Origin: Prevotella sp.
Lineage (GTDB): Bacteria > Bacteroidota > Bacteroidia > Bacteroidales > Bacteroidaceae
NCBI GenBank assembly: GCA_017474845.1
Contig: JAFVGS010000042.1
Location: forward strand, 1 to 36,087
Reading direction: 5' to 3'
DNA: 36,087 nt
Shown here: positions 1-36,087 of the stretch, piece by piece
Layout of the letters: each line of letters opens with the position of its first letter
How positions within the stretch are numbered: the first letter of the stretch is position 1
Position numbers and translations under genes: made by a program
The notes under the pieces: model-generated
Told to the model about the DNA's origin: nothing
Database searches by the model: none
The model's input: the letters and a program-made list of their open reading frames with translations, nothing else

Positions 1-4
1 AATT

Positions 5-652
5 ATGACAGAAGTAACAATCAACAAGCAAGCACGACTCTCCCAGCACTTGGCTTCGCCGAGTGTGGCTACGCTCGGCAATTCAAGCGAGCTTGATTGC
101 TCTCGCTTATCGCCACACTTTACCCTCGCTGAAATGTGCAAGACAAGTGCGAAGACAGCTGATGGGAATATCCCTTCGCACGTACATATTGAGAACTTGA
201 AGCGCCTCTGCGGCTGGTTGGAGGAACTGAGAGAGCGATATAATCTGCGGTATGTTCTCCCCCTGAGTAGGGGGAGCCAGAGGGGGTCTGATCCACCTCA
301 CTGTTCCCCTGCTCAGACCACCCCTAACCCCTCCTTCTCAGGAGGGGAAGCCTCCGGCAGGGGGTCTGAAGACCCCATCATCATCAACTCTGGCTATCGC
401 TCAGAGGCAGTGAACAAGGCCGTGGGCGGCGTGAAAGGCTCGAACCATCTGACAGGGTGCGCTGCCGACATCCGCGTGGCAGGTATCGAGCAACTGATAC
501 GATACGCCACCATCCTGCTCGACATCAGCGATGAGTCTCAGGAGGACTTCGACGAACTGTTGCTTGAACGAAATAAGAGTGGCGCCATCTGGCTACACTT
601 CGCCGTCCGTCCCAAGAATAATCGAAGGAAGACGATGTTCTTGCAGAAGTAA
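5..652 (+). CDS. Peptidase M15-type (D-Ala-D-Ala carboxypeptidase-like) protein
   Basis: A 215-residue protein of the M15 peptidase fold used by phage endolysins and peptidoglycan-trimming enzymes. The family signature is visible: HFTLAEMCK near the N-terminus, INSGYRSEAVN and GSNHLTGCAADI around residues 127-157 carrying zinc-ligand His and Asp, and a C-terminal WLHFAV with the last ligand His. The family usually runs from the first motif to the GYRS motif with a short helical linker. Here about 40 extra residues rich in Pro, Ser and Gly interrupt this region, and a second insertion sits near residues 16-38; both coincide with palindromic DNA repeats. There is no signal peptide, as in many phage-type members. 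Only four bases lie upstream, so the start cannot be tested. A hairpin follows the stop. Confidence is high for the family, low for the cellular role. Confidence 0.82.
   Translation: MTEVTINKQARLSQHLASPSVATLGNSSELDCSRLSPHFTLAEMCKTSAKTADGNIPSHVHIENLKRLCGWLEELRERYNLRYVLPLSRGSQRGSDPPHCSPAQTTPNPSFSGGEASGRGSEDPIIINSGYRSEAVNKAVGGVKGSNHLTGCAADIRVAGIEQLIRYATILLDISDESQEDFDELLLERNKSGAIWLHFAVRPKNNRRKTMFLQK
52..118. repeat. Double-hairpin repeat inserted in frame in the M15 gene
   Basis: Two adjacent hairpins occur here: GCCGAG (58-63) with CTCGGC (74-79), and AAGCGAG (85-91) with CTCGCTT (102-108). The protein reads RLSQH before the block and RLSPH after it, as if a short stretch was duplicated around an insert. 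The reading frame stays open through it. Confidence 0.6.
257..376. repeat. C-rich palindromic repeat inserted in frame in the M15 gene
   Basis: Three perfect small hairpins lie in 120 bp: CTCCCCCT/AGGGGGAG (257-276), CCCCTCCT/AGGAGGGG (328-347) and GGGGTC/GACCCC (361-376). The block is an exact multiple of three and adds about 40 residues of low complexity. Positions 312-347 match, in reverse complement, a block at 23386-23422 inside the primase gene. Confidence 0.75.
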
Positions 653-656
653 AATT

Positions 657-687
657 ATCCCCGTTGCTCAGCGCAGCGGGGATTTTT
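657..687 (+). terminator. Intrinsic terminator after the M15 gene
   Basis: An 11-bp stem (657-667 with 673-683, one G-T pair) and a five-base loop are followed by TTTTT. It starts five bases after the stop codon. Confidence 0.75.
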
Positions 688-752
688 GCTCACTTATTCG
701 TAACTTTGCAACAATCCTATGCCTCTTTCATTAATGACATTTTACCTATTTA

Positions 753-2426
753 TTACCGATACAGATAGCGCTTGATACTCATCTTTGGCGTCTTTTCAAA
801 AGGCTCGTCGACAAATACCACTTCGTTGATCTTACTGTAGACAGGCAGTGACTTGTTGGCGGTGGTGCGGATGAGTTCTTTGACCTCGGTCAAAGCGGCA
901 GAGCCGAGCGCAGGAATCTCCGAACGTTTGTTCACATCCAGGTCTTCGGGTATCTCTGGATATACCAGCGCCACCAGCCTTCCTTTACGCTCCACGACCA
1001 GCGACTCGCTCACGTATGGACAGCCAGACAGCACGGCCTCCAGCTCCTCGGGATAGATGTTCTGGCCGGAGGAGTTGAGGATCATCGACTTGATGCGGCC
1101 ACGGATGAAGATGTTGTTATCGTCGTCCAACAGGCCTAAGTCGCCTGTGCGGAACCAGCCGTCGTCGGTAAACGCGGCAGCATTGGCTTCGGGATTCTTG
1201 TAATAGCCGATGGTCAGGTTGGCGCCACGTACCTGTATCTCTCCTGGGACATTCCTGGGGTCGTCGGAATTGATGCGAAGTTCGTGGACGGGCTTGCCGC
1301 AGGAACCTGGCACGAACTCCGTACACCATTCAAACCCCAGCAACGGGCAGGCTTCCGTCATGCCATAGCCCACGGTATAAGGCAGGCGTATCTTAGTGAA
1401 ACAGTCCTCTGCCTCGGGCTTCAGGGCTGCACCGCCCATGATGAAGCCGCGCACCTGACCGCCAAAGGCCGTCATCACCTTCTTGCGGACGATCTTGTAG
1501 ATTGCCTTGCGAGCCTGGGGGATGGCCGTCAGCCATTTCACCTTGTCGAGGGCGGGCTTGATGGAATTGGCATAAATCTTCTCCATCACCAGCGGCACCG
1601 TGACCACCATATAGGGCTTTACTTCCTGCATGGCTTTCAGCAGCGTCGAGGGCGAGGGCGTCTTGCCCAGGAACCAGACCGTCACGCCGTCGACATTGGG
1701 ATGGATGAACTCGATGGCCAGTCCGTACATGTGGGCCATGGGGAGCATGGAGACGACGGTCTCACCAGGTTCATTGGGGAAATGGCTGTTGCTGAACGCA
1801 TCGGTATCTGAAATGGCACCGTAAGTGAGCATGACGCCCTTGGGGTTGCCGGTCGTTCCAGAGGTGTAGTTGATGATGGCCAGCTTGTCCATATTGTCCG
1901 ACGGATAGGAGATTTGTTCCTTCGTCAGACCTGTGGGATGTTTCTGAGCGAAAGCCTTCTCGCGGTTCTCCCAGGCCTCGGCCACCTTCTCGTCGCGATG
2001 CCAGAGCATCGAGCGGTCCTTCACGTTGATGGCAGCCCGGAGGTTGGGCATCTGTCCGGGATTGAGCTTTTCCCAGATCTCCTTGTCTGTGAACAGCAGT
2101 ACGCTGTCGGAGTGGTGCGTGAAGGTAGAGATGCTGTTGGGGTGGAAATCAGCCAGGAGGGGCACCGCCACACATTCGTTGACATTGACGTCCCAGAACG
2201 TCATGGCCCAGCGGGCACAGTTCCGCGCACAGATGGCGATCTTGCTGCGCTTGGTAATACCAGCCCCAGCGAGGAAAAGCCGAAACTGTTCGATGCTTGT
2301 TGCCACATCGGCATACGTAAACGCATCACCCTCGAAGTCGCAGAGCGCTTTCTGATCCCATTGTTGGCGGACGGTTTCCTCCAACGTCTTCAGATAGTGT
2401 TTTACCCTTAATTGTTCCTTTGCCAT
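753..2426 (-). CDS. Long-chain acyl-CoA synthetase-like AMP-binding ligase
   Basis: A 557-residue adenylate-forming enzyme that probably activates a fatty or other carboxylic acid to its CoA thioester with ATP. The family core motifs are present: YTSGTTGNPKG (about residues 187-197, ATP-binding loop), GYGMTEACP near residue 352, GWFRTGDLG, and the hinge/A10 region IRGRIKSMILNSSGQNIYPEELE. Length is typical of bacterial FadD-like proteins. No membrane segment or signal peptide is seen. It lies 24 bp downstream of the malic enzyme gene on the same strand, so the two are probably cotranscribed, linking acyl-CoA formation to NADPH and acetyl-CoA metabolism; that link is inference. Substrate chain length cannot be read from the sequence. 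Confidence 0.88.
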   Translation of the reverse strand: MAKEQLRVKHYLKTLEETVRQQWDQKALCDFEGDAFTYADVATSIEQFRLFLAGAGITKRSKIAICARNCARWAMTFWDVNVNECVAVPLLADFHPNSISTFTHHSDSVLLFTDKEIWEKLNPGQMPNLRAAINVKDRSMLWHRDEKVAEAWENREKAFAQKHPTGLTKEQISYPSDNMDKLAIINYTSGTTGNPKGVMLTYGAISDTDAFSNSHFPNEPGETVVSMLPMAHMYGLAIEFIHPNVDGVTVWFLGKTPSPSTLLKAMQEVKPYMVVTVPLVMEKIYANSIKPALDKVKWLTAIPQARKAIYKIVRKKVMTAFGGQVRGFIMGGAALKPEAEDCFTKIRLPYTVGYGMTEACPLLGFEWCTEFVPGSCGKPVHELRINSDDPRNVPGEIQVRGANLTIGYYKNPEANAAAFTDDGWFRTGDLGLLDDDNNIFIRGRIKSMILNSSGQNIYPEELEAVLSGCPYVSESLVVERKGRLVALVYPEIPEDLDVNKRSEIPALGSAALTEVKELIRTTANKSLPVYSKINEVVFVDEPFEKTPKMSIKRYLYR

Positions 2427-2450
2427 ACTCCGGGCAGTCTTACGAATTCC

Positions 2451-4754
<2,304 letters not shown>

Positions 4755-4798
4755 AGTTTATGTGTATTATTATCCAAAATTATTCATGTAATCGGCCA

Positions 4799-4910
4799 CA
4801 AAGGTAGTGAAAAGTTGAGAATTAAGAGTTAAGAATTAAGAAAAAATAATATGGCGGCAGCAAATTTTTCAATTTTCACTCATCGCTCTTCACTTTTTAT
4901 CGTATCTTTG
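4799..4910. repeat. Divergent promoter repeat, copy 1 (inverted)
   Basis: A 112-bp block between maeB (minus) and the TetR gene (plus). Each end is a Bacteroidetes -7 box pointing outward: TACCTTTG on the minus strand (4799-4806) and TATCTTTG on the plus strand (4903-4910). The interior holds tandem TTAATTC/TTAACTC units on one side and TTTTCACT units on the other. It matches, in opposite orientation, the blocks at 7192-7302 and 10735-10845. Confidence 0.8.
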
Positions 4911-4922
4911 CACCGAAATTGT

Positions 4923-5546
4923 ATGAATATGCACGAAACAAAACCCATTTCGGCCTATAAGCAGGGACTTCGGTCAAAGATTCTGGATAAGGCTATCCAT
5001 GACTTCCGCGAACGCGGCATCCGTTCGGTGAGGATGGATGATGTGGCGACGGAGCTGAAGATCTCCAAGCGTACGCTCTACGAGATTTTCGAGAACAAGG
5101 AGCAGTTTCTTTCCGAGGCTGTCCAGAGATATTATGAGAATCGCCGTCAGAACATGGAAGTGCAGATTGAGCATTGCAAGAACGTGATGGAGATCATCAT
5201 TGTCTTCCTACGAAAGAAGATTGACGAGATCCACAATACGAATCCACAGTTTTATGCCGACCTGCCGCATTACCCGCAGCTGGCAGACTATCTGCAGACG
5301 CAGAAGGAGCGCATCCGCAAGGAGTCGTCGGACTTTTTTGAACGTGGCAAGAAAGAGGGGTATTTCCGTGAGGAGATCAACCTGGACCTGGTGACGATCC
5401 TTTTTGAGGCGGTGAACAAGTATGTCATTGACAACCGCCTGTATCAGCAGTATACTTTTGAGGAGTTCTTCAAGAATCTGGCCTTCCTCACGCTACGGGG
5501 TATCTGTACGGAGAAAGGACAAAAAGCCTTAGATAAGTTGTTATAA
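4923..5546 (+). CDS. TetR/AcrR-family transcriptional regulator
   Basis: A 207-residue regulator. Residues about 12-58 form the TetR DNA-binding domain (ILDKAIHDFRERGIRSVRMDDVA, then ISKRTLYEIFENKEQFL, the recognition helix and following helix). The rest is the helical ligand and dimer domain, with no recognisable ligand signature. An upstream ATG at 4851 is open in frame, but it lies before the -7 box TATCTTTG at 4903-4910, so translation should begin at the ATG at 4923 or the one at 4929. The 5' leader would then be only about 6-12 nt. It is divergent from maeB and the acyl-CoA ligase, the likely but unproven target operon; a role in fatty-acid sensing is inference. Confidence 0.87.
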   Translation: MNMHETKPISAYKQGLRSKILDKAIHDFRERGIRSVRMDDVATELKISKRTLYEIFENKEQFLSEAVQRYYENRRQNMEVQIEHCKNVMEIIIVFLRKKIDEIHNTNPQFYADLPHYPQLADYLQTQKERIRKESSDFFERGKKEGYFREEINLDLVTILFEAVNKYVIDNRLYQQYTFEEFFKNLAFLTLRGICTEKGQKALDKLL

Positions 5547-5563
5547 ATTAGCATTTTTTTTAA

Positions 5564-5652
5564 ACAACGAATTACACGAATTACACGAATTGGAATCGCT
5601 GGCGATTCTTCATAGGCGCAGCAATATTCGTGAAATTCGTGTAATTCGTTGT
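5564..5652. repeat. 27-bp inverted repeat between convergent genes
   Basis: Arms at 5564-5590 and 5626-5652 match at 26 of 27 positions. Each arm is made of ACGAATTAC-like units. The 35-bp spacer has its own 7-bp stem, GAATCGC/GCGATTC (5593-5608). It lies between the stops of the TetR gene and the DUF4301-like gene and may end transcription from both sides. Confidence 0.75.
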
Positions 5653-5662
5653 CTTTAGATAA

Positions 5663-7162
5663 TTATTGGTGCTGGTCGCGGAGCAGGTCGTTGACGGTCT
5701 TCACGGGATTGAAGGTGCCAAGGGGCACTTCAACGAAGACGGTGCTCCAGTTGCTCATCGCACCATTCCACAAGCCTGGTAACTCCAAGGCTTTCAGTTC
5801 CTTACCGGCTTTCGATTTAGAAGAGATGAAGCCTGTGGTCTTGTCAACGAACTTCGGGAGGTCGAAGGGCTTGCCCTGATAGTCCTTCACGGCGCAGACA
5901 AGGTCTACGGGGTTGAAGTGGGTACCCTGGGTGAACATCTTCATGTAGGCCTCGTTGTTCGTGTCGATCTGCGAGCTCTCAAGGATCTGCAGCGAGACGG
6001 TGCCATCCTGGTTGTAGGTGAGGAACGGACCACCACCAGGCTCGCCCACATTCTTAACAACACCACAGACGCGCATCGGACGGTTCAGCTTCTCACGCAG
6101 GTAGGCGGCATCGGCCTTCTTGCCCTTGGCATCCGTGCAGAGGCACTCGCTGACGAACTTCGCAATCTCTTCGAGCTGTGCATCGGTAGCACCTGCATCG
6201 AGGACTTTCAGATACTCGAAGGCCTGCTTCTGGAGTGTGACGAGCACACCAGCGATGACCTGCTTCCACTCGACGGTCTCCGGCTTCAGACGATCGGGCA
6301 CCACGTTGTCGATGTTCTTGATGAAGATGACATCGGCGTCGATCTCGTTGAGGTTCTCGATGAGGGCTCCGTGACCACCAGGACGGAACAGCAGCGTGCC
6401 GTCGTCATTGCGGAACGGGGTGTTGTCGGGATTGGCAGCGACGGTATCTGTCGACGGCTTCTGCTCGGAGAAGGTGATGTCGTACTTGATGCCGTACTTC
6501 TGTGCGAAGGAGTCGGCCTTCTCAGCCACCTTGGCCTTGAAGAGCTCCATGTGCTCGTGAGAGACGGTGAAGTGTACGTGGGCCTCGCCGTTGCTGGCGG
6601 CATAGAGGGCTCCCTCCACGAGGTGTTCCTCCATCGGCGTGCGTGCGCCCTCGGGATACTTGTGGAACAGCAGCAGTCCCTTCGGCAGCTGACCGTAGTT
6701 CAGTCCCTCGGCCTTCAGCATGTTGGCTGCGACTTCCTTGTACTTGCCTTCAGCGATAAGAGCCTTGATGCCCTTGCCTTCATTCTTCTGGCAGGCGGCG
6801 TCGAGGGCGTCGTAGAAAGCGAACTTCTCGATGGAGTCGAAGTACTTCTTCTCGAAGTCGGTGGTAGGCACGTCGTAGTCGGCGTCGACGAAGGCGAACA
6901 TGTTCTTGAACATACGGCTGGCAGCACCAGAGGCGGGCACGAACTTCACGATCTTGTTGCCTGCGGCCTTGTACTGGTTCCAGGTGTCCTCAAACTGTTT
7001 GCGCTCGTCGGCATTGGGGGCGATGATGCCACGTCCGATGCCTGCGGCTGCCTCCAGCTTCAGGAAGGGGAATCCGGTTTTGAACTCGTTCAACTGATTC
7101 TCAATCTGCTCAGCGGTGATACCTTTCTGGGCGATTTGTTTTAAGTCTTTTTCTGATAACAT
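5663..7162 (-). CDS. DUF4301-like protein, probable nucleotidyltransferase fold
   Basis: A 499-residue cytoplasmic protein resembling the Bacteroidetes family DUF4301. Its N-terminal half has VPASGAASRMFK near residue 77, like the glycine-rich loop of sugar-phosphate nucleotidyltransferases. PKGLLLFHKYPEGARTPMEEHL follows, like their substrate loop. FRPGGHGALIENL with IKNIDNV near residues 268-295 recalls the UDP-sugar pyrophosphorylase core. This suggests nucleotide-sugar chemistry, but no reaction is known to me. No signal peptide or membrane segment is present. A -7 box TATCTTTG on the minus strand (7192-7199) lies about 30 bp upstream of the start. It is convergent with the TetR gene. Confidence 0.75.
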   Translation of the reverse strand: MLSEKDLKQIAQKGITAEQIENQLNEFKTGFPFLKLEAAAGIGRGIIAPNADERKQFEDTWNQYKAAGNKIVKFVPASGAASRMFKNMFAFVDADYDVPTTDFEKKYFDSIEKFAFYDALDAACQKNEGKGIKALIAEGKYKEVAANMLKAEGLNYGQLPKGLLLFHKYPEGARTPMEEHLVEGALYAASNGEAHVHFTVSHEHMELFKAKVAEKADSFAQKYGIKYDITFSEQKPSTDTVAANPDNTPFRNDDGTLLFRPGGHGALIENLNEIDADVIFIKNIDNVVPDRLKPETVEWKQVIAGVLVTLQKQAFEYLKVLDAGATDAQLEEIAKFVSECLCTDAKGKKADAAYLREKLNRPMRVCGVVKNVGEPGGGPFLTYNQDGTVSLQILESSQIDTNNEAYMKMFTQGTHFNPVDLVCAVKDYQGKPFDLPKFVDKTTGFISSKSKAGKELKALELPGLWNGAMSNWSTVFVEVPLGTFNPVKTVNDLLRDQHQ

Positions 7163-7191
7163 AATTGTGGCTTTAAGTTAAAATATTGGTG

Positions 7192-7302
7192 CAAAGATAC
7201 AATAAAAAGTGAAAAGTGAAGAGTGAAAAGTGAAAAATTTGCTACTGCCACACATTTTTTCTTAATTCTTAACTCTTAATTCTTAACTTTTCACTAACTT
7301 TG
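7192..7302. repeat. Divergent promoter repeat, copy 2
   Basis: A 111-bp block between the DUF4301-like gene (minus) and the RelA/SpoT gene (plus). The outward -7 boxes are TATCTTTG on the minus strand (7192-7199) and TAACTTTG on the plus strand (7295-7302). The interior has three or four GAAAAGTGA-type units, a central TTGCTAC segment, and TTAATTCTTAACTC units. Confidence 0.85.
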
Positions 7303-7321
7303 TGGCGAAAAAGTGTGTATT

Positions 7322-9424
7322 ATGGCGGATCTGTTCTCATTTACTTACGAGGAGAAGAAGAAAATGGCCGCTCAGACGGCAGCCATCCTGACTGAGGAAA
7401 TCGGTCTGGGCGACGATGCTGTGGAGGCCTGTCTGCTCTTGCCCGATGTGGATGCGGGAAATATCACATCCGAGGAGGTGAAGGCGCGCCATGGGGAGAC
7501 AGTCTCCCGCATCATCAACGGCCTCGGACGCATCCGTCAGCTCTATGAGAAGAATCCTGTGATCGAGAGCGAGAACTTCCGCAATCTGCTGCTCTCCTTT
7601 GCCGAGGACATGCGCGTGGTGCTCATCATGATTGCCGACCGCGTGAACCTGATGCGGCAGATGAAGGCCTTCATGGAAGAGTCTAATGACGAGAACCGCA
7701 AGGAGCGGGAGGCGTTCGTCAACGAAGTGTCGCAGGAGGCCGCCTATCTCTATGCCCCACTGGCCCATAAACTCGGACTCTACAACCTGAAGCGGGAACT
7801 GGAAGACCTCTCGCTGAAGTATATGGAGCACGATGCCTACTACATGATCCGTGAGAAGCTGAACCAGACGAAGGCTTCGCGCGATGCCTATATCGAGGCG
7901 TTCATCCGTCCTGTGGAGGAAAAGGTGAAGGCGGCAGGCATCAAGTGCCATATCAAGGGCCGCACGAAGTCCATCCACTCCATCTGGGAGAAGATGAAGA
8001 AGCAGAAGTGCGGGTTCGAGGGCATCTACGATCTCTTTGCCATCAGGATTATTATTGACTGTCCCCCTGATAAAGAAAAGATGCAATGCTGGCAGGCCTA
8101 TTCGATTGTGACGGATATGTACCAGCCCAATCCCAAGCGTCTGCGCGACTGGCTCTCAGTACCTAAGTCGAATGGTTATGAGAGTCTGCATATCACCGTG
8201 CTCGGCCCAGAACAGAAGTGGGTGGAGGTGCAGATCCGTACGGAGCGCATGGACGAGATTGCGGAGAAGGGTGTGGCAGCCCACTGGCGCTATAAGGGCG
8301 TGAAGGGGGAGGCAGGGCTCGACGACTGGCTCGCCGGAGTGCGTTCTATGCTGGAGCATGCTGACGGTCTGGAGGCGATGGATCAGTTCAAGATGGATCT
8401 CTACGAGGACGAGGTGTTCGTCTTCACCCCTCGTGGCGACCTCTTCAAGTTCCCCGTCGGCGCTACCGTTCTCGACTTTGCCTATCATGTCCACTCGAAG
8501 ATCGGCAACCAGTGTACGGGCGGACGCATTAACGGCCGTGTGGTATCCATCCGTCAGCAACTGAAGAGCGGCGACCAGGTGGAGATCCTGACATCGTCCA
8601 CACAGAAGCCTCGTCAGGAGTGGCTCTCGATTGTGAAGACCTCGCGTGCGAAGTCGAAGATCCGTCTGGCGCTGAAGGAAACCCAGCAGCGTGACGGTCT
8701 CTTTGCCAAGGAGATGCTGGAGCGCAAGTTCAAGAACCGCAAGATCGAGCAGGAGGAGGCGGTGATGTTCCATGTCATCAAGAAGATGGGCTTCAAGGAG
8801 GTGAGCGATTTCTACAAGCAGATTGCAGACGGTCTGATTGATGCCAATGCCGTCGTAGATAAATATATAAAGGTACGTGAGGGCGAGAAGACCGTTACTG
8901 GCGACAATATCGCGCGCTCTGCCTCGGAGTTTGAACTCGACAGTTCAAAGTTGTCGACGCTCAATCCTCAGGTTTCCGACGACGTGCTCGTCATCGACCG
9001 CGACCTCAAAGGCCTCGACTATCAGCTGGCCCGCTGCTGCACACCCATCTATGGCGATCCCATCTTCGGCTTCGTCACCATCAACGGCGGCATCAAGATC
9101 CATCGCATGGACTGTCCCAATGCTCCGGAACTGCGACGACGTTACGGCTATCGTGTGGTGAAGGCCCGTTGGAGCGGCAAGGGCTCGTCGCAGTATTCCA
9201 TCACCCTGCGCGTGGTGGGCAACGACGATATCGGCATCGTGAACAATCTGACGAGCATCATCTCGAAAGACGAGAAGCTCGTGCTGAGATCTATTAACAT
9301 TGACTCTCACGACGGCCTGTTCAGTGGCAATCTCGTCGTGATGCTTGAAGACACCTCCCGTTTGGAGGCACTGCTGAAGAAGCTACGCACGGTGAAGGGT
9401 GTCAAACAAGTGGAGCGCATATAA
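7322..9424 (+). CDS. RelA/SpoT-family (p)ppGpp synthetase, HD site apparently degenerate
   Basis: A 700-residue long RelA/SpoT homologue. Domains in order: a degenerate HD-like region (about residues 20-150), the synthetase domain (GRTKSIHSIWEKM then YDLFAIRIII, about 215-330), a TGS domain (DEVFVFTPRGDLFKFPVGATVLDFAYHVH, about 365-430), a Cys/His region (LARCCTPIYGDPIFGFVT), and a C-terminal ACT domain. The usual hydrolase motif LLHDV reads LLPDV, and ADRLHN reads ADRVNL. The protein is therefore probably a synthetase without ppGpp hydrolysis. A GTG at 7313 is also open, but the -7 box at 7295-7302 and the ATG at 7322 favour the later start. A small lipoprotein gene follows at 24 bp. Confidence 0.9.
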   Translation: MADLFSFTYEEKKKMAAQTAAILTEEIGLGDDAVEACLLLPDVDAGNITSEEVKARHGETVSRIINGLGRIRQLYEKNPVIESENFRNLLLSFAEDMRVVLIMIADRVNLMRQMKAFMEESNDENRKEREAFVNEVSQEAAYLYAPLAHKLGLYNLKRELEDLSLKYMEHDAYYMIREKLNQTKASRDAYIEAFIRPVEEKVKAAGIKCHIKGRTKSIHSIWEKMKKQKCGFEGIYDLFAIRIIIDCPPDKEKMQCWQAYSIVTDMYQPNPKRLRDWLSVPKSNGYESLHITVLGPEQKWVEVQIRTERMDEIAEKGVAAHWRYKGVKGEAGLDDWLAGVRSMLEHADGLEAMDQFKMDLYEDEVFVFTPRGDLFKFPVGATVLDFAYHVHSKIGNQCTGGRINGRVVSIRQQLKSGDQVEILTSSTQKPRQEWLSIVKTSRAKSKIRLALKETQQRDGLFAKEMLERKFKNRKIEQEEAVMFHVIKKMGFKEVSDFYKQIADGLIDANAVVDKYIKVREGEKTVTGDNIARSASEFELDSSKLSTLNPQVSDDVLVIDRDLKGLDYQLARCCTPIYGDPIFGFVTINGGIKIHRMDCPNAPELRRRYGYRVVKARWSGKGSSQYSITLRVVGNDDIGIVNNLTSIISKDEKLVLRSINIDSHDGLFSGNLVVMLEDTSRLEALLKKLRTVKGVKQVERI

Positions 9425-9447
9425 CTGAAAACCAAAACATAAATGAT

Positions 9448-9744
9448 ATGAGACGACCGACGATCATGACTCTGGCCCCGACCCTGACGTTGTTTGCGGG
9501 TTGCAATCAGACGGCAGAAGACCGTTATCAGCGCTATCTGGAAGAGATCGCCGACTCGTCATCGATGATAGAGTTCATCATACCAGAGGAAGACCCCGTG
9601 GCACCTCCGACGGATGACGGCGAAGATCCTTTTGCCGACGATGGCAAGGGCATCTACACCATTCCTGATATTCCTCAACAGCGTAAGGTGGACATGAGTG
9701 CCAATAACTACGAGCTGGAAAGACTCATGATGGGCAAAGAATAA
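9448..9744 (+). CDS. Small lipoprotein of unknown function
   Basis: A 98-residue protein. Its N-terminus (RRPTIMTLAPTLTLFAGC) is a short signal peptide with a plausible lipobox LFAGC and acceptor Cys at residue 19. The mature part is acidic (EEDPVAPPTDDGEDPFADDGKG) and should be flexible, ending in SANNYELERLMMGKE. No domain is recognised. It sits 24 bp after the RelA/SpoT gene and is probably cotranscribed, though a functional link is unproven. Its stop is only two bases from the stop of the convergent next gene, with no visible terminator between them. Confidence 0.7.
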   Translation: MRRPTIMTLAPTLTLFAGCNQTAEDRYQRYLEEIADSSSMIEFIIPEEDPVAPPTDDGEDPFADDGKGIYTIPDIPQQRKVDMSANNYELERLMMGKE

Positions 9745-9746
9745 AA

Positions 9747-10730
9747 TCATTCCCGATACAGCCAGGTGAGGAAGCGGTTGACCCAACGGATGCCGAAACG
9801 GAACCAACGGAAAGTGCTCTGTTCCTTACCACCGAAGCGCAGGATGAACTCGCGGAATGGATTCTTCTGGAAAGGCAGTCCAACGTCCATGAAACACATG
9901 TGGTCACACCCCCTTTGATAACAGTCCTGCATCGCGTCCCAGATGGTCATCACGTCAGGATGCACGTGGATGTATGATTTCCGCCTGAATGCCGAATACC
10001 ACAGATATGCATTCCCCTCACTATACACGACGGCCGAACAGCCGATTACACGCTGGCGGTATTTCGTCACAAACAGCCGTCCGTCGTCGCTGCTCATGAT
10101 GTTCCTGAAGAACTGGTCATCGGGGATATAGCGCCTGGGCTTCCAGAAGTAGTGCTTCCTGAGCAGCTTTGAGAAGGCCTTGAAGTCTTCCTCCGTCTGC
10201 ACCTCGTTGGTGGTCACACCTTTCTGGCGGGCATTGTCGATGCGCTTCTGCAGCTTCTCGCCGATGCGTTCCTCTGGTGCGTGGCGATGCAGCGAATTGT
10301 GGATGCTCATCCAATGTACAGGGAAGAAATGCTGCTGTTTCAGTTGCTTATAGCCCGTCATCTTCTGACTCAGGTTACTCACCTCCAGATAGGACGTGCG
10401 GTTGCTCAGTGCCTTCGTCAGCGCCTCGAGCATCAGGCCGAAGAGCTGGTCGCGCTCCTGACTCCTGGATCCTGACTCATTATAATATACCCCTTCGCCC
10501 AGCACCCGGCAGTGGACGAGCAAGGGGAAGAGGAACGTGCGGAAGCGCACGATGCCCAGCATGTGGCTCACCACCTCGCCCTCAGCATTCGTCACCACCA
10601 CCATATACGGTTTCTGACGAGGTGTCTCCCTCGTCATCTGGAAAAGCCGCGTGCTGTGGAAGAAGTTCGCATCATCCAAAGGCGGCAGGTCTTCAACCTT
10701 CCGGTATATGGTAGTCTTTAGTCCGTTCAT
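9747..10730 (-). CDS. FemAB/GNAT-like acyltransferase
   Basis: A 327-residue protein resembling the two-lobed GNAT family that includes FemAB aminoacyltransferases and polysaccharide-linked acetyltransferases. The first lobe holds YMVVVTNAEGEVVSHMLGIVR. The second holds FSKLLRKHYFWKPRRYIPDDQFF and LFVTKYRQRVIGCSAVVYSEGNAYLWYSAFRRK, a typical GNAT strand-turn core, followed by WDAMQDCYQRGCDHMCFMDVGLP. Such proteins usually modify peptidoglycan peptides or surface glycans; the substrate here is unknown. The start codon is four bases after the -7 box TAACTTTG, so the mRNA may be leaderless. Confidence 0.72.
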   Translation of the reverse strand: MNGLKTTIYRKVEDLPPLDDANFFHSTRLFQMTRETPRQKPYMVVVTNAEGEVVSHMLGIVRFRTFLFPLLVHCRVLGEGVYYNESGSRSQERDQLFGLMLEALTKALSNRTSYLEVSNLSQKMTGYKQLKQQHFFPVHWMSIHNSLHRHAPEERIGEKLQKRIDNARQKGVTTNEVQTEEDFKAFSKLLRKHYFWKPRRYIPDDQFFRNIMSSDDGRLFVTKYRQRVIGCSAVVYSEGNAYLWYSAFRRKSYIHVHPDVMTIWDAMQDCYQRGCDHMCFMDVGLPFQKNPFREFILRFGGKEQSTFRWFRFGIRWVNRFLTWLYRE

Positions 10731-10734
10731 ACTG

Positions 10735-10845
10735 CAAAGTTACAACAAAAAGTGAAAAGTGAAGAGTGAAAAGTGAAAAAATTGCTACAGCTATATATTT
10801 TTTCTTAATTCTTAACTCTATATTCTTAACTTTTCACTAACTTTG
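10735..10845. repeat. Divergent promoter repeat, copy 3
   Basis: A 111-bp block between the FemAB-like gene (minus) and the nitroreductase gene (plus). It is the same length and layout as the block at 7192-7302. The outward boxes are TAACTTTG on the minus strand (10735-10742) and TAACTTTG on the plus strand (10838-10845). Confidence 0.85.
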
Positions 10846-10860
10846 CAGCGAATTTAATTA

Positions 10861-10889
10861 GTTTACAGTTTATAGTTTACAGTTTACAG
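10861..10889 (+). repeat. GTTTACA short tandem repeat before the nitroreductase gene
   Basis: Four imperfect units of GTTTACA/GTTTATA form the stretch directly before the start codon at 10890 and so make up much of the probable 5' leader. Confidence 0.7.
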
Positions 10890-11417
10890 ATGACAGCATT
10901 TAAAGACCTGGCGCAGCAGCGCCGCAGCCATAGGAAGTTTACTGACGAGGAGATCGACGCGGAAGACCTGAAGCTCATCCTGCGTGCCGCCCTCATGTCG
11001 CCCACCTCCAAGAGCCAGCGCGCCTGGCAGTTCGTCATCGTCGACGATAAGCTCGACATTGAGAAACTTGCTGATGCGAAGAACATGGGCTCGCAGTTCC
11101 TCAAGGGTGCACCTGTAGCCATCGTCGTTCTGGGCGATCCCCTGCAGAACGACTGTTGGGTGGAAGACGGTTCCATTGCCGCCATCTCCATGCAGTATCA
11201 GGCTGAAGACCTCGGACTGGGCTCATGCTGGATTCAGATGCGTGGTCGTGGTCTCGACGACGGCACCTCTGCCGATACCGTCATCCGTGGCATCCTTGAC
11301 ATTCCTGAGAATCTCTCCTGTCTCTGCATCCTCGCTGTCGGTCATTGGGCTGACGAGCGCAAGCCGCAGAGTGAGGACAAACTCAAGTGGGAGAACGTAC
11401 ACCTGAATAAGTTTTAG
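10890..11417 (+). CDS. Nitroreductase-family FMN-dependent oxidoreductase
   Basis: A 175-residue protein with the nitroreductase fold. It starts with the family FMN-binding motif QQRRSHRKFTDEEI, continues through LILRAALMSPTSKSQRAWQFVIV and the middle helix DGSIAAISMQYQAEDLGLGSCWI, and ends in LAVGHWADERKPQ. This length matches the short subgroup seen in anaerobic bacteria. Members reduce nitro compounds, quinones or flavins with NAD(P)H; the physiological substrate is unknown. Transcription probably starts from the plus-strand -7 box at 10838-10845. It leads a same-strand run with kdsC, maf and a TPR gene separated by 27-41 bp. Confidence 0.9.
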   Translation: MTAFKDLAQQRRSHRKFTDEEIDAEDLKLILRAALMSPTSKSQRAWQFVIVDDKLDIEKLADAKNMGSQFLKGAPVAIVVLGDPLQNDCWVEDGSIAAISMQYQAEDLGLGSCWIQMRGRGLDDGTSADTVIRGILDIPENLSCLCILAVGHWADERKPQSEDKLKWENVHLNKF

Positions 11418-11447
11418 CCACAGATTGCACAGAGATTCACAGAAGAA

Positions 11448-11966
11448 ATGATCAATTACGACTTAAATAAGATCAAGGCGATCATCTTCGATATCGACGG
11501 TGTTCTGAGTGCGGAGACCATCACGATGGGTAATGACGGTGTGCCACTGCGGACGGTGAATATCAAGGACGGGTATGCCATTCAACTGGCCATGAAACTC
11601 GGACTGAGGATTGCTATCATGACGGGTGCCAGAGTGGAAAGCGTGCGCCACCGTTATGAGGGGCTTGGCGTGGAGGATGTCTATATCGCCTGTGCAGTAA
11701 AGATTCAGACCTATGACCAGTTCCTTGCCAAGTACGGCCTCACGGACGATGAGGTGATGTATATGGGCGATGACATCCCTGATCTGGAGATCATGCGACG
11801 GGTGGGGTGTCCTGCCTGTCCTAAGGATGCCTGTCCGGAGATCAAAGACGTCTCTATCTATGTCAGTGACCGCAAGGGAGGCTACGGCTGTGGACGTGAC
11901 GTCATCGAACAGACGCTCCGTGCCCAGGGCAAGTGGGTGATGAATGCCAAAGCCTTCGGGTGGTAA
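11448..11966 (+). CDS. kdsC: 3-deoxy-D-manno-octulosonate 8-phosphate phosphatase
   Basis: A 172-residue HAD-family phosphatase that removes phosphate from Kdo-8-phosphate in lipopolysaccharide core synthesis. HAD motif I is [10 protein letters not shown] (catalytic Asp pair), motif II is [13 protein letters not shown], and motif IV is [16 protein letters not shown]. The C-terminal [23 protein letters not shown] is characteristic of the tetrameric KdsC group, which lacks a cap domain. It lies 30 bp after the nitroreductase gene and 41 bp before maf. The next Kdo enzyme, KdsB, is encoded 4 kb away on the other strand. Confidence 0.93.
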
Positions 11967-12007
11967 GACAGAGTAATATAAAGACATAGTAACATATTGA
12001 CAATATA

Positions 12008-12577
12008 TTGAGATATAATATTATTCTGGCGAGTAATTCGCCTCGTCGTAAAGAGTTGTTGGCGGGGTTAGGACTACCTTTTGAGGTGAGGGTATTGCAG
12101 GATATCGACGAGAGTTATCCTGATGACCTGCCTGTGTCGGAGGTGGCCTTGTATATCGCTGGCAAGAAGGCCGATACCTATCGTACAACGCTTGCTGACG
12201 ACGAATTGGTCATCACGGCCGATACCGTCGTTATCGTGGATGATGAGATCTTAGGCAAACCCGCCGATGAGGCAGATGCAGAACGGATGTTACGACTCAT
12301 CAGCGGACGCACCCATCATGTCACCACTGGCGTCTGTATCCTCACTCGTGAGACAGAACGGCGTTTTGCCGTCACTACCGACGTCACCTTCAAGCAGCTC
12401 TCTGACGAAGAGATTCACTATTACATCACGAAATACAAGCCCTTCGACAAGGCTGGCGCCTATGGTATCCAGGAATGGATTGGCTATATCGGCGTCACAG
12501 GTCTCAACGGCAGCTATTACAATGTCATGGGCCTACCCGTACAACGCATCTACGAAACACTCCAACAGATCGACTAG
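12008..12577 (+). CDS. maf: Maf-family nucleoside triphosphate pyrophosphatase
   Basis: A 189-residue Maf protein. The N-terminal signature NIILASNSPRRKELLAGLGLPF is complete, and the later motifs ITADTVVIVDDEILGKP, SGRTHHVTTGV and PFDKAGAYGIQEW follow at normal spacing. Family members hydrolyse non-canonical or canonical nucleoside triphosphates to monophosphates and have been linked to septation arrest. The reading frame is open only from 11993 (stop at 11990-11992) and holds no ATG before the signature, so a TTG start at 12008 is the best choice. It lies between kdsC and a TPR gene in a probable operon. Confidence 0.92.
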   Translation: MRYNIILASNSPRRKELLAGLGLPFEVRVLQDIDESYPDDLPVSEVALYIAGKKADTYRTTLADDELVITADTVVIVDDEILGKPADEADAERMLRLISGRTHHVTTGVCILTRETERRFAVTTDVTFKQLSDEEIHYYITKYKPFDKAGAYGIQEWIGYIGVTGLNGSYYNVMGLPVQRIYETLQQID

Positions 12578-12604
12578 ACACATTATTATATTATAAAAGA
12601 CACA

Positions 12605-13825
12605 ATGACACACAAGGTAACACATCACACTCGACTTACAGCTCTGCTGATAATTTTCACATTTTCACCTTTTCAGCTTTTCACTTCCTCAGCCTTTGCC
12701 CAAAAGCGTCAGATGGCTGAAGCAGAGAACTACCTGCGCAGTGGCAAGAACTACGACAAGGCAGAGCAATTGATGACGAATCTTCTGAAAGACTCCGCCA
12801 ACCAGCAGAATCCACGTATCTACGACCTCTGGTTACAGGCCGTAGAGAAGCAATACCAGGCCATCAACGAGAAGATGTACAAACATCAGGCCGTCGACAC
12901 CCTGAAGCTCTTCACCCTCAACCGTCGTATCTTCTCCATTGCAGAAACCCTTGACTCCATCGATGCGAGGCCGGACAAGAAGGGTAGGGTAAGCCCCGAC
13001 TATCGGAAGGACAACTCCTTGCGCCTGCTCGGCTATCGTCCGAACCTCTTCTTCGGAGGTGCCCATCATCTGCGCAAGGGCGACTTCCCGACGGCCTACG
13101 ATTTCTTCGAGACCTATATCGACTGCGCCCGTCAGCCGCTATTCACGGATCATGACCTGATGAACACCGACGCCCGTATGGATGAGGCCGCCTATTGGGC
13201 CACCTACTGCGGCTATCGCATGAACGATCCCGTGCTCACTCTCCGTCATCACGAACTCGCACGTCGCGATACCAGTAAACTTGATTATACCCTCCAATAC
13301 GTCGCTGAGGCATGGAAGCAGTTGGGCGACAAGCAGCGCTATGCGGAAATACTGTGGGAGGGCTTCGCCTTCTTTCCTCAGAGCACCTATTTCTTCCCCC
13401 GTCTGATGGATGCCTATACCGCCAAGGGCAACTATGAACAGGCACTCTCCGTCGCAGACGAGGCACTCAAGGCCGACTCCCTCAACGAACTCTATCTTTT
13501 CGCCAAGTCCACCATGCTTCTCAATCTCGGACGCAATGCCGAGTGCCTGGACATCAGCAACCGCCTCATCGCCATCAACGACCAGATGGCTGATGCCTAC
13601 TACAATGCCGGCACAGCCTGCCTGAACATTATCCTCAAGATGGACTCCCGTCGCCATAAGAAACAGATCCGCAAGATGTACCAGAAGGCGCAGCCGTATA
13701 TGGAGACTTACCGTCAGCTCGCCCCTGAGGCGAAGGACAAATGGGGTCCTGCACTTTATCGCATCTATTTCAATCTGAACCTCGGAAAACAGTTCGATGA
13801 GATAGACAAAATCTTAAAGAAATAA
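12605..13825 (+). CDS. Exported TPR-repeat protein
   Basis: A 406-residue protein. Residues about 1-33 form a signal peptide (basic MTHKVTHHTRLT, hydrophobic LLIIFTFSPFQLFTSSAFA, then Q). The mature part is helical with TPR-like repeats, clearest near residues 270-345 (GNYEQALSVADEALKADSLNELYLFAKSTML, then NAECLDISNRLIAINDQMADAYYNAGTACL). It is probably periplasmic or tethered to the outer membrane, where such proteins act as scaffolds. Partners are unknown. It follows maf by 27 bp. The DNA for the hydrophobic core is made of TTTTCA-type units like those in nearby spacers. Confidence 0.78.
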   Translation: MTHKVTHHTRLTALLIIFTFSPFQLFTSSAFAQKRQMAEAENYLRSGKNYDKAEQLMTNLLKDSANQQNPRIYDLWLQAVEKQYQAINEKMYKHQAVDTLKLFTLNRRIFSIAETLDSIDARPDKKGRVSPDYRKDNSLRLLGYRPNLFFGGAHHLRKGDFPTAYDFFETYIDCARQPLFTDHDLMNTDARMDEAAYWATYCGYRMNDPVLTLRHHELARRDTSKLDYTLQYVAEAWKQLGDKQRYAEILWEGFAFFPQSTYFFPRLMDAYTAKGNYEQALSVADEALKADSLNELYLFAKSTMLLNLGRNAECLDISNRLIAINDQMADAYYNAGTACLNIILKMDSRRHKKQIRKMYQKAQPYMETYRQLAPEAKDKWGPALYRIYFNLNLGKQFDEIDKILKK

Positions 13826-13839
13826 AAAAGTTTGCATGT

Positions 13840-13874
13840 TTTGATACGAGTTTGCCTTTTTATGCGTATCTTTG
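13840..13874 (+). promoter_or_regulatory. Promoter of the phosphoglucomutase gene
   Basis: The -33-like TTTG is at 13840-13843 and the -7 box TATCTTTG at 13867-13874. The 23-bp spacing is slightly longer than usual. Transcription would start about 40 bases before the ATG at 13923. Confidence 0.65.
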
Positions 13875-13922
13875 TGGTTTAGAAATTGTTATTAGCATCT
13901 AAAACATAAAGTATTTTTGATT

Positions 13923-15671
13923 ATGGCAGACAATGCACAGTTGATCGCTCAGTGCGAGGCACGGGCAAAAGAATGGCTCTCTCCCGCCTTTGATGAGGAG
14001 ACACGTAAGGAAGTTCAGGCAATGCTCGACGCAGAGGACAAGACAGCCCTCATCGATGCATTCTATCAGAACCTCGAGTTTGGAACGGGTGGACTCCGTG
14101 GCATCATGGGTGCCGGAACCAACCGCATGAACAAGTACATCGTAGGCATGGCCACACAGGGCTTTGCCAACTACATCCTCAAAGCCTTCCCTGGCCGCAA
14201 GGATCTTGCCGTCGTCGTAGGTCACGACTGCCGCAACAACGGACGTATGTTCGCTGAGTCTGTGGCAGCCATCTTCTCCGCCAACGGCATCAAGGCTTAT
14301 CTCTTCGAGAGCCTCCGTCCAACGCCGGAGATCTCCTTCGCCATCCGTCAGCTGGGTGCACAGGCAGGTGTCAACGTCACCGCTTCTCACAACCCCCGCG
14401 AGTACAATGGCTACAAGGCTTACTGGGACGATGGTGCTCAGGTGCTGGCTCCGCATGATGTGGGTATCATCGAGGAAGTGAACAAGGTGACCATCGACCA
14501 GGTGAAGTTCGAGCCCAACTACGACCTCATCGAGATCATCGGTGGTGAGATGGACTGGGACTACATCGCCGCTGTCAAGGAGGCTATGGTGGATCAGGAT
14601 GTCATCCTGCGCCAGAAAGACCTCAACATCGTCTACTCTCCGATGCACGGCACAGGCCGCGTTATCATCCCAATGGCACTGCGCTCTTGGGGATTCCAGA
14701 ACATCCACGTCGTCCGCGAGCAGATGGAGATCGACGGCAACTTCCCCACCGTTGTCAGCCCCAATCCTGAGAATGCCGAGGCTATGACCTTGGGCATGAA
14801 ACTCGGTACGAAGCTCAATGCCGACCTCGTCATCGCTTCTGATCCCGATGCTGACCGTCTGGCCATCGTATGCCGCAACTCTAAGGGTGAGTGGGAGATT
14901 CTCAACGGTAACCAGACCTGTATGATGTTCTGCTGGTACATCATCGCCAACAAGAAGAAGCTTGGTCAGCTGAAGGGCAACGAGTTCCTCGTGAAGACCA
15001 TCGTTACTACCGAGGAGATCGCCGAGATTGCCAAGAAGAATGGCGTCGAGCTGCGTGACTGTTACACGGGCTTCAAGTGGATTGCCAACGAGATCCGCAT
15101 CTCCGAGGGCAAGCAGAAGTACATCGGCGGTGGTGAGGAGTCATTTGGATTCCTGCCGTTCGACAAGGTGCGCGACAAGGACTCCCCCGCATCTATCTGT
15201 CTCATCTGCGAGATTGCTGCCTGGGCCAAGGATAACGGCATGACGCTTTACGACCTGCTCATGAACATCTATGCTGAGTACGGTTTCTCGAAGGAGAGCA
15301 CCATCAACGTGGTGAAGCCCGGAAAGAGCGGTGCCGACGAGATCAAGCAGATGATGGTCGACTTCCGTGCCAATCCCCCGAAGGAGTTGGGTGGTGAGCC
15401 CATTGTGCTCTGGAAGGACTATCAGACGCTGGAGGGCAAGAAGGCCGACGGCAGTGTGGAGAAGCTGAACATGCCCACCACAGCCAACGTGCTGCAGTGG
15501 TTCTGCGCCGACGGTACGAAGATTTCCGTACGTCCCTCAGGAACTGAGCCGAAAATCAAGTTCTACTGCGAGATCAAGGACGCCGGATTCAAGGGTGCTG
15601 CCGACTACGACAAGTGCACCAAGGCTGCTGAAGATCGCATCGAGGCCATTAAGAAGAGCCTCAGTCTTTAA
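13923..15671 (+). CDS. Phosphoglucomutase/phosphomannomutase (alpha-D-phosphohexomutase)
   Basis: A 582-residue enzyme that interconverts hexose 1- and 6-phosphates through a phosphoserine. All four family motifs are present: NVTASHNPREYNGYKAYW near residues 152-169 (catalytic Ser), SDPDADRLAI (metal-binding Asp triad), GGEESFGFL (sugar specificity loop), and RPSGTEPKIKFY (phosphate-binding loop). The length fits the 570-600-residue subgroup typical of Bacteroidetes and Firmicutes. A TTG at 13917 is open two codons earlier, but the ATG at 13923 is the natural start. Its product, glucose 1-phosphate, feeds glycogen synthesis, for which a branching enzyme is encoded 2.6 kb downstream. Confidence 0.93.
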   Translation: MADNAQLIAQCEARAKEWLSPAFDEETRKEVQAMLDAEDKTALIDAFYQNLEFGTGGLRGIMGAGTNRMNKYIVGMATQGFANYILKAFPGRKDLAVVVGHDCRNNGRMFAESVAAIFSANGIKAYLFESLRPTPEISFAIRQLGAQAGVNVTASHNPREYNGYKAYWDDGAQVLAPHDVGIIEEVNKVTIDQVKFEPNYDLIEIIGGEMDWDYIAAVKEAMVDQDVILRQKDLNIVYSPMHGTGRVIIPMALRSWGFQNIHVVREQMEIDGNFPTVVSPNPENAEAMTLGMKLGTKLNADLVIASDPDADRLAIVCRNSKGEWEILNGNQTCMMFCWYIIANKKKLGQLKGNEFLVKTIVTTEEIAEIAKKNGVELRDCYTGFKWIANEIRISEGKQKYIGGGEESFGFLPFDKVRDKDSPASICLICEIAAWAKDNGMTLYDLLMNIYAEYGFSKESTINVVKPGKSGADEIKQMMVDFRANPPKELGGEPIVLWKDYQTLEGKKADGSVEKLNMPTTANVLQWFCADGTKISVRPSGTEPKIKFYCEIKDAGFKGAADYDKCTKAAEDRIEAIKKSLSL

Positions 15672-15712
15672 GAAATGAGAATCCCCGCCAACTCGGCGGG
15701 GATTTTCATTTC
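15672..15712. terminator. Bidirectional hairpin between convergent phosphoglucomutase and kdsB genes
   Basis: The perfect 10-bp stem AATCCCCGCC/GGCGGGGATT (15680-15704) is extended by GAAATGA/TCATTTC (15672-15678 with 15706-15712) across a one-base bulge on each side. The outer arm contains the kdsB stop codon. Confidence 0.75.
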
Positions 15713-16473
15713 ATCTCTTTTAGGAACGCCTCTGCACGGGCGAGGTCTTCGGGAGTGTCGATGCCGACGGTCTCCATATCTGTGAGACCCACACGGATGC
15801 GGTAGCCGTTTTCGAGCCAGCGGAGCTGTTCGAGACTCTCGGCTTTCTCTAACGCACTCTGTGGCAGACGGGTGACTTCTGCGAGCACTTCACGACGGTA
15901 GGCATACACGCCTAAGTGTTTGAGGAAAGGGTAGTGGGGCATCCACTCGTCTGCCTCCACACCTCTGATAAACGGTATCACGCTGCGACTGAAATAGAGG
16001 GCGAAGCCGCGACGGTCTGTGACGATTTTCGGAGAGTTCGGATTACGCACCGCCTCGATGGTATCAAAACGTTTGCCAAGCGTGCCTATCTGCGTCTCAG
16101 GGTCGTCGAAGAGATGCATGAGCGTCTCGATCTGTGAGGGCTGGATGAAAGGCTCGTCGCCCTGAATGTTGATCACCACCAGGTCGTCTTTCTTCTCACT
16201 CCTCGCTCCTTGCTCCTCAATCTTCTCCACCGCCTCTTCAATGCGGTCTGTGCCGCTCTTATGGTCTGCACGCGTCATGACGGCACGCCCTCCGAAATCC
16301 TCCACGCACTTGAATATACGTTTATCGTCGGTGGCTACATAGGCTTCCGGCAACACGCTGACGGCCTGTTCATAGACTCTCTGAATCACTGTCTTGCCGC
16401 CGAGCACTGCCAGCGGCTTGCCCGGGAAACGCGTCGAGGCGTAGCGGGCGGGAATAACGGCTATAAACTTCAA
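15706..16473 (-). CDS. kdsB: CMP-Kdo synthetase (3-deoxy-manno-octulosonate cytidylyltransferase)
   Basis: A 255-residue cytidylyltransferase that activates Kdo with CTP for lipopolysaccharide inner-core assembly. The N-terminus carries the nucleotide-binding signature FIAVIPARYASTRFPGKPLAVLGGK. Other conserved pieces are VYVATDD-like AYVATDDKRI, TRADHKSGTDRIEEA, VINIQGDEPFI (metal and product site), and YFSRSVIPFIRG with HLGVYAYRREVL. The normal length is about 245-255. A short charged segment near residues 87-97 (EEQGARSEKKD) is the one unusual stretch. A minus-strand -7 box TACCTTTG at 16514-16521 lies about 40 bp before the start. Confidence 0.95.
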   Translation of the reverse strand: MKFIAVIPARYASTRFPGKPLAVLGGKTVIQRVYEQAVSVLPEAYVATDDKRIFKCVEDFGGRAVMTRADHKSGTDRIEEAVEKIEEQGARSEKKDDLVVINIQGDEPFIQPSQIETLMHLFDDPETQIGTLGKRFDTIEAVRNPNSPKIVTDRRGFALYFSRSVIPFIRGVEADEWMPHYPFLKHLGVYAYRREVLAEVTRLPQSALEKAESLEQLRWLENGYRIRVGLTDMETVGIDTPEDLARAEAFLKEMK

Positions 16474-16513
16474 TTCTTTTATTATTTAATTCTATAATTC
16501 TTCTTTGTGGTTG

Positions 16514-16593
16514 CAAAGGTAATCAAAAATCTGCATTATATCGTTAAATTATATAGAAAAGTTTGGGTGAGAGGGATTTTATTAGTAAATTTG
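16514..16593. promoter_or_regulatory. Divergent promoters of kdsB and the MORN gene
   Basis: The minus-strand box TACCTTTG (16514-16521) serves kdsB. The plus-strand box TAAATTTG (16586-16593) serves the MORN gene. The spacer between them is AT-rich and unrelated to the 111-bp divergent repeat. Confidence 0.65.
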
Positions 16594-16617
16594 CAAAAGT
16601 TTTTAAGACGACTACTC

Positions 16618-17736
16618 ATGACAACCAAACGATATATCACAACAATAATATCCCTCATGCTCCTGATGCCCGTCAGTGCCCAGAAGATGACACTCGGTAC
16701 GACGACGACCAAGGACGGAGGCAACTACAACGGAGAGATGCAGGCCGGAAAGCCTCAGGGCAAAGGCCGCACAGTATATAAGAACGGTAATGTGTACGAA
16801 GGCGAGTACGACAAAGGTAAGCGCCAGGGATACGGCACCTATGTCTTCAGCGACGGCGAGAAATACGAGGGCGAATGGTTCCAGGACCAGCAGCACGGCC
16901 AGGGTACCTATTTCTTCTCCAACAACAACCGTTACGAGGGTCTGTGGTTCCGCGACTATCAGCATGGACACGGCACTATGTACTATTTCAATGGCGACAA
17001 GTACGAGGGCAATTGGTTCAAGGACATGCGCTCGGGCAAGGGCCGTTACACCTTTGCCAGCGGAGCCTATTACGACGGCGAGTGGGCGAACGACAAGAAG
17101 CAGGGCCAGGGGTTCTTCGACTGGGGCGACGGCTCAACCTACAAGGGCGAATGGAAAGACAACATGCGCTCGGGCAAGGGCACCTTCCGTTATGCTAATG
17201 GCGACAGCTATACAGGTCAGTGGGCCAATGACGTTATGAATGGAAGAGGTATCTATAAGTTCCAAAACGGTGACGTGTATGAAGGAGACTACTTGAACGG
17301 CAACCGTACGGGATCGGGCATCTTCAGCTATGCCAATGGTGACAAATATACAGGACAATTCCTCAATGGCGACAAGCATGGTCAAGGCACTTTAGTCTAC
17401 AAGAATGGGGACATATATTCAGGCCATTGGCGCTCGGACAAACGAGAAGGACGCGGCAAGCTGACGAAGAAGAACGGTGATATTGTCGAAGGCAGCTTCC
17501 GCAACGGACAGCCTAACGGCGAGTGTATCGTGCACTTTGCCGATGGCTCGAAGTTCAAAGGCCACATGAAGGACGGCAAGCGCAACGGGCCTGCCATCGA
17601 GGAAGACAAGGACGGCATCCGTTTCGAGGGTAGCTATGCTAACGACGTCCGCGACGGCAAGTTCGTCGAGAAAGACCGCAATGGTCGCATAGTCCGCCAA
17701 GGCACTTATACCAGGGGCCATAGGACGTTGAATTGA
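16618..17736 (+). CDS. Exported MORN-repeat protein with 14 tandem repeats
   Basis: A 372-residue protein. Residues 1-22 (TTKRYITTIISLMLLMPVSAQ) look like a signal peptide. The rest is almost entirely MORN repeats of exactly 23 residues with the pattern YEGEW..D..G.G.Y.F.NGD, about 14 by eye. The first and last two are degenerate, starting with V or F in place of Y. MORN arrays form elongated beta structures that bind lipids or proteins; in bacteria the role is mostly unknown. A GTG at 16507 is open in frame but lies before the -7 box at 16586-16593, so the ATG at 16618 is preferred. A YhcH-like gene follows at 42 bp. Confidence 0.85.
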   Translation: MTTKRYITTIISLMLLMPVSAQKMTLGTTTTKDGGNYNGEMQAGKPQGKGRTVYKNGNVYEGEYDKGKRQGYGTYVFSDGEKYEGEWFQDQQHGQGTYFFSNNNRYEGLWFRDYQHGHGTMYYFNGDKYEGNWFKDMRSGKGRYTFASGAYYDGEWANDKKQGQGFFDWGDGSTYKGEWKDNMRSGKGTFRYANGDSYTGQWANDVMNGRGIYKFQNGDVYEGDYLNGNRTGSGIFSYANGDKYTGQFLNGDKHGQGTLVYKNGDIYSGHWRSDKREGRGKLTKKNGDIVEGSFRNGQPNGECIVHFADGSKFKGHMKDGKRNGPAIEEDKDGIRFEGSYANDVRDGKFVEKDRNGRIVRQGTYTRGHRTLN

Positions 17737-17778
17737 GAATTTGGAATTAAGATTTGAAACTTAAAACGATAAGAGCGT

Positions 17779-18228
17779 ATGATTATTGACACAATTGAGA
17801 ACCTAATCAACTACGTGGGACTGAACCCACTGTTTGCCGACGTGGTGGCTTTCCTGAAAGCCAACGACCTCCGGACGATGGAGCCCGGCAAGTATCCCAT
17901 CAAGGGCGACGACCTCTTCCTCAACCTGCAGGTAGCCAAGCAGCGCACGAAGGACACCGCCTTCCTTGAGACCCACATCAAGATGATCGACATCCAGATT
18001 CCCATCTCCTGTGCCGAGACCTTCGGCTACACGCCGCTCAGAGACCTCCCTGCCTTCGATTACAACGAAGAGAAGGACATCACGAAGTACGGCGACACGA
18101 AGGCTCAGGACTATGTGACGGTGGATCCCGGCCTGATGGCCATCTTCTTCCCGCAGGACGGTCACGCCCCCTGCATCATCGATGAACCCGAGATCAAGAA
18201 AGCCATCTTCAAGGTGAAGGTTCAATAA
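17779..18228 (+). CDS. YhcH/YjgK/YiaL (EbgC-like) family protein
   Basis: A 149-residue single-domain protein of the DUF386 cupin-like family. Visible family features are MIIDTIENLINYVGLNPLF at the start, the central ETHIKMIDIQIPISCAETFGY with metal-ligand-type Glu and His, and the C-terminal VDPGLMAIFFPQDGHAPCI. Relatives include TabA and the EbgC subunit, which are tied to sugar handling and biofilm phenotypes. The function here is not known. It lies 42 bp after the MORN gene and 35 bp before glgB, so all three may be cotranscribed. Confidence 0.87.
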   Translation: MIIDTIENLINYVGLNPLFADVVAFLKANDLRTMEPGKYPIKGDDLFLNLQVAKQRTKDTAFLETHIKMIDIQIPISCAETFGYTPLRDLPAFDYNEEKDITKYGDTKAQDYVTVDPGLMAIFFPQDGHAPCIIDEPEIKKAIFKVKVQ

Positions 18229-18230
18229 AT

Positions 18231-18258
18231 CGTAATAACGACATAACGTAATAACGAA
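18231..18258. repeat. CGTAATAACG direct repeats before glgB
   Basis: The 35-bp spacer holds two copies of CGTAATAACG separated by ACATAA, ending six bases before the start codon of glgB. Confidence 0.65.
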
Positions 18259-18263
18259 AAAAT

Positions 18264-20405
18264 ATGGCAACAAAGAAAGAAACCACCGCAAAGAAGCCTG
18301 CAGCAAAGAAGGCTGCAGCACCTGCAAAGAAGACAACGGCAAAGAAGCCTGCCGCCAAGAAAGTAGCAGTGAAGAAAGCTGCGATTGAGCCCGAAAATCC
18401 GCATATCGGCCTGGTGCGTAACGACGGATGGCTGGAGCCGTTTGAGGACGCCATCCGCGGACGTCATGACCACGCTGTGTGGAAGATCAACCAGCTGACG
18501 CAGAACGGCAAGAAGAAACTCTCCGACTTCGCTACGGGCCATCTCTACTTCGGCCTCCACAAACTGCCGAAGGGATGGGTGTTCCGTGAGTGGGCGCCCA
18601 ATGCCACCGACATCTACCTGATCGGTGACTTCAACGACTGGCAGGAGAACGAGAAATACCGCTGCAAGCGCATCGCCGGCACGGACAACTGGGAGTTGAA
18701 ACTCTCTGAGAAAGCCATGAAGCACGGTCAGCTCTATAAGATGAAGGTGAAGTGGAACGGCGGCGAGGGCGAGCGCATCCCCGCCTGGTGCCAGCGCGTG
18801 GTGCAGGACGATCAGACAAAGATCTTCTCTGCCCAGGTGTGGAACCCCGAGACGCCTTACGTGTTCAAGAAGAAGACCTTCAAGCCCAAGAAGAACCCGC
18901 TGCTCATCTACGAGTGCCACGTGGGTATGGGTCAGGATGCCGAGAAGGTGGGCACCTACACTGAGTTCAAGGACAACGTGCTGCCGCGCATCATCAAGGA
19001 CGGTTACAACTGCATCCAGGTGATGGCTATCCAGGAGCATCCCTACTACGGCTCCTTCGGCTACCACGTGTCGTCTTTCTTCGCTCCCTCCAGCCGTTTC
19101 GGTACACCTGAGGAACTGAAGGAACTCATCGACACCGCCCATCAGAAGGGCATCGCCGTGATTATGGATATCGTACACTCCCATGCCGTGAAGAACGAGG
19201 TGGAAGGTCTCGGCAACCTCTGCGGCGATCCGAACCAGTTCTTCTATCCTGGTGACCGTCACGAGCATCCCGCATGGGACTCCCTCTGCTTCGACTACGG
19301 CAAGGACGACGTGCTCCATTTCCTGCTCTCCAACTGTAAGTACTGGCTTGAGGAGTACCACTTCGACGGCTTCCGCTTCGACGGTGTCACCTCGATGCTT
19401 TACTACTCACACGGTCTGGGTGAGGCCTTCGGAGGCTACGGTGACTACTTCAACGGTCACGAGGACGACAACGCCATCTGTTACCTGACGCTCGCCAACA
19501 AACTCATCCACGAGGTAAACCCCAACGCCATCACCATCGCCGAGGAGGTATCAGGCATGCCCGGACTCGCGGCGAAGTTCGAGGACGGCGGCTACGGCTT
19601 CGACTACCGTATGGCCATGAACATCCCCGACTACTGGATTAAGACGATTAAAGAGGTGCGCGACGAGGACATCAATGTCTGCTCCATCTTCTGGGAGGTC
19701 AAGAACCGTCGTCCTGACGAGAAGACCATCTCTTACTGTGAGTCTCACGACCAGGCACTCGTGGGCGACAAGACCATCATCTTCCGCCTCATCGACGCCG
19801 ACATGTACTGGCACTTCGCCAAGAAGGACGTCAACGATATGGCCCAGCGCGGTATCGCCATGCACAAGATGATCCGTCTCGTCACCGCCGCTGCCATCAA
19901 CGGCGGCTACCTGAACTTCATGGGTAACGAGTTCGGCCATCCCGAGTGGATCGACTTCCCGCGTGAGGGTAACGGCTGGTCATACAAGTACGCCCGCCGC
20001 CAGTGGAACCTCGTCGACAACAAGGACCTCTGCTACCACTGGCTCGGCGACTTCGACCGTGAGATGCTGAAGGTCATCAAGTCGCAGAAGAACTTCCAGG
20101 ATACGCCCGTGCAGGAGATCTGGCACGATGACGGCGACCAGGTGCTCTGCTTCATGCGTGGCGACCTCGTCTTCGTGTTCAACTTCTCGCCGACGCGCTC
20201 GTACACCGACTACGGCTTCCTCGTACCCACGGGCTCCTATGAAGTGGTTCTGAACACCGACTCGAAGGACTTCGGCGGCAACGGCTTTGCCGACGACACG
20301 ATGACCCACCTGACGAACTACGACCCGTTGTATGTCAACGACCATAAGGAGTGGCTCAAGCTCTACATTCCCGCCCGCTCCGCCGTCGTCCTGCGCAAGG
20401 TGTGA
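18264..20405 (+). CDS. glgB: 1,4-alpha-glucan branching enzyme with histone-H1-like N-terminal tail
   Basis: A 713-residue GH13 branching enzyme that makes alpha-1,6 branches in glycogen. A CBM48-like domain (WVFREWAPNATDIYLIGDFNDW, about residues 110-132) precedes the catalytic barrel. Active-site regions are VMDIVHSHAVKN, DGFRFDGVTSMLYYSHG (nucleophile Asp), ITIAEEVSGMPGL (acid/base Glu) and YCESHDQALVG. The VTSMLY and VSGMPG wording is closer to the eukaryotic-type branching enzymes than to E. coli GlgB. Unusually, the first ~42 residues are nearly all Lys, Ala, Pro and Thr, built from AKKPAAKK-type units as in histone H1 tails. No later in-frame ATG precedes the domain at a natural boundary, so the tail is probably translated. 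Confidence 0.93.
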   Translation: MATKKETTAKKPAAKKAAAPAKKTTAKKPAAKKVAVKKAAIEPENPHIGLVRNDGWLEPFEDAIRGRHDHAVWKINQLTQNGKKKLSDFATGHLYFGLHKLPKGWVFREWAPNATDIYLIGDFNDWQENEKYRCKRIAGTDNWELKLSEKAMKHGQLYKMKVKWNGGEGERIPAWCQRVVQDDQTKIFSAQVWNPETPYVFKKKTFKPKKNPLLIYECHVGMGQDAEKVGTYTEFKDNVLPRIIKDGYNCIQVMAIQEHPYYGSFGYHVSSFFAPSSRFGTPEELKELIDTAHQKGIAVIMDIVHSHAVKNEVEGLGNLCGDPNQFFYPGDRHEHPAWDSLCFDYGKDDVLHFLLSNCKYWLEEYHFDGFRFDGVTSMLYYSHGLGEAFGGYGDYFNGHEDDNAICYLTLANKLIHEVNPNAITIAEEVSGMPGLAAKFEDGGYGFDYRMAMNIPDYWIKTIKEVRDEDINVCSIFWEVKNRRPDEKTISYCESHDQALVGDKTIIFRLIDADMYWHFAKKDVNDMAQRGIAMHKMIRLVTAAAINGGYLNFMGNEFGHPEWIDFPREGNGWSYKYARRQWNLVDNKDLCYHWLGDFDREMLKVIKSQKNFQDTPVQEIWHDDGDQVLCFMRGDLVFVFNFSPTRSYTDYGFLVPTGSYEVVLNTDSKDFGGNGFADDTMTHLTNYDPLYVNDHKEWLKLYIPARSAVVLRKV

Positions 20406-20438
20406 TCATCATGTTCAATGTTCAATGATTAATTTTCA

Positions 20439-21626
20439 ATGAACTACAATCATCCTTTGAAAAACGGTAGCACCGTCACCATCCGCGTGATGTGTGCTAT
20501 CGTTTTTCTTTTGTTCTCCTTCTGCTGGCTCTTCTTCTTTCAGGCAGACCAGCTGGCGATGACGCAGCACGTGCTCAGTGGCGGACTGACGCATTACAAC
20601 CCGCTCTGGGGCGCGCTCATCATCATCTTCCTGCTCATGCTGCTGCAGTTGATCGTGTTCCGCATCTTCCGTCTCGCCAAGCGGTCGCATGCGCTCACCT
20701 ATGTGCCCTCCATGCTGCTCCTGGCCCTCGTCTCCGAGGTCAGTCAGCAGATCGAGAGCAACGGCGGTGTGAGCGTGTGGACCTGGGTTCTGCCCGTGTT
20801 GGTGCTGATAGTATGGGGCGGCGTCTCCTGGATGGCAAGGTTCGCGCAGGAGGTGGAGTCAGACCGCGACTTCTCGCTCTTCTCGCGCCCCATGTGGATC
20901 AACGCCCTGCTCATGGCCCTGCAGATCATCTGCGTGGCGTGGCTGGGCAACACCAATGCCGTCTATCACTATCGCATGCAGACGGAGACGCTGCTGGCTG
21001 ATGGGGAATACCAGAAGGCCCTCGAGGTGGGGAAGCGGTCGTTGGAGAGCGATGCCAACCTGCTGATGCTGCGTATGTATGCGCTGGCCCGTGAGAACGC
21101 CCTTGGCGAGAAGCTCTTTGAATATCCCATCACGGCCGATATCGAACAGATCCTGCCCACCAGCGGTCGCACGCGCATGTACTATTGTCCTGAGGACAGC
21201 CTCTATAAGTTCCTTGGCGGACGTCCGGCAGAGCCGATGACGCCCATGCACTTCCTCGATCTGCTGGAACGCAGGGACACAACGCTCAATTCTCCCACTC
21301 CGAGCCTCCGCGCCTCCGCTTCGCCCGTGGTCGACTACAAGCTCTGTGGCCTGCTCATCGACCGTCAGATAGACCGCTTCGCACGGGAGATCACCAAGTA
21401 CTACGAGCTCGACGACCGTCTGCCGAAGCACTACCGTGAGGCCCTCGTGCTCTACACCCATTCCCGTTCGAATCCCTCCGTCGTCTACCATCACGCCGTG
21501 ACGGATGAAGACTGGCGCAACCTGATAGAACTGGAGCGCTGCTATCATGATCCCACGGAGCGCAAGGGCAGGGTAGAGGACCAGTATCACGGCACCTACT
21601 GGTACTATTACAAGTATCTGAAATAA
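20439..21626 (+). CDS. Multi-spanning membrane protein of unknown function
   Basis: A 395-residue protein. Four or five membrane segments fall in the first ~185 residues: VMCAIVFLLFSFCWLFFF, LWGALIIIFLLMLLQLIVF, YVPSMLLLALVSEV, WVLPVLVLIVWGGVSWM and WINALLMALQIICVAWLG. The C-terminal half is soluble and TPR-like (LLADGEYQKALEVGKRSLESDANLLMLRMYALA). It may belong to a Bacteroidetes-specific DUF (possibly DUF6057), but I am not certain. The start codon is the last copy of a TTCAATG repeat that fills the spacer after glgB. It is convergent with the primase gene. Confidence 0.7.
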   Translation: MNYNHPLKNGSTVTIRVMCAIVFLLFSFCWLFFFQADQLAMTQHVLSGGLTHYNPLWGALIIIFLLMLLQLIVFRIFRLAKRSHALTYVPSMLLLALVSEVSQQIESNGGVSVWTWVLPVLVLIVWGGVSWMARFAQEVESDRDFSLFSRPMWINALLMALQIICVAWLGNTNAVYHYRMQTETLLADGEYQKALEVGKRSLESDANLLMLRMYALARENALGEKLFEYPITADIEQILPTSGRTRMYYCPEDSLYKFLGGRPAEPMTPMHFLDLLERRDTTLNSPTPSLRASASPVVDYKLCGLLIDRQIDRFAREITKYYELDDRLPKHYREALVLYTHSRSNPSVVYHHAVTDEDWRNLIELERCYHDPTERKGRVEDQYHGTYWYYYKYLK

Positions 21627-21658
21627 AGAAGGCCCCAATGCCGGGGCCTTCTTTATTT
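21621..21658. terminator. Perfect 16-bp bidirectional terminator
   Basis: The stem AAATAAAGAAGGCCCC (21621-21636) pairs without mismatch with 21643-21658, leaving a six-base loop. T-rich tracts lie on both strands. The arms contain the stop codons of both convergent genes, so the whole terminator fits in a 26-bp gap. Confidence 0.92.
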
Positions 21659-24121
21659 CTTCTTGAACGTCTCATGACCCGTCTGTTCGACCAGCCCTTG
21701 ACTGCGCCAGTTCTTCAGCATCTGTCGCACGCTGTTCTGTGTCACGCCGGCACCCTTCAAGGCGACGCTCTGCTGCATGGCCTGGGCGAGGGTGAACTGT
21801 ATGTCCAGCCGCTCGTAGATCGAGTCGTTCCTGCCGCGCTTCGACCGCAGCCCGTTCTGGCTGCCCGCATAGTCCCGGCTCCCGTAGGCATTCTCGATCC
21901 GTTCGCGGAAGAAGAAGAGGGCGTTCTCCATCAGCGAGTCGGCAATCACGTCATACACCTCCAGCATCTGTGCCGTCTGTGTCTTCAGCAGCATCTCCTT
22001 CCAGAGGTCGGGCTTCTGCTTCAACAGCGTCTCCGCACCGTTCAGCCCGTGCTTCTGGATCAGTTGTTCGCACACCTTGCAGAGCATCAGGCAGCAGACC
22101 ATCCTCTGTGCCGTCACGCACACACGGAACCGCTGGCGGGCCTTCACACGGTCGTCGTTCTTCATCGTCTCCATGCGGATCTTCTCCAGCCACGCCCTGC
22201 CCTTGGCCTCCAGCTTCGGCAGTGTCACCTCGCCCTGCATCAGCGGCAGCAGATGGGCCACTTGCCCGATGCGGTCCGTCTGTCGGGGAGTCAGCACGGG
22301 GTTCTTGTCCTCCAGAGACGAATAGGTGTTGTCGGGCGTACGGGCAACGGCGATGCGGCTCTGGAATCCGTCGGTGTAGTTGCGCACCACACGGTAGAGG
22401 GCATCGGGTGTCCCGCACATCGTCACATTCCACAGCAGATGCTCGATATGTACTCTCACCGCATCGGCACTCTTCGCCTCACGCTCGTACCTCGAACCGT
22501 CGTAGGCCTGACGCAGCATGACCGAGAAGTTGCTCATTTCCGACTTCCACTTCTCCGCCACCGTGTCGGCCTCTGGTGTGAACGAGAAGGCGTGCTTGCC
22601 AGCGGTGTTGGCCAGTCGCTGAGCCAGGTTGGCCACCGTGTTGTTCAGCGTGATATAGCGCCAAGGCAGCTTCAACTCCGCCGGCTGCTCCTTCTTGTTC
22701 TTTGCCGCCTGCTTCTTGCTGATCCACTCGTCCTCCTGCATCTCGTACAGCTTGTTCATGGCCCTCTCCTCCACCATCCACGCGTCCACCACGGGGTCGA
22801 TCTTCCCCTTTCCGCTGGCGAACTCACCGGCGATGTAGGCGATGAGGTTCAGTCCGCGCTTGTCACCGTGAACGTCCAGTTTGACACCTGTGGCCAGCGC
22901 ACCGACACACGGACAGATGGCCGTCACCGTCGGCATCGCCAGGTTCTGCCCCACGGCCTCTACGGAGTCCCTCACGCCCTGCGGGAGCTTTTTAATGGAT
23001 AATGGACAATGGATAATGGATAATTGATCCCCGTCATCATCATCCATTGGCTCAGCCCATTGCCCATTCTCCATTGTCTGCAAAGACTGCGACTTGGCAT
23101 TGATTTCGCGCAGGCTGGCGTTCATGAAGCCCTTGTCGGCGTCGTACTTCTCGTAGAAGTAGTCCACCAGCTTCCGGCAGTCCTCCGTCTGCGAGTAGTT
23201 CGGCAGTCTGACGGCAATCACGCCCAGCAGCTGTGCCTTGCTCATCAGCTTCGCCACACCCACCGACAGCACCGCCATCAGGTTCGAGTGCCAGTTGTGC
23301 TCGCCCCATACGTCCATCTCGCCCGGCTTCAGTCCCGCCTGCTCCGCACACAGATCAAACGCCGCCAGCGTCTGTGCGCAGCATTCCCCTCCTGAGTTAG
23401 GAGGGGTCAGGGGTGGTCTGAACAAGTGCTCGTCTTGCCCTGATTCAGGGGAAGAACTGCTGCCGCTCAGTGTAACTTCCTCCTCCCACGGCCTATAGTG
23501 CTTATTCGCCTTCTTCGCACCCTTCGGCACTTCCTCCAGCCCTTTCTTCTCGCGCTCCTTCAGCCTGACATACTCAGCCGCAGCCTCCTCGTCGCTCAGT
23601 CTCTCGGTCAGCAGCGCCTCGTCTATCAGCGGCGTCGTCTCAGCATCGATGGGCCCGTGGAACACCACCCTGTTGTTCTCCTTATTATTGGTGTCCATCT
23701 CCGTCTGTGTCAGCATCGAGATGCGCACCTGTTTCTCGAGAATCGTCTTCCCTGCCTCACGACGGCAGACGGCATGCACGCCGTAACTGGCCGACTCCGA
23801 CGCTTCCACCAGCCCTAGCTCGTCCCTCATCTGCAACAGCCGGTTGATGATCTGACGGCACTCCTCGCGGCAGCGGCAGTCGATATCGTGGAAGACGAAC
23901 GGGCTAACCGTCTTGTTGCCCTTCAGCAGACCGCCTTCGGGCACCTGGCAGTTGTAGCTTATCTGCACGAGGGCACGCTTGTACCGCTCCTCGCCCGTCT
24001 GGCGGTACAGATTCCAGTTCCTGACGTTCTCCTCGGTGTTACAGACCTTGATATACTCCTCGAGAGTAGAAATGGGGCGACAATGTTTCTCGTCGCCCAC
24101 AAAATACACTAAGTTAATCAT
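21653..24121 (-). CDS. BT4734/DUF3987-type primase-helicase-like protein
   Basis: An 822-residue protein of a type common on Bacteroidales mobile DNA. Residues about 15-155 resemble the BT4734-like (VirE N-terminal) primase domain (PISTLEEYI, SPFVFHDIDCR, ASYGVHAVCRRE). From about residue 290 to 700 it resembles DUF3987, with a Walker-A-like GEFASGKGKID, DAWMVEE, and MCGTPDALYRVVRNYTDGFQSRIAVARTP. The last ~90 residues look like a winged-helix segment. Two linkers consist of repeat DNA read in frame: FRPPLTPPNSGGE and LSIIHCPLSIKK. It overlaps the upstream gene by four bases (ATGA), so the two are translationally coupled. A role in replicating a mobile element is inferred from the family. Confidence 0.75.
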   Translation of the reverse strand: MINLVYFVGDEKHCRPISTLEEYIKVCNTEENVRNWNLYRQTGEERYKRALVQISYNCQVPEGGLLKGNKTVSPFVFHDIDCRCREECRQIINRLLQMRDELGLVEASESASYGVHAVCRREAGKTILEKQVRISMLTQTEMDTNNKENNRVVFHGPIDAETTPLIDEALLTERLSDEEAAAEYVRLKEREKKGLEEVPKGAKKANKHYRPWEEEVTLSGSSSSPESGQDEHLFRPPLTPPNSGGECCAQTLAAFDLCAEQAGLKPGEMDVWGEHNWHSNLMAVLSVGVAKLMSKAQLLGVIAVRLPNYSQTEDCRKLVDYFYEKYDADKGFMNASLREINAKSQSLQTMENGQWAEPMDDDDGDQLSIIHCPLSIKKLPQGVRDSVEAVGQNLAMPTVTAICPCVGALATGVKLDVHGDKRGLNLIAYIAGEFASGKGKIDPVVDAWMVEERAMNKLYEMQEDEWISKKQAAKNKKEQPAELKLPWRYITLNNTVANLAQRLANTAGKHAFSFTPEADTVAEKWKSEMSNFSVMLRQAYDGSRYEREAKSADAVRVHIEHLLWNVTMCGTPDALYRVVRNYTDGFQSRIAVARTPDNTYSSLEDKNPVLTPRQTDRIGQVAHLLPLMQGEVTLPKLEAKGRAWLEKIRMETMKNDDRVKARQRFRVCVTAQRMVCCLMLCKVCEQLIQKHGLNGAETLLKQKPDLWKEMLLKTQTAQMLEVYDVIADSLMENALFFFRERIENAYGSRDYAGSQNGLRSKRGRNDSIYERLDIQFTLAQAMQQSVALKGAGVTQNSVRQMLKNWRSQGLVEQTGHETFKKK
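22995..23028. repeat. ATTATCC tandem repeat inside the primase gene
   Basis: Four imperfect units of ATTATCC/ATTGTCC (minus-strand reading) encode LSIIHCPLSIKK. Similar CCATTG-containing units occur at 23055-23085. Such repeats are normally intergenic, yet here they are in frame in a linker. Confidence 0.65.
23386..23422. repeat. C-rich palindromic repeat inside the primase gene
   Basis: The perfect stem CCCCTCCT/AGGAGGGG (23386-23406) is followed by TCAGGGGTGGTCTGAAC. The block matches the reverse complement of 312-347 with few differences. It adds PPLTPPNSGG to the protein, in a different frame from the copy in the M15 gene. Confidence 0.8.
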
Positions 24122-24483
24122 CCCAACAACTCCATTTCGACCTTCTGCGCAATGACGTTTGCCTGCCGTATCAGCTCCTCAGCCACCTCATCGATACGGT
24201 CATCTGCCATCGAGAACACAAAGTAGTACCTCTTGTCGCGTCCGTGCGAAAACGAGCTGTTGTCCTCTCGGAAGATCGGCGTATTCCTGATGCGCTTCTT
24301 GTTCTCCGTCATGTAGACGTTGCCGTCCCTCTGGATCTGCACCCGGAACGTCCCTACGACCTGCTCCAGCTCCACATCCTCGCAGCACGCGAAGTCTGCC
24401 GTGATTCTTCCGTCCTCCAACTGTCCCAGCGTCATCAGCCCATCCAGCGTCACGCTCTTCTTAATCTTGTTCTTCTTAACCAT
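24118..24483 (-). CDS. Hypothetical protein
   Basis: A 121-residue protein not recognised. It begins with a lysine-rich MVKKNKIKKSVTLDG, then a beta-rich middle (FRVQIQRDGNVYMTENKKR, RDKRYYFVFSMADD) and a C-terminal helix (IDEVAEELIRQANVIAQKVEMELLG). There is no signal peptide or membrane segment. It overlaps the primase start by four bases and lies 22 bp after a small upstream gene, so it belongs to the same transcript. A role in DNA replication of the element is possible from context only. Confidence 0.68.
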   Translation of the reverse strand: MVKKNKIKKSVTLDGLMTLGQLEDGRITADFACCEDVELEQVVGTFRVQIQRDGNVYMTENKKRIRNTPIFREDNSSFSHGRDKRYYFVFSMADDRIDEVAEELIRQANVIAQKVEMELLG

Positions 24484-24505
24484 TACTTAAAATAAATCAT
24501 CTGCA

Positions 24506-24802
24506 TTACACCCCAGCGATTGTGACCACTCTGATGCTATTCGCGTGCTGCGTCTCGCCGCTCTGCTGCGACTTCCACTCCCTCACGTCCAGCCTGCACC
24601 TCACGCCATACATTCTGTTCAGGTCTAATGGCTGCTTGCTGATCGCGATCGCCTGCTGGTCAGTCACCTCCCCGATGAACGTGTCTATCCCGTCCGTCAT
24701 CGTCAGCTCAACGCTCGAGATCACCACCGTCTCACCGTTCTGCTTAGTCCAGTTCCGCTGCTGCAGCGTTCCCTGACTCTTAATTCTTACTAACTTTTCC
24801 AT
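24506..24802 (-). CDS. Small protein, possibly OB-fold
   Basis: A 98-residue protein starting MEKLVRIKSQGTLQQRNWTKQNGETVVISSVELTMTDG. The alternation of short beta segments (VRIKSQGTL, TVVISSVELTM, MYGVRCRLDVREW) would fit an OB-type single-stranded DNA-binding fold, but no signature confirms it. The frame is open upstream to 24871; that extension is encoded by a 47-bp repeat array also found elsewhere in the locus, so the ATG at 24802 is preferred. It is followed at 22 bp by the next gene of the cluster. Confidence 0.6.
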   Translation of the reverse strand: MEKLVRIKSQGTLQQRNWTKQNGETVVISSVELTMTDGIDTFIGEVTDQQAIAISKQPLDLNRMYGVRCRLDVREWKSQQSGETQHANSIRVVTIAGV

Positions 24803-24811
24803 AATTTTAAA

Positions 24812-24898
24812 TATGTTCTTATGTTCTTCTGTCAAAAAATCTGTTTGTCTGTTATTATGTCCTTCAGCCAAAAAAATTGTTAGTTTGTTATTATGTCT
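24812..24898. repeat. 47-bp tandem repeat array, copy A
   Basis: Read on the minus strand, this contains about two imperfect units with the blocks AAAGACATAATAACA, ACTAACA and a T-run, one of them shortened. It fills the gap between the lysozyme gene and the next small gene, and the last lysozyme codons run into it. Confidence 0.65.
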
Positions 24899-24906
24899 TT
24901 AAACTG

Positions 24907-25389
24907 TTACTTTGTCTTGTGGAAGTCACTCCAGTCCCTTACCTTCATCGGCTCCATTTCGTCCGGCTCGAAAAACCTCTTCGCTTCCCACTCTCTGCGC
25001 TTCACAAGTCCCGGCTGCACCTTCCCGCCAGCATACACCCAGCGTTTGAATTCCTTCTTGATGGCGTGCATCGAACCGCCTTCTTTGATCGTCTTCATCA
25101 GCGTGCTCGTCTTCAATTTGTAAAATCCGAGATTGTAAGCAAAACTCACCAAAGCGTCAAACTGCGGCTGATTCCAGTTCCCAAGTGTATCCACCTGTTT
25201 CTCCAGATCATATAGATCAGCCTTCAGATACATGTCTGCCCAGTACTCGCTGATCACATCACCCATTTTGACTCCATACGTCCGTCCGTAACCGATCGTC
25301 GGTACTCCTGCGACATCCAGGTACGCCTCTTTTCTCAGTCCCTCAAACTCCTTAATCTTGTTAAGGCAAATGTCACTAATTTTCTTCAT
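24907..25389 (-). CDS. Phage-type lysozyme (GH24)
   Basis: A 160-residue endolysin of the T4-lysozyme family that cleaves the MurNAc-GlcNAc bond of peptidoglycan. The family active-site layout is visible: EFEGLRKEAYLD with the catalytic Glu, then AGVPTIGYG with the Thr of the E-D-T triad, followed by NWNQPQFDALVSFAYNLG and RRWxxAGG-like FKRWVYAGGKVQPGLVKRRE. There is no clear signal peptide or anchor segment, so export would need a holin or lysis; no holin gene is seen nearby. It is flanked by 47-bp tandem repeat arrays on both sides and lies among phage-type genes. Confidence 0.9.
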   Translation of the reverse strand: MKKISDICLNKIKEFEGLRKEAYLDVAGVPTIGYGRTYGVKMGDVISEYWADMYLKADLYDLEKQVDTLGNWNQPQFDALVSFAYNLGFYKLKTSTLMKTIKEGGSMHAIKKEFKRWVYAGGKVQPGLVKRREWEAKRFFEPDEMEPMKVRDWSDFHKTK

Positions 25390-25395
25390 AATTCT

Positions 25396-25510
25396 TTCTC
25401 CTTATCTTCTTCTGTATAAAAATTTGTTATTCTGTTATTATGTCTTTAATCTGTTCTTCTGTCCAAAAATCTGTTAGTCTGTTACTATGTCTTCAATTTG
25501 TTCTTTTGTC
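25396..25510. repeat. 47-bp tandem repeat array, copy B
   Basis: Minus-strand reading gives two full 47-base units and a partial third. Each runs from ACAGAAGAACA through AAAGACATAATAACAGA to AACAGATTTTTGG. The C-terminus of the Rha-like protein (KEQIEDIVTD) is encoded by the first unit. Confidence 0.75.
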
Positions 25511-26166
25511 TGATTGACCATTTCTTCAATCATCTCAGCACCCTTTGTAGTCCAGACGAGATAGGTGCTCCTTTTCGTTTTCCCGTCCTTCCCGTAGTAG
25601 ACGAAGAGCCTGTTCTGAGCCAGGCCGCGCCCCTCGTAATTCTCGGTCAGCCTGTACTGACCCCGTCTCCATCTCTGAACGCCCCGATTCTTCAGGAACG
25701 AGTTCAGAGCCTTTGTCTCCATCCCTAGCACCTTGGCGATGTCCGTAACGGTGATGCAACCGTCAGCGTGCCTGTTGTCGCAGGTAAGCTCGCGGCCCAC
25801 GATGCGCTCCGCCTCGTGCATCACGTCCTGATCCGTCACCAGCAGATGTCGGATGTCCTGACTCATCAGCCGTTCCTGTTCCAGCTGCTGCCACCGGACG
25901 ACCAGCTTGGCACGTGCCTCGTCGTTGAACTTCGTGGCGATGTAGAGACATTCCATTTTGTTGAGAGAGTAACAAGGGCGAAGTTCACCCTTGGAGTCCT
26001 TGTAATCAACGAGGGAAAAATTTCCCCCGTTAACCTTCACCCATGCTGACTCCATCTTTCTGATGGCTTTCAGCACGTCATTGTGAGGCTTGCCGGTAAT
26101 CTCGGCAATCTCCAGCGATGTCATGCGCTGCGCACCCATCGCCTGCAAATTCTGAATTTCTGTCAT
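25474..26166 (-). CDS. Rha-family phage regulator with KilAC-type domain
   Basis: A 230-residue regulator. Residues about 15-95 match the phage Rha family (MTSLEIAEITGKPHNDVLKAIRKM, then YKDSKGELRPCYSLNKMECLYIATKFNDEARAKLVVRWQQLE). Residues about 105-220 resemble the KilAC/antirepressor domain (ITVTDIAKVLGMETKALNSFLKNRGVQRW, YLVWTTKGAEMIEEM). Such proteins act as antirepressors or switch regulators in temperate phages and satellites. A minus-strand -7 box at 26288-26295 leaves a leader of about 115 nt. The final residues come from the 47-bp repeat array, so the original C-terminus may have changed. Confidence 0.87.
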   Translation of the reverse strand: MTEIQNLQAMGAQRMTSLEIAEITGKPHNDVLKAIRKMESAWVKVNGGNFSLVDYKDSKGELRPCYSLNKMECLYIATKFNDEARAKLVVRWQQLEQERLMSQDIRHLLVTDQDVMHEAERIVGRELTCDNRHADGCITVTDIAKVLGMETKALNSFLKNRGVQRWRRGQYRLTENYEGRGLAQNRLFVYYGKDGKTKRSTYLVWTTKGAEMIEEMVNQTKEQIEDIVTD

Positions 26167-26287
26167 TTTGTAAATCCTTTCTTCTATTGTAAATAATAAA
26201 AATGTGTTCTCAGGGGGAGAAACATTTACCGTGTCTCAGCATGTCAAAGAGCGCTGCCAACCGCCGTACCCGAACCGATTGACAATG

Positions 26288-26295
26288 CAAAGTTA
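26288..26295 (-). promoter_or_regulatory. -7 box of the Rha-like gene
   Basis: TAACTTTG on the minus strand, followed by CATTG. It is the only well-formed box upstream of the gene. Confidence 0.65.
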
Positions 26296-26402
26296 CGACA
26301 CATTTTCACTATCACATCCAGATATTCCGCATTATCCTGAGGCCGCACGAAGCACACGAAGAAACAGTATGATTCCACACGAAGCACACGACGCTTGGAC
26401 AT

Positions 26403-26437
26403 AAAAAAAGCACCAAATAGCGTTGCTACTTGATGCT
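26403..26437 (-). terminator. Intrinsic terminator of the hypothetical gene pair
   Basis: A 13-bp stem (26409-26421 with 26425-26437, two G-T pairs in the transcript) and a three-base loop are followed on the minus strand by seven T residues. Confidence 0.8.
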
Positions 26438-26459
26438 TAACCTTTGTACTAGTGCCTTT

Positions 26460-27065
26460 TTAGAGACCTTCATTTTTCCATCCCTGGAAGATGTCCTTGA
26501 CCAGTTGCTGTATTCTTTCCCTTCGCGTATCGTCCACCTTATACCGGAAACGCTTCGAGGTCCATTCTTGCATCGGAGGCAGACAGCCGCCTATAATAAA
26601 CCAGTTGGCACATTCCAGTCTCAGCAGGTCGGTGTACGACTTGTAGCGCTTGTCGCCCGTCTCCCGGACGTTCACCTTCGTCAGCACGCCAGGCAGCAGC
26701 GCTTCGATGTCCTTGAAGAAATCCGTCTGTCCCTTCATCATCACGATGTGCTCAATATAATAATGGTATGCGATATAGACGGCCACCCAGTCGCGGCCTG
26801 AGCCGACATCCATCCTGGGCAGTACGCGCATCAGCACCCGTCTCATCTTCGACTGTTTCTCCAACGTGCCGAAGCGTTTGTCAGTGAAGAACACGAGGTC
26901 CACGTACTCATACACCTCCGTAGCCTCTGTCACATCCGACATCCGCTGCCCGTCGTCAACCACGAGTGTCTGAAACGTGGGATTGTCCATCCTGCAATCG
27001 ATAAAGGCAATCCCCCATACGTTAATTGTCGCCTTCTTCTGTATTTCCTTTTCTTCCATTATCAT
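26460..27065 (-). CDS. Hypothetical protein, overlaps upstream coiled-coil gene
   Basis: A 201-residue protein not recognised. It is predicted soluble, with TINVWGIAFIDCRMDNPTFQTLVVDDGQ at the start, a basic middle (FGTLEKQSKMRRVLMRVLPRMD) and WFIIGGCLPPMQEWTSKRFRYKVDDTRRERIQQLVKDIFQGW at the end. The start at 27065 overlaps the coiled-coil gene by 44 bp in another frame; an ATG at 27059 is equally possible. This overlap suggests translational coupling and a joint function. A terminator follows 20 bp after the stop. Confidence 0.65.
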   Translation of the reverse strand: MIMEEKEIQKKATINVWGIAFIDCRMDNPTFQTLVVDDGQRMSDVTEATEVYEYVDLVFFTDKRFGTLEKQSKMRRVLMRVLPRMDVGSGRDWVAVYIAYHYYIEHIVMMKGQTDFFKDIEALLPGVLTKVNVRETGDKRYKSYTDLLRLECANWFIIGGCLPPMQEWTSKRFRYKVDDTRRERIQQLVKDIFQGWKNEGL

Positions 27066-27720
27066 TCATATTTAAGTTGTTATCAAGAGCTGATGGCTGA
27101 TCGTTCTTTACCGGCAGGATCTTGAAATCCGGACTTTTCATGTCGCAGCCCACGTTCGCCGTACTGCCCGCCTGAGGATAGACGGTGTTCTGCGTAGTCG
27201 GTTTCTCGGCAGCCTTCTCGATGGCATCTGCCAACCGGCCAGTCTGATTACCTTCCAGCTGCGTCATCTCGTTCACTTGGTCGTAAACATATTTAGGCAT
27301 ATTGTCCGCCATCGTATGCAGCAGCATGTGACCGGCAAATATCTTCAGGTTGTCCTCCAGACCGCACACGTAGCTGATCGTCTTGGGTCTGTCGAGCAAG
27401 TAATATTCCTGAATCACCACCACAGGCTGCATACCGGCGGTGTTAGCCTGACTGTCATCGGCCGTATCGCTACTGACCATCAGCGACTCAAGTTCCTTAA
27501 TGCGCTGATCCTTTTCCTCTATCTGCTTGTCTTTCTCAGCTATCAGTTTGTCCTTCCTGCCGAGCTGTTTTTCTTTCTCCTTTAGTTGTTCCCGCAGCTT
27601 GGCGATTTCCTCGTCCTTCTGCTTCTGTTGTTCCTCCATCATTGCAATCCTGGCCTCCATCATGCCACCGCTTTTAGCCAGGTCAATGATCATCTTGAAT
27701 TCCTCAATATCTTTAGCCAT
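27022..27720 (-). CDS. Coiled-coil protein of unknown function
   Basis: A 232-residue protein. Residues about 25-80 are a strongly charged heptad-rich coiled coil (EEQQKQKDEEIAKLREQLKEKEKQLG, then KDKQIEEKDQRIKELESLM). The middle (VVVIQEYYLLDRPKTISYVCGLEDNLKIFAGHMLLHTMADNMPKYVYDQV) looks globular and conserved-like. The last ~70 residues are polar and probably disordered. No domain name is offered. It is the first gene of a two-gene unit with a -7 box at 27811-27818. Confidence 0.68.
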   Translation of the reverse strand: MAKDIEEFKMIIDLAKSGGMMEARIAMMEEQQKQKDEEIAKLREQLKEKEKQLGRKDKLIAEKDKQIEEKDQRIKELESLMVSSDTADDSQANTAGMQPVVVIQEYYLLDRPKTISYVCGLEDNLKIFAGHMLLHTMADNMPKYVYDQVNEMTQLEGNQTGRLADAIEKAAEKPTTQNTVYPQAGSTANVGCDMKSPDFKILPVKNDQPSALDNNLNMNDNGRKGNTEEGDN

Positions 27721-28029
27721 TATATTCCCTCTTCAATAAAACAGATCTTGTTTGTTATTTGTTTATGATTGTTGTTATCTCTGTTCTCAGCCATCGGGCC
27801 GAAAAGGCTGCAAAGATATTAAAAAGTCAGGAATCCACCAAGCCTGAAGCCCTTAATAATCTATAAATAATTCTTTCTTGCACACTTTGCCATTTTTGTG
27901 CATGCAAAGTCTTTACACTCATCCTTAGAAAAATCTCTTTTGATTATATCATTGAAAAAAATCTTTGAAAAATTTGGATTGTAACTAAAATATAGTTACA
28001 TTTGCACCCGAAAAGTATAATATCACAAT
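27721..28029. other. Divergent intergenic region before hicA
   Basis: No gene is seen. It holds the minus-strand -7 box TATCTTTG (27811-27818) for the coiled-coil gene, the hicAB promoter at its right end, and an inverted pair TGCACA/TGTGCA (27879-27884 and 27897-27902) that may be a binding site. Confidence 0.5.
27980..28004 (+). promoter_or_regulatory. hicAB promoter with palindromic operator
   Basis: TGTAACT (27980-27986) and AGTTACA (27994-28000) form a perfect 7-bp inverted repeat with a seven-base spacer. Its right arm runs into the -7 box TACATTTG (27997-28004). This fits autorepression by HicB. Confidence 0.7.
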
Positions 28030-28287
28030 ATGGGTACAAAAGAAAAGTTGCGTGAGAGGTTCCTCAAAATGCCGTCAGACTTTACGTTCGACGAGATGCA
28101 GCGACTGCTTGAAGGCTATGGGTATGAGCGTGGAAACAAGGGACGGACATCTGGGTCCAGACTGATTTTCAAGAATGGTGACAAGCGCCCCATCATGCTC
28201 CATAAGCCTCACCCGGGCAATATTGTGAAAGAATATGCAATGAAACAGGTTTTGGAAGACTTACGTGAAGCAGGATTTATTAAATAA
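28030..28287 (+). CDS. hicA: HicA-like mRNA interferase toxin
   Basis: An 85-residue protein with the small double-stranded-RNA-binding-like HicA fold: MPSDFTFDEMQRLLEGYGYERGNKGRTSGSRLIF, then PIMLHKPHPG and VLEDLREAGFI. In the classical family GSHH carries the catalytic His; here the same place reads GSRL, with His residues only in LHKPHPG. Activity may thus use another His or be altered. It is 12 bp upstream of hicB. The pair lies between a phage-like cluster and a decayed surface-protein gene. Confidence 0.85.
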   Translation: MGTKEKLRERFLKMPSDFTFDEMQRLLEGYGYERGNKGRTSGSRLIFKNGDKRPIMLHKPHPGNIVKEYAMKQVLEDLREAGFIK

Positions 28288-28299
28288 GGAGGAAAGATT

Positions 28300-28644
28300 A
28301 TGAATACAATGACGTACAAGGGCTATATTGGTTCGGTGAACTATAGCGACAAGGATCAGGTGTTCTTCGGAAAGATTGAAGGCATCAACGGATTGGTGAA
28401 TTTCGAAGGCGAGAGCGTGAAAGAACTCACAGAGGCTTTCCATGAGGCTGTAGATGACTATCTGGCCTACTGCCAAGACGAGGGCATAGAACCAGACAAG
28501 AGCTATACCGGTGTGTTGAACGTCAGACTGACGCCAGCCATTCACCGTCAGATTGCGATGCTGGCGTTGCAGGCCGGCCTTTCCATCAATGCATACATCA
28601 AAGACGCACTGGAGGAGAAGGTAGAATCTGCCTTTGCCTTATAA
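28300..28644 (+). CDS. hicB: HicB-like antitoxin
   Basis: A 114-residue antitoxin. The N-terminal part is a degenerate RNase-H-like HicB domain (YKGYIGSVNYSDKDQVFFGKIEGINGLVNFEGESVKELTEAFHEAVDDYL). The C-terminus is a ribbon-helix-helix DNA-binding segment (VLNVRLTPAIHRQIAMLALQAGLSINAYIKDALEEKV). A strong Shine-Dalgarno GGAGG at 28288-28292 lies seven bases before the start, which is unusual in this window and may keep antitoxin in excess. Confidence 0.9.
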   Translation: MNTMTYKGYIGSVNYSDKDQVFFGKIEGINGLVNFEGESVKELTEAFHEAVDDYLAYCQDEGIEPDKSYTGVLNVRLTPAIHRQIAMLALQAGLSINAYIKDALEEKVESAFAL

Positions 28645-28676
28645 TCTCCCCTTTTCCCATCAGACATTTCATAAAT

Positions 28677-28709
28677 CAAGTGCGGACAGCCACTGGCCAT
28701 CCGCACTTG
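28677..28709. repeat. 10-bp inverted repeat after hicB
   Basis: CAAGTGCGGA (28677-28686) pairs with TCCGCACTTG (28700-28709). No T-run follows on either strand, so it is a hairpin but an uncertain terminator. Confidence 0.6.
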
Positions 28710-28758
28710 GGTATGTAACAACGGAACAGTCTCACTATTACTACATATAGTTGTTCTT

Positions 28759-29412
28759 TTATTGATTCATGATGATATCTGAAAGCTTCACGTGGTCAGC
28801 GACATTCACCTTGCCGTCGCCGTCAACGTCGCCCACGACGATGGGCTTGTTATCGCCCTTGATTTCAATCTCACGAGTAGTTATGTCAGAATTGGAATAG
28901 CCGATTTTTGTGGCATAAACAGAGATCTTGTATTTCTGAGACAGTTGGATCTCGTCATCATAATAACTATGTTCGTCAGCTAACGTCACCGATGAAATAT
29001 ATTCAACTCCCTCTGTCTCGCAAGTGAACTTAACCCTTCCATTCTCGTAACTGATCTCAGGCGTTGCGCATTTCTGCGTCACAGGAATATCGCCAGCCTC
29101 TAATGGCACGATGACCTTGAACGTGCTCCAAGGTTCTATCGAGCTATAGGCCTCGATGGACGTAGTAGGGACGTGGAGGGTCATAAATTAAGGGTAGGAA
29201 TCCTCAAAGGCATTAGGATAAGTATAGAGTCCTTTATGACTTAGCAAACTACTTGTTGATACTTCATCAGCCAAACAATAGACATCCGCTAAATCCTCAA
29301 AATTGCCAAAAGCTCTTTCACCAATAAATCCCAGGTCACTGCTTAACGTGGCAGAAGTAAGGCCGCTACAAAATGAGAAAGCACCATTGCCGATGGACGT
29401 CACACTTGGAAC
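28759..29412 (-). pseudogene. C-terminal fragment of BspA-like LRR protein with dockerin-like end
   Basis: The frame reads VPSVTSIGNGAFSFCSGLTSATL, a BspA-type leucine-rich repeat, then a typical end module (FEDSY, LHVPTTSIEAYSSIEPWSTFKVIV) and a chitobiase-like segment. It ends with one dockerin-like calcium loop, DVDGDGKVNVADHVKL. An in-frame TAA at 29188-29190 separates the two halves, and the frame simply continues after it (TTT ATG). The 5' end is lost at 29413. With the fragment at 30571-31254 it formed one surface-protein gene. Confidence 0.8.
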
Positions 29413-29432
29413 CTATTATATAGTTATGTTAC

Positions 29433-30563
29433 TTAGTAATTCTTGTATTCAATTATATTGACATTAAGTTTATTCATATCTATAAAATTATGTAAGCTTT
29501 CATTGTTCCAGAAATAATACAACGAATAATTTCCATCAGCCAATTCGAATTCTTTATATCTGCTATCTCCAACGACCTTTTGTGCTGGCTCGTATGACAT
29601 CTCTGCGCCTGTTCTGATATATGGGAAAAGCGTACTAAATGTAGCAAAAGGCATCTTACCACCATTCTGATGTTCATAATCAGAGAGTACTTTATTTACA
29701 ATGTCAAAAACAAGTTCTTTTTCCGATGAATAGTATTTCTCTTCGAAGACATACACATAGTTACTATCCAGCATATCATTCCATTTATTTAAGCCATCCC
29801 AATCAGGAGTACCTTTTACATAATTCAGCCATTCTTGCTGTAAGTTAGAATCTACTCCTTGTTCTTTCGAATCAAAAACACTTCTGAAATCCCAATATCT
29901 AAAGTCTTCCATCAACACACCAAGGGCATATTCTGCTGGTTGTGATTGCATAAATTGTTTGGCATAGTCATAGAAATCTTTATTACCCGATCTCTTTATT
30001 ATCTGAAGAGTCACAGCATTCGCCATTGATTCCTCACGCCATCTGCCAAATTCGGAAGAATAATGTATTTTTTCTATTGCACTATTGTTTCTTTCCAAAT
30101 TAAAAATGTCCAACGCAGCATGCGCCAATTCGTGTATTAAGACTTTTGTAAAGAGCCATTTGAAATGATTTTCATCGCTATTAATTGAATTATCAATAGC
30201 AGACAAAAACAACTCAATATATGGACTATCTCCTTTCCTATTAGAATAATATGCTCCCAACAAGTCTATAATGCTATTCTCATTACGAATCTCTTCCGGT
30301 TTAGAATCACGAAGATAAATAGGAATCGTATGTATAAGAGTTGCTATGTTTTCATACCCCGTATGCTCAAACTTCCAAATTGGTGAAAGTGGAAGGATTG
30401 TATTATGTGAAGAATGAACTCCGCATATAATCTGATGACGAGCTAAGTGAACATCGCAATCCCTCTCTAAATGTCGTACAACTTCAATAATGAAGTTCGG
30501 AATTTCTAATTCTACAACTTTTTTTGCAAGATGCTCGGGGGCATCCAAATTAACTATTTTCAT
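29433..30563 (-). CDS. Putative zinc metallopeptidase (HExxH), gene lying inside the BspA-like locus
   Basis: A 376-residue protein not assigned to a family. The zinc signature HELAHAALDIF (near residue 144) is followed about 40 residues later by REESMANAVTLQ, whose Glu could be the third ligand, as in gluzincins. Much of the rest is polar and aromatic. There is no signal peptide. Its DNA is clearly AT-rich and differs in codon use from most neighbours, suggesting transfer. It sits exactly between the two pieces of a BspA-like gene, on the same strand, with no transposase or terminal inverted repeat seen. Confidence 0.72.
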   Translation of the reverse strand: MKIVNLDAPEHLAKKVVELEIPNFIIEVVRHLERDCDVHLARHQIICGVHSSHNTILPLSPIWKFEHTGYENIATLIHTIPIYLRDSKPEEIRNENSIIDLLGAYYSNRKGDSPYIELFLSAIDNSINSDENHFKWLFTKVLIHELAHAALDIFNLERNNSAIEKIHYSSEFGRWREESMANAVTLQIIKRSGNKDFYDYAKQFMQSQPAEYALGVLMEDFRYWDFRSVFDSKEQGVDSNLQQEWLNYVKGTPDWDGLNKWNDMLDSNYVYVFEEKYYSSEKELVFDIVNKVLSDYEHQNGGKMPFATFSTLFPYIRTGAEMSYEPAQKVVGDSRYKEFELADGNYSLYYFWNNESLHNFIDMNKLNVNIIEYKNY

Positions 30564-30570
30564 AACTATA

Positions 30571-31254
30571 CTAATTTAATAACGAAACTACATAATAATA
30601 ATAAAGAAATGTCACGCTGTTGGGTATGGTGACGGAGGTCAGACTAGTGCAATAATTGAAAGCATAATAGCCGATGGAGTTCACGCTGTTAGGAATGGTT
30701 ACAGAAGTCAATTCCCAACAGTTGTCGAAAGCACTTTCGCCAATGATCTTTACGCTATACTCAATTCCTTCATGAGTGACCGTTGAGGGGATGATTATGG
30801 TTCCCTTATATTTATTAGGATTCTTTATCAACTCTGCTACTTTTCCCTTTTTGATATAGTTAAAATACAAGTCGTTAGTCTTCTCTTTATCTGCAGAAAC
30901 ATCCTTGGTATCGGCGTTGAAGGTGAATGTCACGGTGTATGTGGCGGTCTCTTCAACAGTCAGGGTGGCATTATCAGAGGGATAAGCTTCGGTCCAGGAG
31001 TGATCCTTTGCAACCTTATACTCATAAGTTACGCCACTCTCCAGGACAAGGCCTTCCTTCACGAGGGTGTAGCTCACACCGTCAGTGGTCGTCATGTCGT
31101 TGCTTGTGTCAGTGGTATCCCAGCTGGAGCCCATCAAGTTAGAGCCACCAACAACTGTCCATGTTTCGATTGTAGGGTTGAACGTGCAGACTTCTTTAGC
31201 GTTTGCGCTAATGGCCATCAAAGCCATCGTCAATAAGGATAGTATCTTCTTCAT
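30571..31254 (-). pseudogene. N-terminal fragment of BspA-like LRR surface protein
   Basis: A 227-codon fragment: signal peptide [18 protein letters not shown], a beta-sandwich resembling starch-binding X25/SusE-type domains ([24 protein letters not shown]), then BspA-type repeats ([43 protein letters not shown]). After the last repeat the frame runs into unrelated residues [12 protein letters not shown] and stops. The remaining part of the gene lies at 28759-29412. A -7 box TATCTTTG on the minus strand (31383-31390) gives a leader of about 120 nt. Confidence 0.8.
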
Positions 31255-31667
31255 AATCTTATTTTTTTAGTTATACTTGTTTCTCTTACATTCACCTATA
31301 GGGTGATATAATACATTGATATACTGTATGTTATATTTTGGACTAATTACTTTAGGCATAGGTTCTGTTCCGTTATATGCTGCAAAGATACGAATAAGCG
31401 AGCAAATAACCAATTATTATTTGAGTTTTTTCGAGCGAGAATGTCTTAGACGATAGTCAGAGATACGAAGAAATCTTCAAAATTGCAAATTATCCTCAAA
31501 ATAATTGGAGATAATGACAATAAACACTACCTTTGCACCCGTCATTTAAAAAGTTGATTAATTATTTAGATTTTTAGGTTTATAGTTATTATTTTACCCC
31601 TTGCTGGCATGTGAATGTTGACGAGGAGATTCAGAAAATCCGTCGGCATGTGAATGTCGGCGGATTT
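31255..31667. other. Intergenic region with promoters and a hairpin
   Basis: No convincing gene of normal size. It contains the BspA-like promoter (31383-31390), a two-way promoter/operator block (31458-31535), two copies of GGCATGTGAATGT about 40 bp apart (near 31605 and 31645), and a hairpin at 31635-31669. A 74-codon open frame from 31611 has no family resemblance. Confidence 0.55.
31458..31535. promoter_or_regulatory. TTGCAA-type divergent promoter/operator, copy A
   Basis: Outward -7-like boxes are at 31458-31465 (minus, TATCTCTG) and 31528-31535 (plus, TACCTTTG). Between them lie a TTGCAA core and CTCAAAATAATTGGAGATA. Spacings equal those of the block at 34791-34869. Confidence 0.65.
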
Positions 31668-31670
31668 TTA
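31540..31670 (+). ncRNA. Candidate small RNA from promoter to hairpin
   Basis: The plus-strand -7 box TACCTTTG at 31528-31535 and a hairpin followed by a T-run at 31635-31670 would delimit a transcript of about 130 nt. No homology to a known RNA is recognised; an expressed short peptide is an alternative. Confidence 0.3.
31635..31669. terminator. Hairpin, probably bidirectional terminator
   Basis: An 11-bp stem AAAATCCGTCG/CGGCGGATTTT (31635-31645 with 31658-31668, one G-T pair) has T-runs on both strands. It begins at the stop of the truncated HEPN frame. Confidence 0.65.
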
Positions 31671-31778
31671 GATCACTGGAGAACAAGGCGCAGGCCAATT
31701 TGCTGCATCAAGCATTTTATCCGACTTCTCCAATCCGAGCACCACAAGCGTGGCACGATCTTGTTCCTTAAGACTCAT
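31668..31778 (-). pseudogene. Truncated HEPN-domain protein, partner of the nucleotidyltransferase
   Basis: A 36-codon frame, MSLKEQDRATLVVLGLEKSDKMLDAANWPAPCSPVI, overlaps the end of the nucleotidyltransferase gene by 11 bases in another frame. The start resembles the first helix of HEPN proteins that pair with such transferases (MSL.E.DR...V.LGLEK). The rest of the domain, including the R-x4-6-H RNase motif, is missing, and a hairpin follows at once. This looks like a decayed toxin of an MNT-HEPN pair. Confidence 0.6.
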
Positions 31779-32091
31779 AAAGTACCTCCTTGTCTTCTTC
31801 TACGTTATAGTAAAACAATGCATGCGGGCCGTTAAACCAACTGTCCTTTGTATACGTCGAGGCACTCACTATTTCGTTCATTTCGAGTCCCATCTCTACG
31901 AAGGGCCAGCCGTAGTTGTCCCAGTCGCCTTTCTCTTTCTTCGGCTTGTCGAGTAGCACGAGCAAGTCCCAGTCCGAGTCCTCGTGATAGTCACCACGGG
32001 CGCGGGAACCGTAGAGGTAAAGCGTGCTGCCCTTGGGCAATACGCTGGCGGCTACCTGCCGGATGTTCTCAATGACTTGGCTACGTTCCAT
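31768..32091 (-). CDS. Minimal nucleotidyltransferase (MNT antitoxin type)
   Basis: A 107-residue polymerase-beta-like nucleotidyltransferase. The catalytic signature LYLYGSRARGDYHEDSDWDLLVLLD is complete (GSRARG and the DSDWDLLV Asp pair). This size is typical of MNT proteins, which in the HepT/MntA systems add AMP to a HEPN RNase toxin. The overlapping downstream frame is a shortened HEPN start, so the transferase now seems to have lost its partner. A -7 box TATATTTG on the minus strand (32121-32128), preceded by a TTGCAAG palindrome, drives it. Confidence 0.88.
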   Translation of the reverse strand: MERSQVIENIRQVAASVLPKGSTLYLYGSRARGDYHEDSDWDLLVLLDKPKKEKGDWDNYGWPFVEMGLEMNEIVSASTYTKDSWFNGPHALFYYNVEEDKEVLYES

Positions 32092-32120
32092 ATTCTCTGC
32101 TTATTTATGTAATCAGACTG

Positions 32121-32161
32121 CAAATATAGGCATTATTTCTGAGACTTGCAAGTTTTATCTC
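32121..32161 (-). promoter_or_regulatory. TTGCAA-type promoter/operator, copy B
   Basis: The -7 box TATATTTG (32121-32128, minus) lies 12 bases from an imperfect palindrome, GAGAC..TTGCAAG..TATCTC (32141-32161). The core overlaps the expected -33 site, as at 34791-34831. Confidence 0.7.
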
Positions 32162-32200
32162 TAAAAAGTGTGGTGGGATTGAAATAAAGGCCAACATGCA

Positions 32201-32225
32201 GACCAGCCACAACCTGCCGCTGGTC
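32201..32225. repeat. 7-bp inverted repeat
   Basis: GACCAGC (32201-32207) pairs with GCTGGTC (32219-32225) around an 11-base loop. Function unknown. Confidence 0.5.
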
Positions 32226-32240
32226 GTTACATTATGCAAA

Positions 32241-32274
32241 AAGGACACAAAGGCTCTGACCCCTTTGTGTCCTT
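32241..32274 (-). terminator. Terminator hairpin of the beta-helix/dockerin operon
   Basis: A perfect 13-bp stem AAGGACACAAAGG/CCTTTGTGTCCTT (32241-32253 with 32262-32274) is followed on the minus strand by a T-run. It lies 10 bp after the stop codon. A relative of the hairpin is at 34467-34497. Confidence 0.85.
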
Positions 32275-32284
32275 GCAATCAGCA

Positions 32285-33406
32285 CTACTCGATTAGGTTC
32301 ACTATTTCCACGATATCAGCGGCATCGATCTTTTCATCACCATTCACATTGGCATTCTTCTCATTGAAGTCATCCGGAGTTTGGCCCAGAATGTGGCTGG
32401 CGACAGCCTCTGCATCAGCCGTTGTCACTTGACCATCACCGTTAGCATCGCCGACTTTGCCGATGACTAATGTAAACGACTCTCCGCTGAGATAAGTCCA
32501 GATGCCGTCAGTTCCCATGGCTCGGACATACAGTTTGTGATCGCCTGGCTCAAGTTGCTCAGTGACAACCTCAAAGGCAAAGGCTTCAGAAAGGTCTTCT
32601 GGCAGTGTGACCGCAACAGCCTTCCCTACGCCAGGATCCTCGTCGATGAAGTATTCCAAGGCTTCAACCTTCTGCGGATTAATCACAAAGACGGGACGTG
32701 ACATTGTCGAAGACCAGTGTCCTGTCTTGTCCTGTGCTCGCAAACTCAGCAGATGGTAGCCGGGAGTTAGTGACTCGAACGACATTTCATAAGTGTTCTC
32801 GCCCGTGCTGGCCTTCGCCAAAGGAATTCCCTTGCCATAGCCGGGATCGGTATCGAAGAAGTATTCTATCCGTGCAAGGTCTCCCTCCTGTTCCGGCTCC
32901 TCACTACTGCCGCTCTCCACGATGGTGAAGGGGCGGTTCATCACGTTAGTCCACTGGTCGAAAGCATCTTTTGCCCTGACATACAGCTGATGTTCGCCCA
33001 AGGCAAGTCCTTTGGTGTCAATCTCGGGTTCTAAATTCAGATGGGCCTTGTAGGCAAGGTCTGGCAAGGCCAAGGGTACTCCCTTTCCCACACCAGGGTC
33101 TGTGTCGATAAAATATTCCACGTAGACAATGTCCTGTAAACGGTCGATGAAGAGTGGCCGGCTCATCGTCGTAGACCAATGTCCGTCAGAGTCCAGGCAG
33201 CGGACGGAGAGCATGTGGAAGCCCGGTGCGGCATCGCCCACGTCGAACTCTATCAGGTTGCTTCCGGTTCCGATGTTGTTGACAGAGCGGGCCTGACCAT
33301 AGCCGGGATCGGTGTCGAGGAAATATTCCACCAACACCGGGTCTTGTGCTTTCATCGCCGTTGTCAACAGAAGAGCCGTAACGATTAATATGCTGCGTAT
33401 GTTCAT
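32285..33406 (-). CDS. Exported repeat protein with dockerin-like C-terminus
   Basis: A 373-residue protein: signal peptide NIRSILIVTALLLTTAMKAQ, then four repeats of about 75 residues, each starting with EYF.DTDPGYGKG and ending in a WS/WT..MSRPF-type strand. These are probably beta-sandwich modules. The last ~55 residues are a dockerin-like pair of calcium loops (GDANGDGQVTTADAEAVASHILG and NVNGDEKIDAADIVEIVNLIE). Such ends occur on many exported Prevotella proteins; whether a cohesin partner exists is unknown. It overlaps the beta-helix gene by four bases, so the two are coupled. Confidence 0.8.
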   Translation of the reverse strand: MNIRSILIVTALLLTTAMKAQDPVLVEYFLDTDPGYGQARSVNNIGTGSNLIEFDVGDAAPGFHMLSVRCLDSDGHWSTTMSRPLFIDRLQDIVYVEYFIDTDPGVGKGVPLALPDLAYKAHLNLEPEIDTKGLALGEHQLYVRAKDAFDQWTNVMNRPFTIVESGSSEEPEQEGDLARIEYFFDTDPGYGKGIPLAKASTGENTYEMSFESLTPGYHLLSLRAQDKTGHWSSTMSRPVFVINPQKVEALEYFIDEDPGVGKAVAVTLPEDLSEAFAFEVVTEQLEPGDHKLYVRAMGTDGIWTYLSGESFTLVIGKVGDANGDGQVTTADAEAVASHILGQTPDDFNEKNANVNGDEKIDAADIVEIVNLIE

Positions 33407-34404
33407 TTCTGGATACCTAATTTAATTGTCACTTTCATCTTACTACCTGCCTCAACGGTTGTCGGCACCACCAGATCCTGAATGATGGGAGCAGAAGGAA
33501 CACCGCTAATCACGTAGGGAGAGAGGATGGGATTGTCAGAATAGACCTCAGCAAAGGCGCCACAATCCTTACCTTCTTTCAGAGTCTGCTCAAGCGTGTA
33601 AATGTCCTTGTCGGTGCTATATTCTGGTGCGTTTTGTCCGCATATAACATTTTCGTTCCATTCGTTATTGTCTACATCATGAATGTTTGTATAGCGTACT
33701 TTTTGTGTTCTAATTATATTATGCTCAATAGTGGAAGACCATACCCAAGCGAAAGGAAGCCATGTGCAATTTCCTATCATTGTATTATATTCAATAATAC
33801 TGTGGGAAATATTCTGAATATCGTTATCTGCTCCGTTATTAACAAAAATGTTGTTGGTAATCTGGACGTTAGTCATATAATCTTTCAAATAACGTGTGGC
33901 TATTGCACAATCTGCAAAGAAGTTCTGATGTATGATGGCACCGGTTGGGTCTGGATCGTCTTTATCTCTGTCTCTGGTAAAGAGAATCCCTTTATAACCA
34001 CTATGATCTAAGAAGTAACAGCGGCGTACTACACAATTGTTAGCCATTATAATAACACCACTCCATACATTTTTGAACCAGAAACCTTCAATGACAGTTC
34101 CTGGAGCCCCTCTGCGAATCTCAAACTCTGCCGTTGCAGATGGCGCACTCTCTTGTACCAATCCATTCTCGGTAAGCCAAAAACCCGGGCCAATAATTAC
34201 CAATGTCTTTGTTATGATAGTTTTATCATACTTTGTATTAGAGCCGTCCACCATGATGGTGTCGCCCGCAATTGCCGCATCATGTGCAGCTTGAATGGTT
34301 TGATACGGGGCAGTACTGCCGTTCACGTTACTCACTCTCAGAATGGTTGCATTGGCCGTCATTGCAGCACAGAGAGCAACCAAGGTTACAATCGTCTTTC
34401 TCAT
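33403..34404 (-). CDS. Exported right-handed beta-helix protein
   Basis: A 333-residue protein with signal peptide RKTIVTLVALCAAMTANA. The body shows beta-helix rungs (YQTIQAAHDAAIAGDTIMVDGS, TVIEGFWFKNVWSGVIIMANNCVVRRCYFLDHSG, VQITNNIFVNNGADNDIQNISHSIIEYNTMIGN), as in polysaccharide lyases and adhesins. No catalytic residues can be assigned. It ends in a short beta segment (VVPTTVEAGSKMKVTIKLGIQK). It overlaps the downstream dockerin-like gene by four bases, so the two products probably act together at the cell surface. Confidence 0.8.
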   Translation of the reverse strand: MRKTIVTLVALCAAMTANATILRVSNVNGSTAPYQTIQAAHDAAIAGDTIMVDGSNTKYDKTIITKTLVIIGPGFWLTENGLVQESAPSATAEFEIRRGAPGTVIEGFWFKNVWSGVIIMANNCVVRRCYFLDHSGYKGILFTRDRDKDDPDPTGAIIHQNFFADCAIATRYLKDYMTNVQITNNIFVNNGADNDIQNISHSIIEYNTMIGNCTWLPFAWVWSSTIEHNIIRTQKVRYTNIHDVDNNEWNENVICGQNAPEYSTDKDIYTLEQTLKEGKDCGAFAEVYSDNPILSPYVISGVPSAPIIQDLVVPTTVEAGSKMKVTIKLGIQK

Positions 34405-34466
34405 CGCTTTTTTGTTTTAATGAATAAATACTATTTATCTTTTATTTCTTGGCGTTGTTTCGTCTT

Positions 34467-34497
34467 GGACACAAAGGGGTCAGTAACTTTTGTGTCC
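34467..34497. repeat. GGACACAAA inverted repeat
   Basis: GGACACAAA (34467-34475) pairs with TTTGTGTCC (34489-34497). The left part, GGACACAAAGGGGTCAG, also occurs in the hairpin at 32241-32274, so this is a shared repeat. It could end transcription of the small upstream ORF. Confidence 0.6.
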
Positions 34498-34560
34498 CAG
34501 AGTCGTATTGTTGGCGGTGCTCTATGTATTTTACGATTATGTTTGTACCAATGAATAGTC

Positions 34561-34734
34561 TCATAGATTGTACTTTTCTGCCAAATGCTCACCAACAAGC
34601 AGTTCTGATGTCTTCCACGTAGCTTTAACCATATCACCCAGCTGATCAAGCATGGCCTGCGGATTGGCCACTTTCATGCGTTCAGTGGAAGTCAGTTCTT
34701 CCGTCGGTTCGTCTTTTCTTGTTTCTTCCATCAT
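34561..34734 (-). CDS. Small hypothetical protein (57 residues)
   Basis: The frame reads MMEETRKDEPTEELTSTERMK at the start, then VANPQAMLDQLGDMVKATW and KTSELLVGEHLAEKYNL. It is acidic, predicted helical, with no signal peptide, and matches no family I know. Support for its reality comes from a good minus-strand -7 box TATCTTTG (34791-34798) about 57 bases upstream, preceded by the same TTGCAAG palindrome that precedes the nucleotidyltransferase gene. It could be an antitoxin-like or regulatory protein, or the remnant of a longer gene. Confidence 0.5.
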   Translation of the reverse strand: MMEETRKDEPTEELTSTERMKVANPQAMLDQLGDMVKATWKTSELLVGEHLAEKYNL

Positions 34735-34790
34735 ATTTCACATTCCGCGTCACAAATGACGACTCACAGTTGCGTTTTGCAATTGCGAGG

Positions 34791-34869
34791 CAAAGATAAA
34801 CATTTTTTTTGAGATTTGCAAGTTTTATCTCAAAATAATTGGAGATATCGGCAGAATTACCTACCTTTT
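34791..34869. promoter_or_regulatory. TTGCAA-type divergent promoter/operator, copy C
   Basis: Minus-strand -7 box TATCTTTG (34791-34798), 12 bases, then the palindrome GAGAT..TTGCAAG..TATCTC (34811-34831), then CTCAAAATAATTGGAGATA (34829-34847), then a plus-strand box TACCTTTT (34862-34869). Confidence 0.7.
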
Positions 34870-34894
34870 TGGTCTATGTGTCTTAGCACGATTG

Positions 34895-35051
34895 TGGTCA
34901 AAATGGTCAAAATGGTCATTTGTCATTTTCGTTCTGGAGAAGAGAGATTAGTATTAAAATATATATATTATAGATACTATATATATTTTAAACTTAAATT
35001 GCGAACCAGAAATCGATTTTGACCATTTTGACCAAATGACCATCTTGACCA
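34895..35051. repeat. Inverted TGGTCA clusters around an AT-rich core
   Basis: TGGTCA occurs three times at 9-bp steps (34895, 34904, 34913). Its complement TGACCA occurs four times at 8-9-bp steps (35020, 35029, 35037, 35046). Between them 34948-35000 is nearly pure A/T with ATATATAT runs. Confidence 0.75.
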
Positions 35052-35100
35052 GAATTAAGTAAAATTACTTTACAAAATAATAGTAGTAGAAATGTCGTTT

Positions 35101-35188
35101 GAGAAGGGCTAAGGAGAGGGGAAGTTTGGGCTAAGGAAAGTCTTGGTTTCGTCTAATGAAAATCGGACTTTGGGCTAAGGAAAGTCAG
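35101..35188. repeat. Four 22-bp tandem repeats (iteron-like)
   Basis: Units begin at 35101, 35123, 35145 and 35167. GGGCTAAGGA sits at the same phase in units 1, 2 and 4. Units 2 and 4 share TTTGGGCTAAGGAAAGTC exactly. Unit 3 keeps 7 of 10 core positions. Confidence 0.75.
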
Positions 35189-35217
35189 AGAGGCTGAAAA
35201 GCTCGAAAAACGGGCAG

Positions 35218-35418
35218 TTATGGCTGCCCGAGTGATTGGTAAATTTTGTTGACTTCCGATGGTAGGAAGGTGCGGCGGTGAAGGTGTGCGAGGGGCGCTA
35301 AATCGGGGTATTCCAGTAAAAGGGACTTCAATTTCAGCCAGGCAGACATGGGCTGAATGTTAGGGAAATAGCACTGAGCGAGCTCTGTGCGACCGAAAGA
35401 TTTTGTGTTTTGTGACAT
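35218..35418 (-). CDS. DUF4248-like protein
   Basis: A 66-residue protein with the DUF4248 pattern seen in Bacteroidales: SFGRTELAQCYFPNIQPMSAWLKLKSLLLEYPDLAPLAHLHRRTFLPSEVNKIYQSLG. The layout suggests a small helical DNA-binding or adaptor protein, but no function is established. A start at 35454 is open in frame but overlaps the -7 box TACCTTTG (35444-35451, minus), so the ATG at 35418 is preferred. It is divergent from an HU-like gene, a common pairing in this order as I recall it. Confidence 0.8.
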   Translation of the reverse strand: MSQNTKSFGRTELAQCYFPNIQPMSAWLKLKSLLLEYPDLAPLAHLHRRTFLPSEVNKIYQSLGQP

Positions 35419-35704
35419 AAATATATGATGTTCTTCTGCACTGCAAAGGTACAAAAAAATCCGGAGATAAAGAAAGAAATAGAAGATTTTTTAAGGAAAC
35501 GAATTACCATAATTGACCATAATTTATCCCACTAATAAGAATAATATTATTATAAAAATTAGTTGTTATTATGGTAATTAGTTTCCAAAATAATAAATAA
35601 CTTCATATAACTTTATATTACTTGATTTGGGGGAGATAAATGTTTGCGGGGGTCAGGGAAAATGAGTAATTTTGCAGTGCAGAAGAAAAGAAAGGATTTA
35701 TGTT
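35419..35704. promoter_or_regulatory. Divergent control region of DUF4248 and HU genes
   Basis: The minus-strand -7 box is at 35444-35451. The plus-strand promoter is TTTG (35643-35646), 20 bp, TAATTTTG (35667-35674). Both starts share TTTGCAGTGCAGAAGAA. A 19-bp inverted repeat with one mismatch (35495-35513 and 35568-35586) lies between them around an AT-rich loop. Confidence 0.75.
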
Positions 35705-36087
35705 ATGGCAAGATCAGAAATTCCCATGGTGATCAACCTTCGTCAGAACAAGAACGACGAGAGCACCGCTTACGGAAAGTATTTCGCAGAAGTAGACGCT
35801 AAGGAGCCCCTGAACCTGAAGGGTTTCGCCAAGCACATGACGGCGCACGGCAAGATCGCCGACTACCAGATGTGCGTGCTGGTGCTCGGTCAGGTGGTGG
35901 ACTGCCTGAAGGAGCTGCTCACGGAGGGCCAGCCCGTGAAGCTCGACGGCTTCGGAACGTTCAGTCCCTCTGTTGACGGACAGAAGCAGGGCAAGGTGAG
36001 TCTGGCAGACGCAGTGGCAGCCGGTCCCGAGGCGATGATCAACGGCATCAAGATCAACTTCAACCCCGAGAACTCCAAGGGCGAGAA
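35705..36087 (+). CDS. HU-like DNA-binding protein (partial, runs off the window)
   Basis: At least 127 codons are present without a stop. The protein begins MARSEIPMVINLRQNKNDES, then TAYGKYFAEVDAKEPLNLKGFAKHM and the HU core KIADYQMCVLVLGQVVDCLKELLTEGQPVKLDGFGTFSPSV, followed by INGIKINFNPENSKGE. This is the HU-related group of histone-like proteins common in Bacteroidetes, longer at the N-terminus than classical HU. It is probably a DNA-bending architectural protein acting with the divergent DUF4248 product and the repeats nearby. The 3' end is not visible. Confidence 0.88.
   Translation, partial: MARSEIPMVINLRQNKNDESTAYGKYFAEVDAKEPLNLKGFAKHMTAHGKIADYQMCVLVLGQVVDCLKELLTEGQPVKLDGFGTFSPSVDGQKQGKVSLADAVAAGPEAMINGIKINFNPENSKGE

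Follow-up and report, generated by a model that had tools for sequence, protein, structure and literature searches.

Each of three 111–112 bp blocks in the window, the whole 36,087-nucleotide stretch of Prevotella sp. DNA that was analysed, is probably a repeat-filled, phase-limited upstream region common to two back-to-back promoters. In this proposal, which draws on sequence comparison, each block would form the joint upstream region of two promoters recognised by the primary sigma factor of Bacteroidota in a rumen Prevotella. The two outward TAHHTTTG boxes would serve the genes on either side as -7 elements, independent of the block, and the ~95 bp between them would be exchangeable filler, built here from the dispersed heptad cassettes A and B with an adapter linking them, and tolerated at certain lengths only. 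What can be read in the sequences themselves is the recurrence of the filler, its exchange, the retention of the boxes, the phase of their spacing and the match between this phase and that of A/T tracts.

The blocks lie between malic enzyme/phosphotransacetylase and TetR-like genes, between DUF4301 and RelA/SpoT genes, and between GNAT and nitroreductase genes (Table 1). A simple length rule, not a gene finder, supplied the ORF calls, and the neighbour of block 1 that we take to be TetR-like was named by reading, with no Pfam match at 1e-10. The interior consists of array A (TTTTCAC x4), a GC-rich adapter and array B (TTCTTAA x4), the arrays being head-to-tail tandem repeats of 7-nt units. Box to box, the pairwise identities of the three blocks are 92, 89 and 86%, and compared with the copy at 7185-7310 the other two blocks are 91% (E 7e-43) and 90% (E 4e-40) identical; chance is excluded as the source of this similarity. 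An earlier note, made from the sequence alone, had given the coordinates, lengths (112, 111 and 111 bp) and internal order of the blocks and the inversion of 4799-4910, all of them correctly, and the ORF calls agree with its placement of each block between two divergent genes. The outward boxes that it saw at the block ends are present at all six, in the form TAHHTTTG, a refinement of TANNTTTG. The heptad-array interior, the occurrence of the parts elsewhere in the genome and the equal length as an effect of phase go beyond that note. As regards an invertible promoter, blocks 1 and 2 have the same orientation relative to their genes in contig C292 of the relative G160 as in the window (G numbers denote genomes, G000 being that of the window and the others relatives; C numbers denote contigs).

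Table 1. Positions of the three blocks and their parts in the window
Feature	Position	Strand	Basis or remark
Block 1, box to box, 112 bp	4799..4910	-	A half faces TetR-like gene
Block 1 flanks			malic enzyme gene (-) and TetR-like gene (+)
Block 1 putative -7 box TACCTTTG, for malic enzyme gene	4799..4806	-	sequence
Block 1 heptad array B (TTCTTAA units)	4815..4842	-	lag-7 scan
Block 1 GC-rich adapter GGCGGCAGCAAA	4853..4864	+	sequence
Block 1 heptad array A, degenerate copy	4866..4893	+	sequence
Block 1 putative -7 box TATCTTTG, for TetR-like gene	4903..4910	+	sequence
Block 2, box to box, 111 bp	7192..7302	+	between DUF4301 gene (-) and relA/spoT gene (+)
Block 2 putative -7 box TATCTTTG, for DUF4301 gene	7192..7199	-	sequence; retained in orthologues
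Block 2 heptad array A (TTTTCAC on DUF4301 promoter strand)	7203..7238	-	lag-7 scan
Block 2 adapter, reads AAATTTGCTACTGCC on + strand	7235..7249	-	sequence
Block 2 heptad array B (TTCTTAA units)	7258..7288	+	lag-7 scan
Block 2 putative -7 box TAACTTTG, for relA/spoT	7295..7302	+	sequence
Block 3, box to box, 111 bp	10735..10845	+	between GNAT gene (-) and nitroreductase gene (+)
Block 3 putative -7 box TAACTTTG, for GNAT gene	10735..10742	-	sequence
Block 3 heptad array A	10747..10780	-	lag-7 scan
Block 3 heptad array B, one unit changed	10800..10832	+	sequence
Block 3 putative -7 box TAACTTTG, for nitroreductase gene	10838..10845	+	sequence

According to PMC6847099, Bacteroidota primary-sigma promoters carry a -33 TTTG and a -7 TANNTTTG element, and those of Flavobacterium johnsoniae have AT-rich motifs at -18 and -28; the promoters described here share the -7 box, a weak -33 element and A/T motifs at -18 and -28. 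Boxes were selected by their motif: among 100 genes preceded by at least 60 bp, 52 have one, against 6 after shuffling, and both boxes occur in 12 of 26 divergent regions. The outward pair is retained in all 23 distinct relA spacers that contain neither A nor B; four loci with an unaligned relA start were dropped from the orthologue comparison around this gene. In 9/9 named divergent orthologues a box precedes the relA/spoT start at position -26 or -27, 71 of the 80 named loci having been dropped for want of an aligned divergent DUF4301-relA pair. Because block-free orthologous regions have both boxes, the block 'termini' were not inserted, and the earlier view of the repeat as the carrier of the boxes, which in-gene copies lack, is not supported. 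By these comparisons, the boxes belong to the host promoters and only the filler is exchanged; the boxes are predicted to act as transcription starters.

The equal length of the blocks is no sign of one element, since unrelated filler of the same length was found between boxes. Box-to-box spacings follow a period of 10.5 bp (n=75, R 0.71, Rayleigh p 5e-17, 0 of 2000 jitter nulls) in a sample of 143 divergent regions from four genomes, the test comprising the 75 spacings of at most 170 bp and omitting the 7 of 82 pairs that were longer. The phase idea first arose on G000 and orthologues; the other three genomes alone gave n=59, R 0.75 and p 5e-15. The phase is likewise present without repeat-bearing spacers (n=66, R 0.72, p 1e-15) and among all motif pairs, with no box selection (n=89, R 0.68). 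For spacers with repeat units (n=8), R is lower, 0.56, partly because for block 1 the script picked a box farther out, at 4775, and took the spacing as 136 bp instead of 112. Only two of ten control motifs gave more than 5 pairs (R 0.37, n=17, p 0.1; R 0.10, n=22). No more than 5 distances came from G024 (R 0.44) and no more than 2 from two other families. Orthologous spacings are 58-60, 70, 100 and 111-112 at relA, and 58-59, 80, 90, 102, 110-112 and 154 at an aminotransferase gene, where the G000 value of 112 was set by eye (50 is an inner chance match) and that of G160 was set to 112 by hand because the two spacers differ by no indel. The shared length of the blocks follows this helix-turn spacing rule, which holds in the sampled genomes with or without repeats, and phase presumably matters to RNA polymerase. 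A literature search on helical phasing of divergent promoters found nothing on divergent spacing in Bacteroidota.

A similar period appears in single promoters. In 104 co-directional promoters, A/T tracts recur every ~10.4 bp (0 of 2000 nulls), at about -18, -29, -39, -50, -60 and -71. We propose that the promoters of these genomes repeat such tracts at intervals of ~10.4-10.5 bp ahead of the box and that a divergent pair would share one ladder, which would place the boxes 6.4 + 10.5k bp apart, 111-112 bp being k=10. One shared ladder predicts a spacing modulo 10.5 of 6.41 (bootstrap 0.25); the observed value is 6.38, and the blocks correspond to rung ten (111.4 bp). Compared with the promoters of PMC6847099, the ladder here can be followed as far as about -71, and 10.5-bp steps lock divergent pairs to it. 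Less in keeping with the ladder, the heptad period is 7 and not 10.5. Cassette A, in turn, puts TTTCA on the native -28 to -24 motif or one base away. The last heptad lies 9-10 nt from the box in 45/45 boxed arrays, among 62 arrays examined from 30 G000 loci, the window and 38 G031 loci; these loci were found by similarity to the block including its box, so the boxed fraction is biased upward, and two accidental boxes and five readings that were one heptad short were corrected by eye. It takes the 10-nt spacing, present in 20 of the 45 arrays, for TTTCA to coincide exactly with the native motif; in the other 25 it is one base off.

Parts of the blocks are dispersed through the genome of the window, which contains 43 block matches, 25 with a box and 18 other. 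The boxed matches comprise 15 in divergent regions, 6 in co-directional ones and 4 upstream of tRNA genes. Three of them had seemed convergent and a fourth co-directional (-|-), and each proved to lie directly upstream of a tRNA gene; two others had seemed to lie inside ORFs whose starts had been called too far upstream. The remaining 18 include 9 in genes and 9 other boxless or box-only matches. The copies are thus not mostly convergent or in-gene, the placement that the earlier note had named as evidence against its view. At other divergent promoters, the recurrent pairings are A+B, A+C (C being TTATCCA) and A+A, and one-sided A copies precede tRNA genes and co-directional genes. A+B occurs at divergent pairs non-orthologous to those of the window, namely FKBP/Sir2-like in G031, NAD-kinase-like in G018 (where 632 nt separate it from the left neighbour) and in G020, and an AMP-binding enzyme in G160 C163 (94% identical to block 2), as well as at the orthologous relA site in G031, G114, G291 and G160 C292. 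A+C was found at 6 G000 loci, 5 by script and 1 added by eye. Boxless A copies lie inside genes, and the cassettes occur both in promoters and, in frame, in loops of ClpA and QueA; Rickettsia palindromic elements (RPE) also occur in frame inside genes. The module thus survives as a composite recurring at divergent promoters in other genomes, with its A half upstream of genes at a fixed distance to the box, and of its supposed mobility only the dispersal and replacement of filler survive. The cassettes may have spread by copying between sites.

Copy-rich genomes are often MAG-like with many contigs, exceptions being G290, with 36 matches in 2 contigs, and G141, with 13 in a single contig, and 5 of the 16 genomes of one search set had no block match. 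Match counts in a 60-genome search are lower bounds, up to 14 candidates having been scored per genome, and a survey of 398 genomes left 122 unscored. The G160 bin contains two orthologous versions of the window region (C296 and C292). Identity of block 3 in C296 was dismissed as a sign of constraint; it lies inside a tract of ~4.9 kb (about 9350-14250) that is 98-100% identical to G000.

An unlikely alternative is that heptads arise locally by replication slippage and that selection for a promoter-like consensus made the loci similar by convergence. PMC4679880 describes heptanucleotide repeats as common among bacteria and mentions slippage as a proposal for them, and unit number differs at one orthologous promoter (G031 versus G114/G291). 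A lag-7 scan of 356 kb found 22 arrays, 10 of them intergenic and 12 in ORFs, against 0 in one local shuffle, and periods 7 and 8 dominate (lag 8, 15 arrays; lag 9, 5; lags 4-6, none). However, the non-repetitive adapter GCGGYAGCAAATT accompanies A into promoters and genes, which argues against slippage because slippage copies no adapter, and array B is near-identical at unrelated loci. As PMC4679880 describes them, TAACTGA heptamer direct repeats occur in Beggiatoaceae, Cyanobacteria and five Bacteroidetes. They resemble the present arrays in being dispersed and mostly intergenic just upstream of genes, with an occasional in-gene one, but consist of one heptamer near the start codon and are proposed to act on translation, whereas here several heptamers and an adapter are phased to the -7 box.

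It is quite improbable that a Y1 (RAYT) transposase copies the cassettes as REP-like elements, with A+A as the hairpin and single A as its decayed half. Two A+A pairs do fold as long hairpins, strongly so as single-stranded DNA (z -7.1 and -4.7; for blocks 3, 2 and 1, z is -3.0, -1.6 and 0.3). Among 35 same-genus relatives, a Y1_Tnp match is present in 13 of 17 with at least 6 block matches and in 7 of 18 others (Fisher p 0.041), the cut at 6 having been chosen after seeing the table, but G008, G020, G032 and G035 have at least 6 block matches and no Y1 match. An A copy is present in 2 of the 11 Y1 neighbourhoods read, ~0.6 kb (L212) and ~3 kb (L208) from the Y1 match; the other nine, including both in G000, hold none. 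The expected GTAG tag is inconstant (GGTAG, GGCAG, GGAAG, with GGCAG or GGAAG in many copies), and by eye the arms of single cassettes do not pair, so that no short palindrome with GTAG at its foot was found. With so weak an association and so few Y1 neighbourhoods with an A copy, this origin was rejected. According to PMC3733652, RPEs and GTAG/CGTC REPs are likewise small dispersed repeats, some in genes; REPs are palindromes of 20-40 bp, whereas single cassettes here are non-palindromic.

That each block is a miniature transposon (MITE) whose terminal inverted repeats are the outward boxes, so that both promoters arrive with the insert, is very improbable and was rejected on the retention of both boxes in block-free orthologues: block ends are inverted repeats in several copies (TGCAAAGnTA / TAnCTTTGCA) and the same-size composite recurs at unrelated divergent pairs, but filler unrelated to the block has the same length, and one element would not account for A cassettes on one side only, for copies inside genes that lack the box or for the varied partners (A+B, A+C, A+A). 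A close parallel is the BrickBuilt MITE of Porphyromonas gingivalis, for which PMC4596501 reports 23-nt units, a leader and tail, terminal inverted repeats containing CCTTTGCA, some target duplications and 19 copies, always intergenic. It too is a dispersed Bacteroidales repeat with internal tandem units and similar ends, and bidirectional promoter activity is reported for BrickBuilt; the present blocks differ in their 7-nt units, insert-independent boxes, additional in-gene copies and interchangeable partners. By eye, no target duplication was seen beside the three blocks, and there was no clean recent empty site for comparison. A phage, plasmid or viral vector was likewise rejected, with no block match in phages or plasmids and one exact pattern, the whole of the viral scan, unmatched in viral contigs.

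The repeat-filled, phase-limited upstream region fits a broader picture, towards which we lean on balance: divergent promoters of these Prevotella genomes may share an A/T ladder whose rungs recur once every helical turn, so that their spacing takes the values 6.4 + 10.5k bp, and copyable heptad cassettes may fill this ladder or lengthen it by whole turns while also invading signal peptides and loops of proteins through an as yet undescribed copying route. A literature search on heptad, intergenic and bidirectional-promoter repeats found none on these cassettes. Such a rule would be simple and testable for the placement of divergent promoters in a major gut and rumen lineage, and would explain how most of a promoter region can be replaced by foreign filler without breakage. 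The occurrence of shared cassettes in promoters and in the in-frame loops of both ClpA and QueA makes the way they are copied a further point of interest. The rule also suggests that phased A/T tracts form a main component of promoters in Bacteroidota, whose -33 element is weak.

The genome that contains the window (G000) is a Prevotella-type genome of 2.15 Mb in 93 contigs, 59% complete, and the closest named relatives of its DUF4301 protein belong to rumen Prevotellaceae MAGs and Xylanibacter ruminicola. An earlier note described three repeat blocks in the window, and this observation is correct: the blocks lie at the positions it gave, share 86-92% identity with each other from box to box, and are each flanked by divergent genes (see table). 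Read from one end, a block consists of an outward -7 box (TAHHTTTG), a short A/T stretch and heptad array A (four TTTTCAC units on the promoter strand), followed by the adapter AAATTTGCTRCYGCC and a few bases; array B (four TTCTTAA units), CTTTTCAC and the second outward -7 box complete it. Of more interest is the phase rule that relates the two boxes.

The blocks had been interpreted as a ready-made divergent promoter, perhaps mobile. Judged from the sequence, the divergent promoter is likely right, but the boxes do not belong to the repeat, as they are kept in block-free orthologues. Among the 28 DUF4301-relA spacers compared, 23 distinct ones contain neither A nor B, and each of these keeps the outward box pair. 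The relA box has a position of -26 or -27 relative to the start in 9/9 named divergent orthologues, and the box of an aminotransferase gene lies at most 70 nt from the start in 22 of 24 loci (one of the 24 being a second copy in G127) and at -75 and -89 in the remaining two. Between these fixed boxes, the filler is, depending on the genome, A+B, A with array C (TTATCCA units), an unpaired A at one side or the other, nonad palindromes, or just a short spacer of unique sequence. Because the boxes persist without the block, the fillers vary, and copies of the cassette (the dispersed array part) inside genes have no box, it is the filler that is exchangeable. Of the proposed mobility, exchange and dispersal of this filler stand, and nothing beyond them.

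The blocks have 43 matches in G000, 25 of which carry a box at the A end by hand tally: 15 in divergent regions, 6 in co-directional ones and 4 directly upstream of tRNA genes. The other 18 are divided between ORFs (9) and gene ends or other intergenic spots (9). Array A occurs together with array C at 6 G000 loci, and with inverted A at 2 loci, where single-strand folding is strong (z -7.1 and -4.7); in the G031 loci read, the A cassette is mostly one-sided. The distance from the last heptad to the box is 9-10 nt in 45/45 boxed arrays, once two accidental boxes and five readings one heptad short had been resolved by eye, and 17 of the 62 arrays examined have no box. Apart from G000, matches are present in 27 of 59 relatives (23/35 of the same genus and 4/24 others), and 5 of the 16 genomes of one search set have none. 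The dispersed matches are not merely a binning artefact, since they also occur in assemblies of few contigs (36 in the two-contig G290, 13 in the single-contig G141). Copy-rich genomes have a Y1 transposase gene somewhat more often than others (13/17 vs 7/18, p 0.041, with the cut set post hoc on data already seen), but some copy-rich genomes have no Y1 match, and A copies occur in only 2 of the 11 Y1 neighbourhoods read.

The A+B composite of 111-112 bp recurs at divergent promoters non-orthologous to those of the window in G031, G018, G020 and contig C163 of G160. At the orthologous relA site, an A+B-type block is found in G031, G114, G291 and contig C292 of G160. The latter contig carries the entire window region in an orthologous version (85-88% identity across three long pieces). 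Its malic enzyme and relA sites both have A+B (the relA one 95% identical to block 2), whereas the GNAT locus has another pair, of B type. With L341 on C292 and L226 on C296, the window region is represented by two orthologous versions in the G160 bin, which is thus a mixed bin or contains a duplicated region. Positions 9350-14250 of the window (about 4.9 kb) are 98-100% identical to C296, with flanks mostly at 74-95%, which would reflect either a recent interspecies exchange or chimeric assembly. Because block 3 lies within this tract, its near-identity in G000 and C296 was set aside as independent evidence.

Some ORFs carry cassettes in frame, both in N-terminal segments (LFTFHFSLFTS and LFTFHFSLLTS, signal-peptide-like by eye) and in internal loops. 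In one ClpA loop and one QueA loop, the heptad sequences differ between species; at QueA site 2, the 23 genomes read other than the five listed in the table include 17 with a seven-residue loop and 2 with an eight-residue loop.

Coordinates and composition of the blocks, related arrays and other repeats
Location	Feature	Genes or host	Remarks
Window 4799-4910	Block 1, 112 bp, inverted	malic enzyme/TetR-like	folding z 0.3
Window 7192-7302	Block 2, 111 bp	DUF4301/relA (RelA/SpoT)	folding z -1.6
Window 10735-10845	Block 3, 111 bp	GNAT/nitroreductase	folding z -3.0
G031	A+B block	FKBP-like vs Sir2-like	names from reading of protein starts
G018, G020	A+B blocks	NAD-kinase-like	name from reading of protein starts; G018 left neighbour 632 nt away
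G160 C163	A+B block	AMP-binding enzyme	94% identity to block 2
G000 C19:20381	Box without heptads		among the 9 gene-end/other intergenic matches
Window 5553-5663	Nine-base-unit inverted repeat (ACGAATTAC)	convergent genes either side
Window 10859-10896	Additional heptad array (AGTTTAC units)	nitroreductase leader	extends past start codon
Window 12652-12684	TTTTCACC-like eight-base-period array	near N-terminus of 406-aa ORF	host segment signal-peptide-like by reading
Window 15669-15708	Terminator-like hairpin		nonad palindrome there in G160 C296
Window 22992-23029	TTATCCA-type heptad array	within DUF3987 ORF	encodes LSIIHCPLSI
Window 24819-25510 and 35109-35186	Additional families of short repeats		62-nt family; 22-bp spaced family
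L238:5042-7258 and orthologues	Species-differing in-frame heptad arrays	clpA, conserved loop	G000 TGCACAA-type; G160 A-type; G289 inverted pair of A-type arms + adapter
L240:11418-12740 and orthologues	Species-differing in-frame heptad arrays	queA, conserved loop	site 2: G000 C-type insert; G018, G033 other inserts; G271, G034 longer heptad-free loops

Orthologous box-to-box spacings differ by whole helical turns: they are 58-60, 70, 100 and 111-112 bp at relA, and 58-59, 80, 90, 102, 110-112 and 154 bp at the aminotransferase gene (two values entered by hand). In C296 of G160, an unrelated filler at relA likewise measures 112 bp. The phase idea first arose from G000 and orthologues, and the test sample consisted of stretches from three further genomes picked by position, not content; pooled with the window and the sample from G000, it covers 1.56 Mb. 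Among 143 divergent regions, 82 have qualifying boxes at each side, and in 75 of these the spacing is at most 170 bp. The best period within the 6-20 bp range is 10.5 (n=75, R 0.71, Rayleigh p 5e-17), and the observed value was attained in 0 of 2000 jittered sets. R is 0.75 when only the three added genomes are used (n=59, p 5e-15), 0.70 after removal of one orthologous duplicate (n=74), 0.72 in repeat-free spacers (n=66) and 0.68 when every motif pair is taken without box choice (n=89); it is lower, 0.56, in the 8 spacers with repeat units. Two of ten control motifs gave more than 5 pairs, one with R 0.37 (n=17, p 0.1), the other with R 0.10 (n=22). For DNA from beyond the main four genomes, samples are small: G024 gave R 0.44 (n=5), two other families provided n=2 spacings, and a set of named loci at greater distance, which share a single neighbourhood, gave R 0.73 at phase 6.5 (n=12).

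Co-directional promoters display a matching ladder. In the array-free set of 104 (5 with arrays removed), A/T tracts extend to about -71 with a period of 10.4, and 0/2000 nulls were as strong; these promoters also have TTTG around -33 and TTTCA between -28 and -24. A study on F. johnsoniae (PMC6847099) describes AT-rich motifs at -18 and -28, which follow the -7 element at successive helix turns, and reports that the -33 element is weak. With arrays kept (109 promoters), the tract centres are -18.2, -28.7, -39.2, -49.7, -60.2 and -70.7. If a pair of divergent promoters has to use common A/T tracts, its box-to-box spacing would be fixed modulo 10.5. The phase predicted from the 109 co-directional promoters is 6.41 (bootstrap 0.25) and that observed in the 75 divergent pairs is 6.38, the two sets being distinct but drawn from the same four genomes; the block spacing of 111-112 agrees with 6.4 + 105. 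In cassette A, TTTCA of the last heptad falls exactly on the native -28 motif at the 10-nt distance (20/45 arrays) and one base off it at the 9-nt distance (25/45). Judging by the sequence, RNA polymerase or a helper protein likely uses these phased A/T tracts, and only insertions of whole turns would persist.
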